NCBI RefSeq assembly: GCF_000002425.4
Contig: NC_037270.1
Location: forward strand, 7,324,098-7,388,097
DNA: 64,000 bases
From: Physcomitrium patens
Lineage: Eukaryota > Streptophyta > Bryopsida > Funariales > Funariaceae
Direction of reading: 5' to 3'
The notes beneath the pieces were generated by a model. That model saw only the letters and a list, made by a program, of their open reading frames with translations, was not told the origin of the DNA and did no database searches. Positions 1-64,000 of this stretch are shown in pieces. The translations under genes were made by a program, and so were the position numbers. Each line of letters begins with the position of its first letter. Position 1 is the first letter of the stretch.

Positions 1-75
1 ATGAGCTTGTTCTATAGGGCCTTTATACCAATCATTTGGAATTTGTCGATAAATAACCATGTCATTTCCAACTGT
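1..75 (-). pseudogene. PR-RT spacer fragment of minus-strand gypsy gag-pol (B1)
   Basis: Read on the minus strand, these bases encode a stretch containing TVGN and then NDWYKG. It aligns with TVGE and SDWYRD in the protease-RT spacer of element A (about 24322-24378). It is the downstream continuation of the gag-protease remnant at 1891-5161 and was separated from it by the solo LTR at 76-1890. The rest of pol would lie left of the window. Homology is seen directly. No function can be given to the spacer itself. Confidence 0.7.
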
Positions 76-369
76 TGTCATAATACGTGAAGTCTTGCTT
101 GGAAATGCTTCAAGCACCTGGCTGTGGAAGGTAGAATGGAAATTGCAACAATAAAATCCAAACTATAATATAATAATAATTAAACTCTAATTAGATCCTA
201 ATAATATCAAGGAAGCTTTAATCAAATTCAAAAAAATCACAAAGAAATTTCAAAGAAACAATAAATTTTTTTAAAGAAATATTAGAATGATCACAAATAT
301 ATATCTCATACATTTCAATTCAATCTTAATTTAATCCTAGTTAAAATCCTATTGGACTTCATTTAAACT

Positions 370-820
370 TTAAGCCAAAACTAATTAAATCTTAAATCCT
401 AAACAAACTTTAATAAAATTCTAAACCCTAAATTAAACTCTAAATAAAATCTTAATTAAACTCTGAATCCTAAAGAAAATTCTAACCAAACTCCAAACCT
501 TAAACAAAATCCTAAACAAACTCTAAACCAAGCCCTAATCAAATCCTAAATCAAACCATAAACCTTAAATCAAATCCTAATTAAATCCTAAATCTTAAAT
601 CAAATCCTAACCAAACCCTAAAATAAATCCTAAACTCTAAATGACATCCTAACCAAACTCTAAATCCTAAACCAAATCCTAACCAATTCCTAAACCCTAA
701 ACTAAATCTTAATCTTAAACAAAATCCTAAATTCTAAATAAAATCCTAACCAAACTCTAAACTCTAAACCAAATCCTAACCAAATCCTAAATCCTAAACC
801 AAATCTTAACCAAATCCTAG
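370..820. repeat. Degenerate telomere-like array inside D LTR
   Basis: Irregular tandem units of about 7-13 bases built from CCCTAAA, TCCTAAA and TCTTAAA separated by CAAA or ATC. They lie inside the solo LTR, not at a chromosome end. The same array sits at the same relative place in the other D copy (60540-61135), so it is part of the LTR. The plant telomere unit is the heptamer CCCTAAA; here most units have decayed. Confidence 0.8.
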
Positions 821-1817
821 TAATTCTCACAATAGATTTAAACCTCAATAACTAATGAATGAACAGTTGATCTTAACTCAAATTTTATATGCTTTTTAAA
901 AACTAAGTTAAAAAAAAGCAAATTTTTTTTTAAAAGGATCGAAATTACCAAATAGGTGATAACCTCAAAAACGTACTCAGATATTGGTCGGCCTTCTTCT
1001 CAAACCTTAATGCCAATCTCCCAGAGCCAATATCTCTTCTTTTTACCATTTTATTGATCTAAAAATTCTCATATATATAGAAAAACAAGTCTAATATCCT
1101 TTCACATAAATTTCATTCCAATCCAACTAATAAATTGTAAGAAATCTTAAAAATCCTCACTAGATTTAAAATTCTATTTTTTAAAATCTTAACTCATTTA
1201 AACTTCAATAACCTTCAATTCAACCATTAGATCAAATTCAATTTCACAACACATATTGAAAACAACTATAATCATTAATTTACAAAATTTCACCTATAGA
1301 TCTATTATAAAACTCTTGAAATTATGCAAAACGTAAACTCTATTTTATTTCACAAAACCCAGGGCATCCAAAACAAAACTTGACTTTAAAAAGCTCTTAC
1401 AAAGTCAATAAAGATTTAAATTACCTAAAACCAATGCTTATTGAAACTCTATCTAGTCTCCTATCAAATCTCATACTCCAATCTGCCAAAGAGTTCCAAA
1501 GTCATCGTTGAGACTTGGTTTTGTGCCTTAGGGTCTGATTTCGACCTTGGTTCATAAGTGGCCTTCTCTGGATATCAACATCTAGTTTTTTTAAGTAATT
1601 TTTACTAGAATTTACTTTTAACTTCCTCCTAAAGATGTCTATATCATTTATTTTTCTAATCTATCTTATTTTGCCTTATTTTTGGCTCTACAAAGTAAGT
1701 AGAAGCTATTTTTTTCTAAAAAGGTAGCATTACTACTAAAAGTTTTACTATCTTCCTATCTTTTATTCATATTTTTTTACTTTTTCTTTTAACTTGGATC
1801 TTATTATAGAATTCTAT

Positions 1818-1847
1818 AATCTTATTATAGAATTCTATAATAAGATT
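1818..1847. repeat. 30-bp perfect palindrome
   Basis: Centred on GAATTC, the 30 bases equal their own reverse complement. A partial direct copy of one arm plus the centre lies immediately to the left (1801-1820). The structure sits near the right end of D copy 1 and has no counterpart in copy 2, so it arose after the two copies separated. Confidence 0.85.
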
Positions 1848-1890
1848 CATATTATCATCTTTTACCATATAGTCGTGTTATAACACGATA

Positions 1891-2870
1891 CCATAAGACG
1901 ACTAGAAGTTTGTTAATATTATAAAGATGGAGTAAGGTTGCCTTCTTCTATTAAGTCATCCAACTCATGAACTTGAGTGCTATCAAAGTTTAATCCAAAG
2001 GCATCTTTAATTTTTATATCATCTACCAAGGTTTCTAAATCCACTTCTATTTCATTGTTTTGTCAAGTGGCAAAACTATCTATGAAGTTAACACTTACAA
2101 CTTCATCTCTGCTTAAAGTAGGATGAGTTTTCAACTATTGGGTGAATTCTCCATCATCTTCTCAATCGTATAGTCTTGGGCTCATACAACTTAATGGGAT
2201 AGTTTAGAATATACTAGAATAAATCAATTCTTTTCTCCCTTAATTGACAAATCTCACTTTCTTTTTTTTTAATTCATTTTGTGGTTGTGGGTTGAGAATC
2301 TCATCTTCTGAAGAGTGAGATGAAGTTTTTTCCAACAATATTCTTTGGAATTTAATGAGGATTTTTGTGAGGTTTTTTAGCATATTATAAATAATACGAG
2401 ACTTTTTACTACCTCAATCAATCTTGGCACTTGCTACCTTTAACCATGGTCTATTTAGAAGCAATGAATATGAATTTTTGCTAGGATGCATGTGTATAAC
2501 ATGGAATGTGATAGAATACTCTTCACCTCCTATCATCATTCTAAAATCACTAATCTACCTCAAAGGAGTATCTTGGCTTTGATTAGCCATGTTAATCATA
2601 TAGGAAGAGGATCTTGTGATACTAATTCCTAATTTTTCTATAGTCTTTACTGGCATAATATTTAATCCACTACCTCCATCCATAATAGTATAAGATATGA
2701 TTTTATCCACTATGGACACTTCTAATTCAATTTCCTTCACATCTTGTGCCACTTGAATTGTTTTGATGTGGGCATTAACTTTTGCCTTAGACCTTTGGCG
2801 TCTCTTAATACATAAGTCTATTTTAAATACTTTTTTCATTATTGGAGAAACCTCCAATAATTGAGTAATA
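1891..2870 (-). pseudogene. Retroviral-type aspartic protease, decayed (B1)
   Basis: Minus-strand protease of an A-related Ty3/gypsy element. The active-site region reads MDGGSGLNIM (within 2555-2857), matching IDGGSGLNIM of element A. It is followed by the flap and alpha regions (HVIHMHPSKNS, then LLLNRPWL; A has LLLGRPWL). This enzyme would cleave the Gag-Pol polyprotein in virus-like particles. Beyond about 2340 the frame is broken by many stops, and the sequence becomes a poorly conserved spacer that runs into the solo LTR at 1890. The order gag, PR, spacer matches element A. The copy is dead. Confidence 0.75.
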
Positions 2871-3330
2871 GTTATATAAGCCTTAATTTTATTTAAGTCT
2901 TCTCATAAGTTATAAGACTCCCTTTGATTATTTTTTTTTAGAGGAATTGAAATACCACTTTCAGGTTCAAGGATCTTAAGACCTTCTCACTCTTCTGTAG
3001 AAAGAAATTCCTATATAAGGATTTTTTTTTTCTATTTTAGTTTTTTGAGTGGTGGTGGATTTTAAATTATGGGGTATTTTTCTTGATTTCTTCTCATTAT
3101 CCATTGCCTCTATTGTAACTTTGTTTAAATCAAAAAAGTGAGGAGAATCTTCTAAACTATCCTCACTATCTATTGAGATAGGAAAGAGAGGACTAGTATA
3201 CCTAGACCTTGTCATAACTGCTAAGGCTGACATATTAAGAAGTCCTTTATCCTTAGTAGGTGTTCTTTCATGAGAGATGTAATGGATGTGAAAAGACAAC
3301 GATTGGTCTCTAAGGATTTGAGAACCTTAT
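2871..3330 (-). pseudogene. Gag-protease linker, decayed (B1)
   Basis: An open stretch of 107 codons (2976-3299) corresponds to the acidic linker between gag zinc knuckles and protease in element A. Both have LAV.. followed by an acidic, serine-rich DSE run (B1 SIDSEDSLEDS; A EEDSDGSESEKL). No enzymatic motif is expected. It is in the frame of the gag C-terminal ORF but out of frame with the protease ORF, so at least one frameshift has occurred. Confidence 0.55.
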
Positions 3331-5161
3331 TCTTCAGTTGGTATTTCCAAATACCTTATATTTTTTGAATTTCTTCCCTCATTTTATTGGCCATATTGAG
3401 GTTGATCTACGTTTAATGAAATAAATCCTCTCTATATAGTTAAACCTAAGGAAAGATGTTGGGTTTGAAAGTTATTATTATAATCATAAAATAAGTTAAA
3501 AGATCTTAAGGTATTATCCAGATTTGGATTTTTTGCCCCCTTCAATTGATCTTGGACTTGCTATTGTTAACTTTCTTGTAAAAATTTTAAAAGAAACATC
3601 TTATCCGATTACCTACACTCATCTGTAAGATGGTTTCTCTCACAATTTTTACATACTACCCTATTTTCTATTCAACAATTCTTTGGCGGATGCTTTTTTT
3701 TGCAAAGGCGGTGCACCTCATATTATTATCATTTTAGGTTCTTAAAGCCTTTGATAGAATTTTCTTGAGGTTGGAATTGGAAATTGAAACTTTTCATATT
3801 ATGATTTTTATGAAGTAAAGCATACAATTGTGGCCTTCCTTGATTTTGTTGGTAGTTTTGTTAGTTTGAAAAAAATTGACTTATATGCCCTGATTGGTCG
3901 CATTGAGTATACCAAAGCCTTGAGGTGTGTCTATCGGATTCTATAGGAGGTGGGACTTGGTTTGGATTTTGACTCTTAATTAAAAAAGTTATTTTTTCTT
4001 GCATAGCCTTCATTTGTTGGACAAGTTCTTTTTGAAACCTCCCTTGGCTTTGAAGGACTTTATTCTTAAAGTCCTCCTTCCATCTATTCCTATCTTCTAG
4101 GTATATCAATTCAGGAAGGTTGGGAGGGAATCTAACCTCCAAAGGTGTTAGATAGTGGTACATAGGTTGAAATTAGGTTTCCTCAGTCCTATATGAATGC
4201 CATTGGAAATTTCTTATATTTTGAACATGTATTGGGATGAAGCTGGGTATTCTATGATCTTTTTTCTTCCACATTCATTCTTACTATTTATCAATATTTT
4301 CAATTATTTGAGCTAACTTTTGGCATTGTCTAAATTACGTAGTCTTTTCTAGAGGATTTTTTGAATTATTCCCTTACTATTAAATCCTTGAATAAAGAAA
4401 TAGATGAGGGTATCATCGGTGAAAAGAATTCCTACAAATTTGGTTACTATAAGCTCAAATCACCAAATGTATTCTATAATTTCTTCTCTCTTTCCTTGTC
4501 TCAAAGAAGAAAGGGCTGTGAAGGCGTTACTTTGTCCTACTTCTGGCCTGAAATTTTCTAAGAATGCTCTCATAAGCATGTCCCAGTTCTTAAAGGTTTC
4601 AAGGACATGGTTTCTATACCATTCATAAGCTCCATCCTTTAGGGTACTTGAAAACCATACTAGATAATAATCTGGATTGGTTATTAAATAGGTCATGAGA
4701 AGTTCTATGAATCTCTCCATGTGTGCCAATGGATCATTATTTCTAGTTCTTTTAAATATAGGGAGGTTGTAAGACATAGGAGTTGCTTGTAAATTCTTAG
4801 GGATTACTATTGGCAAGCTCCTTGATTGAACAAAGGGATTGATGGATAAAGGAGTAGGTGTAGATTCTCTTTTATATTCTATTAGAGGAGAAGGAGGTAT
4901 TGACCCTTCTCTCTCTTGATTTATCCTTAGAACTAAGTTAGGAGAATTAGGATTCAATCCTTTCTCTCTTACTTCCTTGCTCAAACTTGATTCAATTGGA
5001 TTTGATATAAAAATATCTTCTAATGTTGGAGGTGAGGATTTCTTGACCAATGATTGAATCTCTACTTGTTTGAGCTTTGATTTGTTTTTCTTTCCAAGAG
5101 ATTGAAGATTTCTTATAGGTGAAGATAGGTTGGGTTTTTTAGATCTAGTAGAACACTGCAT
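3331..5161 (-). pseudogene. Gag capsid and nucleocapsid, decayed (B1)
   Basis: The start codon at 5161 opens with MQCSTRSKKP, resembling the start of A gag (MFPKTRSQKP). The capsid part (4460-5161) has a DPLAHMERFIE..YYLVWFSSTL run, parallel to A's DPTLHMERYIE..YYLVWFPGTL. The downstream piece (3861-4163) holds a decayed zinc knuckle (WYTQCDQSGHISQF, A CTICGQNGHSSLQC). A second knuckle of the form C-x2-C-x3-H-x4-C is still legible near 3640-3670. Gag would form the particle and bind RNA. The two halves are in different frames, so there is at least one frameshift plus stops. It belongs to the same family as element A, in opposite orientation. Confidence 0.8.
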
Positions 5162-6224
5162 CTACATGACTATAGACATACCGTTCAACTTAGTGTGACT
5201 TTTAATCTATCCAATTCTCCAACAATTTAAATGTTTGGTTCTTCTACTTGCAACCTACTTAAGTACCTTCCGATAGGGAAGGGAAATAAAATAGAAAAAA
5301 CTAAAGGAAGAATACTTGCTAAAGTATCATTTCAAGCAAGACTATTTCTGACTTTAATTATTATATAAAATTACTGTTATATAGAAGTGGATCTAAGCAA
5401 ACTTAGTTGTGAAAAAAAATTCCATAGTGAGACGGCAAGGAGCTCAAGCTCTCTTTTTTTCTTGTTTTTTCTCAATAAGATAGTTAAAAAATTACCTACT
5501 ATAACAGTTAACAATATAAGTTATGTTATAAAAATAATTCTTTGCAAACAGTTCACACCACATTGAAGAAGAATTCACCTAGTTGTATCTCCAACCAACT
5601 TGTCACTTATTAACAAACTTCCAAAATACGTGACTTCTCTCCAAGCCAATCTCGAATTAAACATTCTAGGTAAGGATTTAAGGTTTAAGGATAATGGATT
5701 AAAGATTCTATCTACTTTCTCCTATTCACAACTACAAGAGAGATTGGAGACTTATTTCTCTTACGTCTTCTTCCTAGATTCTACCTTCCAACTCTTAGCT
5801 CCAACTCCTTGTATTCAAGAAATTTTCTAAAATTTCAAAGAAAGAATAATTGACAAGATTCAAGGAATTACTTATTTATAAGCTATTAATACTTTTTTTC
5901 TTCCTTCTTCTGTTCCTTCTCTTCAAATCACAATCTCAATTGTATTCCGCTTAAGGTAGTATTGTTCTCGTTGAATTCAAGCTTCAGTAGACCAAAGTAA
6001 TTGAACTAATAGAGGTGGATACAAACACAGGGAAAGACTGGTTATATGAATTGGATCTATTAGTGTCACAATTGACTATACTCTGGCTATCTGAAATCAA
6101 TTATCAAACTACAAAACACCGAGGCTTACTACTTCCATCTTAATCCAACCCATAATCCATTCTACAATTATCAATTTAATAATACTTCTCTCAATCACAA
6201 TTCTTCATAAGAAAATAATAAAAA
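5162..6224. other. Leader/LTR-like non-coding stretch
   Basis: No gene is supported here. By analogy with element A, the first 650 bases or so right of the B1 gag start should be its leader. The right part should belong to a family B LTR whose right end is 6538. I could not find a convincing primer-binding site or the LTR edge. A 76-codon plus-strand ORF at 5600-5830 has no recognisable features and is probably chance. Confidence 0.4.
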
Positions 6225-6538
6225 AAATAAAGAAATAGCACCAAGCTTATCTCGGCTAACGACTCTCTATTTGGCTCTCAGCTTATGACTCTTAGTCTGG
6301 CTCTTGGCTTACGACTCTCAGTCTGGCTCCCAGCTTACCTTTCCTCAACTTATTTATCCTACCAAAAGATGATCCGTTGGCCAGCGGATTTCAAAAGTTA
6401 TGACCCTTTGAATTCTTAACCATTTATTCCACTAACAACCTATTATTACTAATTAAATTATCTAATCATCAGTCTAATTCTCAAAGTTATCAATAACCAA
6501 CCAGTCTCTTAACATAAAGTTTATTTACCTATTTTACA
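6225..6538 (-). repeat. Family B LTR, right part (3' LTR of B2)
   Basis: Similar to 10387-10641 and 14895-15150: AGCACCAAG..TATCTCGGCT at its left part and a common right edge ending ..TTTACA. On the minus strand the LTR starts TGTAAAATAGG; the other copies start TGTAGAATAAG and TATAGAATAAG. A polypurine tract lies just outside (6541-6552), so this is the 3' LTR of the minus-strand pol at 6.7-10.4 kb. The LTR continues to the left; its left edge was not located. Confidence 0.6.
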
Positions 6539-6540
6539 TA

Positions 6541-6552
6541 GCCCCACTCCTA
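6541..6552 (-). other. Polypurine tract of B2
   Basis: Reads TAGGAGTGGGGC on the minus strand, two bases from the LTR edge. The same tract is found beside the LTR at 10644-10655. It is the expected plus-strand DNA primer site of an LTR retrotransposon. Confidence 0.65.
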
Positions 6553-6677
6553 ATTGTGTAGCGTCTTCGCAAACATTATTTAGCCTCAACTTATAAAGAC
6601 ATAATAGCATTGGCTTCTTTACTCAATGGCGTTGGCTTACCATCCTTTGAATTGGTGACCTTTTCTTCTACTACATC

Positions 6678-7007
6678 TTAATCATTTACCTCGATATTCG
6701 AGGGTTCTCCATCCAAATGTATTGTCAAATCTTCATTCAATAAATCCAATTCCCGTACCTGAGACTCACGTCGGGCAATTTGGTTGTCACGCTCCTCCAA
6801 CATCTTCTGCCATTCTTCTCTTGATTTCAAAGATATCTCCAAAGGTGTTATCGCTGAAACTGGCATATTGGTCTGCACTAAATTATTGGCCTCTTTTTCT
6901 AATGCAGCTAGTTTAGTCTACAGCATCACAACTTCTACATGCAATTGTTCTTGCCATTCCTTCCAATCGGTCTCCATCCTTACTATCTCAAACACCATGT
7001 TCGCCAT
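6678..7007 (-). pseudogene. Coiled-coil extra ORF after integrase (B2)
   Basis: A 109-codon minus-strand frame with one internal stop, starting MANMVFEIVRME and ending EPSNIEVND. It is rich in E, K, Q, R and L with heptad-like spacing (WQKMLEERDNQ, then VRELDLLNEDL), so a coiled coil is likely. It lies between the integrase GPY/F region and the polypurine tract, the same place as the much longer coiled-coil ORF of the nested B element (10734-12389). It is either a shortened relative or a deletion product. Function is unknown. Confidence 0.55.
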
Positions 7008-7126
7008 CTTCTCTTTAACTATGAAAGAAAACATGATGCTTATAAAGAGCCTTCTTTTTACTTCTTACTATGGTCCAATCAATTGAGTCGACTCCTCTCT
7101 TTTGTAAAAGAAAATCCATCCCGAGT

Positions 7127-8131
7127 TTATGTATAGTAAAGTTCAAGCCGATTGCCATTGATTTGTGTCGTAAATTTAGTACCCATAAAATCTTCCAATT
7201 GTATTGAACCATTTGGAAATCCTTCAATAACTCGATATGGTCCATGCCATTGAACATGAAATTTTCCTAAAATCTTTTTAAATCGATTATCATAAAGAAG
7301 TACCAAATTATTTGGCATAAAAGTCTTTGGTCTAAGCTTACTATCATAATAAGTCTTCCTTCATTTTTGTGTCGTTTCCATTATCATTAATGCATTGGCT
7401 CTAGTTTCATCTAATTTTTTCAATTCTTCTAAATGATGTCGTAATGAATCATGATCTCTCAATCTAATATCTATAGCAATTCGTAAACTTTGGACTTCCA
7501 ATTCAATAGGTAATATTGCTTCCTGGCCATAAATCAATTAGAAAGGGATAGTATTGGTAGTAATTTTATACGTAGTACGGTATGTCCATAAAGCTGCTAA
7601 TAACTTAGTGTCCCAATTTGTTCCCGCTCTTGAAATTATTTTTGTTAAGATTTTAAATAAAAATCCACTAGTCTTTTCCATTTGTCCATTGGCTCTGAGG
7701 TGATACGATGTAGTCTTACGATGTTTTATTTCATATTTAGCCATGAGTGCTTCAATTGTACTATTTATATAATGAATTTCATAACCACTAACTAATTCTC
7801 GTGGATAACCGAATCGTGTAATAATATTTTTATACAAAAAGATTGTTACTATATTTACACTATTGGTTTTCGTAGCTATAATTTCAGTCCATTTTGTTAC
7901 GTAATCCGTTGCTATCAATATATATCATTTTTGTCCATTTCTCGAGGCTGGTACAATTGGTCCCACAAAATCAATTCTCCATTTTTCAAAAGAAGCATGA
8001 GCTAGAATTGGTACCAATGGCATTGCTGAAGTTCCAATAGGTCGACCCATTCTCTCACATTGATCACAATGATTGTGTCGTATGGCATGATTTGCTATGT
8101 AGAAATACATTAGGTATCTAGCTGTAGAGAG
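7127..8131 (-). pseudogene. Integrase, decayed (B2)
   Basis: One minus-strand frame with stops. The zinc-binding domain keeps the C-x2-C pair (HCDQCERMG). The catalytic core reads WRIDFVGPI, then ATDYVTKW, then an NGQMEKT segment carrying the Glu of the DDE triad. The C-terminus has a clear GPY/F module (WHGPYRVIEG). The expected second-Asp segment reads VSGYEIH, where other families have VSDQGTH, so this catalytic residue appears lost through a G-to-A change. There is no chromodomain. Integrase would insert the cDNA into host chromatin. Upstream it is separated from RNase H by a non-coding block (8132-8690). Confidence 0.8.
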
Positions 8132-8690
8132 TGTAGCTTAAATCTTTATATGATTCTTGTCTTAGCTTCCAAAACTCCCTTAATTTTGTATAAAACTCCA
8201 AATATAATAAAATCTCTTCAAAACATATTTTTCTGGCGAAAGATTTTCTTGCTCCAAAATTTAGAAAATCATAACTATTGATCTAACTATTCAGTTTGTC
8301 TCAAATTTATAAGATAAGTAGAATTCACCCTTAACTTTTACCACAAAAAAACCAACTATAAGTTCACTTCCGATCTAAGAAATCCTAGCAGGCACTCTAA
8401 ACCCTAATTTATAAGCACCCCAAAAACTATTTTTCTTATATCTCAAAAATCCAAACTCCAAATGTCATAAAATTTATGCACATGAAATTCAAGTTCCGTG
8501 AAATTATTCAAGTTTACTTACATGTAATTACACATTCCGTGAAATTTTGAACCAAAACCTTATCAAATTGCTCAAGATATAGCTCAAGAAACAAACACTA
8601 GTAAATCGGTTTACTTACTACCCTTAGATTGCATGTGCTGACTTCAAAATCCAATAACTCCTTCATGCCAACTTGAAATCCAGTAAGCAA
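8132..8690. mobile_element. Non-coding block inserted between RNase H and integrase of B2
   Basis: Pol coding can be followed on both sides but not through this stretch of about 560 bases. Its left edge TGTAGCTTAAATC resembles the minus-strand edge of A-type LTRs (TGTGAGCTAAAATC), so it may be a decayed or shortened solo LTR. The right edge and a target duplication were not found. There are no ORFs of note. Confidence 0.4.
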
Positions 8691-10382
8691 TCTTTGTATA
8701 AGGTACACATTTTAATATAAAGTGTTGTTTAAGCTTTTCATTAAAATTAAGTGAAAAGGTTTGAAATGTCAAATATTGAATTATTTCACTATACTTCAAA
8801 GTAATTACATCTATTGTAAATAATTCTACATCAGGTAGTGCATCATTAATAGGTTAATTACCCAGTATATTGGATAATCGAGATAAATAGTCCGCATTAG
8901 AATGTGATTTCTTTGGTCTTATCTGAATAATAAAGTCAAATTTTTGCAAGAGTAGAACCCATTGTGCAATATGACCACTCAATTGAGGCTTATTAATCAT
9001 ATATTTTAAAGCATCATGGTCGACATGGAAAACAAATTTATAACCAAGAAGATAATGTCGAAACTTTTATACAGAATAAATCATTCCCAATGCTTCTCGT
9101 TCGGTTGCTGTATAATTTCTTTCAGTTGCTACTAATTTATGACTTGCATAATAAATAGGATGATCACAACCTTGATCATCTTTCTGGCTTAGCATAGATC
9201 CAGTCATAACATTAGATGCATCTACATAAACTTGGAATGGTTTTGTCCAACAAGGTGCCACCAATATTGGTGCTGAAACCAGTTTCTGTTTCAATATTTT
9301 GAATGCAATTGTACATTTCTTTGTGCAAAATAGACTGGTCCCATCGATTGGTGGTTTCTTCAAGAGATTTGTGAAGGAAAGGCATATAACTACGAATAGA
9401 TAGATAAATCGCCGATAATAATCGACATGGCTGACAAATACTCGAACACCCGTAACAGTGTCTGGTTGCTTTAATTCTACTATAATCTTTATTTTATCCG
9501 GATCTGTAGCAATGCCTGCCATCAAAACTGTATGATCCAATAGTTTACCAGAAGGCACACCAAATTGGTACTTTTTTGAATTTAATGAAATTCCATATTT
9601 GGTACATTGATTCAAATATTGACTTAGACATTCTAAATGCCTGACTCGCATACTAAATGTACAGAAATCATCTAAAAATATTTCCATTAAAATTTGTAGA
9701 TAATCTTGGAATGCTTGCATCATTATCCTTTGAAATGTAGCTGGTGCATTACAAAGCCCAAATGGCATAACCTTATAGGCAATGGTACTCCAATCCATAG
9801 TAAAAGTAGTTTTTAACTAGTCTTCTTTTGCAATCTTAACTTGATTATAACCGGAGAATCCATCAAGAAATGAATAACATTCATGTCCAGCGACGGCATC
9901 CAATATACTATCCATGAATGGTAAAAAAAAATAATCCTTCTTGGTAGCCGAATTTAATTTTTGGAAATATTGACAGATGCAAACTTTTCTATTCTTTTTT
10001 GATACCATAACAATTGGTGAAATCCATTCTCTGAAAGAAAATTGGATAGATAAATCCAACCTCCTAAAGTTTATCCAATTCTTCTTTTATCATAAGTGAG
10101 TATTTTGGATTAAATTGATGTTATCTTTGGTGTACTAGTATAGCATTCTCCTCCAATATAATTCGATGGTGATAAACTTCAGCTGGAATTCCTTTCAAAT
10201 CTACAGACGACCGTACGAAAGTAATTTTATGCGTTAAAAAATAATCCACCAAAATTTCTTTCTCCTTGCCTTTTATATCATCATAAATCTAAATGATTTA
10301 GGAAGCCTCTCATATACCTAAATTAATTGGTTGACATCGTGGAATTTCAGGAGTCCTTGGACTGATGTTCTACTCAATTTTT
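8691..10382 (-). pseudogene. Reverse transcriptase-RNase H, decayed (B2)
   Basis: A minus-strand pol frame with stops. Upstream palm motifs are WISPIVMVSKKN and SFLDGFSGYNQV, then MPFGLCNAPATFQR and the catalytic FLDDF (YxDD box with F, typical of the Athila/Tat branch). RNase H follows with VYVDASN and NYTATEREALGM. Its C-terminal part ends with NADYLSRLSN near 8860, and a connection segment runs to about 8690. The frame from 10059 to 9067 is continuous apart from a stop near 9816. N-terminally it stops at 10382, where the nested B element begins, and no protease is present on the other side. The enzyme would copy element RNA to cDNA. Confidence 0.85.
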
Positions 10383-10386
10383 AGAT

Positions 10387-10641
10387 GATTTCAAGAAAAC
10401 TAAGAAGAAGGGATATCACCAAACTTATCTTGGCTCAGTACTATCGTAGTCTAGCATTTTCTTCCTCTCTCCCATCCTCCTTATACTACCCCGAGATACC
10501 AATTCCTATACTATGGATGATAACTACTTTTCCTGACTATTCATCCATTTTATCTACTAAACCACCTTTTCAACAATTATCTATCCCCGTTTTCACTATA
10601 CACTAGATATCTACATTTTGAAAATAACTACTTATTCTACA
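10387..10641 (-). repeat. 3' LTR of B3, shortened
   Basis: Almost collinear with 14895-15150 (AAACTAAGAAGAAGGGATA near the left, CTTATTCTACA at the right edge). On the minus strand it begins TGTAGAATAAG. About 480 bases present in the 5' LTR are missing at the left, so the LTR carries a deletion. Confidence 0.75.
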
Positions 10642-10643
10642 TA

Positions 10644-10655
10644 GCCCCACTCCTA
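10644..10655 (-). other. Polypurine tract of B3
   Basis: Minus-strand TAGGAGTGGGGC, identical to the B2 tract and placed two bases from the LTR edge. Confidence 0.65.
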
Positions 10656-10704
10656 ACTGTGTAGTGTCTCCGCAAACATAGTATTGATAAACAAAAACCA
10701 ATCC

Positions 10705-10707
<3 letters not shown>

Positions 10708-10735
<28 letters not shown>
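10708..10735. repeat. T28 homopolymer (A28 after the extra ORF stop)
   Basis: Twenty-eight consecutive T on the plus strand. On the coding strand of the extra ORF this is an A-run that begins within its TAA stop codon. The related B2 element has no such run at this point. It may be slippage, or a trace of a polyadenylated transcript copied into the element. Confidence 0.85.
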
Positions 10736-10738
<3 letters not shown>

Positions 10739-12389
10739 TGGATTGTTCAATCTCTTCAATTTCTGACGCTGGCTCTATTTGGTCTTGTTTCAACACTATA
10801 TCTTCTTCCTCCGACTCATCTTGAATCTCTGCCCTTAATTGAGCTATTGAATCTTTATTATACGCTCCCAATTCTTGAACTTGACCTTCTAATTGGAGTA
10901 TTCTGGCATCTTTATCTTCCAGTTGTTGCTGTTGCTCTTGCAATTTCTCCTCCAATTTTTTAATTTCTACTCCCATTGAGGCAAATGTCTGTAACTGACC
11001 TATACTGACCGAATCACTTTCGAATTTCATTACTATTTCCTTCAAAACAATAATTTCTGCCTGTAGTTCATCCGTTCTGTTTCGATATTGGTCACCTAAA
11101 TGTTTCTTTTCAAGCTCCAATGCCTCCTTCTCTCGTTCCATCTTCAATTAAGCGTTCATCTTTTTCTGTTCCAATCTATACAATTTGTGAATTTGTAGTA
11201 ATTCTTGTCTTTGATTTTTTAGGATATGCTGAATCTTTTGTTTCTCCTTTGACCAGTTTTCCACTCTCTCATCCAATTCACACTTCACTCGTATCTTGGA
11301 TTTTGATTCTATCTTAATGGCTTGTTTCTGTTTCCTGATTTTATAATTTTACTCCAATATTATTTTCTTGCTCGCTTCCACTTGCCTTTTTAAGCCACCC
11401 TCATCTTCGAGCTTATTCACCGTAAGTTGCAGTTAGGAAATTTGATCCAATATAACTTTCTTAAGATTCCACCTTTCCATTACATTCCATTGAAATTCTA
11501 ATTGATTGCTTTCTCTTGGAATTGATATTGGTATCATCATCTCTTTTGTCATTCGAATTAAAACTCGCTTTGGTGTAGATATTGGTCTTGCTTTCCGTTC
11601 TGCTGCTCTACTGGATTCTCCCACTTCATACACTATTACCTCTGGACTCACTGTTTTCGTTTATAAACTTGAAACTACTGGTTGAGATTCCTATTTCAAT
11701 GTATACTTAATTACTGAGTTTACATAATTAGAACATAATAGTGAAGCAAACTTCCCCATCTTTCGCTTAGCTCCCATTTGTGTATGTGTCCTTGTGGCCA
11801 CATAAGGTACTTAATTGAATACCTTGCCTTCCAGTATACCTATTGCAAAAAATAGTAATCGCTTTACCATGTAGGTAGTATGCCAATTCAATGCTAACCA
11901 CTTCTGAACGAAATGCATCCATTCCATAAGTTCGAGCATAAGTGCTTCCTATACCTTCCATCCTTGATTTTGCTCGAGAGACGACATTCCTCCTTTGAAG
12001 TAGCTTCGTGGCCTGAAGTCATTTAATGCATCTCTTCCCACCTCAAGTTCTTCGGTTAGTAAATACAAGACCTTGTGTAAGATATTCTCATCTATTCCAA
12101 TCAAGACTCCTCTTACCACTTTTGAACCATCCTCTGGATCATAATTTTCTATATATTTTGCCACTCGTTCTATATCAATTGGTGGTAGTTTATTCGATCC
12201 TCACAAAAACATAAATAACTATGCATTTCTAAAATCTCTTTACCTTTTCAATGATCAACAGATATCTAACTTCATCGGTTCTATGTTAGTGATAACTATA
12301 AGAGATGGCGATCCCAGATTGCACTTAGACCTTACATTGCGGCATCTTTTCGATCGTTCTGGTACTCTCTTCACTCTTTCTATCGACAT
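10734..12389 (-). pseudogene. Long extra ORF with C-terminal coiled coil (B3)
   Basis: From an ATG at 12389 one frame can be read for 551 codons to a TAA at 10734, with about ten internal stops and no frameshift. The N-terminal third has a conserved-looking globular part (PPIDIERVAKYIENYDPED, then LMEWMHFVQKWLALNW, then GAKRKMGKFASLLCSNYV). The last 230 residues are charged and Gln-rich with clear heptads (IKKLEEKLQEQQQQLEDKD). It lies downstream of integrase and upstream of the polypurine tract, where some Tat/Athila elements carry env-like or other extra ORFs. No membrane segment or signal peptide is visible, so an env role is not supported. I do not recognise the family. All stops are of the C-to-T or G-to-A type. 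Confidence 0.6.
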
Positions 12390-12734
12390 TGTGAAAATCA
12401 AACTTTCAATACTTCCTCGCGCTAATACTATTGCTATTTACTGTCGTAAAGCTTACAGTTCAAAGCACAATGTCTGAAATTTGTAACAATGAAATCTTCT
12501 ATGAGTGCCCCGCTCCTAACTGCTTATTCAGGATCCAAATCAAGAATATCTAATCTAGTGTACCTTAATCTCATGTCTAATCAAGAATGTCTAATTTCCT
12601 GACTAGTCAGTTTTAATATCCAAAACTAACCATCAATCGTTTCTTAGCTATCATAATCTTTTCAATCGTGTCGGATAATAACTATTACGAAGACTCCCTC
12701 CCGCCATTGAGTAAATCCGTCTCGGATTTACGTA

Positions 12735-13729
12735 TAATACAACCGTAACTGGTTTCCATTAATGCATGTTGTAAAGTGGATTCCCAAAAAATCTTCCAAT
12801 TGAATGGAATCATTAGAAAAATCTTCCACCACCCGATATGGTCCATGCCATCGTACTTAAAATTTACCGAGAAAGTTGTTAAAGCGGCTATTATAAAGTA
12901 GCATCAGATCATTGGGCATAAAATATTTTGGCCATAACTTACTATCATAATAACTCTTTTTGCGGTACTGTGTAGCTTCCATGATCAAGAGAGCCGTAGC
13001 CCTAGCTTCATTCAATTTCTCCAATTGGACTAATTTATATTGAAGAGATTCTTTGTCTCCCATACGTTCATCCAACGCAATTTGTAAAATTTGGACCTCC
13101 AATTCAATTGGTAGAATTGCTTCCTAATCGTATATCAATTAAAATGGGATAGAATTGGTAGTTACTTTATATGCAATACGATACGCCCATAAAGCTACAA
13201 ATAATTTAGTGTCCCAATCAGTTCTTGCTCGTGAAATAATCTTTGTTAAGATCTTATATAGGATACCGTTGGTCTTTTCTATCTGTCTATTGGCTCATGG
13301 ATGATAAGGTGTAGTTTTGCGGTACTTGATCTCATACTTCACTGTTAATGCTTCAATTGTTGCATTAATAAAATATGTTCCGTGATCACTAACCCATTCT
13401 TTCGGACAGCCAAAACGAGTGATAATGTTTTCATATAAAAATATTGCTATGATATTGACATTATCAATTTTTATTGCTATGGCATCTGCCCATTTGGTGA
13501 CATAATCGGTGGCTACTAGAATATAACATTTATGTCTATTTCGAGAGGCAGGTGCAATGGATCCTATAAAGTCAATACCCCATTTTTTGAATGGTGTTTC
13601 TGCCAAAATTGGTACCAATGGTATTGCAAAAGTTCTAGTAGGGCAACCAATTCATTGGCAAGGATTACAACGATGAACATATTGGTGTGCATCCGAAAAC
13701 ATTGTTGGCCACTAATATCCAGCCATTAA
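12735..13729 (-). pseudogene. Integrase, decayed (B3)
   Basis: Same type as the B2 integrase. The zinc-binding end shows HRCNPC, the core WGIDFIGSIAPAS and ATDYVTKWADAI, then FGCPKEWVSDHGTYF (second catalytic Asp present) and RKTTPYHP. The C-terminal GPY/F region is still traceable to about 12735 but out of frame. Stops and frameshifts make it inactive. It is the first pol domain seen after the leader; gag, protease and RT are absent from this element. Confidence 0.8.
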
Positions 13730-13769
13730 AGATATCGATGTTCAGCTCAATTCTTTATTAAAATAAAAA

Positions 13770-14156
13770 CTATCTCTTGCAAAAGTCTTTTTTCGGACTT
13801 TCAGGCCTTCCCGATTGACTATTACTATCTCCAAATAATTTTACTAGTTGAATATGAGGTAAAAACGACAGGTTTTGATATACTCTGAATTGGACTTTAT
13901 TGACAAGTGATTTATGTCGATCTTTAGAACCAGTCTTGTTAAAATCGGACATATCTCTAATTGAAAAAATATCCAATGAGGTACCTAATTCTTTTGTGCC
14001 TTCCTTGCTTTTTGTTAATGGCTTCGAGAGGTATGTTGGACTATTAGCAGTGCTCCTTACGAGTGCTCTTGGTAATTTCTTTAATGATATGTACTTCTGA
14101 AATATTAGAAGTCGATCGTCTTCTGGGTACGATCGAATATGCCAACAGGCATGCAA
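13770..14156 (-). CDS. Hypothetical 128-codon ORF in the B3 leader
   Basis: An uninterrupted minus-strand ORF starting MHACWHIRSYPEDD and ending PKKDFCKR, located between the 5' LTR and integrase. It is basic at its C-terminus and has no motif I recognise. In a region where every other frame is full of stops its openness is mildly notable, but 128 codons can arise by chance. It may be the remnant junction of the gag-RT deletion. Confidence 0.25.
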   Translation of the reverse strand: MHACWHIRSYPEDDRLLIFQKYISLKKLPRALVRSTANSPTYLSKPLTKSKEGTKELGTSLDIFSIRDMSDFNKTGSKDRHKSLVNKVQFRVYQNLSFLPHIQLVKLFGDSNSQSGRPESPKKDFCKR

Positions 14157-14410
14157 CTACAGCTTAATCCAACTTTGTCGATGCTTCTTTTTTAATTTGC
14201 CATCTTCCTCATTATGCAACAAATTTCTTGCTTGCGATTTCTTTGTTCTTTTGTTTGATTACTTTATTCTCTTTGCTATTAAATTCTCATTCTTAATAAT
14301 CAAACTCTTTTATTATTTTTATTGAGTTTGCTTCTTAATCTCCTTGACTGCTTTGGCAGTTAATTCCTAACACTCAATATTGTTGTCAATCATCGACAAT
14401 GAAGCCAAAA

Positions 14411-15150
14411 TGTGATTGTCATTTTACTTATTTGAGAAGAAACCTCCCAAAATAAACCCGTATAGGAGAATTTGAATACAAGAAAACATCATATATATGA
14501 ACTCCAATTGTTAAGGTCATACAATTAATCGCTACTATTGAATGCTTACAATACCGAAGAACACTTAACTTTTCCTCCTACTGTCTACTCTCTCATATCA
14601 ATATGATAACAACTATGACATCAATTTTAGTACCCTGTGTAATTCACAAACACACAAGCATAATCCAAACCCTAGAACAAACAACTTCCAATCCATAGAA
14701 TCTGATCGAGATAATTCCTTCGATTACAATTCTTCTCAACTGAACTCACAACCTTGCGATAAACAGTGATTGGAAACTTCCATACATCATCAATCTTTTA
14801 TCGTAATTGATAAACAGCGATCCATAAATAACTTCGTAAATTAAACATTGATTCATTAAATCGATTCTCTTCACTATAAACAACATTAATACAAAAGAAA
14901 AAAGAAAACTAAGAAGAAGGGATAGCACCAAGTCTATCCCAGCTCAGTACAATCGTAGTCTGGCATTTTCTTCCTCTCTCCCATCCTCCTTATATTACTC
15001 CGAGATACCAACTCCTATGCTATGGATGATAACTACTTTTCTTGACTATTCATCTATTCTACTTGCTAAACCACCTTTTCAGCAGTTATCTATCTCTATT
15101 TATATTATACACTAGATATCTATATTCTGAAAATAATTACTTATTCTATA
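14411..15150 (-). repeat. 5' LTR of B3
   Basis: 740 bases. The right part (14895-15150) matches the other B LTRs. The left edge TGTGATTGTC follows CCA plus three A (14405-14410), the reverse complement of a TGG primer-binding-site start, placing the element body to the left on the minus strand. The right edge has decayed to ..TATA where the relatives have ..TACA. A promoter is expected here but no TATA box can be assigned with confidence. Confidence 0.6.
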
Positions 15151-15159
15151 AGATTTGAT

Positions 15160-16535
15160 ATAGACTCTTGATTAAAATTGGAACTTTAAAAATTATTGAA
15201 TGTTTGATTTTGTTAATTAGATCGATTTCCATTCCATCCATACGTATTTCTCATTTGAACTTGATTGACTTCTCATTGAGTCAATAGGATCATGGTTTGA
15301 TTACTGAATTGTTGTTGCCTTTGTAAATGCCAACAGTTTTGGGTAGGGTGCTTTCCTCCACAAAATGTATATTGAACATATGTTTGTCTAGGTGATGGAC
15401 ATTCCATATCAAAATGACCTTATTCCTTACAATTATTACACCATACATTAGGTCTTGTATTAGAAGGCTTATATCATTTCTCTTTGTCTTTAGCCAAATT
15501 CAGGGCCAATTCTTCCATTTTCTTTGTTATATTTAATAACAAGGCTTAATTTGGATCTTTAATAGTCGAATTTGTGAACAACTCCGGTTGTTGATAGGTT
15601 GGCGATATAAAATAAGGTGTCATCATTATTGGCACTATTGCTTGGAGTGGTGTAGCATTAATTGGTTGTTGCAATATAACATTCTTTACATTAGAGGTAG
15701 CCATTTGTGGATAATTATCCATCAACACATTTCTCAGTTGTATTTGTTGGCTTCCTGAACTTGGAATCATTGTAGCCTCCACTGTTAACAATTGATCATA
15801 ATGACATTCTTCCCACACCTTTGTTTGTGCCAACAATGCCTCTACTATAGCTGGTCAAGCTTCTTTTATAAATATTTTCAATTCTAATGGATGCAAATCG
15901 TTAATTAATATTGATAATATAAACACATCTGGCATTTGATTATTTGACCATTTACAAAGTATATCTGTGATCCGGCCATAATAGGACTCTACAGATTCCC
16001 CTACAAACATCTTGCTATTCATAAAACTTTCTTGAAGCCAATCTTCAAATCTAATTGGTCTAAAATGGGTTAGGAAGGTATTCCTTAAGACCTTCCAATT
16101 GTAAAATCTATCCACTGGTTATCAAATATACCATTCAAAAGCTGTATCTTTTAAAGTTGCTGACAACCATCTCAACCAAATGTCTTCAGTTCTACCATTA
16201 TTAGCCACGTAGGTTGTCAAGAATTGAGATATATGGTGATCGGAATCAGAGCCCGGCCAACCACTAAAAGTAAGTAATGGTGCCACACTTGTAGTTCGAT
16301 CTCCTACTGCTCCCATTTATATTGCAATTGGTACTTCTCGCACTTCCGTGGCTATTGGAGTTATCACTAGTCTCCTTACTATTTGAATTTAAATTTTTCT
16401 TCCTTTGGTTTTTTTTAGACGTACAATTTCTTTTTGTCGTTCTCGTAAGATATTTTTGATGTGTAATCATTCCTGTCTTTCTTTTGTTTGTTGATTAATT
16501 CTTTGATAATCCTCCCTCCCATGATTATCATTCAT
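15160..16535 (-). pseudogene. Gag, decayed (B4, family B)
   Basis: From an ATG at 16535 (MNDNHGRED..) a single frame runs to about 15160 with several stops. The capsid-like part reads LTFSGWPGSDSDHHISQF, then WLSATLKDTAFEWY and FLTHFRPIRFEDWLQESF. Two zinc knuckles follow: CNNCKE-stop-GHFDMEC and a CGGKHPTQNC type. It differs from the A gag, so it is another family. The left end is cut by the B3 LTR at 15150. The pol at 8.7-10.4 kb may be its continuation, but the protease is missing between them. A primer-site-like CCA (16704-16706) lies 170 bases upstream. Confidence 0.75.
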
Positions 16536-17218
16536 AATCTTTCATTCTTTTTGGAAAAATCAATACTACCTTGAATTGTAACTCACATATTTGTAACCCT
16601 AAAACTGATTCTTCTCATGTTTTCATTCAACATATAATTCCATCTCCCATACAATCAATTTACCTATTCTATAGGCAACAACCTCACTCCACTCCCACAA
16701 TCGCCAAAATTTCAGTTTTGATTCAATTGTAGTGAATTTTATACCACTACGACTTCAACTTTAATGTGCTTCTATACAAAATTTTCCACTATAAAATAAT
16801 CATCAGGCACTAAGAAATGCCTTTACAAAAATGAGATACATGAAACTGCCATGGCAGTGAACCTCTTTCTATTCTAAAACTCACTACAAATTCAAATCAA
16901 CTTCAATTTGAACATGTGATAGCTTTTTGGAAAGCTTACATCTAGACACACAACCTTAAGAATTTTTGATTCAAAAATTGCAACACATAAAAAAGAATTG
17001 ATGAAAACCCGAGAGCAAATCAACATCCAACTTAACAATGAAATTTTTGACTATCTTATAAATTGAGAATTAGAAATGCTTTGCTTACACTAATAAAGAA
17101 GAGATGAAGAACACTTACCACCAATGATGAGCTACTTGAATTCCTCACTCAACGAAATCAAGCAAGTTCAATCACAATAAGCAAACTTCACATTCACACA
17201 CACCATTAGAAGCACCAT
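16536..17218. other. Leader and LTR-like sequence, no gene
   Basis: Non-coding. The part at 16700-17000 (CGCCAAAATTT, GGCACTAAGAAATGCCTTT, AGCTTTTTGGAAAGCTTAC) resembles 50375-50830 inside the A-like solo LTR F. Boundaries could not be fixed; it is probably a mosaic of minus-strand LTR ends. Confidence 0.4.
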
Positions 17219-17236
17219 CTCCTGGCAAATGTACCA
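17219..17236 (-). other. Primer-binding-site-like sequence (minus)
   Basis: On the minus strand it reads TGGTACATTTGCCAGGAG, four bases after an LTR edge CTCACA. It matches the primer site of element A (TGGTGCGTTTGCCGGGA) and the tRNA-Asp 3'-end complement used by Athila-type elements, allowing a few transitions. It marks the 5' end of an A-family element pointing left, whose body is no longer recognisable. Confidence 0.55.
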
Positions 17237-17239
17237 AAA

Positions 17240-18582
17240 TGTGAGTATAAATTTCACTCCTCAACTCCAATTACAAGATGGCCTCAATTAAGAGTTGCTT
17301 GTAATTGGTAGTATGAAGGGAAGTAAGCAAATAATAAGAACAAAAGATGAACAACCACAAAACAATTGAAATGAATGACATGAAGTAAGTACACAATCAA
17401 AAACTAAGTCATAGTCTTTTCACTGTGTTTTCATCTAATAAAAAGTAAAAGTAAAAAGTAAAAAGTAAATATTTAGATAGATAATTTTATTATCTTTTTA
17501 ATTACATAAGAAACATATAAATCCGAATCACTATGAATAAGTTATGAAGTGTTAAAAAATAGGAAGTAAATAATTAAAAAGTGAAGTAAAAATATTTTAC
17601 CTCAAGGATAACTTGCTTCTAGATCAAGGGTTCGAGCCTCACCAAGGCTCACATGTAGTGTATATCGGTTGCCTAAAGAGGCCTTGAGGCCTTAGTCTTA
17701 TCTTCCTACCTACATCCAAGGTGCTACAACCCATATGGGACTTGTGCACCTCCCTTCTTACAAGGACTATACTAACTGCTGGTCCTCCTATTTTCTACTA
17801 GTAGAATTAATATTTTTACATTTTTGACTTCACCATGGTGTTCAAAAACACCCAATTAGCCTAATAACATTGTGTGGCCTTCAAACCTTACTCCATTTCT
17901 TCATAATGGCTCCCTAAGTGATAAAATTCAATTTTACCAATGTCTTAAAAATTACCCTAAAAATTCATAGAAAATTCTAAATAAATTCTAAATAAATTCT
18001 AAATAAATTCTAAATAAATTATTAAAATTCCTATAACATTTCTATAATTCTAATAAAAATTTAAAAATATAATTCCCTCTATTGATGATTTTTTAGAGTG
18101 ATAAAAAACAATTTGAATCTACTAAAAATTCTAAATAATTTCTAAATAAATTCTAAAAATTCTTATACTATTTTTATAATGCTAATAGCAATTTAAGGAT
18201 ATAATTTCTTATATTATTGATTTTTTATGGTAATGGAATCAATTTAAATCTACTATAAATTCTACTTTCTATATAAATAACTAAAAAGACATGAGGTTCT
18301 TTCTTATGCTTCTTTTAAGTTCTAACTAACATTTATAGTTTTTGTATAAGTAATACATATAGATATAAGATCAATATAAATGTTGATTTTAGTAAATAAT
18401 CCTTACTCCTCAATAATAAGTAAAAATACTAAACCAACTAAAATAATTGCCTCAAAAACTTACTAAGATTCCATTTCTTCTCCATTAATACTATTCTTCT
18501 TTCTTTAACATCTTCTAAACACATCTTTACCTAATAATTATAATTTTGGCACTCTACATGCATTATTTTGTCCTAAAATAAC
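17240..18582 (-). repeat. A-family LTR fragment, minus orientation
   Basis: Begins TGTGAGTATAAATT beside the primer-site-like sequence. Element A is inserted at its right end (18583), so the continuation would be at 29221 onward. Contents: AT-rich sequence, the 11-base repeats at 17971-18022, and a stretch at 17600-17780 with a tRNA B-box-like GGTTCGAGCC (17621-17640 region). No ORF is supported. Confidence 0.45.
17971..18022. repeat. 11-bp tandem repeat
   Basis: Four to five copies of TAAATAAATTC in a row. A simple AT-rich slippage repeat with no sign of function. Confidence 0.8.
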
Positions 18583-18587
18583 TAGTG
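18583..18587. repeat. Target site duplication of A, left copy
   Basis: TAGTG, identical to 29216-29220. Five bases is the usual size for gypsy integrases. It fixes the left LTR start at 18588. Confidence 0.8.
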
Positions 18588-20429
18588 TAAGAGCCCAAAA
18601 GTTGGTTCACATTGTTGGTTAAACTAAAAAAATCTAAAAAAAAATGAGGATTTTGATTATGTTTTGTAATAATAAGTTAGTTATAGACATTAATGTTAGT
18701 GGCTTATTGATGATTAGTAGTGGAAAGAAAAATCAAGGGAGAAGGGAGTGGTGGGAAAGATAAGAAAAAGAACCAAAAGAAAAAAAAAAAAACAAAACAA
18801 AACAAAACAAAAAGGCCAAGAAGAAAGAAGGAAGAAGATGAAGAGGGACAAGGAGAAGAAGAAAAAAAAGGAGAAGAAAATAATTAGAAGTAAATTTATT
18901 GTGATGGGTTTGTCAAATTGTTGGTTCTTAATGATCTAGAACTTAGATTTGGGTGTATGAATAGTCAAACTTGATGTTTAAATATGTTTTAAACACATTG
19001 GTGGAGTTAGTTTTGTCAAAAAACGCTTCGAATTGGAGATTTTGGGCATGTCCAGCACTAAAATCGGGTTTAGGACTTAGGATTAATGTGGGCCCTTGAT
19101 CTTGATTAGGGTTGGTGGATTCGGATGGTGGAGATGTGGCCGCCACCCTTTGGTCTCTTCCTACTTGGATAAGAGGGTGGAGGTGGCCACACTCGCTCTC
19201 TCTCTCTCTCTTTTTTTTTTAGGGGGCGAAGCCATGCCAAATTGCATCCCCACGTACCCTTGTTTCTATAGAGCTGCAATTGCGCAGCTGTAGTGTATTA
19301 GTTATCTAGAAATAGAACGTCAAATTTTACCAATAGTTAGATCTTGTCGTTAGCTTCCTCGGGACAGTAGGCACGCTTTGTTTGGAGAGAAAACAAGAAA
19401 GTTGTGGTGGTTTTAGTGACAAGGAGGTCAGCTGCCGGCCAGATCTGGAGGTCCGACTTTGGAAGGCGAGTGTTGGCGGACAGTATTGAATTTGGAGCTG
19501 AAACTTTTGTGGAGGATGGTCCTTGTTGTCAGCTTTTCAAGGACTATTTGCACGCTTAGATTGAGTAAAGGCCAAGGAAGTTATGGTGGTTGGAGTGAAG
19601 AGGAGTCGGCCGTGGTGAAGATGTAGCACTCCGCCAACTCAAGCTACTTTGGAAGGTCATATCTTGGAATTCACTCAAGATTTTCAAGAAAAAATTATTG
19701 GAGGTGATGCGGCTTCAATTCTAGTTTTTGGAATGCTAAAGCATATGCGTTGCACAACTGGAATGGAGCAAGGGCAAGGGTTTTTGTGGCTAGGGGTGCT
19801 CTGACTAGGCCGAGAAAGTCAGGCAACTTTGAGGCAAGTTTTCTCTTAGCTTAATTGTTGTTTTGCATTGAATTTTGTTCGAGGACAAGCGCTTGTAAGT
19901 CTACTTTCTAAAATAACAAAGCTTGTTATAAACAAGTTAGTGATGCAACCATTGTAGTGGAATTCGTGCAAGGGGGTCGCTACCATGACTTGGAAGGTGG
20001 CGACTTCCAATTTTCTTTAATTTTTAGGATGAAACTTGGATGAATTAGGTCAATTGCACGAATTGTCAGTTAGATGATAAGTTGACTTATGGTTGGATGA
20101 ATGAATCTTTAGATGAAAATTGGATGAACAAACTTTGAATGAATGAATGTTATAAGATGAATGAGATTTAAGGGATGGATGATTGATGAAGGGAAATTTA
20201 GGATGAATGAACTTAGGGTTTATGGATGAACTTAGGGTTTTTGGATGAACTTAGGGTTTCTAGATGAACTTAGGGTATCTGGATGAACTTAGGGTTTTTG
20301 GAAGAACTTAGGATTTATGGATGAACTTAGGATTTATGAATGAACTTAGGGTTTATAAAAATTATGTGTGATTGAAGTTAATCCAGTTAACTACTAAACG
20401 CAATTAAGGGTGGAGGAATTTAGCTCACA
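18588..20429 (+). repeat. 5' LTR of A
   Basis: 1842 bases; begins TAAGAGCCC (mutated from TGTGAGCCC of the 3' copy) and ends GCTCACA. It contains an A/G-rich tract (18760-18890), a CT microsatellite (19195-19220) and eight 19-bp repeats (20204-20356). It should hold the promoter and R region; no TATA box or start site can be assigned securely. Short ORFs in it are duplicated in the other LTR simply because the LTRs are copies. Confidence 0.9.
20204..20356 (+). repeat. 19-bp minisatellite in the 5' LTR of A
   Basis: Eight units of GGATGAACTTAGGGTTTAT with small variations. The 3' LTR has ten units. Each unit contains TTAGGGTTT, which overlaps the plant telomere motif. Confidence 0.9.
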
Positions 20430-20433
20430 TAAA

Positions 20434-20450
20434 TGGTGCGTTTGCCGGGA
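20434..20450 (+). other. Primer-binding site of A
   Basis: TGGTGCGTTTGCCGGGA, four bases after the LTR end. It aligns without gaps to the tRNA-Asp 3'-end complement used by Athila elements with about four mismatches. It is correctly placed and oriented for minus-strand cDNA priming of the plus-strand coding region. Confidence 0.75.
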
Positions 20451-20474
20451 GCCGATCTTAGAGACGTTGTCTAA

Positions 20475-20506
<32 letters not shown>

Positions 20507-21088
20507 TTGAGATGATTGATTACATGGAGGAAGGAGATAATAGGAGCAAGATGATGGGGTTGTGATTGGAAGGAGCACAGCAGAAAGGTATGTGGGTCTT
20601 GGGAATATCTATGGTAGTTTGTACTAGAAACCTTAGCATGTGATCGAGAGGTCGGTGGTATACTAATTGTGGAGGAAGCTGGAATTGCATGAGGTAAGCC
20701 ATGATACATTGAATGATCTATGTTAACTTAGGATTATAATTCGTCGTTGTCGTTACCTTGTTAGTAGGTAATGCCTTGGCAGTGAGTTGAATTGAGAACG
20801 AGGGGGGTTCTGGCCGCGAAGGCAGAATCACAATGTCTCGTTTACTGACCGGGTAAGCCCCACAATATAGATTGTACCGTATGCCAAGATTGGACTAGCG
20901 GGCTGGTTTGCCTTGGTGAATTCCATGTCATCGCTCGTAAATACTATCTTGGTGGTTTGCGTTCCCTACCCACCTGAGGATAGGCTAAATTATTAATTAT
21001 CAATTTCAAAATTTCAAAAAAAATAAAAATAAAAATAAAAATAAAATGGGTTGGTAGGTAATGAGAGAAGGTCAGTGAAGACGTTTAG
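20451..21088 (+). other. Untranslated leader of A
   Basis: About 640 bases between primer site and gag. It includes a T-run (20478-20503) and an AAATAAAAAT run before gag. There is no ORF of note. A packaging signal would be expected here in a functional relative. Confidence 0.6.
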
Positions 21089-22789
21089 ATGTTCCCGAAA
21101 ACTAGATCTCAAAAACCTACTTTGAACCAAGGACTTGAACGTATTAGAAGACGTGGAGGCAAGGTCGTGGATAACAAGGAAGCAGCCCCTTCTCGGAATA
21201 CACTCATTAATAGTAGAAGCAATGAAGAATTTCTTGGAGGAGACATTAGAAGGAATTTAGAAAAGGCTTTATGAGATGTCGGGGGCAGTGAGCTATTGGA
21301 GGAGTTGAAAGTGGAGGAGTTAGAGATAGAACACGTAGTCCCTGAAGACGAAGTATTTGGAGACGTGAACCTTAGGAAAATAGGAGAACATGATAGGACC
21401 TTGGACTTTGTGCCTGCGGTCGAAGGATTTGTTCACGAGATGGCGACGGAGCGGCTTCCAGCTTTGGATCCCTTAGTTAAGCCACGAGGTTTGCCCGTGG
21501 CTATGCTAATAGGGCTATTAGCGGCCACAGTTCCAGGGAATCTCTCCAAGTTCTATGGCACCAAGGACGAGGATCCAACCCTACACATGGAGAGGTACAT
21601 AGAGATTTTGACAACATCCCTCATTAGGAACGAGGGATATTACCTGGTTTGGTTCCCCGGAACCTTACACGGTGAGGCTTACATTTGGTACCGGGATCAT
21701 GATGAGGGACATTTTAACACGTGGTCCTAGTTGCAAGTAGCCTTCTTAAACCACTTTAGGCTGGAGGTTGGACAAAGTACAGCCTTGAGAGCACTGGGAG
21801 CGGTACGACAGCAAAGAGACGAGGAAATGGCTAACTACATCAGGAGGTTTGACTTGGTCTGCATGCGTTATGTAGGAGGATTGTTGAATGGCGATACGTT
21901 TAAGCAATTCTTCATTGAAGGATTTGTTAATCAATCTACAATCAAGGGAGTATTAGAGAGAAACCCAACCACTTTGGAGGAAGCCAAAACAGCGGTGCGC
22001 GTTGTAGATTTAATCGAGAGAAGTTATGAAAGGCATTGGAGGAAGGAAGATGAGTCTATCTCGGGGTTTATTCCAATTAATCCCGTAAGCCAAGCGATAG
22101 GACCAAGCACGTCAAATACACCTTCGATAGTCGACAATGGTGCCCAATATTACAATGTTATGCCCACGGCCACCAGAGCTCCAGTACCCTTATTGGCGTT
22201 ACCAGAGCCACAATTGGAGAGGAGAGTGGAGGACTTGGAGAAGAAAATACAGGCCGGACAAGAAGATTTTCAAGACTCCATGATGAAGCAGATCCAAGCC
22301 TTGACTGAGCAGATGGCATTCATGGTAAAGAATCAAAATTCAAACACCCCACCTCCTCGGATAGAGTCTGGTAACCATAACTCGGGGGTTTGGTGCACTA
22401 TTTGTGGCCAAAATGGGCATTCATCTCTTCAGTGCCGAGTAAGGCCTCAAAGTAATCCAAATCTTCAACCATACCAGCCAACACAGAGCTATGGAAGAGA
22501 TAGAGGACCTCAACAGTGGCAAGGAGGTTATCAAGGTGGTCCTCAAGGATATGGTAGAAGTGGCAAGCCTCGGAAGGAGTACCATGAGCTTTGCAGGAGA
22601 TGGCATGAGCCGGGTCAGTGCTGGGATGATGGCCAACCATGGCCGTGTGGCAATTGTGGTGGCAATCACCCTACCCATGAATGTAGACAACTTGATAAGG
22701 TAATTCAACTACCACTACGAATAACAAATCCTTATGAGAACGCGCGGAATAACATGAGAGATCAGAGACGACCTCATGGTGATGATTAG
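21089..22789 (+). pseudogene. Gag capsid-nucleocapsid of A
   Basis: Starts MFPKTRSQKP; the start is chosen because the related B1 gag begins the same way. The capsid region has DPTLHMERYIE, GYYLVWFPGTL and LNHFRLEVGQST. A coiled-coil-like LERRVEDLEKKI segment follows, then two zinc knuckles: CTICGQNGHSSLQC (C-x2-C-x4-H-x4-C) and CGNCGGNHPTHEC (C-x2-C-x3-H-x4-C). Gag would assemble cytoplasmic particles and bind genomic RNA. In-frame stops lie at 21272 (TGA), 21728 (TAG) and 22787 (TAG). The last may be a real gag end but the frame continues straight into pol, so Gag-Pol may have been one ORF. Frame is otherwise perfect. Confidence 0.85.
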
Positions 22790-24412
22790 AGGGGCCTAAA
22801 ACCTCCTAATCTCTACTACAACTATGAGGATTTCTAACAAAACCATCAACCTCCAGAAGGGTTACAAATCCGCCAAGGTTATATCCCAGTTGCCCAAAAT
22901 CAACAAGGCAGCTATCGAAACTATGCAAACGAGAAACAAGGTCCATCTTCTAACCAAGATGTTAGAGTAGCAGAAGAGGTCTTATTGAAGGGTCCTGCAC
23001 CATCTCTAGCAAAGACCACAGTGGTGATTGAAGAACATGAAGCACCTTCTAATTTAGTGACCCACGAATTGAAGGAAGACGGAGGCGGTGGCCATGAGAA
23101 TGCTACTTTGGCTGTGATTATCCGAGGGCAAGCTCATAGGCAATCACCAATCGATGAAGAAGACTCAGATGGTAGTGAGTCTGAAAAGTTGTTGGATTTA
23201 GTAGCTCTTGAGGCGGCTGCAAAGGAGGCGGCAAGAATTACAAGGGAGGTAGGTGCTGCGCTAGGTGATGAAAGGTCATCTGAAGGCTTTGATCCAGGTA
23301 AAGGGTTAGAACCGGGTGAATGGGAGGATCCAGATATTCCAGAGGAGGACTTTGGAGGGTTGGGTCGTACGACGCCAACCTCTTATCAGAAGTATGATCT
23401 CTGGAGGGACTTGCGGAGGATAAAGGCTAACATCTCAATTGCTCAACTATTGGAGATATCTCCTTTGATGAGGAAGAGTTTCAAAGAAGGCTTGCCTAGG
23501 GCGAAGAAGAAGAAGAAGACTCAGAAGAGGACAGTGGCTAGGGTACAAGCATCTATTAGGCCAGTGGATGTGAAGGCAGTGGAGATCGAGGTCACTATCG
23601 TAGACAAGGTGGTTTCAAATGTGCTCATTGATGGAGGTAGTGGGCTTAACATCATGCCACTTCATACCATGAAGAAGTTGGGGTTGAATTTAACCGGACC
23701 TTCACCATTTGTATTAAACATGACAGATCAGAGTCCTGCTAGGTCTTTAGGCCAGATCACGAACTGTAAAATCTCTACAGGAGGGGAGAATTACTTAGTG
23801 ACCTCCCATGTTATCAGAATGCACACTTCCAAAGAATCTTTTCCACTTCTCTTAGGTCGTCCGTGGTTGAGGATGGCCAATGCCACCATCATATGGGGTG
23901 GTAATAAGCTCTCCATAGTTTACTGTCCATATGAAAACCCCACTAAAGTTAGAATCAAGCCTTTGATAGGACTCGAGGTGGTTGACACCATATCTATTGG
24001 AGAAGGCACACCATTAAAATCCGTGGATGGGATGACGTTTGAAGCTGAGGTTCAAACCTTGAAGTGTCTTGGTCCAAATCTCTACCATTGGTCAGACAAT
24101 GGAGAGTATGCCAAGTGGCTCCAAGACAACCCTGATTCTTCATCAGAATTGATGGCAGGATTGAATCTCATTGGAATAGAGTTAGACGATGGTTTGACAC
24201 CTTTAATTGAGGTAGATGTCCATTTGATTGGAATAGAGGATGTTGAAGGAGTAGAGGTTTTAGAAGAAAGTGAGCATTTGGGAGGATCATTGAAATTTAA
24301 GACTGGTTCTTCAGGAATTACGGTTGGAGAAGACGTTTTCAATTATTCCAATGTGCCTTCGGATTGGTATCGAGATAACAATGAGCAATCTCACGTTGCT
24401 AAGGTAGACTGA
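22790..24412 (+). pseudogene. Linker, aspartic protease and spacer of A
   Basis: In frame with gag. After a Gln/Pro-rich tail and a stop at 22835 comes a 475-codon open stretch (22985-24412). It has an acidic linker, then a KKKKKT basic patch, then the protease with IDGGSGLNIM (catalytic Asp codon at 23630) and the LLLGRPWLRMANA segment that follows the active site in this family. The active site has DGG where many retroviral proteases have DSG or DTG; the same DGG is seen in B1, so it is a family trait and not decay. A spacer of about 180 residues with no known fold leads to RT. Stop at 24410 (TGA). Confidence 0.85.
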
Positions 24413-26074
24413 AAGTTTGTGACAGTGGAGTTTGAAGGAGAAGAACCAAGACAAATGAAGATGGGAAGCCAACTAGAGGATGAAGAGATCTAAGCCTACT
24501 GTGAGTTGGTAAGAGAGTATCAGAAGGTCTTTGCATGGTCTTACAAGGAGTTAAAGGGGATTCCTCTTGAGATTGTAGAACATCAAATTTCCTTGATGAT
24601 CGGTACAGTGCCGATCAGGCAAAAAGAGAAGAGAATGAATCCTCAGCTTCAATTGATTGTGAAAGAGGAACTGGAGAAATTACTCCAAGCAGGTTTTATT
24701 AAACCTGTTGAGATCACAGATTGGGTCTCTCCCATGGTGCTTGTAAAGAAGAAGAATGGTAAACTTAGGGTGTGTGTGGATTATAGGAAGTTGAATTTTT
24801 GCACCCAAAAAGACCACTTTCTCTTGCCATTTATCACTAGCATCTTGGAAGAAGTGGCAGGTCACGATTTATACACATTTATGGATGGATATTCTGGATA
24901 CAACCAAGTATCTATTGCACCTGAAGATCGATACAAGACTGCATTTACAATACCTTGGGGGACGTTTGTGTGGCATGTGATGCCATTTGGATTATGTAAC
25001 GCCCCTTCTACTTTCCAACGTCTGGTGATGTCTATCTTCTCAGACTTGTTATACAAATCAATGACCGTGTTCATTGATGATTTCAGCACCCAATCTGATG
25101 CAGATTCTCACATTCATTTGGTGAAAGAAAGCTTAGAGAGGTGCAAGAAAGCTCGAATGGCCCTGAATCCAGAAAAAACCTATCTTGCCTTGATTAGAGG
25201 CATTTTGTTGGGATATATGGTTAGTAAGAGGGGTCGTGAGCCCGAGCCAGAAAAGGTGAAGGTAATTCAGAATTTATCACCTCCTACCAGTGTGAAGGAA
25301 GTGCAACGTGTATTGGGACACACTGGTTGGTATAGGGAGTTGATTGAAGATTACGCCACTATTACCCTTCCCATCACTAGCCTTCAGAAGAAAGGCACCA
25401 AATTTATATGGACTCAGGCTTGTAATGATGCTTTCGAGGTTCTAAAGAAGGAATTGTCTTCTTATCCAATATTGAGGCCCCCGAGGTGGGACTTGCCTTT
25501 CCACATCTATTGTGATGCAAGTGCGGTGGCGGTTGGCAGCATTCTGTGCCAACTTGTAGAAGGCCCAAGCAAGGGCAAGGATCATCCAATTGCCTACGTT
25601 AGTAGGCAATTAAATCTTGCAGAGAAAAATTATTCCACCACTGAGAGGGAATGTCTAGCCATGGTGTTCTCAGCTAAGAAGTTTAGACATTATATGTTGA
25701 GCAACAAAGTGGTTTTTTATGTGGATTACATGGCCATCAAGTATTTGGTTAACAAACCTGAGTTGAGCGGTCGGCTAGCTAGGTGGGTCTTGTTGCTACA
25801 AGAGTTTGATTACACTGTGGAGTACAAACCTGGATCCGTACACAAACAAGCAGATCACATGTCGAGATTGCCTGGAGGAATGGAGACCCACCCGATTGAT
25901 GATAGATTGATAGACGAGAGTCTTTTCTTGGTGACAGCTAGACCGGCATGGTATTCTAGGATTATTGAGTTCTTGACTACTCAACAATTGCCAGTGGATT
26001 TATCTAAGGACGAGAGGCGGAAGATTCGGGTCAATAGTCGTCATTATGTGGTGTTAGGGAACCGGTTGTATTGA
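24413..26074 (+). pseudogene. Reverse transcriptase-RNase H of A
   Basis: Same frame, open from 24506. RT motifs in order: WVSPMVLVKKKNG, FMDGYSGYNQV, MPFGLCNAPSTFQR, catalytic FIDD (25070-25081), then a LGHTGWYRELI segment of the thumb. RNase H has IYCDASAVAVGS, NYSTTERECLAM and FYVDYMAIKYLV, where relatives have an Asp-His pair, so one RNase H residue may be changed. The end shows ADHMSRLPGG. All RT motifs look intact. Stops at 24491 (TAA) and 26072 (TGA) break it from its neighbours. FxDD is typical of Athila-type RT. Confidence 0.9.
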
Positions 26075-27196
26075 CGTGGATTGGATGGAGTGTTAAGACG
26101 TTGTGTGATGGAAGATGAGGTTCCTTCCATTTTGTCGGCTTGTCATGACAGTGCATGTGGCGGACATTTTTCTGGCCAATTGACTGGTCAGAAAATTCTT
26201 AGGGCTGGTTAATACTGGTCAATACTCTTCAAAGACGCTCATACCTATGTGAGGCGTTGTGATGCATGTCAGAGATTTGTTAGGAATGACATTCACATGT
26301 AGTTGCCGCTTCACATTTTCCTACTATTGGTGTCATTCGAGAAGTGGGGCATCGATTACGTGGGAGAGATTCATCTTCATTCATCTCGAGGAATGACATA
26401 TATTGTAGTGGCCACTGAATATCTCACTAAGTGGGCTGAAGCCAAGGCTGTGAGGACAAATGATGCCAAGAATGCTGCAATCTTTCTCTTTGAGAATGTG
26501 ATTACTAGATTTGGAGTCCCAAAGATCCTTGTGAGTGATCAAGGTACTCATTTCCTCAACGAGGTGATTGAATCCATGATTGAACGATTCCAGATTGATC
26601 ATCGGAAGACTACATCCTATCACCCTCAAACCAATGGTCAGACAGAGCGAGTCAACCAAACACTTGGTACTATATTGAGGAAAACTGTTAGAGACTCCAA
26701 GCGTGATTGGGATGTGAAACTGCCAGCCGCCTTATGGGCATATAGAACAACATTCAAGGTCACCACGCAGGCTACGCCATTCTCTCTAGTCTATGGACTG
26801 GAAGCAGTTTTACTAATTGAATTTGAGGTTCCATCCCTTCGGATTGCAGTAGATTCCAGATTGACTGACAGACAATCTTTAAAGACAAGGTTGTACGAGC
26901 TCGAGGCGTTGGATGAGAGCAGAAGACGAAGGGCTCAACACATTGAGGCCATCCAGAGGCGGCGCAAGGTCGTATTTGATAAACGAAACAAGACTCGGGT
27001 CTTGCAACCTGGTATGCTTGTATTGTTACAAGATGCTCGGAAGATCGACTTTCCAAGCAAGTTTGATGCCGTATGGTTGGGTCCTTATCTTGTCAAGGAG
27101 GTGTTTTTAAACAACTCCGTACAATTGGAGACCTTGAATGGTCAATTGTTTCCTACACGAACATCAGGTAGCAGGTGTAAAGAATATAAGACATGA
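26075..27196 (+). pseudogene. Integrase of A
   Basis: Continues the same frame. The zinc domain keeps CHDSACGGHF and CDACQRF (HHCC type). The catalytic core has WGIDYVGEI, SDQGTHF and NGQTERVNQ, so all three DDE residues are present. GPY/F follows (WLGPYLVKEV), and the frame ends at a TGA (27194). There is no chromodomain. In-frame stops at 26210 (TAA) and 26300 (TAG) lie between zinc domain and core. It would insert the cDNA with a 5-bp stagger, which fits the TAGTG duplication. Confidence 0.9.
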
Positions 27197-27334
27197 GGGA
27201 GCGCAATTTTGGGCAAGAGCTCCACCTTTCTATTATATGACAAGGCAATAGTATGAACTGGCATGGTGAAAATACTTTAAAGGACAAAAATTGGCAAGTA
27301 CAAGCTGGATTCGTCCCCTGATGGTCGCCAATTA
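27197..27334. other. Tail of A between integrase and 3' LTR
   Basis: 138 bases without ORF. A clear polypurine tract is missing beside the 3' LTR. Instead the minus strand reads TGGCGACCATCAGGGGACGA, beginning five bases from the LTR edge, a sequence that looks like a primer-binding site for a different tRNA pointing the opposite way. AAAGGACAAAAA at about 27277-27288 is the only purine-rich stretch. Confidence 0.5.
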
Positions 27335-29215
27335 TGTGAGCCCAAAAGTTGGTTCACTTTGTTGGTTAAACTAAAAAAATCTAAAAAAAATGAGGATTTT
27401 GATTATGTTTTGTTATAATAAGTTAGTTATAGACATTAATGTTAGTGGCTTATTGATGATTAGTAGTGGAAAGAAAAATCAAGGGAGAAGGGAGTGGTGG
27501 GAAAGATAAGAAAAAGAACCAAAAGAAAAAAAATAAAAAACAAAACAAAACAAAACAAAAAGGCCAAGAAGAAAGAAGGAAGAAGATGAAGAGGGACAAG
27601 GAGAAGAAGAAAAAAAAGGAGAAGAAAATAATTAGAAGTAAATTTATTGTGATGGGTTTGTCAAATTGTTGGTTCTTAATGATCTAGAACTTAGATTTGG
27701 GTGTATGAATAGTCAAACTTGATGTTTAAATATGTTTTAAACACATTGGTGGAGTTAGTTTTGTCAAAAAACGCTTCGAATTGGAGATTTTGGGCATGTC
27801 CAGCACTAAAATCGGGTTTAGGACTTAGGGTTAATGTGGGCCCTTGATCTTGATTAGGGTTGGTGGATTCGGATGGTGGAGATGTGGCCGCCACCCTTTG
27901 GTCTCTTCCTACTTGGATAAGAGGGTGGAGGTGGCCACACTCGCTCTCTCTCTCTCTCTTTTTTTTTTAGGGGGCGAAGCCATGCCAAATTGCATCCCCA
28001 CGTACCCTTGTTTCTATAGAGCTGCAATTGCGCAGCTGTAGTGTATTAGTTATCTAGAAATAGAACGTCAAATTTTACCAATAGTTAGATCTTGTCGTTA
28101 GCTTCCTCGGGACAGTAGGCACGCTTTGTTTGGAGAGAAAACAAGAAAGTTGTGGTGGTTTTAGTGACAAGGAGGTCAGCTGCCGGCCAGATCTGGAGGT
28201 CCGACTTTGGAAGGCGAGTGTTGGCGGACAGTATTGAATTTGGAGCTGAAACTTTTGTGGGGGATGGTCCTTGTTGTCAGCTTTTCAAGGACTATTTGCA
28301 CGCTTAGATTGAGTAAAGGCCAAGGAAGTTATGGTGGTTGGAGTGAAGAGGAGTCGGCCGTGGTGAAGATGTAGCACTCCGCCAACTCAAGCTACTTTGG
28401 AAGGTCATATCTTGGAATTCACTCAAGATTTTCAAGAAAAAATTGTTGGAGGTGATGCGGCTTCAATTCTAGTTTTTGGAATGCTAAAGCATATGCGTTG
28501 CACAACTGGAATGGAGCAAGGGCAAGGGTTTTTGTGGCTAGGGGTGCTCTGACTAGGCCGAGAAAGTCAGGCAACTTTGAGGCAAGATTTCTCTTAGCTT
28601 AATTGTTGTTTTGCATTGAATTTTGTTCGAGGACAAGCGCTTGTAAGTCTACTTTTTAAAATAGCAAAGCTTGTTATAAACAAGTTAGTGATGCAACCAT
28701 TGTAGTGGAATTCGTGCAAGGGGGTCGCTACCATGACTTGGAAGGTGGCGACTTCCAATTTTCTTTAATTTTTAGGATGAATCTTGGATGAATTAGGTCA
28801 ATTGCACGAATTGTCAGTTGGATGATAAGTTGACTTATGGTTGGATGAATGAATCTTTAGATGAAAATTGGATGAACAAACTTTGAATGAATGAATGTTA
28901 TAAGATGAATGAAATTTAAGGGATGGATGATTGATGAAGGGAAATTTAGGATGAATGAACTTAGGGTTTATGGATGAACTTAGGGTTTCTAGATGAACTT
29001 AGGGTTTCTAGATGAACTTAGGGTTTCTGGATGAATTTAGGGTTTCTAGATGAACTTAGGGTTTCTAGATGAATTTAGGGTTTATGGATGAACTTAGGAT
29101 TTATGGATGAACTTAGGGTTTATGAATGAACTTAGGGTTTATAAAAATTACGTGTGACTGAAGTTAATCCACTTGACTACTAAACGCAATTAAGGGTGGA
29201 GGATTTTAGCTCACA
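27335..29215 (+). repeat. 3' LTR of A
   Basis: 1881 bases; starts TGTGAGCCC and ends GCTCACA. It differs from the 5' LTR by about twenty substitutions, small A-run and CT-run length changes, and two extra 19-bp units (28951-29142, ten units). It should contain the polyadenylation region. Confidence 0.9.
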
Positions 29216-29220
29216 TAGTG
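29216..29220. repeat. Target site duplication of A, right copy
   Basis: TAGTG, identical to 18583-18587. Confidence 0.8.
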
Positions 29221-29754
29221 AGTCAATCTGATGACTGACAATAGTGACTAGACTTAAGGTACCTTTTGGATAATGACATTGTTAAAAGGTGAATCTCTTC
29301 AAAAGAATATAAGGTCCTTGATTGCAAGTAGATTACAAGAAGTACAATATTATTCAAATGAAGTCAAATATAAAAAATAGTCAAATATTAAGTACAAATT
29401 TTGGACTAATTTCTTTCTTGTACCAAGATATAATAAACTCCTAACTCAAATCTTAAACCTATACTTTATCCTATTAAAATACTTATAATTTATTCATTAT
29501 TAATTTAATTTAGGTAAATTTTAGCTTATTGAGCTAAATTTAAGCTATAAATTTCAAATTATTTAAGTATATAAATAAAATCTTGTAGAAATGAGAGCCA
29601 AATCAAGGAGAAAAAAAATTGATTGCTTACTGCAATCACTGCCTTAAAACCCTCCATCTACAAATCACCTTAGATCTTTCTTGTTACACTTCTTTTTTCT
29701 ATATGCTAAGTCTTCATAGAAAGCAAAAAATGAGCTCTAGTTTCTTCTAAATTT

Positions 29755-29792
<38 letters not shown>

Positions 29793-30137
29793 AATAAATG
29801 GCATAGAAAGTTCTAAACCAATCTTGAATTTTTTTGTCGAAAAACTCCAGTAAAATCCCTTTAATAAATTTATGTGAATCTCCCTCATCATAGCTTTATA
29901 TTTTTTGTGCTATAGCTTGTTGAAAAGCTAACAACATAATCTAACTTCTTTAAAAATTTCAAAATATAAAAAAGAAATAAAAGAAATGACATAGAAATCT
30001 CTAATTAGTCTTGAATCTCACCGCAAAAAAACTCCAGCAACTCTTCTTTTATGAATTTTCTTTGTTTTCCCCTCATAGCTCCATTTCTTGCATATTATAT
30101 TTTATTAAAAAGCTGAAAATACAACCAAATTTCTTTC

Positions 30138-30168
<31 letters not shown>

Positions 30169-30539
30169 TAAGTGGCCTTTAAAAATCCAAACTTCACTTG
30201 AATCTTGCCTCCTCCCAAAAAAACTCTAGCCACCTCTTTTTTTCCTCTTTTTGATCGTAGCTCTTTTTTTTTAAATTAAAAAAACCTTGATGCCAAAAAT
30301 TTCTATTTCTAACCTTCTTTCAATATCCTTCTAAAACTATTACAGAGTTGGATATTTTTCCTAAAAGACAATACCTTCAAGCTTGAAGAATCCATTCAAG
30401 ACATCAATTTCACATTCTAAATTCTATTCAAAATATAAATATATTAATATTATAATTCTCATCTCTTCTCTTTTAAAAATAAAATTAATTATCTTCTAAA
30501 TAATTTTGATGTATTTAAATTAAATACATCAGATTAATG
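29221..30539. other. Non-coding host of A, LTR-like
   Basis: No gene seen. It is the continuation of the sequence interrupted by A at 18583. It is AT-rich with A-runs at 29760-29790 and 30139-30166. AGCTTGTTGAAAAGCTAAC (about 29916) resembles a stretch in 16.9 kb and 50.8 kb, so it is probably decayed LTR sequence. The LTR edge was not found. Confidence 0.4.
29740..30300. repeat. Three-unit imperfect tandem repeat with A-runs
   Basis: Three units of about 165-205 bases. Each has GGCATAGAAA or GGCCTTTAAA, then ..CTTGAATCT.., AAAAACTCCAG, and ..CTCATCATAGCT. They start near 29790, 29985 and 30170. An A-run precedes two of them. Origin unknown; possibly local duplication inside a decayed LTR. 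Confidence 0.55.
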
Positions 30540-32330
30540 CCATTTTTGAAATAAATCCACAATTACAAGTAATTCTTTGTTGTGGATCTCATGATTAATC
30601 TTGGCTACTGAAATTTTTTTGGAATAGAAAGCTACTAAATGGACTTTCTTATCTACTCCTATTTGTGATGATACTACTCTTAAGACAAAGTCTAATATAT
30701 TTGTTTCCATGAAAAATGCCTTGAAAAAGTCAATATAATATAAGATTGGTGCAGAAGGAAACTTCTTTTTTTAAAGCATCAAATGATGCTTTGGCTTCTT
30801 TATTCCACTTAATTTTGTCTTTATAAGTCAAACATGTAAGTAGAGCTGTAATTTGAAAAATATTCTTGATGAAGATCTATTAATAATTGACAAAGTCTAA
30901 AAAACACTACACATCTCTTATTATTCTTGAAATCTTCTAATCCATGATAGTCTGAATCTTCTTTGAATCCATCATTAGTATTTTATTAGAAATGATGTAT
31001 CCTAAGAAATCAACTTAAATAGTATGGAATATACACTTTTTTAACTTGGCATATAATCCTGCATCTATAAATTTTTGTAATACACAACAAATATAAACTT
31101 TATGCTCTTTTATATTCTTAGAATAAACTAAGATGTCATCCATATTACAAAAAATAAAATCATCAAGAAACTTACAAAAGACATCATTCATTAGATGTTA
31201 AAAAACAACTAATATATTTGTGAGTCCAAAAGACATGACATTATATTCAAAATGTCCATATTTGATTTAAAATGTAATTTTTTATTTATTTCTTTCTTCA
31301 ATGCATACCAAATTATATGCTCCTTTTAGATTTATTTTTTTGTAGATCTTTACTTAATTTAATTAATCAAAAAATCTTAAAATCAAAAATAAGAGATATT
31401 TATTCTTAATGGTGATTTTATTGACTCTTCAATAGTTCATATATATTTGTAGAGATTTATCTTTTTTCTTTATAAATAAGATAGGAACTTAAATTAGAGA
31501 TTTAAAATGGTATATGAAATTTTTAGCCAAATTCTCATCAATGTCTTCTTTGAATGCAACCAATTTGTTTTGTGATAGGCTATAGATTGGTCCAAATAGT
31601 AGTTAAGTTCTTTCTTGAAGATCGATAAAATAATTATAAAGATAATACTCTGGAAGAATATCTACATTCTTCTTTTCAAAAATATTATAGAAATCTAGAT
31701 ATTGGCTAAGAATATTACTTGATATCTTTCCATCATCAGAAATAAGCATGGCATATATAGCAAAAGAGGATCCTTCTTTTGCAGCATGCATGAAATCTCT
31801 TTTATCTACCACTAAAGATTTGGATGTATTAGACTTATGTTTTTTTACTTGATAAATAAAAATTTGGATTAAACTATCATAAAAATTAAGGTTACAAGAA
31901 ATCAAATTTATCTGAAGATTATATTTTTTTAACCAAGATAATCCAAAAATAATTGAATTGAATAAACATCTTTTTATATTAAATATTATTATGCTAATAT
32001 AATCTTTAATTGCTACATCTAAAGAACTAATCTCATGTGTAATATCTTTAGAAGATAGCAAATGACCATCTTTAAAATTTATATATACGGATTTAGTTCT
32101 CTTATTTTTTGATAAAATCTTTATTTATAAAAGAGGTTGAGGCTCCTGAATCTAATAAAACTAAGACTTTGTGATTTTTTGATCTTAAATAAACTTCTAT
32201 TATTAAACAAAGTGAGAAATCTAAAGAAAGAATAAAATCTTTATTAAGAATTATGTAAGATTTTAGTTGCATAGTCTTTATTGTATCTAAAAAAACTTAT
32301 TTTTCAACACATCATCTTCTTTAGCAACCA
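30540..32330 (-). pseudogene. Chromovirus pol fragment (G): PR, RT, RNase H start
   Basis: Minus strand. The protease has LLDSGAS (32138-32158), the canonical D-S-G motif. It is followed by a 152-codon open stretch (31603-32061) with IIFGLSWLKKYN and FMHAAKEGSSFAIYA, parallel to VILGLSWLEKYN and [15 protein letters not shown] of E2. RT follows with NMDDILVYSKN (the YLDD box of E2, first residue lost) and FLGYIISN. RNase H is lost in stops near 30540. Gag is almost wholly missing: only about 340 bases separate the protease from the LTR. Same family as E2, much older. Confidence 0.75.
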
Positions 32331-32671
32331 TGATTTTTATTTTGTTGTTGCATTTTTTTCTTGTATAATATTAAATTATTTATTTAGCTTCTTTATAATA
32401 TAAAATTTAAACTAAAGGAAGATAATCCGTAACCTCTATTATCAAATAAAATTTTTTACAAAGAAGAATAATCTACTTTCTTTAAGAAAAAGATTAGTGT
32501 TAGAAAACAAGATTTTTTATTTAAGAGTGGATAGATTGCATCCTTCAAAATACAACAATAGAAGTGGAGTAATCCATTTAATTCTAAAATAAAATAGAAA
32601 TAGTAATTTATTACTTTTATTTAATTATTAAAGACATAATTTTTTTTTTAAAAATACCTTCAATATACTCT

Positions 32672-33156
32672 TGTCTCATTCAAAAGTACTAAAAAGTCAT
32701 TCAAAGATAATATGGTATTAAACTAGAATGACTATTGCCAAAGACAAGAAGACTAGAAAATCTTGAAATAAGACTAAAGATTAAAAAAGCATTGATAAGA
32801 ATGAAGAAGGCTTCACTCTTGCTTCTATATATATTCTTAACTAGGAGCTACATGGTAATATCCTATAAGACCTCTAAAACATGTTGACTTTATAAGACAT
32901 GTATCTTAACTTACAAGGCAAGTTTTTTTATATATATGCCACATAGTTAACTTATTTGGCAAGCTACTAATACATGATTAATTTGTTGACCAAATTTCTA
33001 ACCTATCAATCAATTATAAATACATATAAAATCAAAATAATATCTATAAAGCTTTTAAGAAGCTTTTTTAGAAAATATTATTAAATAAATCTATTTTTAT
33101 CTATTTCTATTTAATCATATAAGTAAATATTAGAATAAATATGTATGTCTGTGATA
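32672..33156 (-). repeat. 5' LTR of chromovirus fragment G
   Basis: The reverse complement aligns with the E2 LTR: the start TATCACAGACATACATAT matches TGTCACGGATATACATAT, followed by the CTATATATAT, CAAGGCAAGTTTT and CTTCACTCTTGC blocks in the expected order. The left edge (LTR end) is approximate. No partner LTR remains on the left. Confidence 0.65.
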
Positions 33157-34780
33157 TTGAGTCAAAGGTGGATATTGACCAAGCTTTTTAGCCTATTTTA
33201 GCATTGGATATCACTTTGAGGCCTCTGGATCCCATATTCGGATACATTTTATGAGATAAAAGACAATCCTTGTAACATGGTAAGACATAGATTTGTAGAA
33301 AGAATTGCTGACATTTCTTTGTCAAATTAAAAATTTAGATTTCAAATATAGATGAAAAAGAAGCATCAAAGGTCTCTTATTTTCAATGAATTGTATACCT
33401 TTGAGTTCTTATTACAACACTTGGAGCACAAGGCACTCCAAACCTATAGAAAATAGAGTGAAGAATACTCACTTGAGTTGTATGAAATAAAGCATTATTA
33501 GAAGGCACACATAGAACATATTTCAGTTTTTAAAGAAGGTACTATTTCAAGCTTCGAGCTTACAATGAGGGAAGAAAATTCAACCTAAGAAGAAGTTGAT
33601 ATATCTTTAGAAGATATTAGAGGAAAAGAAGTAGCTACTTCTTTAACTAGCACTTCAACTACTTTGTTTGACATGGCTCAAGCAAAAAAGACAACTTTAA
33701 CTGCAATAGAAGAGCCACCATTATTTCAATCTCTCTAAATATTTATTAAGTACTTAGAACAAAAATACAGAGGTTTTAGGTATGATTAAATGTAATGCAA
33801 TCAAGACTTCTTTTATTAAAAAAAAGATTCTCCATATACCATGTATTTTTTAGCTGTCAAAAAAATTGAAGAAATCTTAATATTCATGTGCAATTGCCTT
33901 TATCTTTTGGTCTGAGGATATTAATTCTCTAACAAAGCCTTCTAATTCAACTTCAATACAAGATGAAGATATTAGTATTACAAACATAATATATATTTTA
34001 ACTTACAAAGTAGTAAATATGCCTATATTTTCTAATTTTGACTTGTTGATTTTATAATTTAAATTAATAAGTTTCTTTCATTTAGCTAGTAAAATATTAA
34101 AAGGCAAAGTACCTATACTATTATTAGAAGTGGCTCAAGCAATAACAAAGCCTTCAACATAGGAAGATTTAGCTAAATTATAAGAAAAACTTGCAATTGA
34201 AGCTATTGCTATATTTAATGAAGGTCACTTGAAGGCTACAAATATAAATCATTTAAGTGAGATACCATTGGCTACAGAGATAGCATTCTTATTTGATATT
34301 GTAACTAGACCTACTTAAGAATATAAAAATTTGTACATAAAAGTTATCCAATTAAATAATAATAATATACTAATTATTAGCCATACAAGTGGCAATACCA
34401 CTTATGCTAGACCTTTACACACTACGTTAGATTTTAGAGCTCAACCAATTATGATTGATATGCGTCTTTTTCAAGAATTAGATCTCACTTTTATAGACTT
34501 ATAATCTTATTTTTTTCTATTATTACTTTAGTAAGGAGTATGGAGCAAGCTACTAGCTACACTAAGTAATCTTTGTAATTGATATTTTATATTAGATCAG
34601 ATCCACTTTATTAGTACTTATTTCTAAAGTTTGCAATAGTTAGTGCCACCAACTATAATATTTTGGTAGATCAATAAGCCTCTTATCCATTTGATTTTAG
34701 CATAGATAATTGAATTAAAGAAAAATGGATTTGACCAAAATAGTCTACTAGTGATTAAAGAAAAGAATTCATTCTAGTCA
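33157..34780 (+). pseudogene. Gag-like and protease-like region of H
   Basis: 33157-34300 reads as a poorly conserved, decayed frame without zinc knuckles that I can recognise. From about 34340 a coherent frame appears: SHTSGNTTYARPLHTTLDF, then RAQPIMIDMRL. Its LDFRAQ segment would be the protease active site (D-x-G-A) with the Gly changed to Arg by one G-to-A step. Further on, ATNYNILVDQ and DFSIDN occupy the place of the later protease strand (ILG-type). It would process the polyprotein. It directly precedes the methyltransferase. Confidence 0.5.
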
Positions 34781-34829
34781 CATTTACAATCATTACTATA
34801 TTTATATTAGTAGTAATCTTATTTTATTG

Positions 34830-36060
34830 TAATGCATAAGCATCTGATTTGCCTTGTGGAGGAATTCTATTAGAAGAAATATTAGCATTTATGTCCCATT
34901 TTATAAGACTAGCTAATCTACTATCTTTAGAAATTTATGCAAAATATAATAAGGATCCATCTATTACCTAAAAAACATGTGTAATTTTTTTTACCAATGT
35001 AAAGATATTATATCTTCATTGAATATATTAAAGATATCAAAATCTATTTTTATCTATTTTTATCTAATCTATTCATTAGCATTTATTAAATGAGGGTATT
35101 ATGCTTGTAGAACTCTTTGTAGGCATTGATATAAGTTTAGTAGCACTATTGAAGGCTAAGCTTATTGTTTGACAATACATTCATAAGGATATTAGAATTA
35201 CACTTAATTGAGCAGTCCAACATCATCTTCAAAGATTATTGATTATGTATCTCAAATAATTACAACCTCCTACTATTCTTGGTTGTTTTATTTAACTTTC
35301 TTAAGATATTATCCTCATTGATGATGAAGATTAGAAGAAATTAGGTCATAGAAACTTATTGATTGTTGAATGGTCTTATCAAGGTCATTTATGGACTAGA
35401 GTAAATCAAGGATTAAATGATCTTTGATCCAATTTATTTACAAATTTGATGTAGTTTATATAGTAGTGGTTTACATATCAAATTACATCACTTGGATATA
35501 TTTTTGAAAATATACTACTATTGAATGACATTCAAATATAAATATTAGAGAATTATCAAAATATTAACTAATTCTTTAGTCTTTCAATCTTTATGGATGT
35601 TGTGGCTTTGGGCTCCTATATCCACTGATCTTGTTTAATTTAGACCAACTTGGTATTATTTTATATGCTTAAAAAAATAATTTTTAGAATTCAATGACCT
35701 CTTAGATGCTATATTGATGATATATTAGATGATAACCAAATTTCTTTAGTTGTTTCTAAAGTTGATGAATCTCTTCTTATCTTTGTTAATAAGATGGAAG
35801 CACCTTATGGCACATTTCTTACATTAGTGATATTTCCAATACCATTTGTATTTTGAGCACATAGACTTAGTATGATTTGAGATGTTAATTCACAAACCTA
35901 TAAAAAAACCTAATACCAATGAAAGTGAGTGTAATATAGGCTTTTTAATTAGTACCATAATTACTTATGATCTTACTAAAGGGCAATGTCATTTTTTCTT
36001 AGACCAAGCTAAAGACCTCAATACTTTAATATGGACTTTTGGCATATGTTTTATTTTTTA
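34830..36060 (+). pseudogene. C5-cytosine DNA methyltransferase domain in H pol
   Basis: One frame from about 35092 carries the order of C5-methyltransferase motifs. Motif I is LVELFVGID (35104-35130, SAM binding). Motif IV is at 35374 as SYQGH, where the family has P-C-Q; both changes are single transitions (CCT to TCT, TGT to TAT). Motif VI is FENI (35503-35514, family ENV). Spacings are 88 and 44 residues, close to known enzymes. The C-terminal part (frame shifted once in an A7 run near 35900) has a GF and then LDQAKDLNTLIWTF, resembling motifs IX-X (family GN..V). The catalytic Cys is lost, so this copy is inactive. An intact relative would methylate cytosine, perhaps on the element's own DNA. 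No gag or RT motif explains this stretch. Confidence 0.7.
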
Positions 36061-37930
36061 AAATCATTTTTATTATTATATTAATAGTATAAGGTCAAAA
36101 AATAATGTTTAAGATATAATGGATCTTGAACTTACTAAGGTTGAAGAATTCAAGTCATTTCTTTGCTTACAAAGGCATGCAAAAAATGAGCTATAAGTTC
36201 AAGGTATCTTTGTAGTTTTAATTAAAGATTTAGAAAAAATAAATGCATAGAATTTTTTTGTAGAAGATACTCCATGTTCTATCAATATTTCTAATTATCA
36301 CAAATATTATGATAATGAAGCCCTTCATTTGATTAGAAGTGAAGATATTAGAGGCATAAGAATTATTTTTTCAATAAATTAGTAGTTAAAGGCCGTGTCG
36401 ACATGTAATAGTACTCTATTGGTAAAGAAAGAGACCATAGAGTTTGATGATTGGCCATTAGAATTAAGGTCACATCTTATGGATGTCAAAGCATGAAAGG
36501 TATGATCTTTTATCTGCTTGTATTACAATTGTTTTACATTTAGTCTTGAGGATTTTGAAGGTTATAAAAGCAAACCTATTCACATCTAATAGGAAGAAGT
36601 TCATTCAATATTTTAATAACCTTATAGATTTAGGACCTCAAAAAAAGCTGATATCCAAGTTCATTGGCAAGAATTATTAACTTCATGCTTGATTAAGCTT
36701 TCTAATTGTAAGTACTCTTATTCTATAGTCATATCTATAAAAAAAGATATTTTTGGTAATTAGAAAAAAAAACAAATGTATAAAGACTATTGTCCAATTA
36801 ATTATAAGACTAAATCTAATGCCAATGCTAATGCTAAAAGAATTATTTGATGCAGTAAGATTCTTTCAATTATTCAATACTTTAGATTTAAGATTTAGTT
36901 ATCACCAATTACTATTACTTATTAAAGATCAAGTAAAGACAATATTTTGGAGTATTGATCAATATGACAAAGATCTTTCATTAGAAGTTCCTTCTATTCA
37001 GTCTTAAGAATGCACCAAGTAAGTTTCAATGGATAATGGACCAAGTTTTATCTGACTTATTATTTAGTAAATGCTATGTTAGTGATATTATCATTTTTAG
37101 TAGTATCCTAGAAGATCATATGAAGCATTTATAAGCAGTATTTAAATAATTATGACAATGGAGATTATGCTTACATTATAAAATATATAAATTCTTCTAT
37201 AAATGATTATCATATTTAGATCATATAATTATTTTAAGAGGTCTTAGTATATAATAAGCAAAAGTAGATACTTTGTAAAAAATCTTGACATCAAATAATG
37301 CTTCACAACTTCAAATTTTTTTAGGATTGACAAACTACTATCAAAAATTTGTTAAAAACTTTAGCATCATTACTGAGCTTTGAACTATTCTCATGGGTAA
37401 AGATAAACCATGGACTTGGATTTGTGAGTAAAAATATGCATTCAACATATTAAAGTAAAAGTTGGATTCAATTCTAATGCTTCTATGTTCAAATGCCAAT
37501 AGATATTTCTAACTATACACAAATTGGAGTGCAATAGGATTGGAAGTAGTCTTGATACAATAAGATAATATAAGATGGAAATATATTATTGCATTTTCTT
37601 CAAGAAGTAATAACAATGTAAAGTCAAATTATTCATCTTTAAAGGCAAAAGCTTTGGCAGTAATTTGGACCATTGCTCATTTTTTACCTTACTTGTATAG
37701 TCAATATTTTATATTAATAATTGACCATCAACCTCTCAAGTAGCTTGTGGAGTCAGACAAGCTTATTAATAAGCTTGCAAGATGGGCTTTGTTGCTTCAA
37801 AAATACAACTTTGAGATTGTACATTAGAGAAGTATTACTAATTTGGATGCCAATTGATTTTTTCATAATCTATGTCCTTCAAAAGAAGACTTAATTGGAG
37901 CTCAGTGGCATAGAAATTGTGATTGAAAGA
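36061..37930 (+). pseudogene. Reverse transcriptase-RNase H of H
   Basis: Starts after a spacer (WPLELRSHLMD near 36460). RT shows FNTLDLRFSYHQ (36870-36905), a decayed APSKFQWIMDQV segment, and CYVSDIIIFSS (about 37071-37103) where the catalytic YxDD would lie; the first Asp is replaced. Thumb: FLGLTNYYQKFVKNF. RNase H: LYTNWSAIGLEVVL, LKAKALAVIWTIAHFLPYLY, then LARWALLLQKYNFEIVH and a decayed NLDAN-stop end. Downstream EDLIGAQWHRNCD is a tag I associate with this element type. Many stops and at least two frameshifts. Confidence 0.75.
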
Positions 37931-39104
37931 TAGTTCTTATATAGCATACAACCACATACTTGACTTTAATGTCAAGTTTTGCAACCATAGTTTTTGAATA
38001 GAATTTAGATGAAGAATTAAATAAGTATCAAGTAATTAGTAATGTATGGAAAGCTCTTATAGGCTTGCATAAGCTTTAATAAAGAACATTTTCTTCAATT
38101 ATTTCTAACATGGAAATAAATATGATTAGTCACCAAACAATAAGATTTTTTTGAAAGAATAATTTGTTATTTCAGATATGATCTGATGGAACTAAGTACA
38201 TAATTTCAAGGCCATATTAAAATACATATTTAATATACCAAGTACATGAAGAATTTGAATATTTTAGAATGTATAAAATATATTCTATATTATATAATTA
38301 ATATTAATAGAGTGATATATATCAATAAGTAGCTATATATATTTCTTAATATGAAATATGTAATGAAGTTAGATCAAGCTTTAATACTTTATTATCTTAG
38401 TTGAAGCCATTACTTATTATGGATTTGGATTATCATTGGTCTTTTGACTTTATTGAACCACTTCTTGTAACTTCACATACAGCTAAATATATATTGGTGA
38501 TGGTAGAATATTTTAGCAAATCGATTGAATTTGTATTTTTATCACAAATTTCTTTAGAATTGGCAAATAAGGCTTTTTTTTATGAAATATTGGTACATTT
38601 TGGAGTGCTTGTTAAAATCTTAATAAATCCAAGAAGTAAGTTTCTTAAAAGTTTTGAAGATTTATATATTAAAGCTTTGATAGATCATTGTATCACATTT
38701 AGAAATCATCTTGAGATAGATGGCCTAATTGAATAGATTGTTTAAATTATCAAACATGAGTTACAAAAGTATGGATTACTTCATAGCAACTATTGTAATT
38801 GAAACTTAATATTATTAAAAATTATAATAGATTATTGCTTCAATACATAAGCATCTTTAACATCTTATAGTCCTTACTAGTTATTGTATAGATAGAAGAC
38901 AATTCTATCTAGCTCAATATGTAAGAAGCTAACTTCAATTGTGGACCTAAATAATTCTAATGTTTGAACTCAATGTCTATATGACCAAGTTTAGTTTTTT
39001 AAATAATCTATATCTAACGCTATAAAGAACTTATTTATTATTCAACATCATGATACTTTATAATATGCTTGCATCTATAATCAAACTTATCAATCCAAAA
39101 ATAT
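37931..39104 (+). pseudogene. Integrase of H
   Basis: The zinc end is faint (EICNEVRSSFNTL near 38360). The core (38401-38736, open for 111 codons) reads YHWSFDFIEPL (first Asp), YILVMVEYFSKSIE and LINPRSKFL (second catalytic site; the family has D-x-G, here Pro-Arg). DHCITFRNHLEIDGLIE then carries the Glu. The C-terminal region is recognisable to about 39100 (HHDTL, YACIYNQTYQ), then the sequence changes abruptly to chromovirus RT. There is no chromodomain in H itself. Confidence 0.75.
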
Positions 39105-40915
39105 TCAAAGATGTGTAATATTTTTTAAAATTTACTAATTATTATCAAATCTCTATTAAGAATTTTTTTCAAATTGTGGCTCTTTTTACATGCCAAATAT
39201 GTAAAGAAAAATTTAAATAGATGAAAAGAATTGAAGCTTCTTTTGAAGCCTTAAAGTCATCATTTATTTCTACACCAATCTTTTACTATGTTAACTTTTT
39301 TAAGGCATTCTTTATAGAAATAGATACATCAAACTTTATTATAGATGTTATTTTTTTAGAAATGGGAGCAAATAACAAGCTCCATTTGATAGCTTTTCAT
39401 TCCAAAAAAAATTTAGCAAGTAAGATTAACTACAAGATCAATAATAAAGATCTTTTTATAATTATGAATTCATTTTAAGAATGGTATCATTATCTAAAAA
39501 GCACTTCTATTCCAGCCACTGTGTATATGAAGCATAAGAATCTTGAATATTTCATATTGACATGTATTTTGAATTGCCACCAAGCCCATTGGAGCATGTC
39601 TTTATCAAGATTTGATTTCAAGGTCACTCTATTTCAAAGGTTATTTATATATTCCACAAGAAAAAGTACATTTATAGATTCTTCAAGCATATCATAATTT
39701 TTTAATAATATCAGATTTTTAATACAACAAAAATTTAGAGCTTATATATAAAGATTTTTAGTAGCTTCAAATATAAAAGGCTATGAAAGACTTTGTATAA
39801 TCATATGATATTTTTTCAAGATCCAAAATTCCTCATCATTGATCTTATAAACTTCTTTAGCTTTTACCTATTCTGGAACAATTATAATCTTTTGTTTCCA
39901 TGGATCTTCCAATCTTAAGTTTATATGATTTTATATTTTTGATATTAGATTATTCTACTAAGATGGCATATTTTGTATCATATACAAAATCTATCATAGG
40001 TGAAGAAATGACTAAATTTATTCTTTATAATATTTATCGCTATTATGGATTGTCTCAAGATATTATATAAGATAGGAAGATTCATTTTATATTAAGATTT
40101 TAGAAAATCCTTTTCAAAATTTTAAAAGTAGATATAAAGATCTCTTTGACTTTTCATCTAAAAATTAATGGGCTAATAGAATAGGTGAATCAAGTTTTAG
40201 AATAGTATTTGAGATATACTATCAACTACCATCAAGATGATTGGACAAATCTTTTTCCATTAGTAAAGTTTACATACAATAATTTGATATATTCTTCTAC
40301 TCAAAAAATATCTTTTTTTATCAATTATGGTTATTATCCACAACTTGATACTTTGACTTTTCAAAAGTTGATAATCCTATAGCAAAAGATTTGGTAAATC
40401 ATTTGTTATAGCTATATGCAACAATGAAGGTGCTATTAAAGGAAGCTCAAGAATAAAAAAAGATCAACACAAATGTCTATTACAAGGTACAATCACAACT
40501 CAACATGGATAAAAAAATATGATTACTTTGTCACAATATCAAGACTACTTATCTTTATAATAAATTAGACTATTATAAGCTTAGATCTTTTCTTATTTGT
40601 ATATAAGTCAATTGTGTTGCTTATCAATTATATCTATTGAAGTTTATAAAGATCCATCTTATATTCTACATATTTCTTTTTTAGCCATAGAAGACAATGA
40701 ATATTTCAAGAAGAAAAAAAAAATGTCACTTCTTCCTATAGATGTAAATAATAATCAAGAATTTGAAATGGAAGAAGTTTTAGATTCAAAGTAACACCAT
40801 AATAGATTAAAATATCTTATTTATTGGTATAGATATGATATTAATGAATACTTATGGAAGTTAGCAAAGAATCTTATAAATGCAGCAAAGGAGATTAAGG
40901 CTTTTTATTGATAAC
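39105..40915 (+). pseudogene. Old chromovirus pol: RT end, RNase H, integrase, chromodomain
   Basis: Aligns with E2 46570-48679. RNase H open stretch 39221-39478 (EIDTSNFIIDVIFLEMGA; E2 ETDASDFALGAVLSQMGT). A deletion follows near 39640 that removes the RNase H-integrase joint. Integrase core remnants run from 39700, then RVNQVLEQYLRYTI near 40185 and LIYSSTQKISFF. The chromodomain lies at 40741-40915 (NNQEFEMEEVLDSK, then YLIYWYRYDINE). The 5' part of this element is missing, with H sequence in its place. Inactive. Confidence 0.8.
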
Positions 40916-41036
40916 ATCCATCAAAATCAAGATGAAGAATAGCAAATCTTTGCTATAAAAGAAAAAGTTCAAAAGAAGGTAGCATTCTACCTTCTACCCT
41001 TACTTGTAGCTTTTGTGTGTTTATGGTATTAAAGAA

Positions 41037-41455
41037 ATAGAAAATCAATAAGCAACAGATTTAATCCAAGAACTACCATTTGCAGACTTGTCAAATGAAA
41101 TATTGTAATTGTCACAACCTTCAAGATAACATAATCAAGATGAAGTTCTTTTAAAACAACATGTCTTTCCTTGAATAGATGGCAAATTATAATGTATTTG
41201 ATTTCACAACCTTAAAAGAGATTCTTGATGTTTGGTGATTTTATTAAAAATAAGAATGGCTCTTCATGGTATTTCAAATATTTTATTTGAAGGTAGTTAT
41301 CAAGGCTTTAATAATAATTAAAAATAGGGTGGTCTTCTAATCCTAATATAGGATACTATCAATGGCTGATAAGACCTATCAATTAGATTTGAAAAAAACA
41401 AAGATCAAAGTATACAGCAAATACAATTTGCTACATCTTAGATTTTCTCCATACA
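41037..41455 (+). pseudogene. Extra ORF after chromodomain, decayed copy
   Basis: Clear nucleotide alignment to the intact E2 extra ORF (48795-49217) from its start (ATG now ATA) to its end (YILDFLHT against CILDFLNI). Legible parts include GWSSNPNIGYYQWL against GWSSCPGMGHYRWL and KQRSKYTANTI against EQRSKYVANTI. Broken by stops and indels. It shows that the ORF was part of this chromovirus family well before E2 inserted. Confidence 0.75.
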
Positions 41456-41499
41456 TGATGACTACTCCTTGTGGAACTCGTCTCTAAAAGAAAAGATAA

Positions 41500-42009
41500 T
41501 GTCACATGCATACATTACCTATGTAATTAAATAAAAGTAGGTAAAAATATATTTATTTTATAATATCTTCTAAAAAAACTTCTTAGTAGTTTTATAGACA
41601 TTGCTTTGACTTTATATATATTTTTAGTTAATTAGAAATCTTAAAATTTGATCAATAAATTAGTCATGTATCACACATATTAATAGCTTATAAAACAAGC
41701 TAACTATATAACACATATATAGATAACTTATCTTATAAATTAAAGCATATATCTAGCAAAATCAATACATATTAAAAGTCGTATAGAATATTGTCATATA
41801 GTTCTTAGTTAGAGAATATATATGGAGACAAGAATGAAGCCTTCTTTACTCTTGTAAATATTTTTCTAATCTTTAATCTTAGTTTAATATTTTTTATTAT
41901 TTTTGTCTTTGATAATAGCCATTCTAATTTTTTTACTATATTAATTTTGAATGAATATCTATTTTTTTTAGTAGCAAAAGAATGTATTGAGTTTTTGATT
42001 CTTTGAGAT
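41500..42009 (+). repeat. 3' LTR of the old chromovirus
   Basis: Starts TGTCACATGCATACATTACC after a purine-rich AAAAGAAAAGATAA (41486-41499). Aligns with E2 LTR blocks (CAAGAATGAAGCCTTCTTTACTCTTG, then GATAATAGCCATTCTAAT) to about 42009. It is followed within a few bases by the next chromovirus LTR (E1). Confidence 0.75.
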
Positions 42010-42013
42010 TCAT

Positions 42014-42575
42014 ATCTAATACGGACATACGCATGTAAGCCAATATTTACATGTATAAATAGGTAGAAGTAAGTAAAAGTAAGTAAAAGTAAGTTAATTC
42101 TATAGTATTTGATATGGAAGCTTCTTAGAAGCTTTAAAGACACTGCTTTGACTTTATAGATATCTTTAATTGACTTTTTGGGATAAGAAATTTGATTAAC
42201 AAGTTGGCCATGTGTGACACATGTTGTTAGCTTGAAGACCAAGCTAATTATGTGGCCCACATATAGAAAAACTTACCTTGTAAGTCAAGGCATGTATCCT
42301 ACAAAGTCAACACATATTGGAGGTCCTATAGAATGTCGCCACATAGTCCCTAATAAGATAGTATATATAGAGACAAGAGTGAAGCCTTCTTCATTCTTCT
42401 CAACTTCTTTCTTGCTTCCAGTCTAGTTTCAAGGATCTCTAGTTTTCTTGGCTTTTGGCAATAGCCATTTCAGTTTCTTTCTTAATATACATATCAAGTT
42501 ATTTCTATTTTGTCATCTTTCTTTGAGAGAAGTCTCACTTGTTTATTTGTCTTTATCATGTTCTTGTCCTTGATA
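42014..42575 (+). repeat. 5' LTR of E1 with primer site behind it
   Basis: Aligns with the E2 LTR from ACGGACATAC to CTTGATA (E2 ACGGATATAC to CTTGACA). The first bases have decayed, so the start is uncertain by about 5 bases. Twenty bases behind the LTR, TAATATCAGAGCTT (about 42597-42610) matches the tRNA-iMet primer complement TGGTATCAGAGC in nine of twelve bases; the same spacing is seen in E2. Confidence 0.7.
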
Positions 42576-42802
42576 GATCAACAAGACTATATTTATAATA
42601 TCAGAGCTTTGTCTAATCTTAATTAAGAGTAGATTACTCTTTTTTCTTGATAAGACATAAGCATATTAGAAGTTGAGGATTACTCTCTTCTAAACTGATA
42701 TTGTCTTTCGTATTTATTTTATTCTCAAATTCTCTCTTCTATTTGTTGTGAGCGATATTAGACATCTTCTCTTTTCTAAGTGTTATCATAGCAGAACTTG
42801 CT

Positions 42803-43385
42803 GAAATGAAGAGTGCAATGGCACAAATGCAACAGCAATTAAGGGAGTTAATGCTTGCGATACATCAACTCAATTTACCACCACAAGGAGCAACAAGATT
42901 GGCAAGAAGTGAAGATATAGAAATGATTGGAGCTGCTTCAACATCTACACCAAATCATGTCCTTTCTCCTATGGTGGGACACCCTTCTAGTCTTAGAGAA
43001 CTAAGAATTACCCTATTCGAGATGTTTGATGGTACCAGATCAAACTTTAGAGGATTTATCAATCAAGTACAACTTGTGATTGAACTTCAACACCAAAGCT
43101 ATCCAACTCCAGGATTACAAGTTAGATTTATTCGTACGCTTCTTTCAAGTTCAGCATTATCATGATTTTCATTTTTTCTTGAATGACGAGATCCAATATT
43201 AGATAATCTAGAGGCTTTTTTGGCGGAGTTTCGATCCATGTATGGATAACATGATGCAATTGGTGTTGTAACCAAAAAGATCCATATTTTAGGACAAGAT
43301 AATCGATTAGTAACGTTGTATGCTTCAGAATTTTAACAACTTGTCACTAATATCAAGTGGGATGATGCTGCACTTATTAGCCAAT
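42803..43385 (+). pseudogene. Gag of E1, N-terminal part
   Basis: From MKSAMAQMQQQLREL through FDGTRSNFRGFINQVQL and LDNLEAFLAEFRSMYG. It parallels E2 gag closely, with stops at 43163 and later. It ends in CCAAT (43381-43385), the target duplication of solo LTR F, and resumes at 51932. Gag would form the particle shell. Confidence 0.85.
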
Positions 43386-43442
43386 TGTAAAGCTAAATTT
43401 CATCACTTGATGAAACCTATGCTAGACAACAAGTCCAAGAAG

Positions 43443-43990
43443 TGTCATGGATATACATATAATTACCTACAAGAGTCGATAAAAGTATATAAAAGTAGAT
43501 AAAAGTAGGTTAATTATGCAATATCTTCTAGAGAAGCTTCCTAGAAGCTTCATAGATGCTGCTTTGACCTTATAGGAGTCCATAGTTGACTTTTACGTTA
43601 AAAACTTGGTCAACAAGTTAGCCATGTGCCACACATGTTGGTAGCTTGAAGGACAAGCTAACTACGTAGTCCACTCATAGAAAACTTGCCTTGCAAGCAA
43701 AGACATGTGGCCTAGAATGTCAACACATATTGGAGGTCTTATAGAGTATCGCCACGTGGCTTCTAGTTAGATAGTATATATAGAGGCAAGAGTGAAGCTC
43801 TCTTCACTCTTGTCAACTCCTTTCTTGCTTCTAGTCTAGTTTCAAGGGTCTCTAATTTTCTTATCTTTTGGCAATAGCCATTTTAGTTTCTCTTACAATA
43901 TATATACTTGTTTATATATATTGTGTTACCTCTCTTTGAGTGAAGGCTCACTTGTCTGAATTTTTTTTCATCGAGTTCTTGTCCTTGACA
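43443..43990 (+). repeat. 5' LTR of E2
   Basis: Starts TGTCATGG, ends CCTTGACA. Contains AGTATATATAGAGGC (about 43769), a good TATA-box candidate; the same block is in the other E-family LTRs. Transcription would then start near 43800. Confidence 0.9.
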
Positions 43991-44010
43991 AATTGACAAG
44001 AGTACACTTA

Positions 44011-44023
44011 CAATATCAAAGCT
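44011..44023 (+). other. Primer-binding-site-like sequence of E2
   Basis: CAATATCAAAGCT matches the tRNA-iMet complement core TATCAGAGC with one mismatch. It lies 20 bases after the LTR end and not next to it, as also in E1, so either the LTR end is further right or the spacing is unusual. Confidence 0.5.
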
Positions 44024-44201
44024 TTATTTTTCTTGAGTAAGAGTGGATTATCCCTTTCTCTTGACAAGACATAAGCGTATGAGAAGTTTGCGGATTACCC
44101 ACTTCTAAAGTGATATTGTTCTTAGTATCTTCTTTGTTATCAAGTCTTTCTTTTCTTTTATCTTGAGTAGTATCAAAAAAAAAATTCTTCTTAGTGTCAT
44201 T

Positions 44202-45206
44202 ATGGCAAAGCTTGTTGAAATGAAGAGTGCAATGGCACAAATGCAAGAACAATTAAGAGAGTTAATGCCTGCGATGCATCAACTCAATTCACCAACACAG
44301 AAAAGAACAAGAATAGCAGAAAGTGGGGATATAGAGATGATCAGAGCTGCTTCAACATCTGCAACAAATCACGTTCCTTCTCCAATTGTACAACACCCTG
44401 TAACCACTAGAAAACCAAGAATTGCCTTACCTGAGAAATTTGATGGTACGAGATCAAAGTTTCGAGGGTTCATCAATCAAGTGCAATTGGCAATTGAACT
44501 TCAACCGCAAAGCTATCCAACTTCAAGATCACAAGTCAGGTTTATTGGCACTCTACTTTCTGGTTCTGCATTATCGTGGTTTTCGTCTTTTCTTGAACAA
44601 CGAAATCCAATATTGGACAATTTGGAAGCTTTTTTGGCAGAGTTTTGATCTATGTATGGTGAACAGGATGCAACTCGTGTTGCAATAAATAAGATCCGAA
44701 TTCTACAACAACGAAATTGCTCAGTAATAGTGTATGCTTCATAATTTCAATAACTTCCAATTGACATCAAGTGAGATGATGCTGCACTCATCAATCAATT
44801 TCTTTATGGATTGCAATACGAAGTAAAGAAATTGATGCTCAACTTACCTGATCCTCAAACTTTAAGTCAAGCAATCGATTTTGTGGTAAAATGTGATAAT
44901 CGACTTTTCGAAATTCGATCCGAGAATCATTCACGGGAACCTCAATGTTATTACTCAATGGCAACATCAACATCTTTGCCAAACGTACATTCGGAAGTAG
45001 AAGACATGCAAATTGACGTGGTACGTTTTAAACTCCTAATTGAGCAAGAAAAGATTCGTCGTCGTCAAGAAGGATTATGTTTATATTGCGGAGAACCTAA
45101 GCACACTGCTCAACATTGTCTAAAGAAACGACGCAACTATAAAATGAGGGGTACGACGGTTAAAGAAGACAACATGTCAAAAAACGGATTCGTCCAGCTA
45201 CAATAG
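44202..45206 (+). pseudogene. Gag of E2
   Basis: Start chosen at ATG 44202 (MAKLVEMKSAMAQMQ). Capsid: KFDGTRSKFRGFINQVQLA, SALSWFSSFLEQRNP, LEAFLAEF. Nucleocapsid: a single knuckle CLYCGEPKHTAQHC (C-x2-C-x4-H-x4-C) near the end. Four internal stops: TGA 44646, TAA 44742, TAA 44751, TGA 44772. The ORF ends at TAG 45204. Pol lies in the -1 frame relative to gag and overlaps its end, which would need programmed frameshifting in a live element. Confidence 0.9.
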
Positions 45207-45937
45207 GGACCACGCAGCTGGAACCTTGTACAATTCCTAATGAAGGTCCTATCCTCTCCTTAGAATCCTCTCCTTGTTTTATAATAGACTTGTATTTAGG
45301 ACCTAAGAATTACAAAGCCTCTGCTTTATTAGATTCGGGAGCCTCAGCATATTTTTTAGATGAATAATTTGTTAAAAGTCGTAAAATATCTTTTGTACAG
45401 AAACCTAAACCAGTACATGTAGAAGTCATAGATGGTCGTCCCTTGTCTTCTGGAGATGTCACTCATGAAACTCATCCTATAAAAGTAACAATAGACGGTC
45501 ATGATAGCTACATAGCTTTTAACATAATTAAATCCCCGTCCAATCCAGTTATTTTAGGTTTATCCTGGCTAGAAAAATATAACCCTCAAATAGATTGGAA
45601 TTTGCGTAAACTTGACTTTTCTTAGAGCGTTATTAATAATTCTACCAACTAAGTAAAAAATTATAAGTCTAGTATAATAAAACCCGTACTGATAGGTACA
45701 AAAGCATTTATACACGCAGCAAAAGAAGGATCAACTTTTGCTATTTATGCTGCACCTATTTCTGAAAACGGAAAGACTTCAAGTGGCATTCCAAGTCAAT
45801 ATCAGGAATATCAAGACGTTTTTGAGAAAAAAAATGCAGATATTCTTCCTGAGCATCGCCCATATGATTGTTCAATCGACCTCAAGGAAGGAACTCAGCC
45901 ACCATTTGGACCAATTTACAGTTTATCGCAAGATGAG
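45207..45937 (+). pseudogene. Protease region of E2
   Basis: Catalytic motif LLDSGASA (Asp codon 45332). It is followed by FVKSRKISF and VILGLSWLEKYNPQID, the usual ILGxxWL hydrophobic strand. Stops within DE-stop-FV, LDFS-stop-S and TN-stop-VK. It continues in frame to a linker with [15 protein letters not shown] that leads to RT. Confidence 0.85.
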
Positions 45938-47125
45938 ATGGCTGAACTGAAGACATATATTGACGAGAATTTAGCGAAGAATTTCATACGCCATTCAAAA
46001 TCTCCAGCAAGAGCTCCAATTCTATTCGTAAAGAAAAAAGATGGATCTTTACGAATGTGTGTTGATTATCGAGGACTCAACAAGATCACAATCAAGAACA
46101 AGTATTCATTACTTTTGATATCAAGACTCCTTGACCAGCTGAATCAAGCTAAGATCTATACAAAAATAGATCTAAGAGGAGCATATAATCTAGTACGGAT
46201 CAAAGAAGGAGATGAATGGAAGACTAAATTTCGAACCAGGTATGGACATTTCGAATATAATGTCATGCCCTTTGGACTCACGAATGCACCAGATGCTTTT
46301 CAACATCTCATGAATGATGTATTTCGTGAATTCTTAGACAATTTTGTCGTCTGCTATCTAGACGATATCCTGATCTATTCTAAGAACGTCGAAGAACATG
46401 AAATATATGTTTGTCAAGTATTACAAAAACTTAGAGATGTAGGATTGTACGCCAAGATGGAAAAGTGTGTATTTCTTACTACTCAAGTTGACTTTTTAGG
46501 ATACATCATTTCAAATGATGGTCTCATGATGGATTCTAAGAAAGTCCAAACAATCATGGATTGGAAGATTCCAAGGACAGTAAGAGATGTCCAATGTTTC
46601 TTGGGATTTGCCAATTACTATCGGATCTTCATCAAAGATTTCTCACGAGTTGCAGCTCCACTTACACGCTTGACTAATAAAGATAAATTCCAATAGAATC
46701 AAGAAGCGGAAGCAGCATTTGAAGCCTTGAAGTCATCGTTTGTCTCTGCACTAGTCTTATATCGTGTTGACTTTTCCAAGGCATTTTTTATGGAAACAGA
46801 TGCATCAGATTTTGCCTTGGGTGCAGTTTTATCACAAATGGGAACAGATGACAAACTTCATCCGATAGCTTTTCATTCAAGAAAATTCTCAGCAGCCGAG
46901 ATCAATTATGAGATCCACGATAAAGAACTTCTTGCAATCGTGGATTCGTTTCAAGAATGGCGTCATTATCTAGAAGGCGCTTCTAGTCCAGTCACTGTGT
47001 ATACAGATCACAAGAACCTCGAGTATTTCATGTCAGCACGTGTGTTGAATCGTCGTCAAGCTCGTTGGAGTATGTCTTTGTCAAGATTCGAGTTCATTAT
47101 CACTTATCGGCCAGGAAAACAATAA
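45938..47125 (+). pseudogene. Reverse transcriptase-RNase H of E2
   Basis: [58 protein letters not shown], catalytic YLDDILIYS (about 46354-46380), [16 protein letters not shown]. RNase H: ETDASDFALGAVLSQMG, EINYEIHDKELLAIVD, TDHKNLEYF. All catalytic residues look present. In-frame stops at 46694 (CAA or CAG to TAG) and 47123 (TAA) only. Confidence 0.92.
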
Positions 47126-48679
47126 GGTTTGTCCGATGTCCTATCTAGACGTTCTTATTTTGTACCAAAAGAAGGAGATGCAGCTTTTGAGCAACAAAGA
47201 ACGGTCCTCTTGAAATCGGAGCAATTTCATCTCCGAGAAATGAAATCAACATTGACTGTTGATTCAACTTTTCTCAAGCAAATCCAGTCCAGTATGTCCT
47301 TAGACCCTCTTGTTCATGATATCGAGAATAATTCTTCCAAGTCTCATGATCCTTCTAAGTTCGAGTTCAAGAATAATCTATTATATTTTGAAGGACGCCT
47401 ATATGTTCCAGAAAGAGAAGCACGTTTACGTGTTCTTCAAGCACGTCATGACTTTCCAGCAGCAGGGCACTTTAGATATAATAAGACTCTGGAACTCATA
47501 TCAAGAGATTTTTGGTGGCCACAAATGTGGAAGTCAGTCAAAGACTTTGTACAATCATGTGATATTTGTTCAAGATCAAAAACTCCTCGTCATCGACCTT
47601 ACGGACTTCTTCAGCCATTACTTATACTAGAACAACCATGGTCTTCTGTTTCTATGGATTTCATCACAAATCTTCCAAGCTCAAGATCTTATGATTCTAT
47701 ATTTGTGATAGTAGATCGTTTCACCAAGATGGCACACTTTGTGCCATGTACAAAATCTATCACAGGTGCAGAAACAGCTAAGCTTTTCATTGATAATATC
47801 TATCGCTATCATGGATTACCAAAAGATATCATATCGGATAGGGGAACTCAATTTGTGTCAAGATTTTAGAGGACCTTTTTCAAGATTTTAAAAGTGGACA
47901 TAAAGCTATCTTCCGCTTTCCATCCTCAAACTGATGGACAAACAAAGCGCGTAAACCAAGTCTTGGAGCAGTATTTAAGGTGTACTATCAACTACCAACA
48001 AGATAATTGGATAACCCTTCTGCCATTGGCAGAGTTTGCTTATAATAATACAGTACATTCTTCCACGCAACAAACATCTTTCTTTGCCAATTATGGCTAT
48101 CATCCACGACTTGATACTTTTGATTTTTCAAAAGTTGATAATCCTGTAGCAGAAGATATGGCAAATCGGTTGTCAGAGTTACATGCAATAATGAAGACGC
48201 AATTGAAGGAAGCTCAACAACGACAAAAGATAAACGCAAATCTATATCATAAGGAACAACCACAACTCAACGTGGGTGATAAGGTATGGCTACTTCATCG
48301 CAATATCAAGACTACTCGATCTTGTGACAAGTTGGATTATCGTAGGCTTGGCCCCTTTTCTGTTTCTGAACAGATCAACCCAGTTGCATATCGGTTACAT
48401 CTATCGGAGTCAATGAAGATCCATCCTATATTCCACATGTCTCTTCTTGAACCATATAAGACAGTGGATATACAAAGAAGAAGACAAATGCCACTGCCTC
48501 CTATAGAAGTAGATAATAATGAAGAATTTGAGGTGGAAGAGATATTAGACTCAAGGCGGCGCCGAAATAAGCTGGAATATCTTGTTCATTGGCACGGATA
48601 TGATATTAGTGAACGCACATGGGAGCCATCCAAGAATCTAGCAAATGCATCAGCTAAAGTCAAAGTTTTTCATCAATGA
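47126..48679 (+). pseudogene. Integrase with chromodomain of E2
   Basis: HHCC zinc domain (HDFPAAGH, then CDICSRSK). Core: VSMDFITNLP, SDRGTQF, then DGQTKRVNQ. The third position of the DDE triad is Lys instead of Glu (GAG to AAG), so catalysis is lost besides the stop at 47867 (TGG to TAG). Then a GPF-type module (RLGPFSVSEQ) and a chromodomain (48521-48676: VEEILDSRR, LEYLVHWHGYDISERTWEP). Chromodomains guide insertion toward marked chromatin. The last TGA (48677) may itself be a mutated CGA. Confidence 0.92.
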
Positions 48680-48794
48680 CATCCATCAAAACCAAGATGA
48701 AAATCTCTTTTATAAAAGAGACAAGATTGAGGCAAGATAACATTCAATTTTCTATCCTTGTTTGTAACTTCCTTGCATTTGTGACGCTAATTAG

Positions 48795-49217
48795 ATGGAG
48801 AGCCAACAACCAGCAGATTCAACTCAAGAACCTTCGTTTGCTGACTTACCGGATGAGACATTGCGATTGTCACAACCTTCAAGACGACGCAACCGAGATG
48901 AAGACCCTCAAGAACGACATGTTCTTCCTCGAATAGATGGTGAGATACAACGCGTTTGGTATCACGACCTTGGAAGAGATTCTCGATGTTTGGTAATATT
49001 ACTGGAGATAGGAACGACTGCTAATGGTGTTTCAAATGTATTATTTGAAAGAAGTTATGAAGGCCTCAATAATGATCAAAAAAAAGGGTGGTCTTCTTGC
49101 CCTGGAATGGGACACTATCGATGGCTAAGAGGACCCATCAACTACCTTCGAAGAGAACAGAGATCAAAGTATGTAGCAAACACAATTCGCTGCATATTAG
49201 ACTTTCTCAACATATAA
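48795..49217 (+). CDS. Intact 140-codon extra ORF of chromovirus E2
   Basis: ATG 48795 to TAA 49215, in sense, 115 bases after the chromodomain frame and 27 bases before the polypurine tract. The N-terminal half is polar and acidic, then arginine-rich (PSRRRNRDEDPQERH). The C-terminal half is compact: LGRDSRCLVILLEIGTT, GWSSCPGMGHYRWLRGP, REQRSKYVANTIRCILDF. No membrane segment or signal peptide. It has no stop although gag and pol of the same copy have about ten, and it is recognisable in the older copy (41037-41455). I do not recognise the family. A nucleic-acid-binding accessory role is only a guess from its basic patch. Confidence 0.7.
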   Translation: MESQQPADSTQEPSFADLPDETLRLSQPSRRRNRDEDPQERHVLPRIDGEIQRVWYHDLGRDSRCLVILLEIGTTANGVSNVLFERSYEGLNNDQKKGWSSCPGMGHYRWLRGPINYLRREQRSKYVANTIRCILDFLNI

Positions 49218-49244
49218 TCACCGCTCCTCGTGGAACTCGTCCCT

Positions 49245-49258
49245 AGAAGAGGAGGTAA
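49245..49258 (+). other. Polypurine tract of E2
   Basis: AGAAGAGGAGGTAA directly before the 3' LTR. The old copy has AAAAGAAAAGATAA at the same place. Confidence 0.8.
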
Positions 49259-49806
49259 TGTCACGGATATACATATAATTACCTACAAGAGTCGATAAAA
49301 GTATGTAAAAGTAGATAAAAATAGGTTAATTGTGTAATATCTTCTAGAGAAGCTTCCTAGAAGCTTCATAGACGCTGCTTTGACCTTATAGGAGTCCATA
49401 GTTGACTTTTACGTTAAAAACTTGGTCAACAAGTTAGCCATGTGCCACACATGTTGGTAGCTTGAAGGACAAGCTAACTACATAGTCCACTCATAGAAAA
49501 CTTGCCTTGCAAGCAAAGACATGTGGCCTAGAAAGTCAACACATATTGGAGGTCTTATAGAGTATCGCCATGTGGCTTCTAGTTAGATAGTATATATAGA
49601 GGCAAGAGTGAAGCTCTCTTCACTCTTGTCAACTCCTTTCTTGCTTCTAGTCTTGTTTCAAAGGTCTCTAGTTTTCTTGTCTTTTGGCAATAGCCATTCC
49701 AGTTTCTCTTACAATATATATACTTGTTTATATATATTTTGTTACCTCTCTTTGAGTGAAGGCTCACTTGTCTGAATTATTTTTCATCGAGTTCTTGTCC
49801 TTGACA
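49259..49806 (+). repeat. 3' LTR of E2
   Basis: Starts TGTCACGG, ends CCTTGACA, 548 bases, the same length as the 5' LTR, about 3 percent different. Followed by AGAAG (49807-49811). Confidence 0.9.
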
Positions 49807-51931
49807 AGAAGTGGAATTGGAGAGCTCCCAATTGTATAATTGTTAGATTAATTTAAATCTTTATATTAAAAATTTAATTAATTTTAGGCCTTCCAAGTAA
49901 TAGTTACCAACATTAAATTAACATATTAAATAAAATTTATTATGCAAATACAATAAAAATAATTAACTAAGTTATTACTATTAATTGACCATAAGAATAA
50001 AAACTTAAGTTTGAATTAAAAGCTAGGTTAAAAGTTAAGTTAAAAAAAATTAAAGTTAAAAATTAAGATTAAAAAGTTAAGTTAAAAGTTAAATTTAAAG
50101 GTTAAATAAAAAAGTAAGTAAAAAGTTAAAATTAAAGGTTAAGTGAAAAGTTAAAATTAAAAATTAAAGTTAAAAATTAAAAAGTTAAAATTAAAGTTAA
50201 AAGTTAAAGTGAGAATAATAAAGATTAAAGTTAAAGTTAAAATTTATTAGCCAAAAAGTAAAATATGGAGCTTACAAGTCACTGTGAAGACGATATTAAA
50301 AATAAAGTAAGAGAGGTAAAAGCGAAGGTACCTTGACAACACGTAAGGATAGAAGGCAGCAACTCCCTTCTACTCCAAAATTCGCCAAAATTTGTAATCG
50401 GCTTCAATTTGATTGATTCTTAGCTTATTGCAAGGATGACTTAAAGGCGCTTTTGATACAACAATCCTTGTTGCAATCTAATTATCCAATCGTGAGAATA
50501 CCTCCTTTGAAGTTGAGTGATCCAAACTACCGCGGTGACCAACCCTCTTCACTTAGAAATTCACTAAACATTTAGATTGTTTTAAAATTCAACAAAACTT
50601 ATGCCTTTCAGAGCTTGGCTTATAAAGCTTGATGCTCCCAAAATTTCAAATAAATCCAATTAATAGGCACTGAGAAATGCCTTTCCAAACTCGATTGATT
50701 CAAACTGCAAAGGCAGTCGACTCCCTCAAACTCAGAAATTCACCAAAAATTCCTTCTTACTCCAAATCAAGCAAGTATTATCTTGTTGGAAAGCTAACAA
50801 AAAAATCTAAAACTGTTTAGAATCTTATATTTAAAAAAAAAGAAATTGAGTGACTGATTGAAGAAAATCCGAGGCCCTTGAAACCCTTGGGATATATGAA
50901 AGGCCGAGGAGATATCTACCTCAATGAAACATATTTTAAAACTTAATGACCATCCTTCACAATTCAAAATCCATACATATACAATCACAAGGTTCACAAT
51001 GAGAATTAAAATCTAAATAAAATTAAGATTAGGGTTTTGGCCAAATTTTGGCACGGCTCCGCCCTTCATCCAAAAGAGGAGAGAGAGAGGGCTTGGAAAA
51101 CCAAGCCTCTCTTATACAATTGAGTGGAGGCTCGTAGAAGGGTGGCTACATCTCCACCCTTGATTTTTAAGATCCCTAATCTAGATCTACGGCCTTCATT
51201 CATCCAAGAGCCAATCTTGTTACCAAGGCTGATGGCTCTTGTAAGTGGTCAAAAAAACATTTTTTTTATAAATCTAACTTCACTATTATGTTCAAAACAC
51301 CTTTTGAAGCTAAGATCGACTACTCACATGCCTCAATCCATGCTCAATTATAATTTTCATGGAAGTTTTTACTTACAAGGATCTTGGCAATTTTTGTGAA
51401 ATTCTTCAAAATGAGAATTTCATTGCTTCTCTTGTAATTTGAAGGAGAGGTTGCTGATCTTGTTTTCTTCACTCCACAAGGTAAATCCGGTGCCACCATT
51501 GCATTAAAAAGACTCTCATTAAGTAGAAGAACCACCATATCGCTTAAATTTGTCGAATTTGGAGGAAAATCCAAAATTACCATTGCTAACTTTCCTAAAT
51601 CTTTTAAAGAATTATAATTCCAACTCCTAAGTTATATAAATGATCATAGATGCATTCATAGGCTTTTAGCCAACCCTTATAGTAATGACTAATAACCTCT
51701 AAATTATTAAACTAACTAAGTTGCTATTCTAATTTTTTAACTCTTATCACTTTAGTCCTAATTAATCTAATTCAAGGAATTAGACTATGATTTATACCAT
51801 CAAGGATTGTAATCCTAAAAATTCTATAAAACTAAATTCCACTTATATAAATCTTAATCTAACATATTTAATTATCATAAAATAGGAAAATAACAAAAAT
51901 TTAAATTTTAGAGTATAATTGAGAGCTCTTA

Positions 51932-52296
51932 CCAATTTCTCTACGGATTACAATATGAGGTAAAAAAATTAATGTTCAACTTACCTGATCCTCAAACATT
52001 GAGTCAAGCAATCGACTTTGTTGTGAAGTATGACAATCACTTTTTTGAATTCTGATCTGAGAACCATACAAGTGGACCTGAACGTTACTATAATTCCATA
52101 GCAACACCAATATCTCTTCAACACATACATTCGGAAGTAAAGTATATACAAATTGATGTAGTACATTTCAAACCTCTTATTGAGCAAGAAAAGACTCGTC
52201 GTGGTCAGGAAGGATTGTGCTTATATTATGAAGAACCTAAGCATAGTGCTCAACATTACCTAAAGAAGCGATGCAACCATAAAATGAAGAGTACGA
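51932..52296 (+). pseudogene. Gag of E1, C-terminal part
   Basis: Continues E1 gag after F: QFLYGLQYEVKKLMFNLPDP, IDFVVKYDNHFFEF, IEQEKTRRGQEGLCLYY. The zinc knuckle reads CLYYEEPKHSAQHY, with two of three Cys turned to Tyr by G-to-A changes. Cut at 52296 by the LTR of element C. The first five bases CCAAT are the F target duplication. Confidence 0.85.
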
Positions 52297-53976
52297 TGTT
52301 GTGTTGCAACACGACTATATGATAAAAAATTTAAATAGAAAAAATTTATTAATATTTGGACATCTTAGATGTTAGAAATAGTGGCTAATTCTAGTGCCAA
52401 TATTTAGGGGCTAGTTAATATCACCCCATTGCAAGTTGTACCACCAAACATGACAATAGCGTATATTCTACCGGTGTCATCAAACCAAATACCATTTGTA
52501 TCAACGAGATGACCAGGATCATTTTCTAACCCTATATGGAACAAGCTTAGTAAGTATATATCAGTGGAGACACCCAATATGTCTAATGGAGGTACAAGAA
52601 AACCACTTCGTTGTTTCTGTTGTAGACAGATTGGTCATTATGCTGATGAATGTTTCAATCCCAGAGCCACTGACAATTACGTGCCAGTGTGTGGAAATAG
52701 CAAGCAGTTGGTGCATACTTATCAATAATGTAATGTTCCATTCAATTTCAATAATTGGGATCAGAAGATTCAAAGCCAGGGAAAAATTGAGGTCTTCAAG
52801 ATTCTCCAATAAATCAAGATGGAATGAGTCCTAGCCGTTCTTATTAGGAGTCAACAAAAGAAGAAAGGACCAATTTAATATTTAGGTGAGTCTGATGTAA
52901 AGGGCCAATTTGACCCAATTATGGAGACATCCAATCCAAGTCCTAGTATGGGCTTCTTATCCAGTATGAGACCTGACTGAGTTGGGCAACTCAATGAGGT
53001 CTCAAATATGGAGGCTTCGGTTCCATTTCAAGCTATTTCATTGTTTGTGTTGTTTTGGAGAAACATCTTTTCTATGAAAAGATCTTAGAGGCGGGAATTC
53101 TATAGAGGCGGGTCTGCTGTTCTAATTTGGAGTCCAGGGTAGAAGAATAGGGGACCTCACGGAGTTAAAGGAAAGGAGAGGAAAAAGAAGGGGGCATTTG
53201 GAGATCGGAATTTTGAGATCGGAGAGCTTGCTTCAAGCTCCTTCAAAAGGTGTAGAATTGGATTTCATAGGATTTAGAAGAACTTTGCAATTGTTGCTCA
53301 AAGTCAGTGTTTCTATTGATGAATTAGGTTTTTGCAATAAAGTAAAGGCTAGTACTCTTGACTGTTTTGTAAAATTAGAGAGACATCTATGGTTGAAATT
53401 TTAGAGGTATCTATATGGTTGAGTATACTAAGTGTATGCAAAAATTTGTATTATTTTTATGGTATGGATAGAAGATATTTGATCATTAGTATAAAGAGGT
53501 ATCAAAAGTTGGCATATTGGAGTTGTTTAGTTTTTTTGTAATATCTGAGATCTATTAGCTAAAATAAGGTGAATTTTAATACAATAAATTGAGGACTTAA
53601 AGGTGGAGCTACACACAAAGTTTGAATGAGAATTGATGGTCAAATTGAAAATTATAGCTTGTTGAGGCTCACTGTGTAGGATTAAGATTTAAAAAATAAA
53701 TAAATAAATAAATTTTAAAAAATTAAAAAAGAATAAATAAAATAGAAATAAAAATAATAAATAATAAAAGAATCTATACTTATAATATCTAGAAGCTATT
53801 AAAAATAGTATTCTAAGTACTTTATATTGGGATTAAGCTTTTATATTGAAATCCGAAATAGTTTGTGTTTAGATAGTTGAAACCTACTAGACTACTAAGA
53901 TACTTGTAAAAAATCATTTTATCTTCCATAGTCACATGCCCATTGCATTTTCAAGCTAGATAGCACATAATACGAC
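52297..53976 (+). repeat. 5' LTR of C
   Basis: Starts TGTTGTGTTGC, ends ATAATACGAC(A). It aligns with the solo copy at 59656-63310 (minus its D insert) and with 63614-63823. Contains a coding-like frame with two zinc knuckles (52369-52812), a conserved non-coding block (CCAATCCAAGTCCTAG..GGTCTCAAATATGGAGGCTTCG, 52931-53025) and an AATAAA-rich stretch (53695-53770). Confidence 0.8.
52369..52812 (+). pseudogene. LTR-encoded protein with two CCHC zinc knuckles, copy 1
   Basis: From an ATG 72 bases inside the LTR, one frame runs 148 codons with three internal stops. All three LTR copies have the ATG at this place, followed by LETV or LEIV. The middle part has no known fold. Then come CFCCRQIGHYADEC (C-x2-C-x4-H-x4-C) and a second knuckle CGNSKQLVHTYQ-stop-C, whose second Cys is now Ser. 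Such knuckles bind nucleic acid in Gag nucleocapsids. The gag of C lies separately downstream, so this is an extra product or a captured gag end. Function unknown. Confidence 0.65.
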
Positions 53977-54048
53977 ATAAGCGGTGAATTCGACATGAAA
54001 CGCTTGAGATGGGAGGTATTGGGATTCGTTTATTTTTATTTTTATTTT

Positions 54049-55328
54049 ATGGAAAACAAGAATAAAAATTTTGAAGGAGCTTCAAGTAGAGCTTCTTCTA
54101 AAGGACAAGGTATATATATGGATCTATCTATTGCTGGTATATTTCAAGCCTTATCATTATCTATATAGCAACAGCAAAGCAATGATCGTAAAGAAGCTTT
54201 AGCAACCAAAGCATTGCAAGCAGTGGTCAATAAAATTGATCAATTTGATGGAAGGGATATTTCAAGATATTTAAGATGTTATGTTCAAGAAATGGAATTA
54301 AATCGGATTTCTGAGAAGAAGATGGTTGAATTATTTGGACTTGCCATGATATCGGAAATAACAGAGCATATTACATCAATTATGGAGTATTATGGAAATT
54401 CATGGGAGATTTTTTCACATACATTAAAAGATGAATATTTTTTGGAGGACACTAATCGTATTACTAAGAAACTATTTCTAGAATGGATTGAGCGGCCTAA
54501 TAAGAATTTGCAAGCAATAGAGCTACTAAGGGAATTTGAGAGGCAGTATTCTTAATTATCGAAGGTAGAAAAATTGACATTAGAGTCAAACAAGGTTGAA
54601 TTATTTCTTCAAGCTGCTGATAGAGAGTTATTGGAGTTATAGGAAATTAGAGTTTCTTCTTGAAGACAAAGAAGAAGATGAAGGATTGACAACAAAGTAG
54701 AAAAATGTTGAAAATGCGGTGGGTTTGCTTGTAAAAAGAGAAAAGAAGAAGGATAGGAGTAATATTCTAAAAGCAGTACAAGCACCTAAAATTCCAATAC
54801 ATACAACACGACCAACAATGTCTACTGTTCAACCTTCAACAACTTTATCGAAGAAAGAAGAGATGGGTATTGAAGAAATTGTATGTAGAATGCAAGATCT
54901 TTAAATCAAATTGACAAGACTTAAAGAAAATACTTCTATAAAAAATTTGAAGAATGTTTCAAAACAAGGATATGTACAAAGATGTATTTAGTGTGATGAC
55001 ATTTCAACTACTAGGAAGGATTGTAGTGAATTTAATAATATCGTGCAGCATGGAGTTATTTAATGGAAAGATGGAAAGTTTGTGTTAAAGGATACAGAGG
55101 ATCTTCTTTAAACCAATTTTTGTAAAGGAGATATGAGAGCATTGATTAAAGATTATTTAATAGAACATGGAATAGCAATACGAGAAAATACAAGTTATGG
55201 TACTAGAGTAGATGATAACTTTGGTGGAAGTATAGAAACTAGTGAATTTTGGGCTTCTACTATTTTTACAATGTAAAAAGGAAAAATACCTCGGGAAGCA
55301 TTATTAAGGATAATAGCTACAATACGAG
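54049..55328 (+). pseudogene. Gag of C
   Basis: ATG 54049 (MENKNKNFEGASRSSSKGQG). The capsid-like part is open from 54214 to 54555 (VVNKIDQFDGRDISRYLRCYVQ, LFGLAMISEI, FLEWIERPNKNL). A frameshift follows near 54660, then KKKDRSN and a decayed zinc knuckle (RCI-stop-CDD..RKDC, about 54975-55025). Stops at 54553, 54902 and others. It would form the particle. Confidence 0.75.
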
Positions 55329-56414
55329 GTGCAACATGTTAGAAAGATCCTATTGAGTTTTTTTTCAGTTCATGCATATATTGCTAAGAGCCAACATGAA
55401 GCTTTGATGGAAGAAAAGAGACGAGAAAATTTTGATGATACAAGAGAAGGAAATTCTTCTAAGAAGCAAACTCGAGGAGATAAGGCTGATGAGGTAGCTT
55501 CACAAGAATTACCTATAAAGGATACTTCGGCATCGTTGGAAGAAAAAACAAAGGAGACAAAAGAAAAGGATAAATCAATTGCTTATAAGTTACTTGTTGA
55601 TATTGAAGCGGCAACAAATTTAAAAGGGGTGTTGGAAGAACTTATATTAAATGATAAGGTGGAATTCACATTAAAAAAAATTTTGAGAATTGCAAAGAAG
55701 GAGTTTCATGATGTTATCATTGATAGCATAAAGCAAAAGAGTCAATTAATGGATGAAGCTAGAATGAGTCATGCTATTGATGCAGAATTATATAAAGATG
55801 AAGAAGAGGTTGATAATGGTTATAAATAATCAAAAAATGAAAAGAATGGATATAATCAACGAGTATGTTTCAAAGATTTTAGTGATAAGGAAATGGAAGC
55901 TTTAAGCCATTATACTCAAAAATATTGGACAAGGGCAATTATTGAAGTATTGGTGAAAGTAAGAAATATAGAAGAGCCAATTATTGCTTTAGTTGACCAT
56001 GGTTCTAAAATAAATCTTATGTCTAAAGATCTTTATAAGAAGTGGAAATGGCCAATTGATATGGAATATAGATGGACAATACAAGTAGCTAATAACACAC
56101 AAGGTGAATTATATGGAGCTTGTCTAGATATCAAAATTTGGATTGGAGATATTACGACAGAACAACATTTCTTTGTTCAAGATACGTCTTATCTATTGAT
56201 TTTAGGACAATCTTATATTACGGCAACACGGATGGAAATAAAAGTACTTGACGGCGGTTCTGCTTATGCAAGGATACTTAGTAAAGATGGAAGGAAAGTT
56301 GTACAATTTCTAACAGTACCTCCTAATCATGAACGAAATCGAGATAGGTTGAGGGAGAAACCATTGCCAAGGATTGTTGAAGGATTTAAGGACTTTAGAG
56401 AAGTACCACTATAA
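55329..56414 (+). pseudogene. Pre-protease region and aspartic protease of C
   Basis: A 166-codon charged stretch (55329-55829) with YKLLVDIEAATNLKGVLEEL, a segment I have seen upstream of protease in this element type. In the same frame comes the protease (55893-56414): LVDHGSKINLMSKDLYKK, then LLILGQSYITATRMEIK and VQFLTVPPNHERNR. The active site reads D-H-G where D-S-G or D-T-G is usual. The stop at 56412 ends it. Confidence 0.8.
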
Positions 56415-58551
56415 AGCAGGATAATGGAGGTACAAAAGAGGAGGTACTCTCACGAGATGAAGGTACCTTTGATGCGAGTTTTATTGATATTTTTGAGAAT
56501 GGAAATATTATGTATAAGAAGTTGATGATTTTAAAAGAAAAGAAAGAAAAAGATTATATAATATTGAAAGAGAATTACAAAAGTTAGGAACATTAGAAGA
56601 TGATGAGAAGATTTTAGGTGTTTATAAAGAAAATGGATTGGACGATTTTTTAGAATTAATTACATCTATTGGATTAGAAGATGATGATAAGATTGTGAAA
56701 ATTCATTCGCAGGAGGTTTTTTCTATACTTGAATCTTTTCAAGCACCAGAAGTTATTATAGAGATAAAATATAAAACAATAGATAAAAAAGTAAAACCTG
56801 TTGCCGGACCTTTAATAGAAGATTCTAAGGAACAAATGAAAGAAGCATCAAAAGTAGAGAGTTTAAGAGATCTAAAGAAGATTGGACATCAGTTTATAAA
56901 GGAGGCTTTTGAAGAATTGAAGATTGGATGTGATGGTTCTTTATTTCCAAGAAAAATTGAATATTTTAAAAAAATGCTTACGAAATGAGGTAAATCATTT
57001 ACCTTTGGATCTTGAGAAATAGGATGTATAGATCCTAATATTGTTGCTCCTATGGTTATCTTTACAGTACCTTATGTGCCTTGGAACTTAAGGCCAATTC
57101 CCGTACCGAGGGCACATTTACCTAAATTGGTAGAATTATTGAAAGAAAAGATGCGAATGAAAATTTTGGAGCCTTCTTTTGTTCCATATTCTAGTCATTG
57201 GTTTACAGTGCCTAAGAAAAATGGATCGTTAAGTTTGATTCAAGATATGCAACTAATGAATGCAGTAACTATAAGAAATACAAGTATAGGATCTTTAATA
57301 GATGAGTTTGTAGAAGCATTTATGAAAAGGACAATTTATTCAATGGGTGATTTATATTTGGGTTATGATCAATTTTAACTTGCGCATGGGAGTAGATATC
57401 TAACAACAATGAGAACACCACTTGGATTGCTTAAAATATGTACTCTCCTATAAGGTGCTACTAATTTAGTTGCACATATGATGAATGGGATGAACAAGGT
57501 ACTAAAAAACTTCATTCCTGAAAAAACTATGTCTTTTTTAGATGATGTTCCTATCAAAGGATGTAAACAAGGAGAAAAAGATGAAATTTTAGATGAAAAG
57601 GGGTATTGCAAATATGTTGTTGATCATATACAAGATTGAGAAAAGATTTTAACTCGACTTGAAGAGATTCATCTTACACTTTCAAAAGAAAAATCTACAT
57701 TTGGAGTGCAGAAAGTTCTTATTGTTGGGCATTTGTGTGGGTTTTATGGGAGAAAGCCAGATCCAAGCAAAGTTGATGCAATTGGAAGGATGAAGGATTT
57801 ATGTGGTTCTTTAACAGAAGTATGTAGGTTTTTAGGAGCTTGTGTATTTTATCATATATGGATTCCTCATTATACTCATGTAGCAAATCCATTGTATGAA
57901 TTATTACGTAAGGATTATCGATTTAAATGGGAAAGAAAGGATACTGAAGCAATGTAGAAGCTAAAGGAGTTATTGGTGATACCTCCAATTTTAAGAAAAA
58001 TTGATTATGACTATAATAGACAAGTAATTCTTACTGTGGATACTAGTCCTATTGCTATTAGATGGGCTGTGAGTTAAGATGATTCAAGTGGAAATAGATT
58101 TGTAGTTCGATTTGGAGCTAAAGTTTTAAGTATTCGTCAATGTACATATTCGCAAGTCAAAAGAGAACTTTGGGGAGTTATTTTGGCTATGAAAGCTGAA
58201 AGGGATTATTTGATTGGTACAGCAATAGTAATTGAAATAGATTGGTTGCCATTACTTGAAATGATTACTAATTGTTCAATGCTCGATATTGTAATGTTAA
58301 GATGGATTGCTTATATTGAGTCATTAAATCTAGAATTTAAGCATGTTGGTGGAAAAAATAATTTAGTAGCAAACATACTATCTAGAGCAAGATATGAAAG
58401 AGAAGACAAAATGGTTGAAGACATTGATGATGTTGGATCAAAATTCTATTCAGTATTAAATCTTAACAAAGAAGACAAGCTATTTCTTGAAGAATTTTAT
58501 GAAGGAGAATTATTGGATATTGGTCATTACTTGAATACCTTGACTAAGTAA
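56415..58551 (+). pseudogene. Linker, reverse transcriptase and RNase H of C
   Basis: A linker (56638-56988) ends with YFKKML. RT: PRAHLPKLVELLKEKM, HWFTVPKKNGSLSLIQDMQ, MGDLYLGYDQF, catalytic FLDDVPIKG (about 57535-57560), then RFLGACVFYHIWIPHYTHVANPLYELL. RNase H: TVDTSPIAIRWAVS, SQVKRELWGVILAMKAERDYLIG, and a C-terminal LRWIAYIESLNLEFKHV. One frame from 56638 to 58551 with about five stops. The box is FLDD. Confidence 0.85.
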
Positions 58552-59655
58552 GAAAATTGGTCTACAAAACAATTTAAACAAATAAAAAAAAAAGGCATAT
58601 GGATTTTTGTTTCAAGACAAATTCTTATGGAAGAGACCAAAGAAAGGAATTGGAATGCTACAAAGAGTGATAGGCAATAAGAAAGAGAAACAAAAATTAT
58701 TAAAGCAGTTTCATGATAGTTTATGGGCAGGACATAGAGGAATTTGGGCTACTTTTGCTAAGCTTAAAGAATGATATTGGTGGAAAAATATGTATTGAGA
58801 TGTTCTCTTATTCGTAAGGTCATATGAAATTTGTCAAACATATTCTAACATATGACATCGAGATAGTCTTCATCTTACATATCCTCTAGTTATTCATTTT
58901 AAATGGGTTGTTGATTTAATTATTATGCCAATCGAGTTATGGCAAATGAGATATTTGGTCTTAGTTCGTGAAGATTTATCAAATCAAGTAGAAGGAAGAG
59001 CATTGAGAACAAAATCTATAGAAGAAATTTGTAGATTTTTGCTTAAAGATGTCATTTGCCGCTACGGATGTGTAGAAAAAAATCACTGCAGATCGTGGAG
59101 AATTAAATACATAAGAAGCTCGTGAATTCTTTGAAACATGTGGAATTAAAATATCACTGACTATTGCTTATAATCATGAAGGAAATGCAAAAAGTGAACA
59201 TGATCACCCATCGATTGTAAAAGCATTAGTTAAAGCTTGTAATAGGAGGGTTAGAGAATGGCCATGACTTTTGTCATTTGCATTATGAGCTGATCGAACA
59301 ACTCATAGCTCAATAATGGGATATATGCCTATTGAGCTTATAATAGGTCAAAAACCAATTATGCCAATTGAAAAAAAAGTACCTACTTGGAGTATGCTAC
59401 CATGGAAAGATGGATTGAGAAGAGAAGAACTTCTAACTATTAGAATTCAACAATTATAGCAAAAATCGAAAGATGTACAAATAGCATTAAAAAGGTTAAA
59501 AAGATCAAGGTTACAAAACAAGGCATGATTTGATAAGCAGCATCGATTGAGGCCTAAAGCAATTGAAGAAGGTGATTGGATTTTGGTCTATGATAGTAGC
59601 TTGGACAATCAACATAGTACTTTAAGGAAGTTTTTTAAGCGATGGTTTGGATTGT
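58552..59655 (+). pseudogene. Integrase of C, N-terminal part
   Basis: The zinc domain has HDSLWAGHRG and YEICQ, one Cys turned to Tyr. Core: VVDLIIMP, then a frameshifted RGELN..AREFFETCGIKISLT and NAKSEHDHP (catalytic Glu present), WPLLSFAL and DRTTHSSIMGYMPIELIIGQ. It continues to KRWFG, where the solo LTR at 59656 interrupts it. The last bases ATTGT (59651-59655) pair with ACCGT at 63311-63315 as a target duplication altered by two C-to-T changes. Confidence 0.8.
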
Positions 59656-59727
59656 TGTCGTGTTGTATCATGACTATATGGTGAAAATGTAAATGAAAAA
59701 GATATTATTAATATTTAGTCATCTTGG

Positions 59728-60250
59728 ATGTTAGAAACAGTGGCAAATTTCAGTGCCAATATTCAGGGTCTATTAATGTCACCCCATCGGCGTCATCGAA
59801 CTAAGTACCCTCCATACCAACGGGCAATCAGGATCATTTTTCAACCCTACATGGAACAAATCTAGTAGGTATATACTAGTGGAGACATCCAATATGCATA
59901 ATGGGGGTGCAAGAAGACCACTTCGTCGTTTCTATTGCAGACAGGTTGGTCATTATATTAATGAATGTTTCAATTCCAAAGCCAATGATGATTGCGTACC
60001 AGTGTGTAGGAATTACAAGTAGTCGGGGCATACTTATGAGCAATGTAATGCTGAGTCCAATTTCAATAAACGAGATCAGCAAATCCAAAGTCAAGGAAAA
60101 ATTGAGGAGATAAATCAAAGACCTCAAGATTCTCTAGTAAATGAGTGGAATGTGTCCAAGCCGTTCTTATCAAGAGTCAAAAAAAGGAGAAATGTCCAAT
60201 TCAACAATTGGATGAGCTTGATGCGAAGGGCCAATTTGATCAAATTACGG
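59728..60250 (+). pseudogene. LTR-encoded zinc-knuckle protein, copy 2
   Basis: Same ATG context as copy 1. A small deletion shifts the frame, which then runs open through RFYCRQVGHYINEC (first Cys now Arg), CRNYK-stop-SGHTYEQC and a longer C-terminal tail with QSQGKIEEINQRPQD and VKKRRNVQFNNW up to the D insertion. The extra tail suggests that the ancestral ORF ran past the stop seen in copy 1. Confidence 0.6.
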
Positions 60251-62171
60251 TGTCGTAATGTGTGAAGTCTTGCTTGAGAATGCTCCGGGCACCTGGCTAT
60301 AGAAGGAAGAATAGAAATTGCGATAACAAAATCCTAATTCTAATAGAATACTAACAATGCTCTAATTACTCTATAATAATGGTAAACAAACGTAATCAAA
60401 TTCAAAATAACTCAAAGAAATTTCAAACAAATAATAAAATTCTTAAAGAAATATTAGAATGATCACAAATTTTACTCAAATATATATCAATTCAACCTTA
60501 ATTTAATTCTAGTTAAAACCCTATTGAATTTCACTCAACTTTAGACCAAATCTAATTAAATCTTAAACCCTAATAATTCCTAAACCCTAAGTCAAATCCT
60601 AAACAAATCTTAAATTAAATCCTATTCCAAATCTTAAACCCTAAACCAAACCCTAAATCAAACCCTAAATCCTAAACCAAACCTTAAATCAAATCCTAAC
60701 CAAATCCTAATCCAAACCCTAAATCAAACCCTAACCAATCCCTAAATCAAACCCTAATCAAACCCTAAACCCTAGTCCAAACCCTAATCCAAATCCTAAA
60801 TCAAATCTTAACCAAACTCTAAACCCTAATCCAAATCCTAATCCAACCTTAAATTCTAATCCAAATCCTAAATCCTAAACCAAACCTTAAATCAAACCCT
60901 AACCAAATCCTAATCCAAATCTTAATCCAATTCCTAATCCAAATCCTAAATCAAATCCTAACAAAACCCTAAATCAAACCCTAAAAAAATCCTAAATCCT
61001 AGTCCAAACCCTAATACAAATCCTAAATCAAATCCTAACCAAATCCTAAATCCTAATCCAAACCCTAATCCAAATCCTAATCCAAATCCTAAACTGAACC
61101 CTAGCCAAACACTAATCCAAATCCTAGTAATTCCTATGACAGATTTAAACCTCAATATATAATGAATAAACCGTTGATCTCAATTCAAAATTTACACACT
61201 TCTTAAAAATCAAGTTCAAAATAAGCAAAAAAATTTGAAAAGGATCGGAGTTACCAAATTGACGAAAACCTCAAAAATGTGTTCGGATGTTAGCCAGCCT
61301 CCTTCTCCAATCTTGTTGCCAACCTTCTAGAGCCAATTTCTCTTCTTTGCGCCGTTCAATTGGTTTAAAATTTCTCATGCACATAGAAAAACAAGTCTCA
61401 TATCCTCTCACACAATTTTTACTCCAATCCAACCAGTAAATTGCATGAAATCTTAAAAACCCTCACTAGACTTAAAATTCTACTTTCTAAGACCTTGACT
61501 CACTTAAACCTCAATATCTCTCAGTTCAACCGTTAGATCAATCTCAAATTCATAATATGTATTTAACACAACTATAACCATGAAACCAAAAAAAATCACC
61601 CGTAGATCTACAACAAAACTCTCGAAATCACTCAAAACATAAATCCTATTTTATTTCATAAAACCCAAGTCATCCAAAAAAAACTCAACTTTGCAAAGCT
61701 CTTACAAATTCATATCAACTTCAAATCACCCAAAATCAACGCCTATAGAAACCCTATCCAACTTTTTCTGCAATCCAACTGTCCGATCTGTCAAAGAGTC
61801 CCGGAGTTGTCGTTGAGACTCGGTTTTGTGCCTCAAGGTCTGATTTCGACCCTAGTTCATAACCGGCCCTCTTTGGGTATCAATATCTAGTTTTTCTAAG
61901 TAACTTTTTTCTAGAATTTACTCTTAACTTTCTTCTAAAGATTCTTATATCATTTATTTTCCCAATCTACTTTGATTTGCCTTACTTATGGTACTACAAA
62001 GTAAGTAGAAGTCACCTTTCTAAAAGGCAGCATTGGTACCTTTTAATTTTTCTACCTCTTTGGCTATTAACTATATTTCTAAGATAATTTGTTCTAATAC
62101 TTTGAACTAAGATCTCTTAAATTATAATAATCGCCACACTCTTTCACCTATTAATCGTATTACATCACGAC
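60251..62171 (+). mobile_element. Solo LTR, family D, copy 2
   Basis: Starts TGTCGTAATG, ends ATCACGAC. Flanks TACGG (60246-60250) and AACGG (62172-62176) match at four of five bases. The C LTR sequence is continuous across it. 1.92 kb, collinear with 76-1890. No coding region. Confidence 0.8.
60540..61135. repeat. Degenerate telomere-like array in D copy 2
   Basis: About 45 irregular units of CCCTAAA, TCCTAAA or TCCTAAT separated by CAAA, less decayed than in copy 1. On the minus strand it produces a spurious Gly-Leu-Gly-Phe ORF. Located in the first half of the LTR. Confidence 0.85.
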
Positions 62172-63310
62172 AACGGGACATCTAATCCAAGTCTTGTTAT
62201 GAGCTTCTTATCTAGTATGGAACCTGACTTGGTTGGGTAACCCAATGAGGTCTCGATTATGGAGGCTTCGATTTTGTCTCAAGCTATTCCGTTTTTGAGA
62301 AAAACATCCTTTTTGGGATAAGATCTTCTTAGAGACAGGTTTTTCGGGAAAGTACCATCGGTTGTTCCAATTCGAAGTCTAGGGCGAGAAAAAATGGGAC
62401 CACACGGAATTAAATTGAAAGAAATAAAAGGGAGATTTTTAAGGGGGAATCGAAGAGCGAGCTTTTTCCTTCAAAAAGGTATAAGACTGGATTTTCATAG
62501 GGTTTTGAAGGACTTTTGCAATCGTTGCTGAAAGTCAGTGTTTGTATTGGTGATTTGGATTTTTTTTGTAATAAAATTAAGGCTGGTACACTTGACTATT
62601 TTGTGAAATTGAAAAAACTTCTGCAGTTGAAATTTAGAGGTGTCTAGAGAGTTGAATATGTCAAGTGCATACAAAATTTTGTGTTAATCTAATGGAACAG
62701 ATAGAGGATATTTGACCATTAGTGTAAAGAGGTATCAAAAGTTAACAAATTGGAGTTGTTTAGGATTTCTGTAATATCTGGAGATCTACCCGCTGGAATA
62801 AGGTGACTTTTGGCATGGTAAGTTGAGGACTTCTAGGCGGCGGTCAAGATACATCAGTGTAGATTTATGGCATTTTTTTGCAATCTATAAGTTAGACTAG
62901 ATTAAAACTTCTTGAGCATTTAGAAGTCTTGCAAAGACGCTAGTGGTAGAAGTTTACAACAATTGGATGATCAAATTGAGAATTACAGCTTGCCGAAGCT
63001 TGTTGTCTAAGATTAGGGCTTAAAAAATAAAAATAAAAAAATAAAAAATAAAAAATAAAAAATAAAATAAAATAAAAAATAAAATAAAAAATAAAATAAA
63101 ATAAAACTAACAAATAATAAAAGACTTTATACTTATAATATCTTAAAGTTATTTAAAATAGTATTTCTAAGCTTTTTATATTAGAATTAAGCTTTTACAT
63201 TAAAATCCAAAATAGTTTATATTTAGATAGTTGAAATCCACTAGCCTACCTAGATACTTGCAAAATATTGTTTTATCTTCCACAGCAAGCAAGATATCAC
63301 ATAATACGAC

Positions 63311-63551
63311 ACCGTATGTAGTAACAATTATTCATGATAATGCAACTTACTCATTGCGAGAGTTAGATGGAACAAGGTTAAAAATACCAATTGTAGGGAA
63401 GCAAGTAAACATATTTAAACAAAGATATATAGAAATAAATATAAAAGACCTTGGTGAAGACATAAATATTCTTCAACAAAAAGATGAAATTGATTTGGAT
63501 AGCAAAAGTGACGAAGACGATTTGGACGAAGACTTGGAGAACATATTATAA
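63311..63551 (+). pseudogene. Integrase of C, C-terminal part
   Basis: Resumes with PYVVTIIHDNATYSLRELDG, the GPY/F module whose Gly lies before the insertion, and ends in an acidic tail (DLDSKSDEDDLDEDLENIL) at TAA 63549. No chromodomain. Open throughout. The upstream half is at 58552-59655. Confidence 0.8.
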
Positions 63552-63613
63552 ATCAAACAATAATTAGGTTATTTAGTGTATACCAAAGGATGCACAAGTT
63601 CAGAGATGGTGGA

Positions 63614-63823
63614 TGTTATGTTGCAATACGATTATATGATGAAAATATAAATAGAAAAGATTTATTAATATTTAGACCTCTGGGATGTTAGAAACAGTGA
63701 TCAATTCCAGTGCCAATATTCAGGGGCTATTTAATGTCACCCCATTGCAAGCTGTACCACTGAACGTCACAACAACGTATGTTCTATCGACGTCATCGAA
63801 TCAAATATCCTCCGTACCAATGG
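63614..63823 (+). repeat. 3' LTR of C, truncated, with zinc-ORF copy 3 start
   Basis: Starts TGTTATGTTGC after a purine-rich CAGAGATGGTGGA (63601-63613). Matches the first 200 bases of the other C LTRs. The ORF start (ATG 63685) and its first 46 codons are open here, unlike in copy 1. At 63824 it is interrupted. Confidence 0.75.
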
Positions 63824-64000
63824 TGTCGTACTATAAATGCTTACAGTATGTAAAAATTAATTAAAATATATTATATGTTGATAAATCTAGATGTGTATTA
63901 GAGTGGCTAGTAGATTAAATTAAATAGAATTGCTATAAGAAACTTTACTTTTTTTCTTTACTTATTTTGATTTTGATATTAAAATATATATATTTATATA
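63824..64000. other. Start of another insertion, cut by the window
   Basis: TGTCGTACTATAAATGC follows CCAATGG where C LTR similarity stops. The TGTCGTA start resembles D and C LTR ends, but the following AT-rich sequence matches neither. Probably the edge of a further LTR. Confidence 0.35.

What the first reader, a model, noticed from the sequence alone, without database searches (positions are those of the whole stretch)
34830..36060. C5-cytosine DNA methyltransferase domain inside a gypsy Pol polyprotein
Between the protease-like and RT regions of H one plus-strand frame shows, in order, LVELFVGID (motif I), a decayed P-C-Q motif (SYQ, two transitions away), FENI (motif VI), and after one A-run frameshift a GF..LDQAKDLN end like motifs IX-X. 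Spacings of 88 and 44 residues fit C5-methyltransferases. Neighbouring domains are clearly gypsy, so the enzyme was part of the element. Capture of cytosine methyltransferases by retrotransposons has been reported in some algae and dinoflagellates as far as I recall; here it sits in what looks like a land plant. Such an element could methylate its own or its host's DNA to hide from silencing or to time its activity.
Basis: partly seen in the sequence, partly recalled or inferred. Interest (0 to 1): 0.92.

Follow-up and report, generated by a model that had tools for sequence, protein, structure and literature searches.

The report
Moss retroelement carrying a DNA methyltransferase
A long-dead jumping gene in a moss genome once carried its own DNA-methylating enzyme, and relatives whose reading frames are still open exist in liverworts and environmental samples, which extends to land plants something reported before in an alga and in dinoflagellates.

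Summary
Window 35089-36052 encodes a decayed C5-cytosine methyltransferase (MTase) between protease and reverse transcriptase of a gypsy-type element (33157-39093). This copy has 17 stops and gives no Pfam hit itself, but matches an open relative at E 2e-59; shuffles reach 20.8 bits against 172. The host genome (I infer Physcomitrium patens) gave 150 scored matches, this copy included, 149 with stops. Protein models with the domain exist in Marchantia, Calypogeia, Sphagnum, Mesostigma and unnamed samples. The domain is Dnmt3-like by profile and fold, its catalytic residues mostly conserved. New here: the MTase lies in the Gag-protease ORF before an in-frame UAG in a CARYYA context, so was probably made in Gag amounts; a second arrangement has it between RNase H and integrase; a PHD finger ends the polyprotein. 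Dnmt3 in a gypsy Pol is published for Klebsormidium (PMC5890265), so the kind is known; I found no land-plant report. Activity is untested; the moss copies show only neutral decay.

The parts
33157..39093 (+). MTase-bearing gypsy-type element, decayed; ends set by where nucleotide matches to sister copies stop (other repeats abut both sides); LTRs not found
   Evidence: blastn to L022, L024 and the C2 and C3 copies at 74-77% identity in the long pieces; tblastn of L017 ORF1 (E 5e-116) and ORF2 (E 0)
33646..34363 (+). GAG remnants (two pieces, 33646-33846 and 33938-34363)
   Evidence: tblastn E 2e-8 and 1e-17
34367..34836 (+). retropepsin-type protease remnant and following stretch
   Evidence: tblastn E 9e-24; relatives hit PF13650
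35089..36052 (+). Dnmt3-like C5-cytosine methyltransferase domain, decayed: motif I 35104-35130, motif IV (WSYQ) 35371-35382, motif VI (FENI) 35503-35514, motifs IX-X 35939-36022; frameshift at A-run 35902-35908
   Evidence: tblastn E 2e-59, 42% identity over 273 aa and 46% over 50 aa; coordinates; shuffles; sister copies PF00145
36134..36286 (+). tail of ORF1 after the MTase
   Evidence: tblastn E 1e-4
36380..36388 (+). ORF1/ORF2 junction: in-frame TAG followed by TAG TTA, at the place where L017 has TAG CAA TCA and sister copies have TAG CAA TTA or TAG CAG TTA; putative leaky stop
36392..37269 (+). start of ORF2 and reverse transcriptase remnant (three frames)
   Evidence: tblastn E 5e-71
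37279..38052 (+). RNase H remnant
   Evidence: tblastn E 2e-86
38065..39093 (+). integrase remnant; no match to the PHD finger of the relatives in this copy
   Evidence: tblastn E 5e-80; PHD in L022, L024, L025 and the C2 copy

Best explanation
Shown: the window holds a dead copy of a gypsy-type retroelement whose ORF1 was Gag-protease-MTase and whose ORF2 was RT-RNase H-integrase (with PHD in relatives); the MTase is a Dnmt3-like C5-cytosine methyltransferase and an inherited part of the element, in the host family and in relatives of other bryophytes. Inferred, with falling confidence: (a) ribosomes mostly stop at the UAG between MTase and RT and a minority read through, so the MTase was made with every Gag (about 0.7); (b) the protease released it inside the virus-like particle, where it put methyl groups on the double-stranded cDNA before integration (about 0.4); (c) the new copy therefore arrived already methylated, which may have disguised it, protected it, or damped it to spare the host (not separable here). 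Methylation and deamination later wrecked the copies seen in this moss. The confidence below is for the shown part.
Against: The window copy gives no profile hit by itself. The host copies show no purifying selection: median pairwise dN/dS 0.86 in the coding frame, not below the shifted frames (0.47, 0.77); protease 0.91 and RT 0.78 behave alike. The catalytic Cys reads Tyr in 18 of 31 copies, much like another invariant Cys (15 of 31), so this is general decay. No LTR-like pair was found in four 10-kb loci. The published gypsy Dnmt3 of Klebsormidium showed no activity in yeast, called inconclusive by its authors (PMC5890265 section 10). I have no activity data for these proteins.
Confidence: 0.9

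Rival explanations
1. A chance likeness in AT-rich, stop-ridden DNA.
For: No Pfam hit on the window copy; motif IV is decayed.
Against: 172 bits against at most 20.8 in 100 shuffles; 150 scored matches in the host genome; open relatives.
Confidence: 0.01
2. A host DNMT3 pseudogene that lies next to or inside an unrelated gypsy element.
For: The host has its own DNMT3-like genes (L027, L028).
Against: The protease lies next to the MTase in 29 of 31 copies and RT on the other side in 23 of 31; 24 protein models read GAG-PR-MT and P0151 reads GAG to PHD; holding type A MTases with cellular DNMT3 without type B is rejected, p-AU 1.7e-4.
Confidence: 0.01
3. The enzyme acts on RNA (genomic RNA or primer tRNA), as DNMT2 does, not on cDNA.
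For: Gag-level production would put it beside the packaged RNA; PMC5890265 raises RNA methylation for SymbioLINE-Dnmt.
Against: Profile and fold favour DNMT3; the only DNMT2 entry within E 0.001 was 4h0n at 9.4e-4.
Confidence: 0.12
4. The MTase is a brake: it methylates new copies so that the host silences them early and is less harmed.
For: Host copies carry the mark of methylation decay (CpG o/e 0.00-0.45 in 31 copies); PMC5890265 offers this option.
Against: Host enzymes alone could give the same decay; I did not compare other element families of this genome copy by copy.
Confidence: 0.25
5. Two separate captures of DNMT3 gave the two arrangements (PR-MT-RT and RH-MT-INT).
For: The positions differ; PMC5890265 reports independent captures in other groups.
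Against: All 33 element MTases form one group (94/97, not at the starred level); type B with cellular DNMT3 rejected, p-AU 8.7e-5; RT of A and B are sister groups (B 99/99, A 90/92, both 95/97).
Confidence: 0.15

Closest known systems
KnitGypsy-Dnmt3 of Klebsormidium nitens (de Mendoza et al. 2018, PMC5890265)
   Same: Intronless Dnmt3-type MTase inside the Pol ORF of a gypsy element of a streptophyte, key residues conserved.
   Different: There an alga; here bryophytes and a dead moss family. Its sequence and Fig. 4c were not available to me, so domain order, PHD, stop context and kinship could not be compared; its repeats are DIRS-like, ours were not found. There Ka/Ks below 0.2; here the host copies decay neutrally.
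SymbioDIRS-Dnmt3 and SymbioLINE-Dnmt (same paper)
   Same: Retroelement-borne C5-MTases; SymbioDIRS also has two domain orders; SymbioDIRS enzymes methylate CG in yeast.
   Different: DIRS and LINE classes, not gypsy; dinoflagellates.
Cellular DNMT3 and DRM of P. patens (PMC6453930) and mammalian DNMT3A/B
   Same: Mammalian DNMT3s are the nearest solved relatives by profile and fold.
   Different: No ADD or PWWP in the Pfam scans of the element proteins; motif order is not rearranged as in DRM; the element MTases form a group apart.
TMV-type leaky stop UAG CAR YYA, used also before the env-like ORF of soybean SIRE1 (both recalled, from no call)
   Same: Same nine-letter pattern at the ORF1/ORF2 junction.
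   Different: Here it would separate Gag-PR-MTase from RT-integrase; readthrough not tested.

Membership tests
C5-cytosine DNA methyltransferase (PF00145) | Profile match over cut-off and motifs I, IV (PCQ), VI (ENV), VIII, IX-X in order | tested here: met
   Met in relatives and in L007/L008; in the window copy the order is there but PCQ reads SYQ and Pfam is silent
C5-cytosine DNA methyltransferase (PF00145) | Transfers methyl from AdoMet to cytosine C5 | not testable with these tools
   no assay; the window copy cannot be translated whole
DNMT3 | Catalytic domain closer to DNMT3 than to DNMT1/2, DRM or bacterial enzymes | tested here: met
   (25 of 25 matches DNMT3, best only 0.017)
DNMT3 | Branches within cellular DNMT3 | tested here: inconclusive
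   element MTases form their own group beside a DNMT3/DRM/phage group; long branches, few references
DNMT3 | Companion ADD/PWWP domains (animal type) | tested here: not met
   Pfam scans at E 0.01 of P0002-P0005, P0008-P0010, L017 ORFs, P0104, P0129, P0042, P0053, P0013, P0151, P0155, P0140, P0145, P0148, P0157 list none; PMC12344493 says protist and algal DNMT3s lack companion domains too (passage)
Ty3/gypsy LTR retrotransposon | PR-RT-RNase H-integrase order | tested here: met
Ty3/gypsy LTR retrotransposon | Flanking direct LTRs | tested here: inconclusive
   No LTR-like pair in L022, L023, L024, L026; L024 has only a 109-nt pair spaced 115. The C2 copy has a 105-nt pair (87%) about 450 nt apart just past its PHD, not followed up. 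Copies are truncated and decayed
KnitGypsy-Dnmt3 | Gypsy Pol with Dnmt3-type MTase in one ORF with Pol or Gag domains | tested here: met
KnitGypsy-Dnmt3 | Common descent with the Klebsormidium element | not testable with these tools
   sequence not held by name; no look-ups in supplements allowed
KnitGypsy-Dnmt3 | Ka/Ks below 0.2 among copies | tested here: not met
   median 0.86 in 465 pairs of 31 decayed moss copies; for the open relatives I had proteins, not DNA (save L017)
TMV-type stop-codon readthrough | UAG CAR YYA between two in-frame ORFs | tested here: met
   L017 exact; of 11 moss junctions 3 exact, 4 one transition off (the window among them), 4 not
TMV-type stop-codon readthrough | Measured readthrough product | not tested
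   no translation data

The most novel reading that the evidence does not exclude
One ancient capture of a Dnmt3-like gene founded a streptophyte gypsy lineage, from Mesostigma to mosses and liverworts, in which the MTase later changed place within the polyprotein. In the bryophyte form it is made at Gag level through a leaky UAG and works beside an integrase that ends in a PHD finger, so that the element carries a histone reader and a DNA-methylation writer as two separable products and inserts copies that are methylated before they meet the host's chromatin.
Probability: 0.3. Interest if true: 0.85.

Novelty: new variant of a known kind. Interest (0 to 1): 0.62.

Why it matters
Elements that encode the very mark used to silence them are a standing puzzle. 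Bryophyte members matter because Marchantia and Physcomitrium are tractable: whether the enzyme helps the element, protects its cDNA or spares the host becomes a question for a knock-out and a methylome. The leaky-stop layout makes a sharp prediction (Gag-level MTase) that I did not find stated in the papers listed or seen, and the two domain orders suggest that the enzyme was kept while the polyprotein was rebuilt.

Tried and rejected
Rejected: chance; a nested host pseudogene; a phage or bacterial enzyme as nearest kin (8 IMG/VR loci at 29-58% and 4 Streptomyces loci at 35-55%, mostly over short stretches; HhaI and two Streptomyces enzymes branch elsewhere, with long branches, and phage L009 groups with cellular DNMT3/DRM). 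A dead-enzyme subfamily (Tyr for the catalytic Cys) was considered and dropped because another invariant Cys decays about as often. Selection from the host copies: none seen. LTR search: nothing LTR-like; termini remain open. Pfam on the window reading: nothing. A test of how many RT copies of this lineage lack an MTase could not be run (genome search busy), so the share of MTase-less copies is unknown and the 31 of 31 is by selection. L017 (Synechococcales MAG) and P0013 (Obscuribacterales MAG) I take for eukaryote DNA binned wrongly; not proven. P0129 (MTase beside integrase without RNase H) could be a deleted type A copy and I leave it unassigned. In one search I went by best-hit position and did not check the strand of each neighbour.

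Full report
What is in the window. Read in the frame of 35101, the + strand shows motif I, a decayed motif IV, motif VI and, after an A-run at 35902-35908, the end motifs of a C5-cytosine methyltransferase. Seventeen stops interrupt 35101-35907. Pfam finds nothing in this reading with X at the stops. The window lies at C18:7324098-7388097 of a 470 Mb genome in 101 contigs. Matches fell on contigs up to C27, and the lengths I saw run from 30.2 Mb (C1) to 5.3 Mb (C27). Two loci look like DRM (L001, L002), two like DNMT3 (L027, L028), one like CMT (L029) and one like MET (L030) (my naming). From this I infer Physcomitrium patens; no tool named it.

Sister copies. A PF00145 search of that genome gave 12 matches, host genes included; among them L007 (C25) and L008 (C18) read the same frame as the window with WPCQ still legible, and L007 with FENV, and score PF00145 at 1.1e-7 and 5.4e-8. 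With L007 as query the genome gave 150 scored matches out of 290 candidates, the last at 1.7e-15; 149 contain stops, the exception being a 68-residue piece. Merging rows within 2 kb, by eye, leaves 145 places, a lower bound. The window is one of them (54% identity). I examined 31 places (the window and the 30 best) with about 1.5 kb on each side: MTase in 31 (by selection), protease in 29, GAG in 23, RT in 23, in element order by position. In six longer loci (window 12 kb, L022-L026 10 kb each) MTase and protease are in 6, GAG and RT in 5, PHD in 3; a further copy on C2 shows GAG to PHD. The 31 are AT-rich (GC 0.24-0.31) with CpG observed/expected 0.00-0.45; the window element has 0.08 against 0.52-0.58 in three other parts of the window.

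Relatives with open frames. The L007 reading found ten proteins at 8e-55 to 1e-30. They align from Gag with zinc knuckles through an Asp protease to the complete MTase; P0010 is cut inside the MTase and P0008 lacks Gag. The nine with a whole MTase end 89-122 residues after it (lengths and positions). A profile of five MTase domains found 167 proteins, 120 listed, the named plants being Calypogeia fissa (two pieces) and Sphagnum troendelagicum (one piece). A third search found 36, of which 28 were new, among them nine Marchantia polymorpha entries and a Mesostigma viride model. Of the 158 proteins, 109 show only the MTase, 41 follow the order (GAG-)PR-MT(-RT...) or a part of it, and 8 have the MTase beside RNase H or integrase: four RT-RH-MT-INT-PHD, two MT-INT-PHD, one RH-MT, and P0129, which I leave unassigned. 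P0151 has everything in one frame: GAG-PR-MT-RT-RH-INT-PHD.

Layout and translation. In L017 (8.2 kb, 52% GC, filed under a cyanobacterial MAG, probably misbinned) ORF1, open at its 5' end, ends with TAG and ORF2 follows in the same frame; the letters are TAG CAA TCA. In the moss copies 11 alignments span the place out of 35 loci searched: exact TAG CAR YYA in L054, L040 and L046; TAG TAG TTA in the window, L050 and L035 and TAA CAA TTA in L057 (one transition each); L024, L033, L049 and L055 differ more. UAG CAR YYA is the tobacco mosaic virus type of leaky stop (recalled; two searches gave no text for it). It would put the MTase in the major Gag product. Marchantia models P0140, P0141 and P0150 end at the matching place, while P0145, P0146 and P0152 are models that run on into RT; their DNA was not at hand. 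In the second arrangement the MTase lies in the RT-integrase protein instead. The PHD of L017 (PF00628, 4e-10) resembles those of CHD4, PHF12, KMT2D, UHRF1 and KDM5, several of which read the unmodified H3 tail (recalled).

Descent. In a 41-row tree the 33 element MTases form one group (94/97), type B nested in it (100/99); Marchantia, Calypogeia and Sphagnum fall in one group (100/99), the moss relic with P0002, P0004 and P0005 (88/84). Mesostigma has a long branch and no sure place. Holding type A or type B alone with cellular DNMT3 is rejected (p-AU 1.7e-4 and 8.7e-5). In the RT tree A and B are sister groups apart from four other gypsy elements of this window. One capture followed by a move inside the polyprotein is the simplest reading; references were few and branches long, and MTase-less relatives were not sought.

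Decay. Among 31 copies the MTase has median dN 0.284, dS 0.322, ratio 0.86 in 465 pairs; the shifted frames give 0.47 and 0.77; protease gives 0.91 and RT 0.78. The copies thus show drift without visible constraint, and nothing about selection on the MTase can be drawn from them. Transitions outnumber transversions 2.8 to 1. The Cys of PCQ reads Tyr in 18 of 31, another invariant Cys in 15 of 31.

Literature. PMC5890265 (abstract; sections 9, 10, 11; passages) describes Dnmt3 in a gypsy Pol of Klebsormidium nitens and calls it an independent capture in that lineage; the one place with 'bryophyte' concerns the host gene. [quoted passage not shown] PMC6453930 and PMC10952607 (passages) speak of host DNMT3 in what I saw. 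My paper searches listed no title or abstract on such elements in a land plant; most listed papers I did not open, and subscription papers, preprints and supplements were out of reach.

Verdict. The copy itself is dead and its class has been published for an alga; what is added is the land-plant family, its size in this moss, the two arrangements, the PHD, and the leaky-stop layout.

Noticed in passing
window 24455-26812, 45887-48316, 57301-59068 (+); 7508-10047, 13079-13741, 30769-31599 (-); 39122-39625 (+): Other gypsy Pol remnants without an MTase match; the one at 39122-39625 begins right behind the element, and a repeat shared with the C3 copy (32720-33113) ends right before it.
   Followed up: partly
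window 29000-29162: Tandem 19-nt units with a TTTAGGG-like core.
   Followed up: no
window 41525-44000: Three-copy local repeats of 105 and 275 nt, spacing about 545 and 1415; parts recur near the C3 copy.
   Followed up: no
P0153, P0154, P0155, P0158 (also P0156, P0159, P0104): A second class of elements with the MTase between RNase H and integrase and a PHD at the end, sources unnamed.
   Followed up: partly
L017 and P0013: Eukaryote-type retroelement pieces filed in Synechococcales and Obscuribacterales MAGs, probably misbinned.
   Followed up: partly
L009 4753-5664 and L010 2724-3635: IMG/VR contigs with a Dnmt3-like MTase; L009 branches with cellular DNMT3 and DRM.
   Followed up: partly
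L017 7595-7670: Tandem 38-nt repeat downstream of ORF2.
   Followed up: no
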